Below the pieces are notes generated by a model. It was not told the DNA's origin. It saw only the letters and a program-made list of their open reading frames with translations, and searched no databases. Positions 1 through 44,627 of a DNA stretch of 44,627 bases are shown here, in pieces. The stretch's first letter is position 1; every line of letters begins with the position of its first letter. The DNA comes from Bacteroidales bacterium. GTDB taxonomy: Bacteria > Bacteroidota > Bacteroidia > Bacteroidales > Tenuifilaceae. Location of the stretch: the NCBI GenBank assembly GCA_028680705.1, contig JAQUJY010000001.1:1-44627 (forward strand). Direction: 5' to 3'. A program made the translations under genes and the position numbers.

Positions 1-433
1 GAATACCATCGAAAAGGATTTTCATATCCTCAATGGAATCGATAGCAACTCCAGCTTTACCAACATCGCCAACTACACGTGGGTGATCGCTATCGTAACC
101 ACGGTGGGTTGCTAGGTCGAATGCAACTGACAAACCCTTTTGGCCAGCGGCCAAATTACGACGATAAAATGCGTTCGACTCCTCGGCTGTTGAGAAGCCG
201 GCATACTGACGAACCGTCCATGCCCTATTAACGTACATGGTGCTATATGGTCCACGCAAAAATGGCGAAAGCCCTGCTGCGTAGTTCAAATGCTCTAACC
301 CTTCCAAGTCGGCCTTACTATAAACGGGGTTTATAGTAATCTGCTCAGGGGTAAGAAAACCATCTTTAGAGTCTTTTACCTCTTTGGCAGAATACTCCTG
401 ATTGATATTTATTTTTTTGAAATCTGGTTTCAT
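1..433 (-). CDS. mutB: Methylmalonyl-CoA mutase large subunit, N-terminal part (cut by window edge)
   Basis: The reading frame starts with an ATG at 433-431 on the minus strand and runs off the left edge, giving about 144 residues. The translation contains [33 protein letters not shown] and [18 protein letters not shown], the hallmark substrate-barrel motifs of the catalytic B12-dependent methylmalonyl-CoA mutase subunit. The enzyme interconverts succinyl-CoA and (R)-methylmalonyl-CoA in the propionate/succinate pathway used by many Bacteroidota. It lies 65 bases downstream of mutA on the same strand, the usual order, so the two are probably co-transcribed and form a heterodimer. The cobalamin-binding domain is outside the window and cannot be checked. 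Confidence 0.96.
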
Positions 434-498
434 AGTCTATTTTGTATTTTTAAACACTGAGACTCTAGGTTACTACTCTGTTTTACCTTACTTCTGTG

Positions 499-2370
499 TT
501 AAATATTTAGTAACCTCTGATACTCTCTCAGGGTCTCTAGCACATTGCTTTTTACGTTGATAAAATTCTTAATCCCTTTTGCTTCAAGTGCAGGTCTGCA
601 AGCAGGCGCACCAGCTACAGTAAATATAGCCTTGTTATTAAGCTTTTCGAATGCCTCAGGTGCAAGGGTTTCGTACTCGTCATCGGATGAGCAAATAACT
701 ACTATATCACTTTTGGCATCAAGCGCAGCTTTAATACCCTCATCAACAGTTTTAAAGCCAATATTATCAACTACCTCAAAGCCAGCGCAAGCAAAGAAAT
801 TGCAACTGAACTGTGCCCGAGCCCTCCGGAATGATAGATTTCCGACTGCAAGCATGAACGCCTTTGGTCGTTTGCCTGAAACATCGGTTCTGTACCTCAA
901 CTCCTCAAATGCTTGTGACCCCCTAAATTGATTAAGAGGCTCGCATATTGCGTCAGCAGGTTTCTGCACCTCAGGCTTTTTAACAGTTTCTATACTCACA
1001 ACCTTTTGGTCCGCAACCTCAGTAAAGTTAGGGTATTGGTTTGTTCCGAGAACGGTTTGCCTGCGAGTTGCAATATTCGACTCACGCTTATCGGCTAACG
1101 TTTTAATCTCATTCTGAATAAAGCCATCGGTAAAGGCTTTTACATAACCTCCTAAATCTTGTACTTTTAAAAACAGATCCCATGCATGCTTAATAACCGA
1201 TTGGGTTAAGGTTTCAATATAGTAGCTACCTGCAGCAGGATCGACCACCTTATCGAAATAGGCTTCCTCTTTAACAATTATCTGCTGATTTCGAGCAACC
1301 CTTTCGGAGAATGCAGTTTGCTTTTGATAGGGAGCATCGAACGGAAGTACGGTAAAACTATTCACTCCGCCAAGACTTGCCGCCATGGTTTCGGTAGTGG
1401 TGCGAAGCATGTTTATGTATGGATCGTAAACGGTTTTGTTCCAAATTGAGTTAGTAGCATGTACAGTAATAGGCTTACAATTTGGGCAAGCATAAGCCTC
1501 AGCAACTTTTGCCCAAAGCAAACGAATAGCCCTAAACTTGGCAATTTCCATAAAGTAATTTGAACCTACAGCAAAAGTAAAAGACATCTTACTAAATGCA
1601 TCGTTGGCGCTAACCCCTTTTTCGGTTAGCCAATTAACGTACTCAACGCCCATGGATAGTGCAAAAGCTAACTCTTGGGTAATTGATGATCCTGCATTGC
1701 GAAAAATATCGCCTCTTACAGCAATTAGCTTAAAGTTTGGTAGCGCTTTCCCGTTGTTAAAAACTTCAAAGGTTCGCTGGGCTGCTGTTTCTTGATCAGC
1801 ACAAAACTTTCCGCTTAACGAAAGGGCAGCAAGAGGGCTATAATCGAGAGATCCCTTGGCCTTAGCAATATCAACTTTGCCCTTTTTAAATGCATCGATT
1901 AGCACAGGCAATATCGTTCTGGAATTGCAGCCCGAAACGAAGTTTACTTCATGAATCGTAGGATCGATGCCAGCAATTAGTTTTGATACACTATCAGCCG
2001 ATGGTTTACAGTCGGCACAGGTAACAAAGCCAACCGAATCGGCTCCTCTTTTAAGTGCATCTAATGCTTTTTTGTTGGCTTGCTGTACATCGCAAGCATC
2101 AAAATCTTGCCTTACAAGCCAGCTATTCGAGTTGGTATTAACCCCTCGGACATAAGGAAACTCACCGGGCAAGGCGCGAGTACTCTTAATATTCTCTAAA
2201 TCTTCAGCCCGATAGTAGGGTTTAACGCTAAAACCCTCCATGGTTTTCCATACCAACCTTTTGTCGTAGTCGGCACCTTTCAAATCCTTTTTTATCGCCT
2301 CTTCCCATGCTTCGGTTGATACCGGCGGGAAATCGGAGAACAACTTAGGATCGTTTATATTCTCTGCCAT
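499..2370 (-). CDS. mutA: Methylmalonyl-CoA mutase small subunit
   Basis: This 623-residue protein matches the small subunit in length and layout: a mutase barrel (about residues 20-470, including the segment VDPAAGSYYIETLT), then a Rossmann-like cobalamin-type domain (about 500-623). In the C-terminal domain the cobalt-liganding DxHxxG of the large subunit is not present; the equivalent region reads VGNLSFRRARAQF. That is normal for the small subunit, which is structural and does not carry B12. The ATG at 2370 gives MAENINDPKLFSDFPPVS, a typical start. The gene precedes mutB by 65 bases on the same strand. Two TAnnTTTG-like boxes lie just upstream on the minus strand. Confidence 0.96.
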   Translation of the reverse strand: MAENINDPKLFSDFPPVSTEAWEEAIKKDLKGADYDKRLVWKTMEGFSVKPYYRAEDLENIKSTRALPGEFPYVRGVNTNSNSWLVRQDFDACDVQQANKKALDALKRGADSVGFVTCADCKPSADSVSKLIAGIDPTIHEVNFVSGCNSRTILPVLIDAFKKGKVDIAKAKGSLDYSPLAALSLSGKFCADQETAAQRTFEVFNNGKALPNFKLIAVRGDIFRNAGSSITQELAFALSMGVEYVNWLTEKGVSANDAFSKMSFTFAVGSNYFMEIAKFRAIRLLWAKVAEAYACPNCKPITVHATNSIWNKTVYDPYINMLRTTTETMAASLGGVNSFTVLPFDAPYQKQTAFSERVARNQQIIVKEEAYFDKVVDPAAGSYYIETLTQSVIKHAWDLFLKVQDLGGYVKAFTDGFIQNEIKTLADKRESNIATRRQTVLGTNQYPNFTEVADQKVVSIETVKKPEVQKPADAICEPLNQFRGSQAFEELRYRTDVSGKRPKAFMLAVGNLSFRRARAQFSCNFFACAGFEVVDNIGFKTVDEGIKAALDAKSDIVVICSSDDEYETLAPEAFEKLNNKAIFTVAGAPACRPALEAKGIKNFINVKSNVLETLREYQRLLNI

Positions 2371-2403
2371 AACCTATATGTTTATTTATTTAGTATCGAG
2401 GCA

Positions 2404-2419
2404 CAAATTTACAAACTTA
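2404..2419 (-). promoter_or_regulatory. Possible mutA promoter: two adjacent -7-like boxes
   Basis: Read on the minus strand, TAAGTTTG (2419-2412) is followed directly by TAAATTTG (2411-2404); both match the Bacteroidota -7 consensus TAnnTTTG. They lie 34-49 bases upstream of the mutA ATG. No clear TTG -33 element is seen at the expected 19-21 base distance, so support is limited to the -7 match and its position. Confidence 0.3.
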
Positions 2420-2498
2420 TTAGCATTGTAAGTAAAAATGAGAGTAATATAGTAGTGAGTGTGTTTTGTAGCATATCGATTTGAACGGAGATTAACAA

Positions 2499-3446
2499 TT
2501 AGCTGCGTTTACAAGAAAAGGGCAACCAAACAGCCAACAGAGCGGGTAGCGCAACATTAAGCATCCAAACAGCATGAGCAGCAAGTACAATGGCAGCTGG
2601 ATGGTTCCAAAACGCACCTACAAACATTACTGCAAACCCCGATCGAACTCCAGCATCAGCAATTGAAAGCACTGGGATAAGACTTGCAAAAAGATAGGTT
2701 GCAAAAACCGAAGCATACGCTTGACTCAAACCTGAGCTATATCCAAAAAGATATAACAAAAGCACAAACTGTGTGGAAAAAACCAGATACCTTAAAAGGC
2801 TAAGTAATTGAACAACTAAAGCACTTGAAACTGGAGCTTTAGCAATGAGAGCAGCATCAAAACCCATTCTTTTAAAAAAGCTAAACTTTGCCATAACCTT
2901 CGCAACAAACCCATTACCAAAAACAAATAAACCCGCAATAAAAAGCGACAGCACTAAGCCAAGTATGACGAAGGGATTTTTAAAATAATGGTTAATCCCC
3001 ACCTGGCTGCCCAAAATGAACATACCAAAAAGGCCGAAGATTATGGTAGCCAACTGCTGGGCAAACCCACACTGAACAGCAAAAATTCCTGCTTCGGTTT
3101 TTCTCTCCGTTTTAAGTAAAGCAACACGGCCAATGGGATCTCCTATCCTATTGGGGGTAAAAAGGCCAACACCCACGCCATATAGCACAGTTTTTAGTGC
3201 AACCTCAATACTTACCGACTCAATGCTTCTAAGCGCAAATTTCCATTTTACTGCCTCAATCAGCCAATTTATGGGCATGAGCAAAAGTACTAAAGCAACC
3301 ACCCATAGGCCATGGGTTGGAATCTGCAGAAAGATGGGTTCTACCTGGCTAAGGTCTTCCTTTGATAGCCTAACTGCAACAAATCCATATGCCAAAACAG
3401 CAACGGAAATCTTAGCGACAAGAATTCCTCTATTCTTTTTAATCAC
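2499..3446 (-). CDS. Flippase-like / LPG-synthase-TM family (UPF0104) membrane protein
   Basis: The 315 residues are almost wholly hydrophobic, with about seven or eight predicted membrane spans separated by short basic loops. The loop motif GVGVGLFTPNRIGDPIGRVA (about residues 91-110) resembles the conserved (V/L)xPxRxGE-type segment of the lysylphosphatidylglycerol synthase transmembrane / UPF0104 family. That family includes the flippase half of MprF and many uncharacterised proteins of polyprenol or lipid handling. No soluble aminoacyl-transferase domain is attached, so lipid aminoacylation is unlikely. The substrate cannot be read from the sequence. It is on the same strand as mutA but 128 bases upstream of it, with no functional link apparent; the next upstream gene (YihY-like) is divergent. 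Confidence 0.75.
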   Translation of the reverse strand: MIKKNRGILVAKISVAVLAYGFVAVRLSKEDLSQVEPIFLQIPTHGLWVVALVLLLMPINWLIEAVKWKFALRSIESVSIEVALKTVLYGVGVGLFTPNRIGDPIGRVALLKTERKTEAGIFAVQCGFAQQLATIIFGLFGMFILGSQVGINHYFKNPFVILGLVLSLFIAGLFVFGNGFVAKVMAKFSFFKRMGFDAALIAKAPVSSALVVQLLSLLRYLVFSTQFVLLLYLFGYSSGLSQAYASVFATYLFASLIPVLSIADAGVRSGFAVMFVGAFWNHPAAIVLAAHAVWMLNVALPALLAVWLPFSCKRS

Positions 3447-3559
3447 CCTTAAATATTTTGCGCTAAATTAGTACAATACATTTAAACCAATAGCCCGCAG
3501 AGAGAAACAACATTTTTAATTACTTTTACTTGTTTTAATCTAGTAAAAACCTGACAACT

Positions 3560-4912
3560 ATGATGGCAGCAAAGAAAGGCAACAAAAAATCTTTTTTAAA
3601 TATCAAAAAGATAAAATACTTCTTAACAAAAAAGATATGGAATATACAGCTAAGAGATTACCCGCTACCTCGCCGTATTTTCTACCACACGCTTAGGATA
3701 ATAATGTTAGCATATAGAGGTTTTATTGAGGATAGAGTTACTTTGCGCGCTTCTGCCCTTACCTACTTCACGCTTATGTCAATTGTACCAATATTAGCAA
3801 TGGGTTTTGGTATTGCTAAAGGTTTTGGGGTTGATAAATACATGGAAAACCAACTGCTAGAAAATTTTGAAGGTCAGCAAGAAATTTTGTCTCAGGTAAT
3901 TTCTTTTTCCAATAATCTACTCAAAAATACTGGCGGAGGTTTAATTGCAGGTATTGGTGTAATAGTTTTATTCTACTCTGTACTAAAAGTTTTTAATCAT
4001 ATCGAGCGTTCATTTAACGACATTTGGCAAATTAGAACATCACGCCCCTATGCCCGAAAATTTGCCGATTACCTATCGATGATGCTTATTGCTCCTGTTT
4101 TACTTATTGCAGCAAGCGGAATAAACGTTTTTGTGGCCACACACCTCATCAGTCTTTCAGCAAAAATTGAGCTAATTAGCTACGTTGCTCCCTTAATAAT
4201 GTTCCTTCTTAAACTCGCACCCTATATCATCGTGTGGGTTGCCTTTACCCTGCTTTACATAGTGATGCCCAATACTAAGGTAAACATCATATCTGGTATA
4301 ATTGCAGGAATCGTTGCTGGTTCGGCTTTTATGATTACCCAGTGGATTTATATCGATTTTCAGATTGGCATGTCAAAGTATAATGCAATTTACGGGAGTT
4401 TTGCAGCAATACCCCTATTTTTGGCCTGGCTAAGAATTAGCTGGCTAATTGTGCTTTTTGGTGCCGAAATATCTTTCTCACATCAGAATCAGAATTTACA
4501 TGAGTTTGAGGCCGAAACAAAAACTATAAGCAACAAATCTAGTAAAGTCCTATCCGTTTTGGTTCTTAACCGAATAATTGGCCGATTTACTGGCGGAGAA
4601 GCACCCTTTACCTCGCAAGAACTATCCAAGGAACTTAAACTGCCCATACGATTAGTACAGATTCTTCTGGATAAACTAGTGGAGTGCAATATCCTTTCAA
4701 TGTCATATACCTCAGAACCCAAAACACCAGCTTTTCAGCCTGCCCAAAACATCGATAAATTCACCGTATCGTATGTATTTAATGCCATCGACGACTCTGG
4801 GGCAAATATTCGGCTAACCAACCCCACACTTGACAAAGTAAATGAGATATATAAAACATTTGTTGACAGGATAGATAAACTTGACGAAAACTTAATGGTT
4901 AAGGATATCTAA
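3560..4912 (+). CDS. YihY/BrkB-family inner-membrane protein with C-terminal winged-helix-like region
   Basis: The 450-residue protein begins with a basic cytoplasmic segment (about 1-50), followed by six hydrophobic spans (about 60-315) typical of the YihY/virulence factor BrkB family. Family-type motifs include DRVTLRASALTYFTLMSIVP, in which an amphipathic segment leads into the first span, and YGSFAAIPLFLAWLRISWLI near the last span. From about 330 to 450 the chain is soluble; GEAPFTSQELSKELKLPIRL looks like a helix-turn-helix segment, common in the longer Bacteroidota members. The family was once called ribonuclease BN, but that assignment was wrong. Its role is unresolved, with envelope integrity or transport proposed. 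Start chosen at the first ATG of MMAAKKGNKK. Confidence 0.85.
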   Translation: MMAAKKGNKKSFLNIKKIKYFLTKKIWNIQLRDYPLPRRIFYHTLRIIMLAYRGFIEDRVTLRASALTYFTLMSIVPILAMGFGIAKGFGVDKYMENQLLENFEGQQEILSQVISFSNNLLKNTGGGLIAGIGVIVLFYSVLKVFNHIERSFNDIWQIRTSRPYARKFADYLSMMLIAPVLLIAASGINVFVATHLISLSAKIELISYVAPLIMFLLKLAPYIIVWVAFTLLYIVMPNTKVNIISGIIAGIVAGSAFMITQWIYIDFQIGMSKYNAIYGSFAAIPLFLAWLRISWLIVLFGAEISFSHQNQNLHEFEAETKTISNKSSKVLSVLVLNRIIGRFTGGEAPFTSQELSKELKLPIRLVQILLDKLVECNILSMSYTSEPKTPAFQPAQNIDKFTVSYVFNAIDDSGANIRLTNPTLDKVNEIYKTFVDRIDKLDENLMVKDI

Positions 4913-5170
4913 ATTTCATATAGTTATCCGCTTGATGATACCAAAGCCACTGCAACAAACATGTTGTCAGAAACCTGCGGAATATTTTATCCATTTATGC
5001 TCATAACTCCCTAAGCCGACACTCATTTTTTTATCCTCGAAGCAACCTTAAACCCATTCTATGCATCTATAATATGATTGTAGAGAGAAAGGGTATAGTA
5101 TTTGTTACTATCAGTAATCCTTTAATCTTTCAATTATAACAGAGTAACTACAAAAACACCAACAAACAAT

Positions 5171-5440
5171 ATGTCGCAATCAGATATTTATAATAAAATT
5201 AGATGGACACTAATGGCTAACTTTCGACTTAAAGAAGCCACAAACCACTATAAGGCAAACCTTTCCGAGGATCTTGGCTTGGATGCATGGGATATTAATC
5301 AGCTCATTTTCTTAGTCGAAAAACAATTCAATATTCAGTTTGAAACTGGTATTGAAAAGAGTATAGTTAGCCTAAACCAAATTGCCTCACTAACATACAA
5401 GGCAATGCATAGGCAAACAGGGAGCATGAAGGTAGCTTAA
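5171..5440 (+). CDS. Small acyl-carrier-protein-like protein lacking the phosphopantetheine serine
   Basis: This 89-residue protein has the length and helical pattern of an acyl carrier protein. NLSEDLGLDAWDINQLIFLV (about residues 31-50) lines up with the ACP signature DLGxDSLDxxELxxxxE, followed by EKQFNIQFE. At the position of the serine that normally receives 4'-phosphopantetheine there is alanine (DAW instead of DSL; codons GAT GCA TGG). If the alignment is right, the protein cannot be a standard holo-ACP. It may be a scaffold, a regulatory ACP-like subunit, or a diverged relic. It stands alone: 258 bases follow the YihY-like gene, and a strong terminator lies downstream at 5475-5516. 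Assignment to the ACP fold is inference from motif and length. Confidence 0.7.
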   Translation: MSQSDIYNKIRWTLMANFRLKEATNHYKANLSEDLGLDAWDINQLIFLVEKQFNIQFETGIEKSIVSLNQIASLTYKAMHRQTGSMKVA

Positions 5441-5474
5441 ACAAACAAAAGGAACAATCCATTTTGCTGTACAT

Positions 5475-5516
5475 AAAACTTTGTGGTTGCCTAAAAATCG
5501 AACCACAAAGTTTTTT
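5475..5516 (+). terminator. Rho-independent terminator after the ACP-like gene
   Basis: A perfect 14-bp stem, AAAACTTTGTGGTT (5475-5488) with AACCACAAAGTTTT (5501-5514), encloses a 12-base loop and ends in a T run through 5516. It lies 35 bases past the stop of the ACP-like gene and before mpl. Confidence 0.85.
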
Positions 5517-5568
5517 ACTCTCTCCACTGATTTCAGTAGCATTTGTAGCCTTACTATACTTTTTTCCA

Positions 5569-5576
5569 TAACTTTG
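5569..5576 (+). promoter_or_regulatory. Possible mpl promoter (-7 box TAACTTTG)
   Basis: TAACTTTG at 5569-5576 matches TAnnTTTG. A TTTG at 5542-5545 could be the -33 element, but the 23-base spacing is longer than usual. The box lies so close to the gene that transcription would start at about 5582, making the message leaderless or nearly so. Confidence 0.4.
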
Positions 5577-5581
5577 CATAA

Positions 5582-6982
5582 ATGCATACTATGAGAATAC
5601 ATTTTATTGCCATCGGTGGCAGTGCAATGCACAATTTGGCTATTGTTCTTAAGCAGAAAGGCTATGCAATTAGTGGATCGGATGACGAGATTTTTGAACC
5701 ATCATACGGCCGGCTAAAGAGCAATGGGCTGCTTCCTGATAAAACAGGATGGTTCCCCAATAGAATTACGGAAGAGTTGGATGCCATTGTGCTCGGGATG
5801 CATGCTAGGACTGATAACCCAGAACTCATTAGGGCTAAAGAACTTGGACTAAAAATATTCTCGTACCCCGAATACCTTTACGAGCAGACAAAGAACAAAA
5901 CCCGAGTTGTGATAGGTGGAAGCCATGGTAAAACAACCATCACCTCAATGGTTATGCATGTATTAAAAGAATCGGGACTAAAGTTCGATTATATGGTGGG
6001 CGCCCAAATTGACGGTTTTAACAACATGGTTGGGCTATCAGACGATACCAATATAGCCGTTTTTGAGGGTGACGAGTACCTAACCTCTCCCATAGATGCA
6101 CGACCAAAATTCCATCTGTACAAACCACACATTGCCGTGATATCGGGCATTGCATGGGATCACATAAACGTTTTTCCCACAAAAGAGTTCTATGCAAAGC
6201 AATTTGAACTGTTTGTAAAAACAATACAGCCCAGTGGCAATCTTGTATTCTGCAAAAACGATAAGCAAGTTCAACAGATAACTAAGGATACTGCCAAAGA
6301 TGTAACCCTTTCTCCTTATAGCGAACACCCTTTTGTAATTAAAGGGGATAAAACCTATCTAAAAGCCGAAGGTGAATTAGTAGAGGTTAAAGTGTTTGGC
6401 AAGCACAATATGGAAAACATTGCTGCGGCTAAGAGTGTTTGCAATATTCTAGGAGTAACAAACGCTCAGTTTTATAGCGCGATCGGCACATTTTTGGGTG
6501 CTGCCAAACGAATGCAAAGATTGAACTCCAACGATTCGGTTGAGGTTTTTGTGGATTTTGCCCATGCTCCCTCAAAAGTAAAAGCTACCGTTAAGGCGCT
6601 AAAAGAAGCATATCCCACCAGAACGCTGATGGCTTGCCTTGAACTTCATACCTTTAGCAGCCTTAATAAAACATTTTTAGACGAGTATAATGGCGCACTG
6701 AACGATGCTGATTTCCCAATTATTTTTTACACCCCACAAACCATTGAACTCAAAAAACTGCCGCCATTGGATTCCAATTTTGTTAAGCAAAAGTTTGGCA
6801 ATACCAACATAAAGGTATTTCACAATTCGAGAGATTTACATCACCATATACTTAAACATCCCTGGCACAACGCCAACTTGCTTTTCATGTCATCGGGAAA
6901 CTTTGCAAACCTCGATCTTGACAGAATTGCCAATGTTGTTGTTGAAGACGATGATTTTCCGAAGCGATACCTTAAATTCTAA
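5582..6982 (+). CDS. mpl: UDP-N-acetylmuramate:tripeptide ligase (Mpl-type peptidoglycan recycling ligase)
   Basis: The 466-residue protein is a Mur ligase. It has an N-terminal Rossmann domain starting RIHFIAIGGSAMHNLAIVL, a P-loop GGSHGKTT (about residues 111-118), a central domain with AVFEGDEYLTSP and ISGIAWDHINVFPT, and a C-terminal domain with VFVDFAHAPSKVKATVKAL. The signature HNLA with GDEYLT favours Mpl, which attaches L-Ala-gamma-D-Glu-meso-DAP to UDP-MurNAc during muropeptide recycling, over MurC. Two starts are possible: ATG at 5582 (MHTMRIH...) or at 5591 (MRIH...). The -7 box at 5569-5576 puts the transcript start near 5582, which favours 5591 unless the message is leaderless. 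The GNAT gene follows after 18 bases, probably in one operon. Confidence 0.88.
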   Translation: MHTMRIHFIAIGGSAMHNLAIVLKQKGYAISGSDDEIFEPSYGRLKSNGLLPDKTGWFPNRITEELDAIVLGMHARTDNPELIRAKELGLKIFSYPEYLYEQTKNKTRVVIGGSHGKTTITSMVMHVLKESGLKFDYMVGAQIDGFNNMVGLSDDTNIAVFEGDEYLTSPIDARPKFHLYKPHIAVISGIAWDHINVFPTKEFYAKQFELFVKTIQPSGNLVFCKNDKQVQQITKDTAKDVTLSPYSEHPFVIKGDKTYLKAEGELVEVKVFGKHNMENIAAAKSVCNILGVTNAQFYSAIGTFLGAAKRMQRLNSNDSVEVFVDFAHAPSKVKATVKALKEAYPTRTLMACLELHTFSSLNKTFLDEYNGALNDADFPIIFYTPQTIELKKLPPLDSNFVKQKFGNTNIKVFHNSRDLHHHILKHPWHNANLLFMSSGNFANLDLDRIANVVVEDDDFPKRYLKF

Positions 6983-7000
6983 TTCAATACCAACAAAACT

Positions 7001-7567
7001 ATGATGCTTGCTAGTCAAACCATAGACATAGTTCCCCTGCGCATTGATGACCTGAAGCAGTTTATTAAATCGAGGGCACAGTTTGAGAATAAATACAATC
7101 TTAAACCCTCAGGACTAGAACTCAACCAGGCCTACAAAGAGGAACTCAACGAAGCAGTTGAACGCACTCCGGAAGTATGGCACAACAAAAGCAGCGATTA
7201 CCTGTTCCATACCCTATGGGTTTTTATTCATCGAAGGCAAAAGGTAATTATTGGGCAGTTTATTTTTAATGGCATTCCCAACAGGGATGGTGAAGTTGAA
7301 ATATTCTTTAGCATAGAAAAGCCATTTCGCCAGAATGGTTATGCCACAGAGGTTGTACAAGCAATTATGGATTGGGCGTCGCAAGAAGAAAGTTTTAAAA
7401 CCCTGCTAGTTGAAGCCGATCTGAATAATAAAGCGGCCATGGCTTCGTTAAAAAGGGTAGGGTTTAAAAGAGCAGGTCACCCCGATGACGATAATGAAGT
7501 GGAGATAACAAAGTACTATAAAACGATAAAACGTCAACCAGCAATAGAGGAACTCGATTTTGACTAA
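7001..7567 (+). CDS. GNAT-family N-acetyltransferase (RimJ/RimL-like)
   Basis: The 188-residue protein carries a GNAT fold. The acetyl-CoA pyrophosphate-binding loop is visible as FRQNGYATEVVQAIMDWA (about residues 109-126, the (R/Q)xxGx(G/A) motif), followed by the late-strand pattern VEADLNNKAAMASLKRVGFK, typical of the RimJ/RimL branch that acetylates protein N-termini or small amines. The actual substrate is unknown. It sits 18 bases after mpl and 29 bases before the next gene, so it is probably co-transcribed with both. Link to peptidoglycan or muropeptide metabolism is only suggested by position. Confidence 0.85.
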   Translation: MMLASQTIDIVPLRIDDLKQFIKSRAQFENKYNLKPSGLELNQAYKEELNEAVERTPEVWHNKSSDYLFHTLWVFIHRRQKVIIGQFIFNGIPNRDGEVEIFFSIEKPFRQNGYATEVVQAIMDWASQEESFKTLLVEADLNNKAAMASLKRVGFKRAGHPDDDNEVEITKYYKTIKRQPAIEELDFD

Positions 7568-7596
7568 AATATACTTAAAAGTAAAAATTTATAAGC

Positions 7597-8076
7597 ATGA
7601 AGAGAATGACCCTTTTTATCCTTTTAACAGGAGCACTATTGGGAGGATTAACTGCAAGTGCACAGCAAACTTATAAAACAGGCCTTGGCTTAAAGGGTGG
7701 CTACCCCTCAGGGGTTACTGTTAAACACTTTCTAGATAATAGATCAGCAGTTGAGGGCATTGCATCATTTGGTTGGGGAGGATTTGGCATAACGGGGCTG
7801 TACCAATTTCATAACCCCATACCCGATTTACCCGGTTTGTCTTGGTACTATGGAGGAGGTGCTCATCTTGCTATCGCAAATGATGACGATGATGATGATA
7901 ACCCATGGAGAGGAGAAGAGCTTACCCTTGGTATTGATGGAGTTATTGGATTAGAGTATGTTTTTGCTGAAGCTCCTATTTCCATTGGAATAGATATCCT
8001 ACCCGTACTTAATATTATTCAAAAACCAGGTGTTTGGTTCAATTCAGGCATAGCCATTCGGTATACTTTCAAATAA
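7597..8076 (+). CDS. Small secreted, outer-membrane-barrel-like protein with an Asp-rich loop
   Basis: The 159-residue protein starts with a clear signal peptide (MKRMTLFILLTGALLGGLTASA, cleavage probably before QQTYKTG). The rest is rich in Gly, aromatic and alternating hydrophobic residues and ends in IAIRYTFK, a terminal aromatic strand as in outer-membrane beta-barrels. It resembles the small Bacteroidota proteins often called outer membrane beta-barrel proteins, but I recognise no specific family. The segment NDDDDDDNPW (about residues 95-104) forms a charged loop encoded by a GAT/GAC run and could bind divalent cations. It closes the probable mpl operon; no terminator is obvious before the tRNA-Glu promoter. 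Confidence 0.7.
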   Translation: MKRMTLFILLTGALLGGLTASAQQTYKTGLGLKGGYPSGVTVKHFLDNRSAVEGIASFGWGGFGITGLYQFHNPIPDLPGLSWYYGGGAHLAIANDDDDDDNPWRGEELTLGIDGVIGLEYVFAEAPISIGIDILPVLNIIQKPGVWFNSGIAIRYTFK

Positions 8077-8098
8077 CAACAAAAAACTTCCGTTTTAT

Positions 8099-8129
8099 TT
8101 TGCAAGGAATATTTTTTAATTTATCTTTG
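8099..8129 (+). promoter_or_regulatory. Promoter for tRNA-Glu and rpsT
   Basis: TTTG (8099-8102) and TATCTTTG (8122-8129) are separated by 19 bases, an excellent match to the Bacteroidota consensus. It lies 41 bases upstream of the tRNA-Glu gene. The only following terminator is after rpsT, so it may drive both. Confidence 0.75.
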
Positions 8130-8170
8130 CACCCGCTTTACAGCAAGTAATGTAAAGTTATTTGAAATAT

Positions 8171-8242
8171 GGCCCGTTCGTCTAGGGGTTAGGACGCCAG
8201 GTTTTCATCCTGGTAACAGGGGTTCGATTCCCCTACGGGCTA
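8171..8242 (+). tRNA. tRNA-Glu (anticodon TTC)
   Basis: The 72-base sequence folds into a complete cloverleaf. The acceptor stem pairs GGCCCGT with ACGGGCT, the anticodon arm is CCAGG-TTTTCAT-CCTGG with anticodon TTC, and the T arm is AGGGG-TTCGATT-CCCCT. The discriminator base is A, and CCA is not encoded. rpsT begins 29 bases downstream. Confidence 0.97.
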
Positions 8243-8271
8243 CTACATTATTTATCATAATAAATAGCATC

Positions 8272-8526
8272 ATGGCAAACCACAAGTCAGCAATTAAGAG
8301 AATTCGTCAGGATCAATCAAAAAGGGTTCACAACAAGTACCATGCGCGCACTACCCGTAATGCTATTAAGCAGTTAAGGGATACTAGCGACAAAAATGCG
8401 GCTCAAGAGATGCTTCCTAAGGTTTCTTCAATGATTGATAAATTAGCGAAGAGAAATGTTATTCATAAGAATAAGGCTGCAAACATTAAGAGTTCGCTGT
8501 CTATTCATGTTAATGCATTGCAATAG
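8272..8526 (+). CDS. rpsT: 30S ribosomal protein S20
   Basis: The 84-residue, Lys/Arg-rich helical protein begins MANHKSAIKRIRQDQSKRVH, the typical S20 N-terminus, and contains KRNVIHKNKAANIKSSLS, the conserved C-terminal helix segment. S20 is a primary binder of 16S rRNA in the small subunit. Length matches the family. The gene lies 29 bases after tRNA-Glu and is followed by a strong terminator at 8559-8584, so a tRNA-Glu/rpsT transcript from the promoter at 8099-8129 is likely. Confidence 0.98.
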   Translation: MANHKSAIKRIRQDQSKRVHNKYHARTTRNAIKQLRDTSDKNAAQEMLPKVSSMIDKLAKRNVIHKNKAANIKSSLSIHVNALQ

Positions 8527-8558
8527 AATATACGTATTCAAAAAGGATAATTGAATTT

Positions 8559-8584
8559 GGCTCGCCCTGCGAGCCTTTTTTTTT
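8559..8584 (+). terminator. Rho-independent terminator after rpsT
   Basis: GGCTCGC (8559-8565) pairs with GCGAGCC (8569-8575) around a three-base loop, followed by nine T residues (8576-8584). Confidence 0.93.
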
Positions 8585-8641
8585 GCTTTTCCGCATCGTA
8601 TTCAATCCGTTTTTGTAACTTCGGTTGTAAACATTACGAAA

Positions 8642-9340
8642 ATGGAACCATCCCCTAAAGCACTTACCATAAAACAATGGGCTCATGACGATAGGCCCAG
8701 AGAAAAGATGATGTCCAAGGGTGCAACTGCCCTAAGCGATGCTGAGTTAGTGGCAATCCTCATTGGTTCTGGCACAACGAATGAAACCGCAGTAAGCATT
8801 GCCCAAAAAGTGCTAGCCGACGCAAAAAACAATCTCAATGAGTTGGGCCGTTTCACCATAAAGGATTTAACCAAAACAAAGGGTATTGGCACTGCAAAAG
8901 CCATTACTATTATGGCTGCACTTGAGCTAGGGCGAAGACGAAAAAACTCTGAGGCAATAAATAGGAAACAGATAACATCAAGCAATGACGTAATCGAACT
9001 GTTTCAATCCTCCCTAGCTGATTTGCCGCATGAGGAGTTTTGGGTACTGCTTTTAAATCGAGCTAATAAAATTATTGAGCGAGTTAAAATTAGCGAAGGT
9101 GGCTACACCGCCACAACGGTAGATGTTAGAAAAATAATGAAAACAGCCCTCGAACATCAAGCCATTGGGTTAATCCTTTGCCACAATCATCCGTCGGGCA
9201 ACCATAATCCAAGCAACGAGGACATCAACATCACTGCCAAAATAAAGCAGGCCGCTAAGACATTAGACATAAGTCTTTTAGATCACGTAATAATAACACA
9301 CGGCAAGTGCTACTCCATGGCAGACAACTCTATGATTTAA
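8642..9340 (+). CDS. radC: RadC-family JAB/MPN-domain protein
   Basis: The 232-residue protein has the RadC layout: an N-terminal helix-hairpin-helix region (about 20-90, with KGATALSDAELVAILIGSG and LTKTKGIGTAKAITIMAALE) and a C-terminal JAB/MPN metalloprotease-like domain. The JAMM motif is intact: H181-N-H183, S191 and D194 within HNHPSGNHNPSNED. RadC was once thought to be a DNA repair protein, but the function is unresolved; the metal motif suggests a hydrolase. It is a stand-alone gene between rpsT and upp, of normal length. Confidence 0.92.
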   Translation: MEPSPKALTIKQWAHDDRPREKMMSKGATALSDAELVAILIGSGTTNETAVSIAQKVLADAKNNLNELGRFTIKDLTKTKGIGTAKAITIMAALELGRRRKNSEAINRKQITSSNDVIELFQSSLADLPHEEFWVLLLNRANKIIERVKISEGGYTATTVDVRKIMKTALEHQAIGLILCHNHPSGNHNPSNEDINITAKIKQAAKTLDISLLDHVIITHGKCYSMADNSMI

Positions 9341-9441
9341 AACTGGTATAGAACATAAGATTTGTTCGCTGATTACAATGGTTGTACGACTAATTATTAG
9401 TACTTTGCACTTAATAAACAAGCACTTTAAACCACAACCTG

Positions 9442-10092
9442 ATGCTAAAAATACTAGGCGAGAAGAACTCAATCCTCAACAAGTTTATCTGCGAATTACG
9501 AAACGTTGAAGTACAAAACGACAGGATGCGCTTTAGGAGGAATCTAGAACGCATTAGTGAAATCTTTGCATACGAGTTAAGCCAACAACTTAACTACTCG
9601 GCAAAACAAATACAAACCCCACTTGGCACTACAGACATCCCTTTGCCAACAGACAAAATTGTTGTAGCCTCCATACTACGTGCAGGGTTACCTATGCATC
9701 AGGGGCTACTCAACTATTTTGATGATGCTGAAAACGCTTTTATTTCTGCATACCGAAAGTATAGCAAAGATGGTTCGTTCAAAATACAGTTCGAACACCT
9801 CTCCTGCCCTAACATCAAGGGAAAAGTACTAATTATAGCTGACCCTATGCTGGCCACGGGTTCATCGATGATATTAGCCTATAAAGCACTACTAGAAAAG
9901 GGAAAGCCAAAGCATACCCATATCGTTTCGATAGTTGCCTCAAAAGAGGGAGTAGAGTATACTCGCCAGAACCTTACGAGCAAAGATGTCACCCTATGGC
10001 TAGGTGCGGTTGACGATGAGCTTACAGTTAAATCGTATATTGTTCCTGGGCTTGGTGATGCTGGCGACTTAGCCTACGGAGGTAAGGAGTAG
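9442..10092 (+). CDS. upp: Uracil phosphoribosyltransferase
   Basis: The 216-residue protein fits uracil phosphoribosyltransferase, which makes UMP from uracil and PRPP (pyrimidine salvage). VASILRAGLPMHQGLLNYF is the segment that helps form the active site, and IIADPMLATGSSMILAYKAL (about residues 131-150) is the PRPP-binding loop. The C-terminus PGLGDAGDLAYGG is the uracil-recognition end characteristic of Upp. Its stop codon (10090-10092) abuts the folK stop (10093-10095) on the opposite strand with no base between. Confidence 0.93.
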   Translation: MLKILGEKNSILNKFICELRNVEVQNDRMRFRRNLERISEIFAYELSQQLNYSAKQIQTPLGTTDIPLPTDKIVVASILRAGLPMHQGLLNYFDDAENAFISAYRKYSKDGSFKIQFEHLSCPNIKGKVLIIADPMLATGSSMILAYKALLEKGKPKHTHIVSIVASKEGVEYTRQNLTSKDVTLWLGAVDDELTVKSYIVPGLGDAGDLAYGGKE

Positions 10093-10605
10093 TTACGCCA
10101 TTACTCTTCTCTTCTCAGCTGATGCATAACGCCACACCTGAGTGCTATCGGGACAACTAGAGAGTAACTCGTTAATAGTTTTACCCAACAATGGGTGCAT
10201 TAATGTGGGTGTAATTTGCGCCAACGGCTTTAGCACAAACATTCGTTCATGGAGCTTGCGATGAGGAACAACTAATGGTGGTAATGTGTAGATGCAATCA
10301 TCGTAGAAAAGCACATCAATATCTACAGTCCGAGCAGAATAATCATCATGGTCTCTTTTCCTACCCAAGTTCTTCTCAATTAGCTGACAAGTATCTAAAA
10401 GGCATAGAGCTTCAAGAGAGGTTTCAACCTCAAGCACCTGATTTAAAAAGTTTGTATCATGGTCGAATCCCCAAGGTTCAGACTCAAAAATATCAGAGCG
10501 CTTTACTACTTTCCCAATCATTTGCTCAATTTGCCTGGCTGTTTTATCAATCAGTTCTTCTCTATTCCCCAAGTTTCCACCTATAATTAAATATACCCTG
10601 TGCAT
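10093..10605 (-). CDS. folK: 2-amino-4-hydroxy-6-hydroxymethyldihydropteridine pyrophosphokinase
   Basis: The 170-residue protein is HPPK, which transfers pyrophosphate from ATP to 6-hydroxymethyl-7,8-dihydropterin in folate synthesis. Family motifs are RVYLIIGGNLGNREELI at the N-terminus, IFESEPWGFD (pterin-binding aromatic segment), KNLGRKRDHDDYSARTVDID and the metal-binding DIDVLFYDD. Length is normal. It is convergent with upp with stops directly abutting. It is divergent from sppA, so the 148 bases between 10606 and 10753 must hold both promoters, although I see no clean consensus. Confidence 0.95.
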   Translation of the reverse strand: MHRVYLIIGGNLGNREELIDKTARQIEQMIGKVVKRSDIFESEPWGFDHDTNFLNQVLEVETSLEALCLLDTCQLIEKNLGRKRDHDDYSARTVDIDVLFYDDCIYTLPPLVVPHRKLHERMFVLKPLAQITPTLMHPLLGKTINELLSSCPDSTQVWRYASAEKRRVMA

Positions 10606-10753
10606 AAATATAATGTATAATGAACATTCGTATTACGGAAAGTTGTAAAGTTTGTGCAAATATTCCAATAATACAACCCATAGCTTAAACTTTTTCATTA
10701 CTTTTATTTCGCATAAAAAACTAGAATCACACACAAAAAAAAAACTGCTGAAT

Positions 10754-12523
10754 ATGAAAGATTTCTTTAAGTACATGTTTGCTACCATTACTGGTATAAT
10801 TATCACTACCATTTTATTGTTCTTACTTTTCTTTGGAATAATTGGAGCAATGGTGGCTAAAACAGACAAAACTGTTGATGTAAAGGACAACTCTTTACTT
10901 ATTATTAAAATCAACCAAGAGATTGTTGACAGAGCATCGAAAAACCCAATGGGCGGTTTTGATTTTATGAGTTTTAAGCCAACTTCTCAACTTGGCTTAT
11001 ACGATATACTTAAAGCCATCGACAATGCTGCTCAGGACGAAAAAATTCGTGGAATTTTTATTGAGACTGAAAGTATCCCCGCTGGTGCAGGAACACTCGA
11101 AGAAATTAGAATGGCCCTTGAAAAGTTTAAGGAGTCGGGCAAGTTTATTATTAGCTATAGCGATGTTTATGGGCAAAAAAGTTATTACCTGTCAAGCGTA
11201 TCAGATAAGATTTTGCTCAATCCTGAGGGAGAAATTGAATGGGTTGGATTGCGCGGAGAAGTTATGTTCTATAAAGATGCACTAAAAAAGTTAGGAATTG
11301 AAGCGCAAATCATTCGTCATGGAAAGTTCAAGTCAGCCATTGAACCCTTTATTCTAGACAAAATGAGCCCCGAAAACAGGGAGCAAACTTTAACCTATAT
11401 GGGTTCTATCTGGAATCATTGGGTTGATGGTATTAGTAAAGCGCGAAATATTCCAGTTGATGAATTAAATAAATTAGCCGACAACCTAACCATTCGTAAT
11501 GCTAAATCGGCTGTAGAATTTGGTCTTATCGATAGCCTGATATATAAAGATCAGGTAATTGACATGCTTAAAGAACTAACCGACACTAAACCTAAAAAGG
11601 ATATTAACTCTGTTACCCTAGCCCAATACATCAAGGTAAAGCCACCGGTAAAACATAAAGGTTTTATAAAGGATAAGATTGCCGTAGTATATGCATCGGG
11701 TTCAATTATAACTGGCGATGGAAACGAGGGTTCGATTGCCTCAGAACGTTTTGGCAGAGCCATTCGCAATGCACGTCGTGATAGCACGGTTAAGGCAATA
11801 GTACTCCGTATCAACTCGGGAGGCGGAAGCGCTCTAGCCTCTGAGGTAATCTGGAGAGAGGTTAAACTGGCCAAAGAGGTAAAACCCGTTATTGTGTCGA
11901 TGGGCGATGTTGCAGCCTCTGGCGGATACTACATTGCCGCACCTGCCGATTACATTTTGGCAAATCCAACAACCATCACTGGTTCAATTGGGGTGTTTGG
12001 AATGATACCTAACTTTAAAGAAGGTATGAACAAGAAATTGGGCATCACGGTTGATGTGGTAAAAACCAACAAAAATGCCGATTTCGGCTCAGTATTTAGA
12101 CCTCTATCTGCTGAAGAGCGCGCTATTTTCCAACTTGGGGTTGAGGAGATTTACTCCACCTTTATCGGTCATGTTGCCGAAGGCCGTAATATCACTGTTG
12201 AGCAGGTTGATGAGATAGGGCAAGGCAGGGTTTGGAGCGGTGTTAACGCAATGGACATAAACCTAATTGATGAATTTGGCGGGATTCAAAGAGCCATTGA
12301 AATTGCTGCCGAAAGAGCTGGACTAGAGAACTACCGTATTACTGAACTGCCTAAGCAAGCTGATCCATTCGAAGCCTTTGTTAAGCAGTTAACTGGCGGT
12401 GCCAAAGCCAATATCCTAAAAAATGAACTTGGCGACAACTACAAGTATATTGAACGCCTTAAGAACATTGCTACTAGTAAGGGCATAATAGCTCGCATAC
12501 CCTACGATATCGAACTTTACTAA
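10754..12523 (+). CDS. sppA: Signal peptide peptidase SppA, 67K type
   Basis: The 589-residue protein (start at MKDFFKYMFATITG) has one N-terminal membrane anchor (about residues 10-35) and two tandem ClpP-like domains, the long SppA form. The Lys/Ser dyad is visible: K193 in HGKFKSAIEP in the first domain and S389 in GDVAASGGYY in the second. SppA degrades cleaved signal peptides in the inner membrane. The frame is open upstream to an ATG at 10652, but the extra 34 residues are polar and precede the membrane anchor, so the later ATG is preferred. A strong terminator follows. Confidence 0.94.
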   Translation: MKDFFKYMFATITGIIITTILLFLLFFGIIGAMVAKTDKTVDVKDNSLLIIKINQEIVDRASKNPMGGFDFMSFKPTSQLGLYDILKAIDNAAQDEKIRGIFIETESIPAGAGTLEEIRMALEKFKESGKFIISYSDVYGQKSYYLSSVSDKILLNPEGEIEWVGLRGEVMFYKDALKKLGIEAQIIRHGKFKSAIEPFILDKMSPENREQTLTYMGSIWNHWVDGISKARNIPVDELNKLADNLTIRNAKSAVEFGLIDSLIYKDQVIDMLKELTDTKPKKDINSVTLAQYIKVKPPVKHKGFIKDKIAVVYASGSIITGDGNEGSIASERFGRAIRNARRDSTVKAIVLRINSGGGSALASEVIWREVKLAKEVKPVIVSMGDVAASGGYYIAAPADYILANPTTITGSIGVFGMIPNFKEGMNKKLGITVDVVKTNKNADFGSVFRPLSAEERAIFQLGVEEIYSTFIGHVAEGRNITVEQVDEIGQGRVWSGVNAMDINLIDEFGGIQRAIEIAAERAGLENYRITELPKQADPFEAFVKQLTGGAKANILKNELGDNYKYIERLKNIATSKGIIARIPYDIELY

Positions 12524-12540
12524 GAGTAAATACCCTAAAA

Positions 12541-12572
12541 ACACTCTACCCTAAGGGTAGGGTGTTTTTTTT
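12541..12572 (+). terminator. Rho-independent terminator after sppA
   Basis: ACACTCTACCC (12541-12551) pairs with GGGTAGGGTGT (12555-12565), with one G-T pair, around the loop TAA. An eight-base T run follows. Confidence 0.9.
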
Positions 12573-12599
12573 ATTAACTGGTTAAAACACTGCTCGCTG

Positions 12600-13670
12600 A
12601 TGCTAAAACACCTACTTTGGCCTTTGGCTTTGCTTTACGGATTTGCCGTAAAAATGCGAAACCTATTGTTCAACTTGGGTATTCTCAAGTCGGTGTACTT
12701 TAGCAAAACCATATGCGTTGGCAACCTAACCGTTGGCGGAACAGGTAAAACTCCACTTACCGAGCACCTGATTAAGTTCATTAAACCCACCGCAAATGTG
12801 GCAACCCTTAGCCGAGGGTACAAGCGAAGCACAAAAGGCTTTATTTTGGCAAATGAAAATTGCAATGCATCAACCATTGGCGATGAGCCTTACCAAATAT
12901 TCTCAAAGTTCCCCAATATTACCGTTGCTGTTGATGAGAATAGGGTTAGGGGAATTAAAACCCTGAGAAGCATAAAGCCTCAACCTGATATCATCATCCT
13001 CGATGATGCATTTCAGCACCGGTATGCTAGGGCAGAGTTGAATATCCTACTCACCGATTATAGCAATCTGATCTATTCCGATTTTTTCCTGCCGGTAGGT
13101 AGGCTTCGCGATTCCTTCTCGGAACGCAAAAGGACCCACATAGTAGTGGTAACCAAATGCCCCCACGATTTAACTTCCGAAAAACAGAACGAAATAAAAG
13201 GTAAACTAAGGCTTAAATCCAACCAAAACGTGTACTTCTCAGCAATAGAATACGGCGATATTAAGCCCGTTTTTAATGACAGCAGTTTTTTAAACTACTC
13301 TTTATCACCCAATCTTACCGTTGTTGGGGTTGCAGGGATTGCAAACCCTAAACCATTCTTCAACCACCTATCGCGTTACTCAAACCTTAATTACAGCGTT
13401 CCGCTAGCGGATCACTTCAATTTTAGTGAAAAAAAAATTAGAGCTATCTTTGATAAATTTTCTCAGATTCAGCAGGATCCAAAAGCGATAATAACTACCG
13501 AAAAGGATGCTAGCAGACTAAGAGAATTTTCATATTTACCCGATGAACTAAAAAGATATTTTTACTATTTACCCATTGAGTTAGTATTTTTGGGTAACAA
13601 CAGCGAAGAATTTAATCGTAAAATTCAATCATATGTTAGAAACACTAAAGCAGACAACGGCCTACATTAA
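12600..13670 (+). CDS. lpxK: Tetraacyldisaccharide 4'-kinase
   Basis: The 356-residue protein is LpxK, which phosphorylates the 4'-position of the lipid A disaccharide precursor at the inner membrane. It has a hydrophobic N-terminal segment (LLWPLALLYGFAVKMRNLLF), a P-loop NLTVGGTGKTPL (residues 42-53), and the LpxK motifs SRGYKR and IIILDDAFQHRYARAELNIL, followed by LPVGRLRDSFSERKRTH. Length is typical. The final 38 bases overlap the start of the purine nucleoside phosphorylase gene in another frame, so the two are translationally adjacent. Confidence 0.95.
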   Translation: MLKHLLWPLALLYGFAVKMRNLLFNLGILKSVYFSKTICVGNLTVGGTGKTPLTEHLIKFIKPTANVATLSRGYKRSTKGFILANENCNASTIGDEPYQIFSKFPNITVAVDENRVRGIKTLRSIKPQPDIIILDDAFQHRYARAELNILLTDYSNLIYSDFFLPVGRLRDSFSERKRTHIVVVTKCPHDLTSEKQNEIKGKLRLKSNQNVYFSAIEYGDIKPVFNDSSFLNYSLSPNLTVVGVAGIANPKPFFNHLSRYSNLNYSVPLADHFNFSEKKIRAIFDKFSQIQQDPKAIITTEKDASRLREFSYLPDELKRYFYYLPIELVFLGNNSEEFNRKIQSYVRNTKADNGLH

Positions 13671-14442
13671 GAGTAGGGTGAGCATTAAGCCGGAGGTGGG
13701 CATTATTTTGGGAACAGGACTTGGCGGATTGGCAAAGGATATAAAAAATCAACAAACAATTGATTACGTCGATATACCCAACTTCCCCGTATCCACCGTT
13801 GAGGGGCACAAGGGAAGATTAATTTTTGGCGATCTTGGCGGCAAAAAAGTGGTTGCCATGCAGGGAAGATTCCACTACTACGAAGGCTACGATATGAAAG
13901 AGGTTACATTCCCGGTTAGGGTGATGAAGTATCTGGGCATTAGCCATCTGTTTGTTTCCAATGCCAGTGGTGGTGTTAATCCGGAATATGAGATTGGCGA
14001 TTTAATGATTATAAACGATCATATCAACCTTATACCCAATCCGCTAATTGGTCCCAACAACAGCGAGTTTGGTCCTCGATTCCCCGACATGAGCCAAACA
14101 TATGACCATAGCCTAATTGCGCTTGCGCAAGAAATAGCAAGCAAGAATGGAATTAAAATACAGACTGGATGCTACGTAGCTGTCACTGGTCCTACCTTTG
14201 AAACGCCAAAGGAATACCAGTATTTCCGCATTATTGGTGGCGACACCGTAGGGATGTCAACTGCACCAGAGGTTATAGTGGCAAGGCAAATGGGTATTCC
14301 GGTGTTCGCCATATCCATTATTACGGATCTTGGCGTTCCGGGAAAAATTGTTGAGGTAACCCACGAGGAGGTACAGCGCATTGGTATGCAAGCCGAGAAA
14401 AAGATGACGCTGATTATGGAGGAGATGCTGCTGGAGCTATAG
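13633..14442 (+). CDS. Purine nucleoside phosphorylase (trimeric, PNP-I type)
   Basis: The 269-residue protein belongs to the trimeric inosine/guanosine (xanthosine) phosphorylase family. GIILGTGLGGLAKDI (phosphate-binding loop), VEGHKGRLIFGDL, MQGRFHYYEGYDMKEVTFPVR and FVSNASGGVNPEYEIGDLM are characteristic, and GPTFETPKEYQYFRIIGGDT forms the purine site. The C-terminal VPVFAISIITDLG-like segment is also normal. It catalyses phosphorolysis of purine nucleosides to base and ribose-1-phosphate in salvage. The ATG lies 38 bases inside lpxK; no nearby in-frame alternative preserves the N-terminal helix, so the overlap is probably real. Confidence 0.93.
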   Translation: MLETLKQTTAYIKSRVSIKPEVGIILGTGLGGLAKDIKNQQTIDYVDIPNFPVSTVEGHKGRLIFGDLGGKKVVAMQGRFHYYEGYDMKEVTFPVRVMKYLGISHLFVSNASGGVNPEYEIGDLMIINDHINLIPNPLIGPNNSEFGPRFPDMSQTYDHSLIALAQEIASKNGIKIQTGCYVAVTGPTFETPKEYQYFRIIGGDTVGMSTAPEVIVARQMGIPVFAISIITDLGVPGKIVEVTHEEVQRIGMQAEKKMTLIMEEMLLEL

Positions 14443-14472
14443 TAAACCTTTTAGTCCCACTTAATTACTATA

Positions 14473-14510
14473 ATAACAAAAGCTAGGGTCATGACCCTGG
14501 CTTTTGTTAT
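14473..14510. terminator. Bidirectional terminator between convergent genes
   Basis: A 38-base near-perfect palindrome (ATAACAAAAGC then AGGGTCATGACCCT then GCTTTTGTTAT, with one T-G pair) lies between the convergent phosphorylase and the giant secreted protein gene. Each strand reads GCTTTTGTTAT at the 3' side, so it may serve both directions, though the T run is short. Confidence 0.7.
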
Positions 14511-14563
14511 ACCAATACTTTTAGGATAGCTGGCTCAAGATTAACCCCGCAAAGGCAGCTAAA

Positions 14564-17500
14564 CTACCTTAACTTTGTTGCCACAACAACGGTTTTCTTA
14601 TACCGCTTCACATTCCCCTTTAGATCGAAAGCCTCAATAAAAATTACATAGGCACCCATTGATGCCCTTCGTCCTGCATCATCCGCCCCATCCCACTGGA
14701 TGCTTCCCGAGGTACCCAGTAGCATATTTGAACCGATTCGTTTTATTTTCCTACCCCTCGAATCGAAAATCACGATACTGGCAAGGTAACCGCTCTCGGG
14801 CAATTCGTAGTTTATCAGCAGAATATCCTCAAAACCATCGCCATCGGGCGAGAATACCTGATGCGAGAGGCTAAAACTATCGTCACCCTTAATGGCATCG
14901 GTAAACTGAGAGTTTTTTGCTGTTGGAGTTGCAAAACCTGCTGTTTGCGCTGCCGATTGCCAACTCGATTCCTCGTTGCTTGGCAAGTTGGGGTTTAGCC
15001 TCTCCAACGAGATTCCCTTAGCATCGGAGAGCAAAGTGTTATGCATTCCATTATCGTAGTAAAACTCATCAATAATCTCACCAACCTCATTAATAAGTAC
15101 AACATAACCGTTGTCGTTGGGATATGATGGTAGCTTGCTGAGCCACACCATGGCGTTTGGATTTTCGATATAGTAGAATTGGCTCACCAGCGATGGATTT
15201 TCGGTTAGAACAGCATACTCACCGGGCATTAGCAACCAAGCACTATCGGAGGCTGCATAATTCTCGTTAAGCGCCAAAGTTGTTTTGTTCCTGTTGGCAA
15301 TGCGCATTATTTTAAGATTAACTGGTTTATCGGAGTTGTTGAACAGTTCAACAAAGTCCACTCCCCCAGAATAGGGATTAAACAGTATCTCATTAATAAC
15401 AATGTCACCAGCAATTGGGGTTTGGGGTATGGCAATATCTCGACAGCTTTCAACGATGGGGTTTCCAGAGAAGTCGGTAATATCGTCGGTAAAGCATAAG
15501 TCGTATATCTGGCCTAGAGCCATTGCCGAACCAAGCGTAAGCTCAACCCTATTGTACTTTGGACCAGCTGTGGATAGCCAAACCGGATTTCCTATCCCAT
15601 TGCTAAGCATATAGCCCTGTGGTACTGTAATGGATAGGCTATCCATCACCTCAGAGAAAGCTACCGCAATGTGGGTGGCATCTAATACCTCAACCCCAAC
15701 AACTCTGGGCGGAGTAATATCGGGATTGCTTGCCTGCACAGAGTTAACCCTACCAGGCGTTCCGCCTGAGGGATCGTTTGTTGCTATCCAGTTTACGGCA
15801 CCCTCTACCAAATTATCCGTGTCTATTCGCTCAAGTGAGTATCCACCTGCCTTTTTAGTATCATTCCCATACCATTTATCGGAATACTCTACCCACGATA
15901 TTAGGTTTCCGCTATTATCGTAAACTCTCAGAAACATGCCCCCAACCAAAAGGGATGGGAACGATGATACACCTATGGCATTGCCAAACTGGCTCATTGC
16001 AGTCTGCCCACTTGTTCCTGAAAGTATAACGTACCCGTTTGGCTCAATAACACCTTTGGTAATAGTGGCAATATTAGTATTGCCTCTAATCTTCCAGCCT
16101 ACCAGCGAAATGCTCGATGAGGTTCTGTTGTAAAGTTCAATATACTCAACGTTAGGCAAATCGGTTACATCCGATGGGCGTGCCATAATCTCGTTTATCA
16201 CAATACTCCCAAAATTACCAATGGCCCCCATACCAATCTGTATGCTATCATTTACAACCAAATTACCAGATAATGAGGTAATACCCTTAGCATAAAGCAC
16301 CAAATCGTCGGCGGGCAGTTCCTCAGTTCGCAATGAGAATTTAAATGGATTACCATCGTGGGCATACGAGGTTAGTATCGAATAAACCTTGCCGCTACTA
16401 TCCTTTATGCTATAATTTGATGGGGTTAGCGCATCATCAGCATTAACTGCCGACGAGAATGTTACGCTAACTGATGAACGGCTAAGTAAATTTGCGCTTT
16501 GAATTATGGGTGGATATTGAACTGCACAAACACTTAGGTTATCGAGCCAAAACTCACCCGCCCTTGTGCTGGTGTACTTAAACACAGGACCACAGGTTGA
16601 TGATGTGCTAACACTTGTATCAGACGCTCGGCCTGCCAGTTGGTAATGAGTATCCTCCGTATTCGCCTTATACCATAACGACCATTCGCCGTTGGGCGTT
16701 CGTGTAACGCGAATGGCAATTGTTTCGGACTCGTTCCAATCGAAGTTGGATTTTACCAACACTTGGGCTCCAGAATTCTTATCGATGCGCCATAGCGTAA
16801 GCAAATCGGATGAACCCAAAAGGTTAACTCCCACCGCATAGCCATTGTATTCGCCCAAAGAGATAGATTCACTATCGGAGGCTAAAACAAACCAGAATGC
16901 ATTATCGCCCGTTGGATCCCACGCACCATTGCGCATGGCAAACGACCACTCCCTGGGGCTATCGCCAAGATTTTCTATCGCTAAATCAATGGGAAGAGTA
17001 CTCTTTCCCGATTCTCCTGATAGGGCATGTTTTAACGAACCACTCCCATCAATTGGTGAAACACTTGACACATACCAGTGGTCTGTTACAGGGAATGTTA
17101 CAGGATATCCATTCTCAAAATCCTCATCTATTGCACACAACAACTGCCCTCCGCTCCAGATTGGTTCAGAGTATGCTCTCACCAACCCGCCAATTTCCGA
17201 TTCGACCCAAAACCTGTACTTACCCTCAGCATCAAGCACAATATCATCCCAGGTTGACACTCCATTTATTAGGGTTAATGCTTGTGTACTTACAGAATAG
17301 TTAACCGGTCCATAGTCTAAGCCCAAGGTAACCTCTCCAATGGCATCCTTATCGATACTTCCAAATTTGTCAACCGCTGCCACATCGAGCATAATTGGCT
17401 GAGATTGGGTTGTCATAAAAGTTTGACCAACGAATGCAATGTTTGTGGCCTCTACATTTACAGTAAACACAGGGCCAACAACGCCCACACCAAATGTTGG

Positions 17501-20266
17501 GGCAAAGGCTGTTCCCAGATTAGCGGTTTGCCAACCATGCCCCGAGGCTGGAACGTATAAACAAAGGGTTGAGGCATCCAGCTGTCCCCCCTCCTGTAGG
17601 TAAACTTTAAGGTTATACTCATTCGTCTCGTCATCAAGAACGGTAACATCTCCAACCCCAATATCAAGGGTAATAATCTCATCGGTTATTGATACTGATG
17701 AGATTGGTACCTCACCCTCACCATTCCATAGCGATACGCCTTTTATCAATCTAGCTAACGGAAAATCAGTGGACAGTCCAAACGATTTAAAAACCATTCG
17801 GGTGATATAGGTAGGGAGTCCGTCGGTAGTACCCAAATCAGAAACGCCAAAACGATAAACCTCAATTGCCTGTTCGGGTAAAGTGGTGAGCGTACTGATC
17901 ACACCATCCTCTAATGTGACACTTGGTTGCACAAGTGTTGATGTAACATCGGAGCAGTATATTAATGAAGAAATAGCATCGTTTAAAGTAGATGAAGAGG
18001 CTAAAAGCGTGAAGGGTTCTGCTAAATTATACGATAAGCCAGTCCATGTTGCTTTTCCGTTAGATATTGTAGCTTCTGGGCTAGGAATAGTTAACGCTCC
18101 TCCACCGCTATTCTTCGATAGCGTAATAGTACCAACAGCATTCACATCGATACTACCCCCAGCATCAACTGCTGAAACCTCAACATCAAACTCATCACCC
18201 AACCCAACCCGCGATGGTACTGATGAAAACTTAAGCGTTGTGGCTGCCACATCAATAGGAAATGAATTGGAAAGGATTTGCTCTGCAAAGGACGGGGCGA
18301 AAGTAGAACCCTGTGGGTATGCTAAAAATCCATGATCGGTTTGGTCAACCATAAACCCTAGAATAGAACCATCGGACAGCCCGCTTGGTTTCAGATAAAC
18401 TGATAATGAAACTTCAACCGATTCGCCATCGGGAACCACAATAGCACCCAATGGTATGGGAATAGAGATAGATGCGGTTAGTATGTGCGGGCTACCCACT
18501 GAAATCACTTGATTATTAACCCTAACCACTACGCCGGCAATATGGGTACTAAACGATGCCATGTTGCTACCTGAGGGTCGCTTAATAAACAGCTGACGAA
18601 CAAAGGTTGGTTGTCCATCGTTTTGGCCATCATCAGAAATTTTAAATTTAAATACCTCTTTCGATAGCCCTGGGAGTATTACTGTTGATGAGAATAGTTC
18701 GGCTTCAGGTTGAGTACTGGGTGCAACTACAACTGTTGTTGGGTCATTTATCACCTCAATCTCGTTGCCATAAGCAGCTTGTAGGCCCAACGCAGAAGCC
18801 ATGAGCGAAAAGTTATCGGTGCCGGTATACGTAATATTCGACCATGCAATAACCCCATCAACAGCAGTGCTTACCAACGACCCCACTGGTAACAGGTTAC
18901 CCTCACCACTATTTAGAGCAAGGGTAACATTAGCTTCATTATAGGTTGTGGCCAGATTTCCGCTAATATCGGATGCATGAGCAACAATGCCAAAGGACTG
19001 GTTTAGCGACAACTGGGTAGGATAATCTATAAATGATAAGTGAGTAGGTATAATCTGTATGGTAAATACATTGGAGAGAACAATAGTGGGGAATTCATCA
19101 GCAAAAGCTGAACCCTGGAAATGCGATTCCCAGCCATGATTCTCATCATCAACCTGTAATTGCAGGGTTGCTCCATCCACAATACTTTCGGGCTTTAGGT
19201 AAACTGAAAGGGTAAACTCCTCAGAGTTTCCATCATCAACAACCATCTGCCCTTGATTTAGGTAAATCTCTATTGAACTACTAGTTACCGAAACACTCTC
19301 AGTGGGAATTTCGCCACCAACACCGCTAAGAATTACACCTCCAATGGTTTCGACTAATCCTGCAGCATTTGCTCCATCAACCCTGCTAAACTTTAGCTTA
19401 GTTACGTCGGTGGAGAGCCCATCGGAAGTAGCCTGATCGGTTACCGTAAAGCGAAAAACATCAACCGCATCGGAGTCGTTAGTAGCCAGTGAGCTAATTA
19501 TTCCTCCAGCAATTTGCGTACTTGGCTGGTTAACAACTGCATCGTAATCGTTGGTATTTATGGGTTGGTAGGTAAACTGCACATCATCGACAGTAAGTTT
19601 ACTCGCATTTAAAGATGAATACTTATAATACACACCAAAATGCCCTCCAAATGAATGAGTAACATCTACAACCGAACCCAAATTATCCATACCAGAATAA
19701 GAACCTGATGTTGATGCTTTTACGGTAAAGGTACCATCTGCTAAACGCTCAACCTCAACAGCGCCTACCGACGAAAGTGTAGAGCCTATCTGAGTTTCCC
19801 AGTTAATAGAGGTAGTTAAAATTGAAACAAAAGAACCATTGTCCACTCTGTAAAGCCGAAGCAAATCGTCAGAACCAGATAGGTTAACGCCAACTAAATA
19901 ACCATTTGGGCTTTCACTCGAAATCATACCGGTAGCATCTTTATTGGAAGTTAGGAAAACACCCCAATGATTTCCCGAAGTGGGATTAACCCTATGCCGT
20001 AGTTTAAAACGCCATGTAATATCACCCTCATTCCCGTTCCAAACAGGGAGTTCAACCGAAATTCTATCGGTTAATCCACTGCTACTTTGAGCATGATTAA
20101 GCGACTGGGCACCCTCAATTGCATTGGAGGTAGAGGTTTCCCACAATCCTTCGGCAGACTGTGTCCATGCGCTTAAATCGCCATCCTCAAAGTCGTAATT
20201 AATGGTTTGCGAAATCGCCAAAAAAGGCAATAGAATAAGAAGTAGAGCCAAAACATTATTTTTCAT
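14564..20266 (-). CDS. Giant secreted multidomain protein with two lamin-tail domains and gliding-type C-terminal domain
   Basis: The 1900-residue protein begins with a signal peptide (MKNNVLALLLILLPFLAISQ). Residues about 22-230 and 1045-1250 look like two related jelly-roll or concanavalin-like domains; both contain GYxVGVNLxGSxDLLxLxR. Between them are three tandem ~265-residue units (about 245-510, 510-780, 780-1035), each with VYLKP/VYLQEG and a HGW/HGF segment then an Ig-like part ending in GxG-type strands. Then come an Ig-like segment, a lamin-tail domain (about 1352-1505, starting SIVINEIMARP), another Ig-like segment, a second lamin-tail domain (about 1620-1780, starting DIVINEILFNP), and a C-terminal domain (about 1795-1900) with FSPDGDGFEDILLINYELPE and IFDSRGRKIKRI, resembling the gliding-motility/FlgD-like C-terminal domains tied to type IX secretion. 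Surface or extracellular location is inferred. Function is unknown. Confidence 0.85.
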   Translation of the reverse strand: MKNNVLALLLILLPFLAISQTINYDFEDGDLSAWTQSAEGLWETSTSNAIEGAQSLNHAQSSSGLTDRISVELPVWNGNEGDITWRFKLRHRVNPTSGNHWGVFLTSNKDATGMISSESPNGYLVGVNLSGSDDLLRLYRVDNGSFVSILTTSINWETQIGSTLSSVGAVEVERLADGTFTVKASTSGSYSGMDNLGSVVDVTHSFGGHFGVYYKYSSLNASKLTVDDVQFTYQPINTNDYDAVVNQPSTQIAGGIISSLATNDSDAVDVFRFTVTDQATSDGLSTDVTKLKFSRVDGANAAGLVETIGGVILSGVGGEIPTESVSVTSSSIEIYLNQGQMVVDDGNSEEFTLSVYLKPESIVDGATLQLQVDDENHGWESHFQGSAFADEFPTIVLSNVFTIQIIPTHLSFIDYPTQLSLNQSFGIVAHASDISGNLATTYNEANVTLALNSGEGNLLPVGSLVSTAVDGVIAWSNITYTGTDNFSLMASALGLQAAYGNEIEVINDPTTVVVAPSTQPEAELFSSTVILPGLSKEVFKFKISDDGQNDGQPTFVRQLFIKRPSGSNMASFSTHIAGVVVRVNNQVISVGSPHILTASISIPIPLGAIVVPDGESVEVSLSVYLKPSGLSDGSILGFMVDQTDHGFLAYPQGSTFAPSFAEQILSNSFPIDVAATTLKFSSVPSRVGLGDEFDVEVSAVDAGGSIDVNAVGTITLSKNSGGGALTIPSPEATISNGKATWTGLSYNLAEPFTLLASSSTLNDAISSLIYCSDVTSTLVQPSVTLEDGVISTLTTLPEQAIEVYRFGVSDLGTTDGLPTYITRMVFKSFGLSTDFPLARLIKGVSLWNGEGEVPISSVSITDEIITLDIGVGDVTVLDDETNEYNLKVYLQEGGQLDASTLCLYVPASGHGWQTANLGTAFAPTFGVGVVGPVFTVNVEATNIAFVGQTFMTTQSQPIMLDVAAVDKFGSIDKDAIGEVTLGLDYGPVNYSVSTQALTLINGVSTWDDIVLDAEGKYRFWVESEIGGLVRAYSEPIWSGGQLLCAIDEDFENGYPVTFPVTDHWYVSSVSPIDGSGSLKHALSGESGKSTLPIDLAIENLGDSPREWSFAMRNGAWDPTGDNAFWFVLASDSESISLGEYNGYAVGVNLLGSSDLLTLWRIDKNSGAQVLVKSNFDWNESETIAIRVTRTPNGEWSLWYKANTEDTHYQLAGRASDTSVSTSSTCGPVFKYTSTRAGEFWLDNLSVCAVQYPPIIQSANLLSRSSVSVTFSSAVNADDALTPSNYSIKDSSGKVYSILTSYAHDGNPFKFSLRTEELPADDLVLYAKGITSLSGNLVVNDSIQIGMGAIGNFGSIVINEIMARPSDVTDLPNVEYIELYNRTSSSISLVGWKIRGNTNIATITKGVIEPNGYVILSGTSGQTAMSQFGNAIGVSSFPSLLVGGMFLRVYDNSGNLISWVEYSDKWYGNDTKKAGGYSLERIDTDNLVEGAVNWIATNDPSGGTPGRVNSVQASNPDITPPRVVGVEVLDATHIAVAFSEVMDSLSITVPQGYMLSNGIGNPVWLSTAGPKYNRVELTLGSAMALGQIYDLCFTDDITDFSGNPIVESCRDIAIPQTPIAGDIVINEILFNPYSGGVDFVELFNNSDKPVNLKIMRIANRNKTTLALNENYAASDSAWLLMPGEYAVLTENPSLVSQFYYIENPNAMVWLSKLPSYPNDNGYVVLINEVGEIIDEFYYDNGMHNTLLSDAKGISLERLNPNLPSNEESSWQSAAQTAGFATPTAKNSQFTDAIKGDDSFSLSHQVFSPDGDGFEDILLINYELPESGYLASIVIFDSRGRKIKRIGSNMLLGTSGSIQWDGADDAGRRASMGAYVIFIEAFDLKGNVKRYKKTVVVATKLR

Positions 20267-20323
20267 ACCCTTTTTGTTAGATGAAAGTTTTACTTTTACA
20301 AAGAAATAAAAAAAAACAATACT

Positions 20324-21334
20324 ATGCGAATTGCGGTTGTTGGATGCACTGGACTAGTTGGCACCCAAATACTCAAGGTTATCGATGAATTTAACCTTAA
20401 AGTTAATGAAATAATTCCGATTGCATCAGAACGATCAGTCGGTAAGACTATATGCTTTAAAGGAAAAGACTACAACGTAGTTGGTCTACGTCAAGGGGTC
20501 GAGATGAAACCTGATGTGGCAATTTTTTCTGCGGGAGGAGAGTTATCAAAACAATGGGCACCAGAATTTACCAAAGTGGGATGTTTTGTTGTTGACAACT
20601 CTAGCGCCTGGCGAATGGACAATAGCAAAAGGCTTATTGTTCCCGAAATTAATGCACACCTATTAACCAAAGACGATAAAATTATTGCCAACCCAAACTG
20701 CTCAACCACACAATTGGTGGCTGTACTGGCACCTCTTCATAAGATCTATAGAGTTAAACGATTGGTTATATCTACGTACCAATCTGTAACCGGCACAGGA
20801 GTAAAGGCTGTGCAGCAAATGGAGAATGAGCGAAAAGGTGTCGTTGGTGAAATGGCATATCCGCATCCCATTGACCTAAACTGTATTCCCCATGGTGGTT
20901 CATTTGACGAGGATGGCTATACAACTGAGGAGACAAAACTGGTTAACGAGACCCGTAAAATTCTTGGCGATCAGTCAATAAATATTACGGCTACTGTAGT
21001 TCGGATTCCCGTTTATGGGGGCCATTCGGAGGCAGTTAACATTGAGTTTGTGAGTGATTTTAATCTTGATGAAGTAAGAAAAATACTCTCGGAGACACCC
21101 GGAATTATAGTACAGGACAATCCAACGGAAAACATCTATCCCATGCCACTACTTGCAGAAGGGGGAAACGATATTTTTGTGGGTCGTATTCGAAGAGACC
21201 TATCCCAGCCCAAGAGTCTTAACTTATGGATTGTAGCAGATAATCTACGGAAAGGCGCTGCCACCAATGCAGTGCAAATTGTTGAATATCTCTACAAAAA
21301 AGGATTTATTGGCAAAAAAACGAACAAAAGTTAG
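20324..21334 (+). CDS. asd: Aspartate-semialdehyde dehydrogenase
   Basis: The 336-residue protein makes L-aspartate-4-semialdehyde from aspartyl phosphate, the branch point to lysine/DAP, threonine and methionine. The NADP-binding motif VVGCTGLVGTQILKVI is at the N-terminus, and the catalytic cysteine is C126 in IIANPNCSTTQLV. The substrate-binding segment RIPVYGGHSEAVNIEF and the closing DNLRKGAATNAVQI are intact. Length is normal. It is divergent from the giant secreted protein and convergent with hflX; the stop TAG (21332-21334) overlaps the hflX stop on the other strand by three bases, both contained in TTAG. Confidence 0.96.
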   Translation: MRIAVVGCTGLVGTQILKVIDEFNLKVNEIIPIASERSVGKTICFKGKDYNVVGLRQGVEMKPDVAIFSAGGELSKQWAPEFTKVGCFVVDNSSAWRMDNSKRLIVPEINAHLLTKDDKIIANPNCSTTQLVAVLAPLHKIYRVKRLVISTYQSVTGTGVKAVQQMENERKGVVGEMAYPHPIDLNCIPHGGSFDEDGYTTEETKLVNETRKILGDQSINITATVVRIPVYGGHSEAVNIEFVSDFNLDEVRKILSETPGIIVQDNPTENIYPMPLLAEGGNDIFVGRIRRDLSQPKSLNLWIVADNLRKGAATNAVQIVEYLYKKGFIGKKTNKS

Positions 21335-22524
21335 TACAAAAAACTATCCTTTGGATACCTTACCGAATGGATATCGGAGATTAGGCTATAAAGTTTCTCC
21401 TTAAACTCCTCAATATTACTTTTGTGCTTTGCTGAGATGAATATACAAGGCGAATTACTTTTTGCCATCCAGGTTCGCTTTAAATCCTCTAGGCTAAAGT
21501 TCTCTTTTGTTTCAGGCATGGCATCAAACTCACTTTTTTCAATCCACTGGTAGGCATCTATCTTGTTAAATACAAGGAGTGTTGGCTTACTATCCACTCC
21601 AATCTCACGCATGGTTTGGTTTACCACAGAAATTTGGTCTTCAAATGAAGAATGCGAAATATCTACCACGTGTACCAACATGTCTGCCTCACGCACCTCA
21701 TCAAGCGTTGATTTGAACGACTCAACAAGTTGATGCGGAAGTTTGCGAATAAAACCTACAGTATCCGACAGCAAAAACGGAAGGTTCTCAATCACTACCT
21801 TTCGCACTGTTGTGTCTAAGGTTGCAAAAAGTTTATCCTCAGCAAACACATCCGATTTGCTAAGCATATTCATGATAGTTGATTTTCCCACATTGGTATA
21901 ACCCACCAAAGCAACCCTAACAAAACTACCCCTATTCTTACGCTGGGTAGACATTTGTCTATCAATTGTCTCTAATTCTTTTTTTAACTTTGATATCCTA
22001 TAGCGGATAACCCTACGGTCAGTTTCTATCTCTCTCTCACCTGGTCCGCGCATTCCTACTCCACCACGCTGGCGATCAAGGTGAGTCCACATTCGGGTTA
22101 ATCGGGGTAACAGGTACTCATACTGTGCAAGTTCAACCTGTGTTTTAGCGTAAGCAGTTTTTGCCCGTTGGGCAAATATATCAAGGATAAGGTTTGTACG
22201 ATCGATTATTCGTCTTTCAAACTCTCGCTCAAGGTTGCGCAGCTGAGAGGCTGATAACTCATCGTCAAAGATGACTAGATCTATATCATGCTCATCTACA
22301 TATTCTTTAATTTCGAGCACCTTTCCCGAACCAATAAACGATTTTGGATTAGGGGTAAGAAGTTTTTGAACGAAACGCCTAAGCACTTTTACTCCTGCGG
22401 TTTCGGCTAAAAAACTGAGTTCATCGAGGTGCTCGGTTGTAAGTTCATCGGGTTGTCCTTTGGTTTGGACACCAATCAGAACTGCCGACTCCTGCACCTT
22501 AGCTGTATCGATTGGATTAATCAT
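21331..22524 (-). CDS. hflX: HflX-type GTPase
   Basis: The 397-residue protein is HflX, a ribosome-associated GTPase that splits stalled or heat-damaged ribosomes. The N-terminal HflX domain contains FIGSGKVLEIKEYV and LVIFDDELSASQLRNLER, the middle segment is RGGVGMRGPGEREIETDRR, and the G domain has G1 VGYTNVGKST (about 206-215), the G3 region LSDTVGFIRKLPHQLVESF and G4 FNKID. Length is typical for Bacteroidota. The tonB terminator at 22548-22577 separates it from the gene upstream, so hflX probably has its own promoter in the 74-base gap. Confidence 0.95.
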   Translation of the reverse strand: MINPIDTAKVQESAVLIGVQTKGQPDELTTEHLDELSFLAETAGVKVLRRFVQKLLTPNPKSFIGSGKVLEIKEYVDEHDIDLVIFDDELSASQLRNLEREFERRIIDRTNLILDIFAQRAKTAYAKTQVELAQYEYLLPRLTRMWTHLDRQRGGVGMRGPGEREIETDRRVIRYRISKLKKELETIDRQMSTQRKNRGSFVRVALVGYTNVGKSTIMNMLSKSDVFAEDKLFATLDTTVRKVVIENLPFLLSDTVGFIRKLPHQLVESFKSTLDEVREADMLVHVVDISHSSFEDQISVVNQTMREIGVDSKPTLLVFNKIDAYQWIEKSEFDAMPETKENFSLEDLKRTWMAKSNSPCIFISAKHKSNIEEFKEKLYSLISDIHSVRYPKDSFLY

Positions 22525-22547
22525 AAATCAATTAAAGTATTTTGGAT

Positions 22548-22577
22548 AAAAAAACCCTGATCGCAATCAGGGTTTTA
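22548..22577 (-). terminator. Terminator after tonB (minus strand)
   Basis: On the minus strand AAAACCCTGAT pairs with ATCAGGGTTTT around a four-base loop and runs into a seven-base T stretch. The plus strand has only four T residues, so the minus direction (tonB) is favoured. Confidence 0.8.
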
Positions 22578-22598
22578 CTATAACATCTATTAAAATAT

Positions 22599-23285
22599 TT
22601 ACTGTAGTACAAAACTAATGGGGAAAGTAAAAGCAACCCTAACCGGTTTGCCACGCTGCGTACCTGGCGTCCATTTAGGGCTAGACTGAACAACCCTTAC
22701 AGCTTCTTTATCCAGGGAGGGGTCTACTCCACGTACCACGCGCACATTTGAAATATTGCCACTCGGCTCAACAACAAATGCAACAAACACCTTCCCTTGG
22801 ATACCGTTTTCTGCTGCAATTTCAGGGAATTTAAGATTATTGGCAATATACTCACGGAATTTATTGCTGTCACCACCTCCAAAACCTGGCATATTTTCAA
22901 CAATAACAAAAATCTCCTCTTCCTCAACCTCTTCCTCTTCGTCGCTAAACTCAATAATATTTACAGCAACATGCTCGTCAAACTCAGTGTCAAACAAATC
23001 AACATCATCATCCAATTCAACATCATCATCAACAATGTTAATTATATCAACCTGAACCTGCTGAACTGGCGGTGGTGGTGGTTTAACCTCTTCTTGCTGA
23101 GTAATTGGAATCATCTCTTCTTCCATCTCAACATCCTGCAATGTTGCCAACTCAGTTTTTATGCCACCTGATGAGGGCCACTCAAAAGCAACAAGTATAA
23201 CACTTAGTGCCACAATTAGTCCAAACTCAGTGAAGATTAATTTCTTCTTCTCCAGATCAACCTTAGGATTCTTTTTAAGTTCCAT
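22599..23285 (-). CDS. TonB-family energy-transducing protein with acidic periplasmic linker
   Basis: The 228-residue protein has one N-terminal membrane span (about residues 16-35), a short Pro tract (EVKPPPPPVQQVQV), and a strongly acidic linker of about 60 residues (for example VDDDVELDDDVDLFDTEF and SDEEEEVEEEEIF). The C-terminal TonB domain (about 140-228) contains FREYIANNLKFPEIAAENG and GKVFVAFVVEPSGNISNVRV and ends in PISFVLQ. TonB proteins link the proton-driven ExbB/ExbD motor to outer-membrane receptors. Acidic rather than Lys/Pro linkers are seen in other Bacteroidota TonB proteins. No exbB/exbD is nearby. Confidence 0.93.
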   Translation of the reverse strand: MELKKNPKVDLEKKKLIFTEFGLIVALSVILVAFEWPSSGGIKTELATLQDVEMEEEMIPITQQEEVKPPPPPVQQVQVDIINIVDDDVELDDDVDLFDTEFDEHVAVNIIEFSDEEEEVEEEEIFVIVENMPGFGGGDSNKFREYIANNLKFPEIAAENGIQGKVFVAFVVEPSGNISNVRVVRGVDPSLDKEAVRVVQSSPKWTPGTQRGKPVRVAFTFPISFVLQ

Positions 23286-23438
23286 ATCAAATATTTTTGA
23301 GACCTTAAAGATACAACTTATTTATAAGTTTTTAAAAAATAACCATGAAATTATGACGGCAAAGCAATAAAAAAAAACGCTACTAATCAAATATTTTTAC
23401 TATTCTATCTTGGTTTGCATTTTATAACCAACTATTTC

Positions 23439-23471
23439 TTTGGCGTATTGTGATTTTTTTATGTACTTTTG
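23439..23471 (+). promoter_or_regulatory. Promoter for the tRNA-Ala/tRNA-Gly genes
   Basis: TTTG (23439-23442) and TACTTTTG (23464-23471) are separated by 21 bases and match the Bacteroidota consensus. The tRNA-Ala gene begins about 90 bases downstream, implying a 5' leader of roughly 80 bases. The rest of the 275-base gap after tonB shows nothing else. Confidence 0.55.
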
Positions 23472-23560
23472 CCATGCTTTTTCAGAAAAGCGTTGTTGCG
23501 TCTAAGTTTTATTCCTTTCTAAAACGTATTGAAGTCGCAAAAATTGTTCTGATCTCTTAT

Positions 23561-23634
<74 letters not shown>

Positions 23635-23641
23635 CAAATCT

Positions 23642-23675
23642 AAAGATCAATCAAAAACATTTGATTGATCTTTTT
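23642..23675 (+). terminator. Hairpin terminator after tRNA-Ala
   Basis: AAAGATCAATCAAA (23642-23655) and TTTGATTGATCTTT (23660-23673) form a perfect 14-bp stem with loop AACA, running into a T stretch (to 23675). It starts eight bases after the tRNA, before tRNA-Gly. Confidence 0.75.
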
Positions 23676-23728
23676 GATTCAGAGAATAATCCGCCAGTTG
23701 GCATATTATTGGTTAAGTCTCAAAACCT

Positions 23729-23800
23729 GCGGGAGTAGCTCAGTGGTAGAGCATTAGCTTCCCAAGCTAAGGGTCGTGGGTTCGATCCCCATTTCCCGCT
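23729..23800 (+). tRNA. tRNA-Gly (anticodon CCC)
   Basis: The 72-base cloverleaf has acceptor GCGGGAG with TTCCCGC, anticodon arm TTAGC-TTCCCAA-GCTAA giving CCC, and T arm GTGGG-TTCGATC-CCCAT. Discriminator is T, which is unusual in general but seen in tRNA-Gly. CCA is not encoded. Confidence 0.95.
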
Positions 23801-23805
23801 CAGTA

Positions 23806-23839
23806 AAAATCAACTCATTTTAGGGTTGATTTTTTTTAT
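23806..23839 (+). terminator. Terminator after tRNA-Gly
   Basis: AAAATCAAC and GTTGATTTT pair around an 11-base loop and are followed by a T run through 23838, starting a few bases after the tRNA. Confidence 0.75.
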
Positions 23840-23916
23840 TACAAAAACAATGCAATGGTAATGTGTAATCGCTTTTGTATTAAAGTATAGCTTAAGAATA
23901 TTCCCATAAAATACTG

Positions 23917-23924
23917 TACCTTTG
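23917..23924 (+). promoter_or_regulatory. Possible clpX promoter (-7 box TACCTTTG)
   Basis: TACCTTTG matches TAnnTTTG exactly and lies 30 bases before the clpX ATG. A TTG -33 element at the expected distance is not evident. Confidence 0.45.
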
Positions 23925-23954
23925 CAACAGTATTATCAAAGAGAAACTTGAAGG

Positions 23955-25178
23955 ATGAAGAACAACGACAAATGCTCATTTTGCGGACGACAAAGGAAAG
24001 AGGCTAATCTGCTAATTGCTGGGGTTGATGCATATATTTGCGATCTGTGTACCGAGCAGGCAAACCTAATTGTGCGAGAGGAACTTAAAAAGAAGGGCAA
24101 TTTTAAGCTAAGCAAAAGCAAACTGTTAAAACCAATTGAGATAAAAAAATTTCTTGACCAATACGTAATTGGACAAGATGACGCAAAGAAGTACCTATCC
24201 GTATCAGTTTACAATCACTACAAGCGTTTACTTCAACCCACAACCGATGATGATGTAGAAATAGAGAAATCGAATATTCTACTTGTGGGCGAGACAGGTA
24301 CCGGAAAAACTCTTTTAGCCAGAACCATTGCACGCATGCTTCACGTACCATTTACTATTGTTGATGCCACAGTGCTTACCGAAGCAGGATATGTTGGCGA
24401 GGATGTTGAAAGCATTCTTACACGCCTACTCCAAGCTGCCGACTATAATGTTGAAGCTGCAGAAAAGGGAATTGTTTTTATTGATGAGATTGATAAAATT
24501 GCCCGCAAGGGCGATAACCCATCCATTACCCGCGACGTATCGGGAGAAGGCGTTCAGCAAGCAATGCTTAAACTACTTGAGGGATCAAAGGTAAACGTTC
24601 CACCACAAGGCGGAAGAAAACACCCCGATCAAAAAATGATTGAGGTGGACACCCGTAATATCCTATTTATCTGCGGAGGTGCATTTGAGGGAATACAAAA
24701 AAAGATAGCAAAGAGACTTAACACACAGGTTGTTGGCTACGGAGCAAGTAAGCAGCGAGAACAAGTTGATAAGGATAACTTATTACAGTATATTTCTCCT
24801 CAGGATTTGAGGACCTACGGATTAATCCCCGAAATAATTGGCCGACTACCAGTTATAACCTATCTGAACCCTCTTGAGAAAAGTGTTTTAAGGAGTATCT
24901 TAACCGAACCTAAAAATGCCATTATTAAGCAGTACAAAAAACTTTTTGACTACGATGGGGTTAAACTCGAAATTGAGGATAAAGTTCTTGACTATATCGT
25001 AGATAAAGCCATTGAGTTCAAACTTGGAGCACGTGGACTCCGATCGATCTGTGAGATAATAATGATTGATGCCATGTTCGAACTTCCATCTGGAGACGAA
25101 AAGGATATGTTTATTAACTTAGACTACGCTAAAAAGAAAATGGAAAAGGCCAATATAAAAAGGCTTAAAGCGGCTTAA
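23955..25178 (+). CDS. clpX: ATP-dependent Clp protease ATP-binding subunit ClpX
   Basis: The 407-residue protein is ClpX, the AAA+ unfoldase that delivers substrates to ClpP. The N-terminal zinc-binding domain has C7, C10, C29 and C32. The AAA+ module shows Walker [12 protein letters not shown], pore loop GYVGED, Walker [12 protein letters not shown] and sensor/pore segment [18 protein letters not shown]. The C-terminal [12 protein letters not shown] is also typical. clpP is not adjacent in this window. Its stop codon overlaps the stop of the convergent folA gene by two bases (both stops are contained in TTAA, 25175-25178). Confidence 0.98.
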
Positions 25179-25663
25179 ACAATCCTTACTAAATCAACAT
25201 AAGTATATTCAAGCCCATCCTTTTCGGTGGGCTTTCCCTTTTCTGAGGAAACCACACGCCACTGTGAATAATCAATTGCAGGGAATAGCACATCGCCATC
25301 AAAAGCTTTATGCACTTTGGTTAGGTACAGTTTATTGGCCAAAGGCAAAGCCTGACGGTACAACTCCCCACCACCAACAATAAATATCTCGTTATCCGAC
25401 TTAGCCAGTTCAATGGCCTCGCTGAGTGAATGTGCCACTTTTGCCCCATCAATACTAAACTCCTTATTGTGGGTAACCACAATGCTTTGCCTACCTGGAA
25501 GTGGTCGACCAATTGAGTCCCACGTTTTTCGCCCCATTATCATATGGTGCCCCATGGTGAGTGATTTAAAGCGCTTTAAATCACTGGGAATATGCCATAT
25601 TAACTGGTTATTACTCCCAATTACATTGTTCTCTGCTATGGCAACTATTATCGAAATATTCAT
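25175..25663 (-). CDS. folA: Dihydrofolate reductase
   Basis: The 162-residue protein reduces dihydrofolate to tetrahydrofolate with [41 protein letters not shown] is the standard N-terminal fold segment (seen at residues 1-36), with the conserved [15 protein letters not shown] and [15 protein letters not shown] motifs. Length is typical of bacterial DHFR. It begins 27 bases after thyA on the same strand, the classic thyA-folA operon: thymidylate synthase converts methylene-THF to DHF, and this enzyme regenerates THF. It is convergent with clpX with overlapping stops. Confidence 0.97.
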
Positions 25664-25690
25664 TATTCTCTTTGTAAAGATGTTAAAATA

Positions 25691-26485
25691 CTAAACTGCT
25701 ACCTTGCCCTTTATATGGGGATGTGGATCGTACCCTTCAAGTGTAAAATCATCATACACAAAGTCGAAAATTGATTTTACCTCAGGGTTAATAACCATTT
25801 TGGGTAATTGTCGAGGCTCACGGGTAAGCTGCAACTTAACCTGCTCAATATGGTTTTTGTAGATGTGCACATCGCCAAAGGTGTGAACAAAATCGCCTGG
25901 TTGTAGCCCTGTAACCTGTGCCATCATTAAAGTGAGCAGAGCATATGATGCAATGTTAAACGGAACACCCAAAAACACATCGGCACTGCGTTGGAATAGT
26001 TGGCACGACAGTTTGCCGTTGGCAACATAAAACTGGTAAAGGATATGACAAGGAGGTAAGGCCATGCTGTCAATCTCTCCCACATTCCATGCACAGACCA
26101 AATGTCTACGCGAATCGGGATTATTCTTCAACGAGTTAACCACTTGGCTAATCTGATCTACCTTCCCCCCATCCGCTGTTGGCCAACTTCTCCATTGATG
26201 CCCATAAACTGGGCCTAAATTACCTTGCTCGTCTGCCCACTCATTCCATATACGCACACCATTATCGTTAAGATACTTGATATTTGTGTCGCCTTTAAGG
26301 AACCAGAGCAACTCGTAAATTATTGACTTGATATGAAGTTTTTTTGTTGTCAGCATGGGGAAGCCCTGGCTAAGGTCGAAACGCATCTGGTAACCAAAAA
26401 GGCTAATTGTACCAGTACCAGTCCTATCCCCCTTTTCGGCCCCATTATCAAGTATATTATCCAACAAATCAAGGTATTGCCTCAT
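25691..26485 (-). CDS. thyA: Thymidylate synthase
   Basis: The 264-residue protein is the classical ThyA, making dTMP from dUMP with 5,10-methylene-THF. It has [20 protein letters not shown] near the N-terminus and the catalytic cysteine C146 in [12 protein letters not shown], at the same residue number and total length as the E. coli enzyme. The dUMP-binding RRHLVCAWN and [20 protein letters not shown] segments are also present. It leads the thyA-folA pair, with a promoter-like sequence at 26510-26540. Confidence 0.98.
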
Positions 26486-26509
26486 AATGCATTATGGTTT
26501 TGTCTGCTG

Positions 26510-26540
26510 TAAAAATAGAGTATTTAAGCTGCATTTCAAA
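26510..26540 (-). promoter_or_regulatory. Probable thyA-folA promoter
   Basis: On the minus strand a TTTG (26540-26537) is followed after 19 bases by TATTTTTA (26517-26510), one mismatch from TAnnTTTG. It lies about 25 bases upstream of the thyA ATG. Confidence 0.45.
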
Positions 26541-26604
26541 AAAGAAACCACTTGATGCTTAAACACAATAAACAACGCATGTACTGGGGTTACTGGTTAT
26601 CCTT

Positions 26605-27585
26605 TTATCCACTAGCCTGCATAACTGAACTCTTTTTGCGCGAAAGAGCCCAACGACGTCCCCATACAGCCAGCGCGGCAATTATAAGGCGTGGCAACAA
26701 TAACCACATAACAGGAGCACCAATGGCAACAAAAAGCAATAAGTCTTCGAGATTTGAATGCGAAATTGCTATGTGATAATTTAGCAAATCTGCATCCCTC
26801 CTTGATACTGTTCCATTATTAACCTCGGCAACCATTACAGCTGAGCCATAGGCCAAGCCAAGGATATTGGCCACAATCCAAAGAAAAGATGTACTCTGAG
26901 GCAAGCCAAAAAGTCTTAGTAATGGGCTAAATATTTTCGATAAAATTTTTATAACACCAAACTCTTTTAAAATTTCCTGCAAAACCATTAGCAGCATAAC
27001 CAAAACAACAATTTTAAGGGTGAGCAAAGAAGCTGATTTTACCCAGCCAATCATTAACTCAGCAAAGTTATGCGACAAAGTAACCTGCGGGGCCGCAACT
27101 ATGCCCTTCATCTGACTAGGAAGCGCCCAATTAAGTAAAAATGCCGAAAATATGGCCATTGACAAACGAAGCAGCACAATTTGCCATGCTTTAGAGCCCG
27201 TTTTGGCCTGCACGGCCGTTTCAACAAAAAGGTTGTGCGCAATTAGGCACATAACTGCCAGTATAGTTATTTCCCTTACGGTTAAGGGCAACTGTGCCAT
27301 AACGGCAATAACCGAATATATGTTTAAAAAGATTGATGTAATAAAGACCAGCGAAGCCTCGCCAGGCAAGCCCATTAGGCTAAAAACAGGATTTAAAAAA
27401 TCGGCGATATACGACACTACCCCAAAGTAGCCTAGCAGTGTTACAGCCAAAGATAATGGTATGGTTATTTTTAGCAGCCAAATGGCTGTCTTTATAGCAG
27501 GTTTGAGCCCAGTTTTAACAGCCTTCACAATTCGATTTGAAAATGAAGGGTGAACGGACGAAGCTGATTTTGGCTTTTTATCCAT
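26605..27585 (-). CDS. Nucleoside-recognition (Gate) domain membrane protein, two-Gate form
   Basis: The 326-residue protein has a basic N-terminus and about eight hydrophobic spans. Two copies of a Gate-like (nucleoside recognition) domain can be seen, about residues 45-150 and 185-300. Motifs include FLNPVFSLMGLPGEASLVF and IFSPLLRLFGLPQSTSFLW, each with the LFGLP/LMGLP turn shared by spore-maturation SpmA/SpmB-like and nucleoside transporter Gate domains. This resembles an SpmA/SpmB fusion in a non-sporulating lineage. Substrate is unknown; transport of a small solute or nucleoside is a guess. It lies 119 bases upstream of thyA on the same strand, and a link to nucleotide metabolism is only positional. 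Confidence 0.75.
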   Translation of the reverse strand: MDKKPKSASSVHPSFSNRIVKAVKTGLKPAIKTAIWLLKITIPLSLAVTLLGYFGVVSYIADFLNPVFSLMGLPGEASLVFITSIFLNIYSVIAVMAQLPLTVREITILAVMCLIAHNLFVETAVQAKTGSKAWQIVLLRLSMAIFSAFLLNWALPSQMKGIVAAPQVTLSHNFAELMIGWVKSASLLTLKIVVLVMLLMVLQEILKEFGVIKILSKIFSPLLRLFGLPQSTSFLWIVANILGLAYGSAVMVAEVNNGTVSRRDADLLNYHIAISHSNLEDLLLFVAIGAPVMWLLLPRLIIAALAVWGRRWALSRKKSSVMQASG

Positions 27586-27799
27586 TTATATTAAGCAAGA
27601 AAAGCTATTTGTAAAAAAACACTTATCAAAAAACGAAATAAATTACATTAAAATAATACGATTATTTACTAAACTTTGCATTCTGTCTAAAAGTATTATC
27701 ACATACAAAACAACAAGGGCATTGAGGTTCAAACGTAGTATTACAAACAGAGGATACTATTACCTTGTCAACTTTTCGACCAGCATAATGCACTAAAGT

Positions 27800-28579
27800 T
27801 TAAACTCGCGCAATTAAATGGGATTCAGATAAAGGATTTGGATTATACTCTTTGAGGTTCATGTATTGGCCATCCCAACATGCAAAAGTGTTGTTAACAA
27901 TCCAGTCGCCAAGTATTACAAGGTTTGCATTGGGGGTTAATCTATGTATTATGGCTGCATGCCAATGACCAAACACAAAGAAATCGTAATTTTCTGAGGC
28001 TAGTGTTTGCTGCGCAAATTTGGTTATCAATTCATCGTCGCCCTTAAATTGATATGTTACATCCTTTGAGTTGCGGCTACTCACCGACCAACGATTACCA
28101 AGCCATAACGAAAAATTTGGATGTAAACGAGAAAAAAGCCATTGTAATACCCTGTTTGTAAAAATTGATTTCAGTAGTTTATAGCCATAATCACCCTTTC
28201 CAAGCCCATCGCCATGACCAATATAGAATTTCTTGCCGTTAAACTCACGCACAATGGGTTTGCGATGAAGCTGCACTCCTATCTCCTTAGGTAAATAATC
28301 AAACATCCAAACATCGTGGTTGCCAGTAAAGAAGTGCACGGGGATACCCGAGTCTGTTATCTCGGCAATCTTACCAAGAAATCGAGTAAATCCCTTTGGA
28401 ACCACCCTTTTATACTCATACCAGAAATCGAAAATATCGCCAACCAAAAATATTTCTGATGCATCCCTTTTAATAGTATCAAGCCAGCTCACAAAAAGTT
28501 TTTCGCGAGTAAGAGCACCCTCAGGGGTTGGTAACCCAAGATGTATGTCAGAGGCAAAGTATACTTTTTTACTGGTCAT
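27800..28579 (-). CDS. lpxH: UDP-2,3-diacylglucosamine diphosphatase (LpxH-type metallophosphoesterase)
   Basis: The 259-residue protein has the calcineurin-like metallophosphoesterase motifs in order: FASDIHLG (metal ligands Asp11 and His13), GDIFDFWYEY, FTGNHD, YIGHGDGLGKGDYGYK and FGHWHAA. The FDFWYEY segment and the GDG loop are typical of LpxH, which hydrolyses UDP-2,3-diacylglucosamine to lipid X in lipid A synthesis at the inner membrane face. The ATG is 11 bases from the end of the upstream lipoprotein gene, so the three genes from 31023 to 27800 probably form one operon. Confidence 0.88.
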   Translation of the reverse strand: MTSKKVYFASDIHLGLPTPEGALTREKLFVSWLDTIKRDASEIFLVGDIFDFWYEYKRVVPKGFTRFLGKIAEITDSGIPVHFFTGNHDVWMFDYLPKEIGVQLHRKPIVREFNGKKFYIGHGDGLGKGDYGYKLLKSIFTNRVLQWLFSRLHPNFSLWLGNRWSVSSRNSKDVTYQFKGDDELITKFAQQTLASENYDFFVFGHWHAAIIHRLTPNANLVILGDWIVNNTFACWDGQYMNLKEYNPNPLSESHLIARV

Positions 28580-28590
28580 TCGGTTCGGGG

Positions 28591-29760
28591 TTACAAGATT
28601 TTTGAAAGCATATCAACAAGATCTTTCCCGAATAAATCCTTACCAACTATCTCATAATCCTTATTTATAAGATAGTTTGCAGGAATACTTGTAACGTTAT
28701 AGTTTTGAGCCGCGATGGGAAGATTTTGCGTAAGTTCACAAACATTAACCCACGGCAAATTTGCTGACTGAATAGCAGCCAACCAGCTCTCTCGCTCATA
28801 ATCGAATGAAACTTGGTAAATCTCAAATCCTTGCGATTTAAACTTTTTGTAAACCTCAAGCAGTTCTCTATTCTCCAGTAAACTATTCTGATTGAAGGAG
28901 GCCCAAAAATCGAGCAGAATAACCTTACCCCTCAGTGAGGAAAGCCTTATGGTATCGCCCTTGGAATTTGGCAATGCAATCTCAGGGAGCGTAGACTCTG
29001 CATTCTCAATAAATGCCTGCATTTTTTGAGCTGATACTATCTTCTCCATTCGCTTAATATCCCTTAGCATGCCTTTGGCATAGTTGGACTCGGGGTACAT
29101 GGCCACGAGTGAAGTTCCCACCACCTTAAACAGCTGAATATCCTCATTGCGATCGAACACAAACCGATCTTCGCCATACTGCTGATAGAGAGCCATAACG
29201 CTTGCACGCGACATTGGGTTATCCCAAATAAACTTAGTGCTAAAAGCCCGTTGAGTTTCAATTACCTGATAATACTCGTTAAGTAGATCTTGCTTGTCAG
29301 TTGTGCTCTTGGCTTTTACCCTAAGTGCAGTAAGCGAATCGAGCGATTTAACAGTTTGCGCAATGCGCTTGGTTAGGAGTTGTATCTTAAGTGAGCTTTC
29401 AGATCCTTCTATTTTATAGTTTATAAAATCGCTAAGATCTATTTTAATAGTAACGCTTTCCTGGGGTTCAATAAGGAGAACAGCCACTCTATTCCGACCG
29501 CTATTCACATGCAATTGAAAAAAGGTTGGCTCATCTAGTTCTCCAACCTTAAAGCTAAACGTAGGTTTTTCAGCCTTAACACTTATGGTTTTATGCAAGA
29601 TGTTTCTATCAAAATCCTGTTTGTAAAGGGAAACTTCGGCAATTGAATCTATTCCGATAATTGCACCTTGAATTGTTGACACATCCTTGCTTGTACAGGC
29701 AAACACTAAGATTGGGGCTAAAAACAAAAAGAACTTTAGGATATACTTATTTTGCTTCAT
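28591..29760 (-). CDS. Thioredoxin-fold lipoprotein with degenerate (NxxS) active site
   Basis: The 389-residue protein starts with a lipoprotein signal peptide and lipobox (VFAC at about 19-22). An N-terminal DUF4369-like beta domain follows (about 30-135), then a helical segment and a C-terminal TlpA/thioredoxin-like domain (about 255-389). The usual WCxxC site reads FNQNS: both cysteines are replaced (Asn and Ser), confirmed at codon level around 28890-28905. The cis-Pro loop TSIPANYL is kept. It cannot act as a normal thiol-disulphide enzyme, so a binding or structural role is likely. It follows the catalytic-looking paralogue by 78 bases and precedes lpxH by 11. Confidence 0.85.
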   Translation of the reverse strand: MKQNKYILKFFLFLAPILVFACTSKDVSTIQGAIIGIDSIAEVSLYKQDFDRNILHKTISVKAEKPTFSFKVGELDEPTFFQLHVNSGRNRVAVLLIEPQESVTIKIDLSDFINYKIEGSESSLKIQLLTKRIAQTVKSLDSLTALRVKAKSTTDKQDLLNEYYQVIETQRAFSTKFIWDNPMSRASVMALYQQYGEDRFVFDRNEDIQLFKVVGTSLVAMYPESNYAKGMLRDIKRMEKIVSAQKMQAFIENAESTLPEIALPNSKGDTIRLSSLRGKVILLDFWASFNQNSLLENRELLEVYKKFKSQGFEIYQVSFDYERESWLAAIQSANLPWVNVCELTQNLPIAAQNYNVTSIPANYLINKDYEIVGKDLFGKDLVDMLSKIL

Positions 29761-29838
29761 TTATAGGTTTTTAAAGATTTGCTACAAAGTTAACTAATAT
29801 CGGCACACCATCTTGCGGGAAAATATAATTCTAACTTT

Positions 29839-31023
29839 TTACTCCCCGTGCAAAATCTTCTCTAAATCGCTTTTGCTAATATTTCTTTCCAAAATAACAC
29901 CATTCTTATCCATAAGGTAGTTTGATGGGATTGCATTGATGCTTAGCGAATCGAGTATTGGCGAATCCCACTGTAGAAAATCTGATACCACAAACCATGG
30001 GATACTATCTGTATTTATAGTTTTTATAAGCAACTCCTTATCATCGTCAATGGCCACCTGCACTACCTCAAAGCCCCTACCTGAAAATCTTTGGTGTAAA
30101 TCCTTAAGGCCACTATTCCCGCCCCTACAATCGTCGCACCACGTTGCCCAAAAATCAAGTAAAATGTACTTTTTACTCAACGACCATAGGCTAATGGTAT
30201 CGCCACCGACAATTGGTAACCGAAGATTGGGCAACCTTTGTCCAACTTCTAGCATATCGTTGCGCTTATCGTAAAGCCTTAGCTGTGCTGAAATCTTTTT
30301 AACATTACTATTTAAATTAGCCACCATAGGGTTATTTGGGTAAAGAGGAAAAAGAGCAGAATCGACCAACTGAAAGAGTTCAAAATCCTTTCTCCTATTC
30401 AGAACAGATCGGGCTTGATCGTACTGTTGATACAATGCAAGAATTGATGCAAGGCTGTACCTATTCTCCTTTACAAAATTAATCGTAAACCTGCGATGTT
30501 CGTCAAGAGCTGCTAGGTATGTGCTGTCTATCTTCTTTTTAATCTGATTAAAATTAGAACTATCTACACTTGACCTAAAGTGAATCGAAAGCGAATCGAT
30601 AATGGCAACCGTGCTATTTAATCGCAAGTTTAACTCATAAACCAATCTAGATCCCTTTGACCCAGAAATACTATGCGATTTTGCAAAACTCCCTTTTTGC
30701 GTAGAAATAACAATATTTTCTTTAGGCTCAATTAGCAGTACTATTGGTTCTGCCTCCCCCTCCGCTTGCAGAAGTAGGAATGTTGGTGTATCAACATTAA
30801 CCGATAATTCAAAAGCACCTTGGTTATCAGTTCGAGTAGAATCTATTGTTGTAAGCACATCCTCTGAAGCCTCCCTTAGCAGGATTAACGTGTGGTTACC
30901 TCCAGCAAAACTTCCTTTAATGGTAACCTCTGACGAGGTGCCACCGCATGAAAATGAAGTAAATAGAAGAATCAGCCAAAAAAAATTACTGATGTTTTTA
31001 TAAAAAGAGTAGTCTATCATCAC
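29839..31023 (-). CDS. TlpA-like thioredoxin-fold lipoprotein with intact CxxC
   Basis: The 394-residue protein has a hydrophobic signal segment ending in SFSC, a lipobox, then a DUF4369-like beta domain (about 35-140) and a C-terminal thioredoxin-like domain (about 260-394). The redox site DFWATWCDDCRGG is intact, as is the cis-Pro loop NAIPSNYL. Family members are membrane-anchored periplasmic thiol-disulphide oxidoreductases of unknown client. It is colinear and similar with the next gene throughout (ALYQQY, IEPKEN/IEPQES, FVxxN), so the two arose by tandem duplication. A TAAATTTG sequence (minus strand, 31070-31063) lies 40 bases upstream and may be its -7 box. The remaining part of the 222-base gap up to the glycogen cluster shows nothing I recognise. 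Confidence 0.9.
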   Translation of the reverse strand: MMIDYSFYKNISNFFWLILLFTSFSCGGTSSEVTIKGSFAGGNHTLILLREASEDVLTTIDSTRTDNQGAFELSVNVDTPTFLLLQAEGEAEPIVLLIEPKENIVISTQKGSFAKSHSISGSKGSRLVYELNLRLNSTVAIIDSLSIHFRSSVDSSNFNQIKKKIDSTYLAALDEHRRFTINFVKENRYSLASILALYQQYDQARSVLNRRKDFELFQLVDSALFPLYPNNPMVANLNSNVKKISAQLRLYDKRNDMLEVGQRLPNLRLPIVGGDTISLWSLSKKYILLDFWATWCDDCRGGNSGLKDLHQRFSGRGFEVVQVAIDDDKELLIKTINTDSIPWFVVSDFLQWDSPILDSLSINAIPSNYLMDKNGVILERNISKSDLEKILHGE

Positions 31024-31245
31024 TTAAATTATGTGGGTAATATGCAGCGTAACTGTTTGCAGCAAATTTAATGAAAATATAGCAGGTATTTAACACCTTA
31101 TGATGCTAAATTATTGTAAATTGTAACGGGCATTAATTTAAATAACAACCACAACAGATAGCCTAAACTGCTTATAGTACATACATTTTTTATAAACAGA
31201 ATAATGCTTATAAGGATGTGTACTTTAATTTAACATTATAAACCT

Positions 31246-33189
31246 ATGAGTTATCTTGAATTCGATAAGAGTGAGTTGGTTAATCTAGCCTACTCATTAA
31301 ACAGAGAGATTCTTAGCGCCAACAGGGCAGGTGGTTATTTTAGCACAACTATTGTGCTATGCAATACCCGAAAGTATCATGGGCTTATGGTGTTACCACT
31401 CGACCATTTCGATGGTGAGAATCACGTTTTACTCTCAACTGTTGATGAAACTATAATTCAGCACGGCAAAGAATTCAATTTAGGGATTCATCGTTACCCT
31501 GGTATTTATGATCCTAGGGGGCACAAATATATTGTTGACTTTGAGTATGAGCCAACCCCAAAAATTACATATCATGTAGGAGGTGTGATTTTTGAAAAAG
31601 AGTTGCTTTTTGTGCATAACGAAGAACAGTTTATGATACGATACACCCTAAAGGATGCCAATAGCCCAACTAAGTTGAGAATAAAACCTTTTCTGGCCTT
31701 TAGGAATGCTCATCAACTTTCCAAATCGAACCTATACGCCAACAAGCGTTACAGAGATATCCCAAATGGGGTTAGGTATAAATTATATCAAGGATTCCCA
31801 TACCTTCACATGCAGCTGAATAGAGGGAACGAATTTGTGGCTGTACCCGACTGGTACTACAACATTGAGTACAAGGAGGAGGTTAAACGAGGCTACGAAG
31901 GGCATGAAGATTTGTTTGTACCTGGATTTTTTGAGATTCCCATAAAAAAAGGCGAGAGCATTATCTTCTCGGCAGCAACAAGCGAGCAAAATCCAATGTC
32001 GCTTACCCGAAAATTTAACTCAGAGATAGCACGACGCCCAAAAAAGGACAACCTTGAAAATTGCCTTCGCAATGCAGCTCAACAATTTATTGTAAAACGT
32101 GATAAAAAAACCGAGTTTATTGCAGGTTATCCGTGGCTTGGTGATCGAGCACGCGACTCATTTATTGCCCTGCCAGGTCTGACCCTTTGTACTGGCGACG
32201 ACAAACTCTGTAAAGATGTTTTGGACACAATGGCAAAAGAATTCAGGGGTGCTCACATCACAAACATGAAGTATGACCCATCATCGGCCTCCAGTTCCGT
32301 TGATGCTCCATTGTGGTTTTTTTGGGTAATACAGATGTACACACAAAAACAAAAAACTACGGATGAGGTATGGGAGGCATACGGAACAAAAATGAAAAAC
32401 ATCCTTAACGCATACCGTAATGGTGACCTCCAACACGGCATAAAGGTTCATGAAAACGGTTTGGTTTGGGCTGGAGAAAAAGGAGTGTCATTAACCTGGA
32501 TGGATGCTGTTGTTAATGGCTTGCCGGTTACACCTCGAACCGGCTATCAGGTTGAGACCAACGCACTTTGGTACAATGCCATAATGTTTACCATAAAGTT
32601 AGCGAAGGAGCACAAGGACACTAAATTTGTAAAAGACTGGGAATCATTAGCAAACCAAATCCCCGAATCGTTCACTAAAATATTTTGGTATGAACCAAAA
32701 CATCATTTGGCTGATTTTGTTAATCATGATGGACAGAACATCTTTGTTAGGCCAAATCAAATTTTTGCCGTATCGCTGCCATATAGCCCCCTAACCGATG
32801 AGATGAAGAAAGGAGTTCTGGACGTTGTGTACAAAGAGCTATATACTCCGAAAGGTTTAAGAACCCTATCGCCAAAGAACCCCAATTATATAGGGCTATA
32901 CGAGGGCGATCAGGCTTCGCGCGATAGCGCATATCACCAGGGAACTGCATGGCCTTGGCTGCTAGGACACTTTATTGAAGCAAACTATAGGTTGCATGGA
33001 AGTTCAGCGAACACTTTGGCCAAAGAGGTATTAGACTCCTTCTGCGAAGACATGGCCAATCACGGAATATGCGGCATTGCTGAGATTTACGATGGAGACC
33101 CTCCACACAAACCGAATGGATGTATCTCGCAGGCCTGGAGCGTTGCCGAGATTATTAGACTAAAAAGAATGTATGAAGACAATAAATAG
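31246..33189 (+). CDS. Glycogen debranching enzyme (amylo-alpha-1,6-glucosidase type)
   Basis: The 647-residue protein has the bacterial/archaeal GDE layout: an N-terminal beta-sandwich domain (about 15-230, with SANRAGGYFSTTIVLCNTRK, whose NTRKYHG is characteristic) and a C-terminal (alpha/alpha)6 barrel (about 275-640). The barrel carries AGYPWLGDRARDSFIALPGL (about 292-311), GVSLTWMDAVVNG, NALWYNA and YHQGTAWPWLLG. It removes alpha-1,6 branches from glycogen, giving glucose. It is the first gene of a four-gene glycogen cluster, 25 bases before the GT4 gene. No convincing TAnnTTTG promoter is seen in the 222 bases upstream. Confidence 0.93.
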   Translation: MSYLEFDKSELVNLAYSLNREILSANRAGGYFSTTIVLCNTRKYHGLMVLPLDHFDGENHVLLSTVDETIIQHGKEFNLGIHRYPGIYDPRGHKYIVDFEYEPTPKITYHVGGVIFEKELLFVHNEEQFMIRYTLKDANSPTKLRIKPFLAFRNAHQLSKSNLYANKRYRDIPNGVRYKLYQGFPYLHMQLNRGNEFVAVPDWYYNIEYKEEVKRGYEGHEDLFVPGFFEIPIKKGESIIFSAATSEQNPMSLTRKFNSEIARRPKKDNLENCLRNAAQQFIVKRDKKTEFIAGYPWLGDRARDSFIALPGLTLCTGDDKLCKDVLDTMAKEFRGAHITNMKYDPSSASSSVDAPLWFFWVIQMYTQKQKTTDEVWEAYGTKMKNILNAYRNGDLQHGIKVHENGLVWAGEKGVSLTWMDAVVNGLPVTPRTGYQVETNALWYNAIMFTIKLAKEHKDTKFVKDWESLANQIPESFTKIFWYEPKHHLADFVNHDGQNIFVRPNQIFAVSLPYSPLTDEMKKGVLDVVYKELYTPKGLRTLSPKNPNYIGLYEGDQASRDSAYHQGTAWPWLLGHFIEANYRLHGSSANTLAKEVLDSFCEDMANHGICGIAEIYDGDPPHKPNGCISQAWSVAEIIRLKRMYEDNK

Positions 33190-33214
33190 TATTAACCGAC
33201 CCTAAATACAAGGC

Positions 33215-34501
33215 ATGAGAGTACTAATGTTTGGTTGGGAATTCCCTCCGCACATATCGGGAGGTTTAGGAACAGCGTGCTTTGGTCTTACCCGAGGATT
33301 GGCAAAGCACAACGTAAATGTAGCCTTTGTTGTGCCTAAAGCTTTTGGCGACGAAGATCAGTCGGCTGTTAGAATTGTACCCGCTGAGGATGTGGACGTA
33401 TGCAACATGTCGGTTGAACTTGAGGAATTCTGGAAAAAAATAAGTTACCTTGAGGTTAGCTCTAACCTAATTCCTTACGTTGGACCCGAAGAGTTTGCAC
33501 GGCTTATATCTGAAACAGAAGCAGATGGAACACAAGAAAACAGTACAACATCAAGCCATAAATTCAAGTTTACGGGAAAGTACGGGAAAGACCTCCTGAA
33601 GGAGGTTTCGCGATATGCACTAATTGCAGCAAGCATTGCAGCAAAAGAGGAATTTGATGTTATTCATGCACACGACTGGCTAACCTATCTTGCAGGTATT
33701 ACTGCAAAAATGGTTTCGGGCAAACCTCTGGTAGTTCATATCCATGCAACCGAATTCGACCGGAGCGGCGAGAATGTTAATCAAGCCGTTTACGAGATTG
33801 AAAAACAAGGCATGCAAATGGCCGATAAGATAATAGCGGTAAGCCACTTAACCCGAAATATCGTTATAACCCGATATGGTATACCTGAGGATAAAGTAGT
33901 TACCATTCATAATGCCGTTGATTTTGCTGGCAATGGTTACGGTCATAGCGAAACAAAAGGAGTACCCGAAAAAGTGGTAACTTTTCTTGGGCGAGTTACC
34001 TTTCAAAAAGGTCCAGACTACTTTATTGAAGCTGCCAATAAGGTTATTAAACGGAACTCCAACGTGCGATTTGTGATGGCAGGCAGTGGGGATATGCTCA
34101 ACCGGATGATAAGGCGAGCAGCCCAACTCGGAATAGCCAATAAATTTCACTTTACAGGCTTCCTTGAGGGTCCCGAAGTTCATTCCATGTTTGCTCAAAG
34201 TGATGTGTACGTAATGCCATCGGTATCGGAGCCTTTCGGCATCAGCCCACTTGAGGCAATGCAAAGCAACGTACCCGTAATAATATCTAAACAATCGGGA
34301 GTTGCAGAGGTGCTAAAACATGCCCTTAAGGTAGATTTTTGGGACATTGATGCAATGGCCGACTCAATTAACGGACTCCTTAAGTACGATGCCCTATCGA
34401 GGTACTTTAAGCAACATGGGCAAAGCGAAGTAAATAGCCTTAAATGGGAAAATGCTGCTTACGAGGTAAAAGAAGTGTATAAATCGCTGCTTGGGATTTA
34501 A
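33215..34501 (+). CDS. GT4-family glycosyltransferase (glycogen-synthase-like)
   Basis: The 428-residue protein is a GT-B glycosyltransferase. The N-terminal domain opens with MRVLMFGWEFPPHISGGLG, the GGLG loop of glycogen/starch synthases, and has FDVIHAHDWLTYLAG. The C-terminal GT4 domain has VTFLGRVTFQKGPDYFIEAA and the E-x7-E motif SEPFGISPLEAM (about residue 338). Members in Bacteroidota sit between debranching enzyme and GH57 genes, as here, and are annotated as glycosyltransferases of alpha-glucan metabolism. Donor is not determined by sequence; ADP- or UDP-glucose are both possible. It is 25 bases after the debranching gene and 49 before the GH57 gene, so probably in one operon. Confidence 0.88.
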   Translation: MRVLMFGWEFPPHISGGLGTACFGLTRGLAKHNVNVAFVVPKAFGDEDQSAVRIVPAEDVDVCNMSVELEEFWKKISYLEVSSNLIPYVGPEEFARLISETEADGTQENSTTSSHKFKFTGKYGKDLLKEVSRYALIAASIAAKEEFDVIHAHDWLTYLAGITAKMVSGKPLVVHIHATEFDRSGENVNQAVYEIEKQGMQMADKIIAVSHLTRNIVITRYGIPEDKVVTIHNAVDFAGNGYGHSETKGVPEKVVTFLGRVTFQKGPDYFIEAANKVIKRNSNVRFVMAGSGDMLNRMIRRAAQLGIANKFHFTGFLEGPEVHSMFAQSDVYVMPSVSEPFGISPLEAMQSNVPVIISKQSGVAEVLKHALKVDFWDIDAMADSINGLLKYDALSRYFKQHGQSEVNSLKWENAAYEVKEVYKSLLGI

Positions 34502-34550
34502 GTATTCTCATCTTCGATATCGTAGTTGAAAAACAATAAAACAAAATACA

Positions 34551-35969
34551 ATGAAAACGATCTGCTTCTATTTTCAGGTTCACCAACCCTTTAGGCTTCG
34601 TCATTACCGGTTTTTCGACATTGGGAAAAATCATAACTACTTTGACGAATTCGCAAATCGCTCAATAATGCGTAAAGTAGCCGAAAAATGCTACCTCCCA
34701 ACCAACAACCTGATGCTTGCACTTATAAACGAGTTTGGGAGCAGATTTAAAATTTCATATTCCATTTCTGGGACTGCACTCGATCAATTTGAACTTTACG
34801 CCCCCGATGTACTCGATTCCTTTAAGCGACTTGCCGAAACGGGATGCGTTGAGTTTTTAGCAGAGACCTACTCACACTCACTCTCGGCACTTAAATGCCC
34901 TGGTGAATTTGAGAAGCAGGTTAAAGCCCACGCAAACAAAATTGAGCAGCTCTTTGGTCAAAAACCTACCACGTTTAGAAATACTGAGCTCATCTACTCC
35001 GACGAAATTGGCGCAATGGTAGCAAATTTAGGATACAAAGCTATGCTTACCGAGGGCGCAAAACATATTTTGGGATGGAAAAGTTCAAATTACCTATATA
35101 CCAACGCCATTAATCCTAAGTTAAAGCTATTGCTTAAAAACTTTCAGCTTAGCGACGATATTGCATTCCGATTCTCTAATCGTGGGTGGGAAGAGTGGCC
35201 ACTCACAACAGAAAAGTATGTGGATTGGCTAAATTCAATCGACCAAAAGGATGAAATTATCAATCTGTTTATGGACTACGAAACCTTTGGTGAACATCAA
35301 TGGGCAGAAACAGGAATCTTTGAGTTTTTGAAAGCACTGCCCCAACGAGTTTTCAGCAACTCCAATTTTGAATTTCTTACTCCCTCCGAGGCAGCCAAGA
35401 AGCATCAGCCTATTGCTAATCTACATGTTCCCTACCCCATAAGCTGGGCCGATGAGGAACGCGACCTAACCGCTTGGCTTGGCAACGAAATCCAGGACGA
35501 TGCATTCGATAATCTATATTCGTTAATAGAGAAGATAAACAACATAAACGATCCAGATATACTGCGCGACTGGCGTTATTTGCAAACAAGTGATCACTTT
35601 TACTACATGTGCACCAAGTGGTTTAGCGATGGTGATGTTCATAAGTATTTTAATCCATACGATTCTCCATACGATGCATTTATAACCTTTATGAACGTTT
35701 TTAGCGATTTTAAGCTTAGGGTTGATACTGTTAACTCTATAATCCCCAAGAGCGAAAATGAGAAACCTATGCCTGAGGAGGTTGACATTATGATTGAGGA
35801 GTACGAGAAAAAACTTAAGGAACTCAAACAACTACAACAAAAAGCCAAGTCCAAAACAGTTTCTAAGCAAAAGGGTACATCAAAAGAAAAACCAAAGCCA
35901 AAAGTTAAACCAATGGCCAAAAAGGCAGCTCAAACAAAAGCCTCTTCAAAAACAAAGGACAAGAATTAA
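34551..35969 (+). CDS. GH57 alpha-glucan enzyme (alpha-amylase-like) with Lys-rich C-terminal tail
   Basis: The 472-residue protein begins KTICFYFQVHQPFRLRHYRF, the GH57 first conserved region with HQP. Catalytic candidates are E146 in TFRNTELIYSD (nucleophile) and D242 in LFMDYETFGEHQWAE (acid/base). There is no signal peptide, so it acts in the cytoplasm. GH57 covers amylases, 4-alpha-glucanotransferases and branching enzymes; since no GlgB is in the cluster, a branching role is possible, but the length (catalytic part about 400 residues) fits the Bacteroidota alpha-amylase annotation better. The last ~55 residues (from about 418) are a low-complexity Lys/Thr/Ser/Ala tail (for example KEKPKPKVKPMAKKAAQTK), absent from ordinary GH57 enzymes. 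Confidence 0.9.
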   Translation: MKTICFYFQVHQPFRLRHYRFFDIGKNHNYFDEFANRSIMRKVAEKCYLPTNNLMLALINEFGSRFKISYSISGTALDQFELYAPDVLDSFKRLAETGCVEFLAETYSHSLSALKCPGEFEKQVKAHANKIEQLFGQKPTTFRNTELIYSDEIGAMVANLGYKAMLTEGAKHILGWKSSNYLYTNAINPKLKLLLKNFQLSDDIAFRFSNRGWEEWPLTTEKYVDWLNSIDQKDEIINLFMDYETFGEHQWAETGIFEFLKALPQRVFSNSNFEFLTPSEAAKKHQPIANLHVPYPISWADEERDLTAWLGNEIQDDAFDNLYSLIEKINNINDPDILRDWRYLQTSDHFYYMCTKWFSDGDVHKYFNPYDSPYDAFITFMNVFSDFKLRVDTVNSIIPKSENEKPMPEEVDIMIEEYEKKLKELKQLQQKAKSKTVSKQKGTSKEKPKPKVKPMAKKAAQTKASSKTKDKN

Positions 35970-35998
35970 TATTAAGTCTTTTAATAAACAAAGGTAAA

Positions 35999-38900
35999 AT
36001 GGACACTATGAACGAGAAATTACTGAGACCCGATTATCTTTTTGAGGTAAGCTGGGAAATATGCAATAAAATTGGGGGAATCCATACGGTTATCTCAACC
36101 AAGGCACTTACGTTGGTAAAGGAGTACAAAAATAACTTAATCTTTATTGGCCCCGATGTTGTGCGGGATACAACGGGTAATCCTGAGTTTATTGAGGATT
36201 CACAACTTTTCGCTTCATGGCGAAACAAAGCAGCCGAAGAAGGACTAAGAGTTCGGGTTGGACGCTGGAATATTGAGGGCAAACCAGTTGTTATTATCAT
36301 TGACTTTACGCCCTTCTTCTCAAAAAAGGATGAGATACTCAAAGAGTTCTGGGAGGAGTATAAACTTGATTCAATTACAGGTCAATGGGACTACGTGGAA
36401 CCTGCACTATTTGGATATGCTGCTGGTAAAGTAATTGAGAGTTTTGCACGTTTCCAACTTACCCATAGACATCGGATTGTTGCTCAATTTCACGAGTGGA
36501 TGACAGGCATTGGCCTGCTTTACTTAAAGAAATACTCACCCTTAATTGGTAACATTTTCACTACCCACGCAACCGTTATGGGAAGAAGCATTGCTGGAAA
36601 CAATATTCCACTTTACAGCAAACTCGAAAAATATAATGCCGAACACAAAGCCATAGAACTTAACGTAGTTTCGAAGCAATCACTCGAAAAAGTCTCAGCC
36701 ATTGAGTCCGATTGCTTCACAACGGTTAGTGACATTACCGCAAAAGAGTGTAAGCAGTTTCACGGTAAAGAGGTTGATATTGTTACCCCAAATGGTTTTG
36801 AGAACAGCATCGTACCAGAAGGGGATGAGTTTAGGCTAAGGCGAATTGAGGCAAAAGTAAAATTCTACGAGGTTGCCGAAGCACTTCTTGCTCATGACGT
36901 AGCTAAGGATTCAATGATTGTTGGCATAAGCGGCAGGTATGAATTTAAGAACAAGGGCATTGATGTTTTTATTGATGCGCTTGCAAAGCTGAACCAATGC
37001 CCCGACCTAAAACGTGAGGTACTTGCGTTTATCCTAATCCCTGGGGCACACCACGGACCACGAAAAGATGTTTTTAAAAATCTACTTGAAAAGGATAATG
37101 AGAATGTTGTTGTGCTAAGCAATACTCACTTAACCCACTACCTCAACGATCCTGATAATGATCCTATTCTGAATAGAATAAAATCTTCTGGTCTGACCAA
37201 CTCAGCAAACGATAAGGTTAAAATATTTTTTGTTCCCTGTTACCTCAATGGTAACGATGGTATATTTAACCTACCATATTGGGATTTGCTAATTGGTATG
37301 GATACTTCCGTTTTTCCTTCGTACTATGAACCATGGGGTTACACCCCACTCGAGAGCCTTGCCTTTCATGTGCCAACTATAACCACAAGTCTTGCTGGAT
37401 TCGGACTGTGGGTTAAAGAACATTACCCTAACAATCATCCGGGCATTAAGATAATTGATAGAACCGACGATAATGACCAGCATATTGTTGAAGAAATTTC
37501 ATCAACAATATGTAACTATTCTACACTATCGAACAACGACCAAGACACATACCGCCAAAATGCTGTAGAGGTTTCACGTATTGCTCTTTGGGAAAACTTG
37601 ATAGATTACTACAAAAAGGCTTACAGTATAGCCCTTCAAAAGGTTGAGCAAAGAACTCAAAAGTTCATGGATATTGATAGAGAGGAGGAACTGCCAACGG
37701 TTGAAAAAAAATATCACCCCAATAAACCAAATTGGGTAAGGCTGCTTATCCAAAAAAGTATTCCCGATAAATTATCTGCACTCGATGAGATCTCAAAGAA
37801 TCTTTGGTGGTGCTGGAATCCAGATGCAATTGAACTTTTCCAATCCATCGATACTCAGCTATGGATCCAATGTGAGCAAAACCCCATTCGTTTTCTTGAT
37901 AAAATTACACTGAAACAGTTTCAAAAACTTGAAAAGGATGAAGCCTTTATAGAAAAACTGAGCAGGGTTCACAAGCATTTTACCGAATACATGAAACAGA
38001 AAATCGGTAGAAAGTGTGCTAAAATAGCATACTTCAGCATGGAGTTTGGGCTACATACAAGTCTAAAACTTTACTCGGGCGGGTTAGGTGTACTGGCAGG
38101 TGATTATCTAAAAGAAGCATCGGACAAAAATGTTCCACTTGTCGCCATAGGCCTTTTCTATCGCTATGGCTATTTCACTCAGCAGCTCTCATCGGCTGGT
38201 CAGCAAATTGCCTCATACGATCAACAAAACTTCACACAAACCCAAGCCAGACCCGTTAGGCACATTAATGGAAAGTGGAAAACAGTTAGCATTGCACTCC
38301 CTGGACGAAATGTAAATGCCCGTATATGGCGAGTTGATGTTGGGCGAACAGAATTATATTTATTGGATACCGATTTTGAGGACAATCAACCACAGGATAG
38401 AGCAATTACCCATCACCTATACGGAGGCAACTGGGAGGATAGGTTTAAGCAAGAAATGGTACTTGGCATTGGAGGCGTTAGAGCCCTTAATGAACTTGGC
38501 ATAAATCAGGATATTTTCCACCTTAATGAAGGGCATGCAGCATTTGCTGGTCTGGAAAGGCTTAATCTTACCATTGTTGAGGAAAAATGTTCTTTCGATG
38601 AAGCACTCGAACTGGTTAGGGCTAGTAGCCTATTTACAACACACACACCTGTACCTGCAGGTCACGATTCGTTCCCTGAGGACATGCTCCGAACCTACTT
38701 GGCTCATTATCCCGAGAAGTTGGGCATTACATGGGAGCAATTTATGGATTTGGGCAAACTCAATCCAGGCGATGAAACTGAGCACTTCTCAATGAGCTAC
38801 CTCGCTGCAAACCTATCGCAAGAGGTTAATGGGGTAAGCATGCTACATGGATCGGTTAGCCAACACATGTTCGCAAATCTTTGGCCTGGATATTTCCCTA

Positions 38901-40252
38901 GCGAGATACATATTGGCTATGTTACTAACGGTGTTCATTACCCCACTTGGGCATCACCTGAGATAAGAGACCTATTAGAAACTACCTCGAATGAGCACAG
39001 CTTTGACAATACACCCGATTGGAATAATATCTATAACATTCCTGATGCGAGGCTCTGGAACATCAGAAATCTACACCGCAAAAAGCTAATTGACTACATC
39101 CGATCTCGGCTTGTTGATCCACAGATTATGAAGTATGAAACTCCAACTCAGGTTGTTGAGATACAAGAGAATATTGGTGACAATGTACTTACCATAGGTT
39201 TTGCCCGACGATTTGCTACGTACAAAAGAGCTAATCTACTGATGCGCGACCTAAATAGATTAAGCAAAATTGTAAATAATACGGATAGGCCTGTGCAGTT
39301 CATCTTTGCTGGTAAAGCACATCCAAACGACAAAGCAGGACAAGACCTTATCCGAAGAATAATTGAGGTAAGTAAAAGACCCGAGTTTACCGGAAAATTC
39401 ATGTTCCTTCAGAATTACGATATGGAACTGGCAAAAAAAATGGTGCAAGGGGTTGATGTTTGGCTAAATACACCTACACGCCCCTTAGAGGCATCGGGCA
39501 CCAGCGGAATGAAATCGGTGATGAACGGTGGGCTGCACTTCAGCGTTCTCGATGGTTGGTGGGTTGAGGGTTACTTACCCAATGCCGGATGGGCACTCCC
39601 AGAAGAGAGAACCTATGAACAGCAAGAATTCCAGGATGAACTAGACGCTGAAATGATTTACACCATTATTGAGAACGAAATTGTTCCTCCTTTCTATAAT
39701 TACAACGAAGAGGGTGTTCCTATCGAATGGATGTCATTCATAAAAAAATCTATTGCACAGGTAGCATCTGTATTTACAACTACCCGCATGATGGAAGATT
39801 ATCAGGATAGATTCTACCATAAACTTTATCTGCGCTCCAACAGGCTTAGGCAAGAGGATCTTGAACTTACACAAACAATTGCTGCATGGAAACGAAAGGT
39901 TCCCCGAAACTGGGATAGCCTTGAAATTATTACTGCTGAGCAGTTCGACACTTTGCGACAAGACATTGTGCTTGGTAAGGAGTATAACTCCGAAGTTGTA
40001 CTCGATCTTGGTAAACTCTCTCCTGATGATGTTGGAGTAGAACTAATTATTGCCGAACTTGCTGAAAATGGCGATACTCGCATTAAGCACACACAAGAGT
40101 TCGACCTTGAAAATGTTGAAGGACAAAGAGCAACCTATAGACTTTCGTTCATTCCCAATGAACCTGGGGTGTACGATTCTGGAATTAGAATTTATGCAAA
40201 GCATAACGAACTCCCCCACCGTATGGATTTTGCTCTTGTACGCTGGATTTAA
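35999..40252 (+). CDS. Fused GT3 glycogen synthase - alpha-glucan phosphorylase
   Basis: The 1417-residue chain joins two opposing enzymes. Residues about 1-560 are a GT3 glycogen synthase of eukaryote type: FEVSWEICNKIGGIHTVIST, QFHEWMTGIGLLYL and FPSYYEPWGYTPLESLAFHV, with the E-x7-E catalytic pair E444 and E452. GT3 enzymes use UDP-glucose. Residues about 575-690 are a DUF3417-type domain (ISKNLWWCWNPDAIELF). Residues about 690-1300 are an alpha-glucan phosphorylase: KIAYFSMEFGLHTSLKLYSG, the HLNEGHAAFAGLERL segment and the pyridoxal-phosphate lysine K1172 in ASGTSGMKSVMNGGLH. The last ~100 residues are a beta-rich domain. Both active sites look intact, with no frameshift at the junction. 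It is the last gene of the cluster, 29 bases after the GH57 gene, and is followed by a terminator. Confidence 0.92.
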   Translation: MDTMNEKLLRPDYLFEVSWEICNKIGGIHTVISTKALTLVKEYKNNLIFIGPDVVRDTTGNPEFIEDSQLFASWRNKAAEEGLRVRVGRWNIEGKPVVIIIDFTPFFSKKDEILKEFWEEYKLDSITGQWDYVEPALFGYAAGKVIESFARFQLTHRHRIVAQFHEWMTGIGLLYLKKYSPLIGNIFTTHATVMGRSIAGNNIPLYSKLEKYNAEHKAIELNVVSKQSLEKVSAIESDCFTTVSDITAKECKQFHGKEVDIVTPNGFENSIVPEGDEFRLRRIEAKVKFYEVAEALLAHDVAKDSMIVGISGRYEFKNKGIDVFIDALAKLNQCPDLKREVLAFILIPGAHHGPRKDVFKNLLEKDNENVVVLSNTHLTHYLNDPDNDPILNRIKSSGLTNSANDKVKIFFVPCYLNGNDGIFNLPYWDLLIGMDTSVFPSYYEPWGYTPLESLAFHVPTITTSLAGFGLWVKEHYPNNHPGIKIIDRTDDNDQHIVEEISSTICNYSTLSNNDQDTYRQNAVEVSRIALWENLIDYYKKAYSIALQKVEQRTQKFMDIDREEELPTVEKKYHPNKPNWVRLLIQKSIPDKLSALDEISKNLWWCWNPDAIELFQSIDTQLWIQCEQNPIRFLDKITLKQFQKLEKDEAFIEKLSRVHKHFTEYMKQKIGRKCAKIAYFSMEFGLHTSLKLYSGGLGVLAGDYLKEASDKNVPLVAIGLFYRYGYFTQQLSSAGQQIASYDQQNFTQTQARPVRHINGKWKTVSIALPGRNVNARIWRVDVGRTELYLLDTDFEDNQPQDRAITHHLYGGNWEDRFKQEMVLGIGGVRALNELGINQDIFHLNEGHAAFAGLERLNLTIVEEKCSFDEALELVRASSLFTTHTPVPAGHDSFPEDMLRTYLAHYPEKLGITWEQFMDLGKLNPGDETEHFSMSYLAANLSQEVNGVSMLHGSVSQHMFANLWPGYFPSEIHIGYVTNGVHYPTWASPEIRDLLETTSNEHSFDNTPDWNNIYNIPDARLWNIRNLHRKKLIDYIRSRLVDPQIMKYETPTQVVEIQENIGDNVLTIGFARRFATYKRANLLMRDLNRLSKIVNNTDRPVQFIFAGKAHPNDKAGQDLIRRIIEVSKRPEFTGKFMFLQNYDMELAKKMVQGVDVWLNTPTRPLEASGTSGMKSVMNGGLHFSVLDGWWVEGYLPNAGWALPEERTYEQQEFQDELDAEMIYTIIENEIVPPFYNYNEEGVPIEWMSFIKKSIAQVASVFTTTRMMEDYQDRFYHKLYLRSNRLRQEDLELTQTIAAWKRKVPRNWDSLEIITAEQFDTLRQDIVLGKEYNSEVVLDLGKLSPDDVGVELIIAELAENGDTRIKHTQEFDLENVEGQRATYRLSFIPNEPGVYDSGIRIYAKHNELPHRMDFALVRWI

Positions 40253-40276
40253 AATTAATACTGTGAACTTTATTTT

Positions 40277-40308
40277 AAAAGAAGCCAACAGTGTCGGCTT
40301 CTTTTTTT
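40277..40308 (+). terminator. Terminator ending the glycogen cluster
   Basis: AAAAGAAGCC (40277-40286) pairs with GGCTTCTTTT (40296-40305) around a nine-base loop, followed by further T residues. It lies 25 bases after the fused gene. Confidence 0.85.
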
Positions 40309-40335
40309 ATTTTAGCACGATTTTAAAAACAATGC

Positions 40336-41268
40336 ATGCTTGTATACACAAATATAAATGAGCTAAAACTCACAAACTCTTCCGTAACCATTGGTTTTTT
40401 TGATGGACTACACATAGGCCACAAAAGGGTTCTTGACATAGTTAAGCAAAATGCCAAAAAAGACAACGCCCAAAGCCTTGTGATAACGTTTTGGCCTCAT
40501 CCGCGAATTGCCCTTAACAATGACTCGGAAGAGCTAAGGCTTCTTTCATCACTTGATGAAAAGATTAGTCTTTTTGAGGCAATGGGATTAGACTCACTGC
40601 TCATAATTAATTTCACAAAAGAGTTTGCCAAAGAAAATGCCTACACTTTTCTACAGAACACGCTTGTAGAAAAAATAAAGGCATCAACTATTGTAATGGG
40701 CTACAACCATGCCTTTGGATATAGAGGAGAGGGAAACTTTAATCTGGTTCAAAAGCATCAACAAAATTATGGATACCAGGCAATTAAGGTAGATCCTATT
40801 GAGATTAATGGGCAAAAAGTGAGCTCTACCCAAATAAGGTTAGCTCTTACTGAGGGAAACCTAAAGTTGGCCAACGCAATGCTTGGTCGGTTATACTGTA
40901 TTAATGGCACCATTGAAGGGGGCAAACAAATTGGACGCTCAATTGGATATCCCACCGCAAATATAAAACTCTTGGAGCCACTTAAGCTTATACCCCGCAA
41001 TGGAGTTTACGCTGTTTGGGTTGAATATAATAATCAGAAATATCCCTCAATGCTTAACATCGGACTGAGGCCAACATTTGGTAGCAACCTAAATATTACC
41101 ATAGAGGCACATATCATAGGCTTTAAGCATAACATATACAATGAGCAAATAAGGGTGTTTTTTGTTGAGCGCATCAGAGACGAGATACAATTCCCCTCTT
41201 TAACTTCACTCAAATCACAACTGGCCTTGGATAAAATAAAGGCACTCACCATTTTAGAAAACGAATAG
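40336..41268 (+). CDS. ribF: Bifunctional riboflavin kinase / FAD synthetase
   Basis: The 310-residue protein has an N-terminal FAD synthetase (adenylyltransferase) domain with SVTIGFFDGLHIGHKRVL (the HxGH-type nucleotidyl-transfer motif), VMGYNHAFGYRGEGNF and VSSTQIRLAL, and a C-terminal riboflavin kinase domain with GRSIGYPTANIKLLEPLKLI (PTAN motif), VYAVWVEY and LNIGLRPTFG. It converts riboflavin to FMN and FAD. Length is typical. It is monocistronic between two terminator/promoter boundaries: the glycogen terminator before it and the ahcY promoter directly after it. The first ATG used here gives MLVYTNINELKL. Confidence 0.95.
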   Translation: MLVYTNINELKLTNSSVTIGFFDGLHIGHKRVLDIVKQNAKKDNAQSLVITFWPHPRIALNNDSEELRLLSSLDEKISLFEAMGLDSLLIINFTKEFAKENAYTFLQNTLVEKIKASTIVMGYNHAFGYRGEGNFNLVQKHQQNYGYQAIKVDPIEINGQKVSSTQIRLALTEGNLKLANAMLGRLYCINGTIEGGKQIGRSIGYPTANIKLLEPLKLIPRNGVYAVWVEYNNQKYPSMLNIGLRPTFGSNLNITIEAHIIGFKHNIYNEQIRVFFVERIRDEIQFPSLTSLKSQLALDKIKALTILENE

Positions 41269-41279
41269 ACTAAAATATC

Positions 41280-41309
41280 TTGTCATTATATCAATTTACA
41301 CTACCTTTG
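41280..41309 (+). promoter_or_regulatory. ahcY promoter
   Basis: TTG (41280-41282, within CTTG) and TACCTTTG (41302-41309) are 19 bases apart, a strong Bacteroidota promoter match. Transcription would begin near 41315 and leave a leader of about 73 bases with two small hairpins (41318-41335 and 41341-41359). Confidence 0.7.
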
Positions 41310-41317
41310 TGACCTTA

Positions 41318-41359
41318 AAAAACCAACCAGTTTTTGAACAAATGCTGAAGTAAAGCATT
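41318..41359 (+). other. Two small hairpins in the ahcY 5' leader
   Basis: AAAAAC (41318-41323) pairs with GTTTTT (41330-41335) around CAACCA, and AATGCT (41341-41346) pairs with AGCATT (41354-41359) around GAAGTAA. The second can extend by two pairs with a bulge. No known SAM or SAH riboswitch consensus was recognised. Function is unknown. Confidence 0.4.
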
Positions 41360-41388
41360 GTACATTATCAACAAAACAAATAAATACG

Positions 41389-42807
41389 ATGGAAAACGTA
41401 CTAGTAGAAACTTTGCCCTACAAAGTAAAAGATATTAACCTTGCCGACTGGGGAAGAAGAGAGATTAGCATAGCCGAAAAGGAGATGCCCGGTTTGATGG
41501 CAATTCGTAAAAAACATGCTGCGCAAAAACCATTCAAAGGGGCCAGAATTTCGGGGTCGCTTCACATGACTATTCAAACCGCTGTTCTAATAGAGACCCT
41601 AGTTGAGCTTGGTGCAGATGTTCGTTGGGCAAGCTGTAATATTTTTTCTACTCAAGACCACGCTGCTGCTGCCATCGCCAAAGCCGGGGTTCCCGTTTTT
41701 GCATGGAAAGGAGAAACCCTTGAAGAATACTGGTGGTGTACAGCACAAGCACTTTCGTTTCCCAACGAAAAAGGACCACACCTAATAGTTGACGATGGCG
41801 GTGATGCTACCTTGCTTATACACATGGGTCATAAAGCCGAAAGAGATGCAACAATTCTTGACAAACAACCCGAGAGCATTGAAGAAAAGGAAATACTTAA
41901 GTTACTAAAAGGTATTCTGGCCAGCAACAATAAAAAATGGCACAACTTTGCAAAGGAATGGAAAGGTGTTTCTGAAGAAACTACCACCGGTGTTCATCGC
42001 CTTTACCAAATGAAGGAGCGTGGAGAACTACTTGTTCCAGCCATAAACGTTAACGACTCCGTTACCAAAAGCAAATTCGATAACCTTTACGGATGTCGCG
42101 AATCCTTAGCCGACGGCATTAAGAGAGCCACCGATGTAATGATTGCAGGAAAAGTGGCTGTGGTATTGGGTTACGGTGATGTTGGGAAAGGATGTGCAAT
42201 GAGCATGCGCTCCTATGGTGCACGAGTTATAGTAACCGAAATTGACCCAATTTGCGCCCTTCAGGCGGCAATGGAAGGCTTTGAGATTAAAACCATTGAG
42301 GAAGCACTTGACGAAGGCAATATTTTTATTACAACAACAGGCAACCGCGACGTTATCACGCTAGAGCACATGCTGGCAATGAAGGACCAGGCCATTGTGT
42401 GCAATATTGGGCATTTCGACAACGAAATTCAGGTAGAGAAATTAAATAACGCCCCAGGCGTTCGCAAGGAAACAGTTAAGCCACAGGTTGACCAGTACTT
42501 CATGGAGGATGGCCGTTCAATGTTCATTTTAGCCGAAGGTCGCTTAGTTAACCTAGGATGCGCCACTGGTCACCCAAGCTTTGTAATGAGCAACAGCTTT
42601 ACAAATCAAGTACTTGCCCAACTAGAATTGTGGCAAAAAGACTTGGATGTTGATGTTTACAGATTGCCAAAGCACCTCGATGAGGAGGTTGCACGCCTCC
42701 ATCTTGCACAACTTGGCGTAAAGCTAACAAAGCTTACCCAGCAGCAGGCAGATTACATTGGAGTAAATGCAAACGGTCCCTTTAAACCTGACCACTACAG
42801 ATATTAA
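41389..42807 (+). CDS. ahcY: Adenosylhomocysteinase
   Basis: The 472-residue protein cleaves S-adenosylhomocysteine to homocysteine and adenosine in the methyl cycle. Substrate-domain motifs include [20 protein letters not shown] and [16 protein letters not shown], the NAD-binding loop is [20 protein letters not shown] (about residues 259-278), and the C-terminal PDHYRY is the family end that reaches the neighbouring subunit's cofactor. It carries the roughly 40-residue insertion (about 150-190, including KHLLxx-type [17 protein letters not shown]) common in bacterial enzymes. A promoter and a structured leader lie upstream, and a terminator follows. Confidence 0.98.
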
Positions 42808-42825
42808 TTATTGGTTAAATAGCAT

Positions 42826-42864
42826 TGAGGTTGCACGAACATACTGGTGCAACCTCATTTTTTT
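42826..42864 (+). terminator. Rho-independent terminator after ahcY
   Basis: TGAGGTTGCAC (42826-42836) pairs with GTGCAACCTCA (42847-42857) around a 10-base loop and is followed by seven T residues (42858-42864). Confidence 0.92.
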
Positions 42865-42880
42865 ATAAAGCACTTCGAAA

Positions 42881-43444
42881 ATGAATGCAGTAATCAACAA
42901 AGCGGTTCAGGTACTAAGGAATGGAGGGCTGATACTTTACCCAACCGACACTATTTGGGGTGTTGGTTGCGATGCCACAAACCCCGAAGCAGTTGCCAAA
43001 ATACACAAACTGAAACATAGCGCTGACAGTAAAAACATGCTCGTTCTCGTGGAAAATCCCAATCAGCTAAACTCATATACAGAGCAGGTTCCTGAAGTGG
43101 CATGGGATCTAATTGAGCTAACCACAAAACCGCTAACCATTATTTACCCCAAAGCCAAAAACCTAGCAGAAAACCTTGTTGCACCCAATGGCAGCATTGG
43201 TATTAGGGTTATTAAACATAACTTTTGCGAAAAATTAATACAAGCATTTCGCAAGCCGATTGTTTCCACCTCAGCAAACATCACGGGTAAGAAAACTCCT
43301 AAAAACTTTGGCGAAATTGACAATCAAATTGTTGATGGCGTTGATTTTATTGTACCTCAACAATACGAAGAGGACGCTACTCACATACCTTCGAGCATTA
43401 TTCAGCTTGGCATTGGAGGTGAAGTTAAAGTGATAAGGGAGTAA
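42881..43444 (+). CDS. tsaC: L-threonylcarbamoyladenylate synthase (YrdC/Sua5 family)
   Basis: The 187-residue protein is a YrdC-domain enzyme with no Sua5 C-terminal domain, so it is the TsaC form. It makes threonylcarbamoyl-AMP for the t6A37 modification of tRNAs that read ANN codons. Motifs: GGLILYPTDTIWGVGCDATN, KLKHSADSKNMLVLV, KPLTIIYPKA, GSIGIRVIKHNFCEKL and IVSTSANITGKKTPKNF. Length is typical. The thioesterase gene starts 19 bases downstream, so the two may be co-transcribed. Confidence 0.93.
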   Translation: MNAVINKAVQVLRNGGLILYPTDTIWGVGCDATNPEAVAKIHKLKHSADSKNMLVLVENPNQLNSYTEQVPEVAWDLIELTTKPLTIIYPKAKNLAENLVAPNGSIGIRVIKHNFCEKLIQAFRKPIVSTSANITGKKTPKNFGEIDNQIVDGVDFIVPQQYEEDATHIPSSIIQLGIGGEVKVIRE

Positions 43445-43463
43445 GCAGTAAAAAACGAATCCA

Positions 43464-43889
43464 ATGAAGTACTTCCATAAACACCCCATTCAGAAACGCT
43501 TTAGTGACATTGATATGCTAGGGCATGTAACCAATTCAATCTATCAGCAATACTTTGATTTAGGGAGGATGTACTACTTTTCTGAAGTGCTGAATGAGAA
43601 AATGGATTGGCAGGACGAGGGGCTTATCCTCGTTAGCATAAATATAAACTTTATGGCGCAGGTAAAACTATATGAGGATATTGAGGTGAGAACCAAAATA
43701 GTAAAACTGGGCAACAAAAGTCTCGAAATGCATCAACAAATTTTCAACCTAACAACGCAAAGCGTTGCTGCCGAAAGCAAATCGATAATGGTAGGATACC
43801 AAGCCACACTGGCAACTAGCATACCCATCCCCATGCGATGGAGAAAAAGCATTGCAAAATTTGAAATTGATATTGATTATCAGCTATAG
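43464..43889 (+). CDS. Hotdog-fold acyl-CoA thioesterase (4HBT / YbgC-like)
   Basis: The 141-residue protein fits the 4-hydroxybenzoyl-CoA thioesterase/YbgC family. The active-site segment RFSDIDMLGHVTNSIYQQYF (about residues 12-31) has the conserved aspartate (D15 or D17) followed by the GHVxN turn, and FDLGRMYYFSE begins the central helix. Substrate is probably a short or medium acyl-CoA, but cannot be given. It follows tsaC by 19 bases. Its stop overlaps the stop of the convergent rimM: the six bases CTATAG (43884-43889) carry the TAG stop on both strands. Confidence 0.88.
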   Translation: MKYFHKHPIQKRFSDIDMLGHVTNSIYQQYFDLGRMYYFSEVLNEKMDWQDEGLILVSININFMAQVKLYEDIEVRTKIVKLGNKSLEMHQQIFNLTTQSVAAESKSIMVGYQATLATSIPIPMRWRKSIAKFEIDIDYQL

Positions 43890-44393
43890 ATCAACCAACC
43901 CATCGGGAAGTTGCATGAGAAGAGTTTTGGTATCCTCATTTAGCTCTACAATGAAATCTGAAGCAGCAGGTATCAATAATTCTTTGCCAGCACTATCTAC
44001 AACAAGAAAAACTAGGTTTCCAGAGAAATCCTGCAATTGTTCTATCTCTCCTAGCAAGTTACCATTCTGATTAACTACTGAATACCCCACTAAATCGTCA
44101 AGATAAAGTTCATCGCTTACTTCTAGCTGCTTTATCTCGGAAAGAACAGTAAGCCCAACAAGATTGGTTGCCATATCAGGACCATCCACCTCATCGAACT
44201 TAACAATTGATTTTTGCCCCTTACCCCGGATTGTAGTAATAGCAAAAGGAATCGGTATTCCCTCTATGCGAAGAAATACCGATTCTAATTTGTGGTCTAA
44301 AGGATCGTAATTGAACCATAAAACTTGAACCTCACCATTCACCCCATGAGTTCGTTGAATTGTTCCAACCTCAGTAAGATGGATATGGTTCAT
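43884..44393 (-). CDS. rimM: Ribosome maturation factor RimM
   Basis: The 169-residue protein has the RimM N-terminal beta-barrel (EVGTIQRTHGVNGEVQVLWF) and a C-terminal PRC-barrel domain (LDDLVGYSVVNQNGNLLGEI and LLIPAASDFIVELNEDTKTL). RimM assists assembly of the 30S head and binds S19. It starts 10 bases downstream of the repeat-rich gene end at 44404, which fits the standard rpsP-rimM order. It is convergent with the thioesterase gene with a six-base stop overlap. Confidence 0.94.
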   Translation of the reverse strand: MNHIHLTEVGTIQRTHGVNGEVQVLWFNYDPLDHKLESVFLRIEGIPIPFAITTIRGKGQKSIVKFDEVDGPDMATNLVGLTVLSEIKQLEVSDELYLDDLVGYSVVNQNGNLLGEIEQLQDFSGNLVFLVVDSAGKELLIPAASDFIVELNEDTKTLLMQLPDGLVDL

Positions 44394-44403
44394 ATAAAAC
44401 CCC

Positions 44404-44627
44404 TTACTTTTTAGTGTCCTCTTTTTTTGCTTCTGCCTTAGGTTCGGCTTTCGCTTCTGCTTTGGGCTCAGCTTTTACTTCTGCCTTAGGCTCAGCTTTC
44501 GCTTCTGCTTTGGGCTCAGCTTTCGCTTCTGCCTTAGGCTCAGCTTTCGCTTCTGCTTTAGGCTCAGCTTTTACTTCTGCTTTAGGCTCAGCTTTTACTT
44601 CTGCTTTAGGCTCAGCTTTCGCTTCTG
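44404..44627 (-). CDS. rpsP: Probable ribosomal protein S16, repetitive C-terminal tail (cut by window edge)
   Basis: Only the last ~74 residues are in the window, ending in EAKKEDTKK then a TAA stop (44406-44404). They are wholly composed of the eight-residue unit AE(A/V)KAEPK. No S16 core is visible, so the assignment rests on two points: rpsP normally lies just upstream of rimM, and Bacteroidota S16 proteins often carry long Ala/Glu/Lys tails. Another Ala/Lys/Glu-rich protein cannot be excluded. Confidence 0.65.
   Translation of the reverse strand, partial: EAKAEPKAEVKAEPKAEVKAEPKAEAKAEPKAEAKAEPKAEAKAEPKAEVKAEPKAEAKAEPKAEAKKEDTKK
44431..44627. repeat. 24-base in-frame tandem repeat (8 full copies plus a partial)
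   Basis: Units begin at 44431, 44455, 44479, 44503, 44527, 44551, 44575 and 44599, with a partial copy to the window edge. Copies differ only at a few positions, mainly TTTCGC/TTTTAC and CCTT/CTTT, giving Ala/Val and synonymous changes. Each encodes eight residues of the tail. The true copy number extends beyond the window. Confidence 0.95.

Follow-up and report, generated by a model that had tools for sequence, protein, structure and literature searches.

Textbook accounts of glycogen metabolism assign synthesis and phosphorolysis to separate, oppositely regulated enzymes. Glycogen enzymes that share a single polypeptide have been described in Chlamydiae, where TreS is fused to Mak and GlgA to GlgB (PMC7935935); in the GlgA-GlgB protein of Waddlia, the branching half appears to be non-functional (PMC7935935). 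These proteins resemble the one reported here, a fusion of a GT3 glycogen synthase to a GT35 phosphorylase, in carrying two glycogen-pathway enzymes per chain, but the two steps that they combine point the same way, whereas the GT3-GT35 protein joins synthesis with breakdown. Neither a description nor an assay of such a fusion was found in the openly readable literature, and CAZy or InterPro may list the architecture. The component families are known; their presence on one chain is a new combination, which is widespread, probably ancestral in origin, and later split.

The window, by which we mean the whole 44,627-nucleotide stretch of DNA that was analyzed, comes from a Bacteroidales genome of the family Tenuifilaceae that is 97.8% complete and assembled in 162 contigs. 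An ORF on the forward strand (35999..40252) starts with ATG and encodes 1,417 amino acids with no internal stop; a single ORF is also seen in relatives. The GT3 half spans residues ~10 to 556 (36026..37666) and was identified by the Pfam profile Glycogen_syn (PF05693; 331 bits against a curated cut-off of 27, in two stretches, the best being residues 16 to 349), by alignment to the human and yeast glycogen synthases, and by a structure match. It is followed by a predicted disordered linker, residues 557 to 582 (37667..37744), and by DUF3417, residues 588 to 689 (37760..38065; PF11897, 116 bits), which forms the N-terminal domain of the phosphorylase half. The GT35 phosphorylase and its C-terminal region (38024..40249) were assigned by the NCBIfam model TIGR02094 (839 bits against a cut-off of 191.7, residues 676 to 1275), by Phosphorylase PF00343 (best stretch, residues 837 to 1190), and by alignment to the Segatella copri enzyme. 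Both the synthase-phosphorylase make-up of the 1,417-residue chain and the GT3 rather than GlgA type of its synthase, as claimed in the initial annotation, are thus borne out. Apart from the fusion ORF, no second GT3 or GT35 over the cut-off was found in the source genome, so that in this genome the fusion does replace separate genes.

The GT3 half resembles human GYS1 and yeast Gsy2 in its fold, its E-x7-E pair, and its donor-site Arg and Lys; it differs from them in having a shorter insert between residues 351 and 379, an unconserved glucose-6-phosphate (G6P) arginine cluster, and an attached phosphorylase. The GT35 half, including DUF3417, is 52% identical (Foldseek) to a Segatella copri protein deposited as glycogen phosphorylase (9l6i, 20yr), aligned over residues 573 to 1417, and the two superpose with an rmsd of 1.9 over ~605 residues. 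Unlike the fusion, the Segatella enzyme is a stand-alone chain of 852 residues without a GT3; its size fits the split clade described below. An AlphaFold2 model of residues 1 to 1200, computed with 44 fused sequences as input (pLDDT 85, pTM 0.73), agrees with these assignments: residues 7 to 552 match human GYS1 (8cvz; Z 39.2, rmsd 3.4 over 539 residues), and residues 581 to 1191 match the Segatella copri phosphorylase (Z 47.1 with 20yr and 41.6 with 9l6i).

Both active sites are preserved almost everywhere, members from other phyla included, as judged from alignments. E444 (37328-37330) and E452 (37352-37354) fall on E510 and E518 of human GYS1, the established E-x7-E pair of GT3, in an alignment that is ungapped from query residue 379 (human 445); R313 and K319 align with the human donor-site Arg and Lys. 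Among the order's sequences, E444, R313, and K319 are each kept in 96 of 97 and E452 in all 97. The N-terminal half therefore combines the family profile, the E-x7-E pair, and the donor-site residues of CAZy family GT3. In the C-terminal half, which passes the TIGR02094 cut-off and carries the GT35 pyridoxal-phosphate (PLP) lysine motif, K1172 (39512-39514) lies within EASGTSGxK and is invariant in 98 of 98 Bacteroidales relatives, as are all the GT35 signature residues checked. The pattern was unchanged in a larger sequence set, from whose residue table one locus represented by a wrong ORF was left out. The positions initially annotated as catalytic hold up, and neither loss of essential residues nor a half that is always inactive, the two outcomes named as counting against a bifunctional chain, was seen: nearly all sequences keep their catalytic residues, in both halves. 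Of the six arginines in the G6P-binding cluster of eukaryotic glycogen synthase, one (R519) is kept in the fusion, and at the cluster columns Arg or Lys occurs in 15 to 67% of relatives; eukaryotic G6P-type control is thus unlikely.

Three carbohydrate-active genes precede the fusion on the same strand. The first encodes a GH133 glycogen debranching enzyme with GDE_N and GDE_C domains (31246..33189; PF06202, PF12439), the second a GT4 glycosyltransferase (33215..34501; PF00534/PF13439) that is weakly GlgA-Coryne-like (TIGR02149, 140.6 bits, below cut-off), and the third an alpha-amylase-like GH57 protein (34551..35969; PF03065). Of the 59 fused loci whose flanks were long enough, 37 have GH133-GT4-GH57 adjoining the fusion, and the whole cluster recurs in two metagenome-assembled genomes (MAGs) labelled Deltaproteobacteria and Planctomycetota. 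The same three families are clustered in the archaeon Picrophilus torridus according to the accessible text of a review (PMC11046441), which reports a GH57 amylase and no classical branching enzyme there, and in which no GT3-GT35 fusion is described. Branching GH57 enzymes bear the fingerprints HxHLP and ELF(Y)GHW (PMC11206854); the GH57 of the window carries HQPFR and ETFGEH, not these. The source genome holds no CBM48 domain, hence no CBM48 branching enzyme, and no TIGR01515 branching enzyme over the cut-off. Two weak TIGR01515 matches were set aside, since, judging by the translations, they appear to be GH13 enzymes that carry a signal-like segment at the N terminus. The same review asks whether the branching enzyme that is missing there could be a GH57 amylase of this kind (PMC11046441), and the cluster, with its amylase-type GH57 in such a genome, is a candidate for a similar case. 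Elsewhere in the window, a 1,900-residue protein on the reverse strand (14564-20266) has two lamin-tail (LTD) domain matches and is otherwise without a Pfam match.

The GlgC-GlgA pathway was not recognizable in the source genome, where the best GlgC match scored 32 bits against a cut-off of 424.9 and the ORFs behind the weak matches resemble RmlA and a MurU-like nucleotidyltransferase. Prevotella bryantii lacks glgC and makes glycogen via a UDP-glucose-dependent glycogen synthase (PMC7935935, PMC4432691). By analogy with that organism, UDP-glucose is most likely the donor of the GT3 half; the absence of GlgC is circumstantial.

To place the fusion within the order, whose members live in guts and sediments, we surveyed about one genome per Bacteroidales family and recovered loci for 101 families: 77 were fused, 19 were split into a separate GT3 (~550 amino acids) and GT35 (~850 amino acids), and 5 had GT35 only, one of the last holding a distant paralogue type (39%). 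A set of 80 named loci from GTDB genomes comprised 58 fused, 13 split, and 9 GT35-only. The fused form is present in the named strains Dysgonomonas sp. HGC4, Labilibacter sediminis CG51, and Chitinophaga rupis DSM 21039 and in Alistipes MAGs, and the split form in Phocaeicola oris. Distant fused homologues, at 36 to 45% identity, occur in C. rupis and in MAGs of other phyla, those labelled Deltaproteobacteria, Syntrophales, and Planctomycetota being at 36 to 38%. In a phylum-wide sample, GT3 proteins over the cut-off outside Bacteroidales were of a longer stand-alone form of about 600 to 670 amino acids, and the fusion is therefore uncommon beyond Bacteroidales. Two loci merit separate mention. 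In C. rupis, the translations place the fusion and a GH133 among UspA-like stress proteins, a DegP-like protease, a membrane metalloprotease, and a PfkB-type kinase, which suggests a stress island. In another locus (L207 of genome G330, 5514-11150), the frame of the fusion is open upstream, giving 1,878 amino acids and overlapping GH57 in another frame; this is probably a mechanical open frame.

The split pairs (Phocaeicola oris and Prevotella-like MAGs) have the same two proteins in the identical order, with the genes 1 to 168 bp apart in 18 of 20 genomes, but these are separate genes that lie away from GH133-GT4-GH57. The GT35 tree groups the split proteins in one clade (support, 100) nested inside the fused ones. 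A tree of the concatenated complete proteins, rooted with the fused proteins of other phyla, again nested the split clade, with the fused protein of genome G324 as its sister (96), and the LepA species tree nested the split genomes with the same sister (100/97). A single clade of the order's fused proteins was rejected by the AU test (p 0.0025). A topology that joins the split clade to the outgroup from other phyla was not rejected (p 0.085); that outgroup is itself fused, however, so fission is still the shorter history. The GT3-only tree, rooted with long-form GT3, put fused and split proteins on two sides of the root. Because this outgroup is remote, the fused proteins of other phyla and the LepA species tree were used as well; given the disagreement, the direction from fusion to fission is well supported yet unproven. 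On this phylogenetic evidence the fusion is probably ancestral to Bacteroidales, and the two-gene form of 19 families looks like the product of one gene fission in a fused ancestor. A recent, lineage-specific fusion is ruled out by the order survey together with the trees.

Taken as a whole, we consider it likely that the protein comprises two working enzymes on a tethered chain. The N-terminal retaining GT3 would use a nucleotide-sugar, most likely UDP-glucose, to lengthen an alpha-1,4-glucan, and the C-terminal PLP-dependent phosphorylase would take chain-end glucose off as glucose-1-phosphate. A disordered linker of ~25 residues would tether the two, setting a 1:1 ratio and holding both enzymes close to one glucan, and the fusion with the neighboring GH133, GT4, and GH57 may form a compact glycogen module. 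Net direction would probably follow substrate levels, nucleotide-glucose against phosphate, rather than a G6P switch of the eukaryotic kind. The putative history that belongs to this reading is an ancestral fusion in the order, one fission that gave the two-gene form, and repeated loss or inactivation of the GT3 half. The simplest reading is that of a tether, with substrate levels driving the direction.

The linker bears on how much the covalent connection matters. Residues 557 to 582 have a pLDDT below 50, and sequence identity in the linker (residues 551 to 578) is 18%, against 54% in the GT3 core and 59% in the GT35 core; the spacing from W531 to W579 is nevertheless held to 46 to 51 amino acids in 77 fused relatives. 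A linker of set length that is unconserved and disordered argues for a tether and not for a built-in shared glucan channel. The absence of sequence conservation would also be expected if co-expressed neighbors had been joined by chance long ago, with one chain having no effect on glycogen metabolism, and the entire split clade does without the covalent link, its genes lying close together. This neutral origin is a real possibility, though we think it clearly the less probable one: the link has been kept in 77 of the 101 families and in MAGs of other phyla, linker length is constrained, and just one clean fission was seen. Tethering of two active enzymes remains our preferred account of these observations.

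Two further proposals give the pairing a more specific purpose. In one, which we regard as unlikely, the protein would be a dedicated turnover machine in which both enzymes act together on the same chains without reciprocal control, setting chain length or cycling glycogen, with the direction of the cycle following nucleotide-glucose and phosphate levels alone. In the other, less likely again, the halves would be physically coupled so that glucan passes between the sites, and this would set its chain length or cycle glycogen on purpose. In favor of such coupling, the covalent link and the length of the linker have both been conserved for a long time, but the linker is disordered, the packing of the domains in the model is uncertain at a pTM of 0.73, and separate genes suffice for the split clade. 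The same three points speak against the shared glucan channel, or switch, that the initial annotation had raised, the linker being unconserved as well.

The two halves have fared differently in evolution. In genome G326 the GT3 half has K444 and E319, and in locus L285 it has D444, R319, and C196; G327 and L329 lack the C-terminal half of GT3 although the frame is still open, which leaves a 1,153-residue fusion in which a GT3 remnant sits on an intact phosphorylase. Four sampled families hold solely a GT35 of the fusion lineage, by four separate losses on the GT35 tree, and in three of these GT35 occupies the fusion's place after GH133-GT4-GH57. Such clusters, with GT35 alone in place of the fusion, were noted at ten loci in several Bacteroidales MAGs. 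No degeneration or loss of the GT35 half was found within the set examined, which, with the repeated death, deletion, or loss of GT3, marks the GT3 half as the dispensable one. These cases would fit a GT3 half that serves the phosphorylase chiefly as a glucan-binding or regulatory module and is a synthase no longer. As a general account we find this improbable, since nearly all sequences, those of other phyla included, retain the catalytic and donor-site residues, and the fusion's GT3 is the sole GT3 of the source genome.

That a sequencing, assembly, or frameshift error merged two genes, which would accord with a source assembly in 162 contigs and with the adjacency of the two genes in related lineages, can be discounted almost entirely: 24 of 27 source-family genomes, two of them single-contig assemblies (G605 and G695), carry a full-length fused ORF of equal length and 65 to 96% identity, which excludes a sequencing or assembly join, and matching ORFs occur in many independent assemblies, isolates among them.

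With both sites intact and the known allosteric arginine cluster missing, the question of futile cycling becomes directly testable, and natural fused, split, and GT3-less versions are available for comparison. A large bacterial order inherits the two enzymes as one chain, with its sites intact and without the eukaryotic allosteric arginine cluster, and the evidence suggests that the two genes of Prevotella- and Phocaeicola-type gut bacteria are a secondary split.
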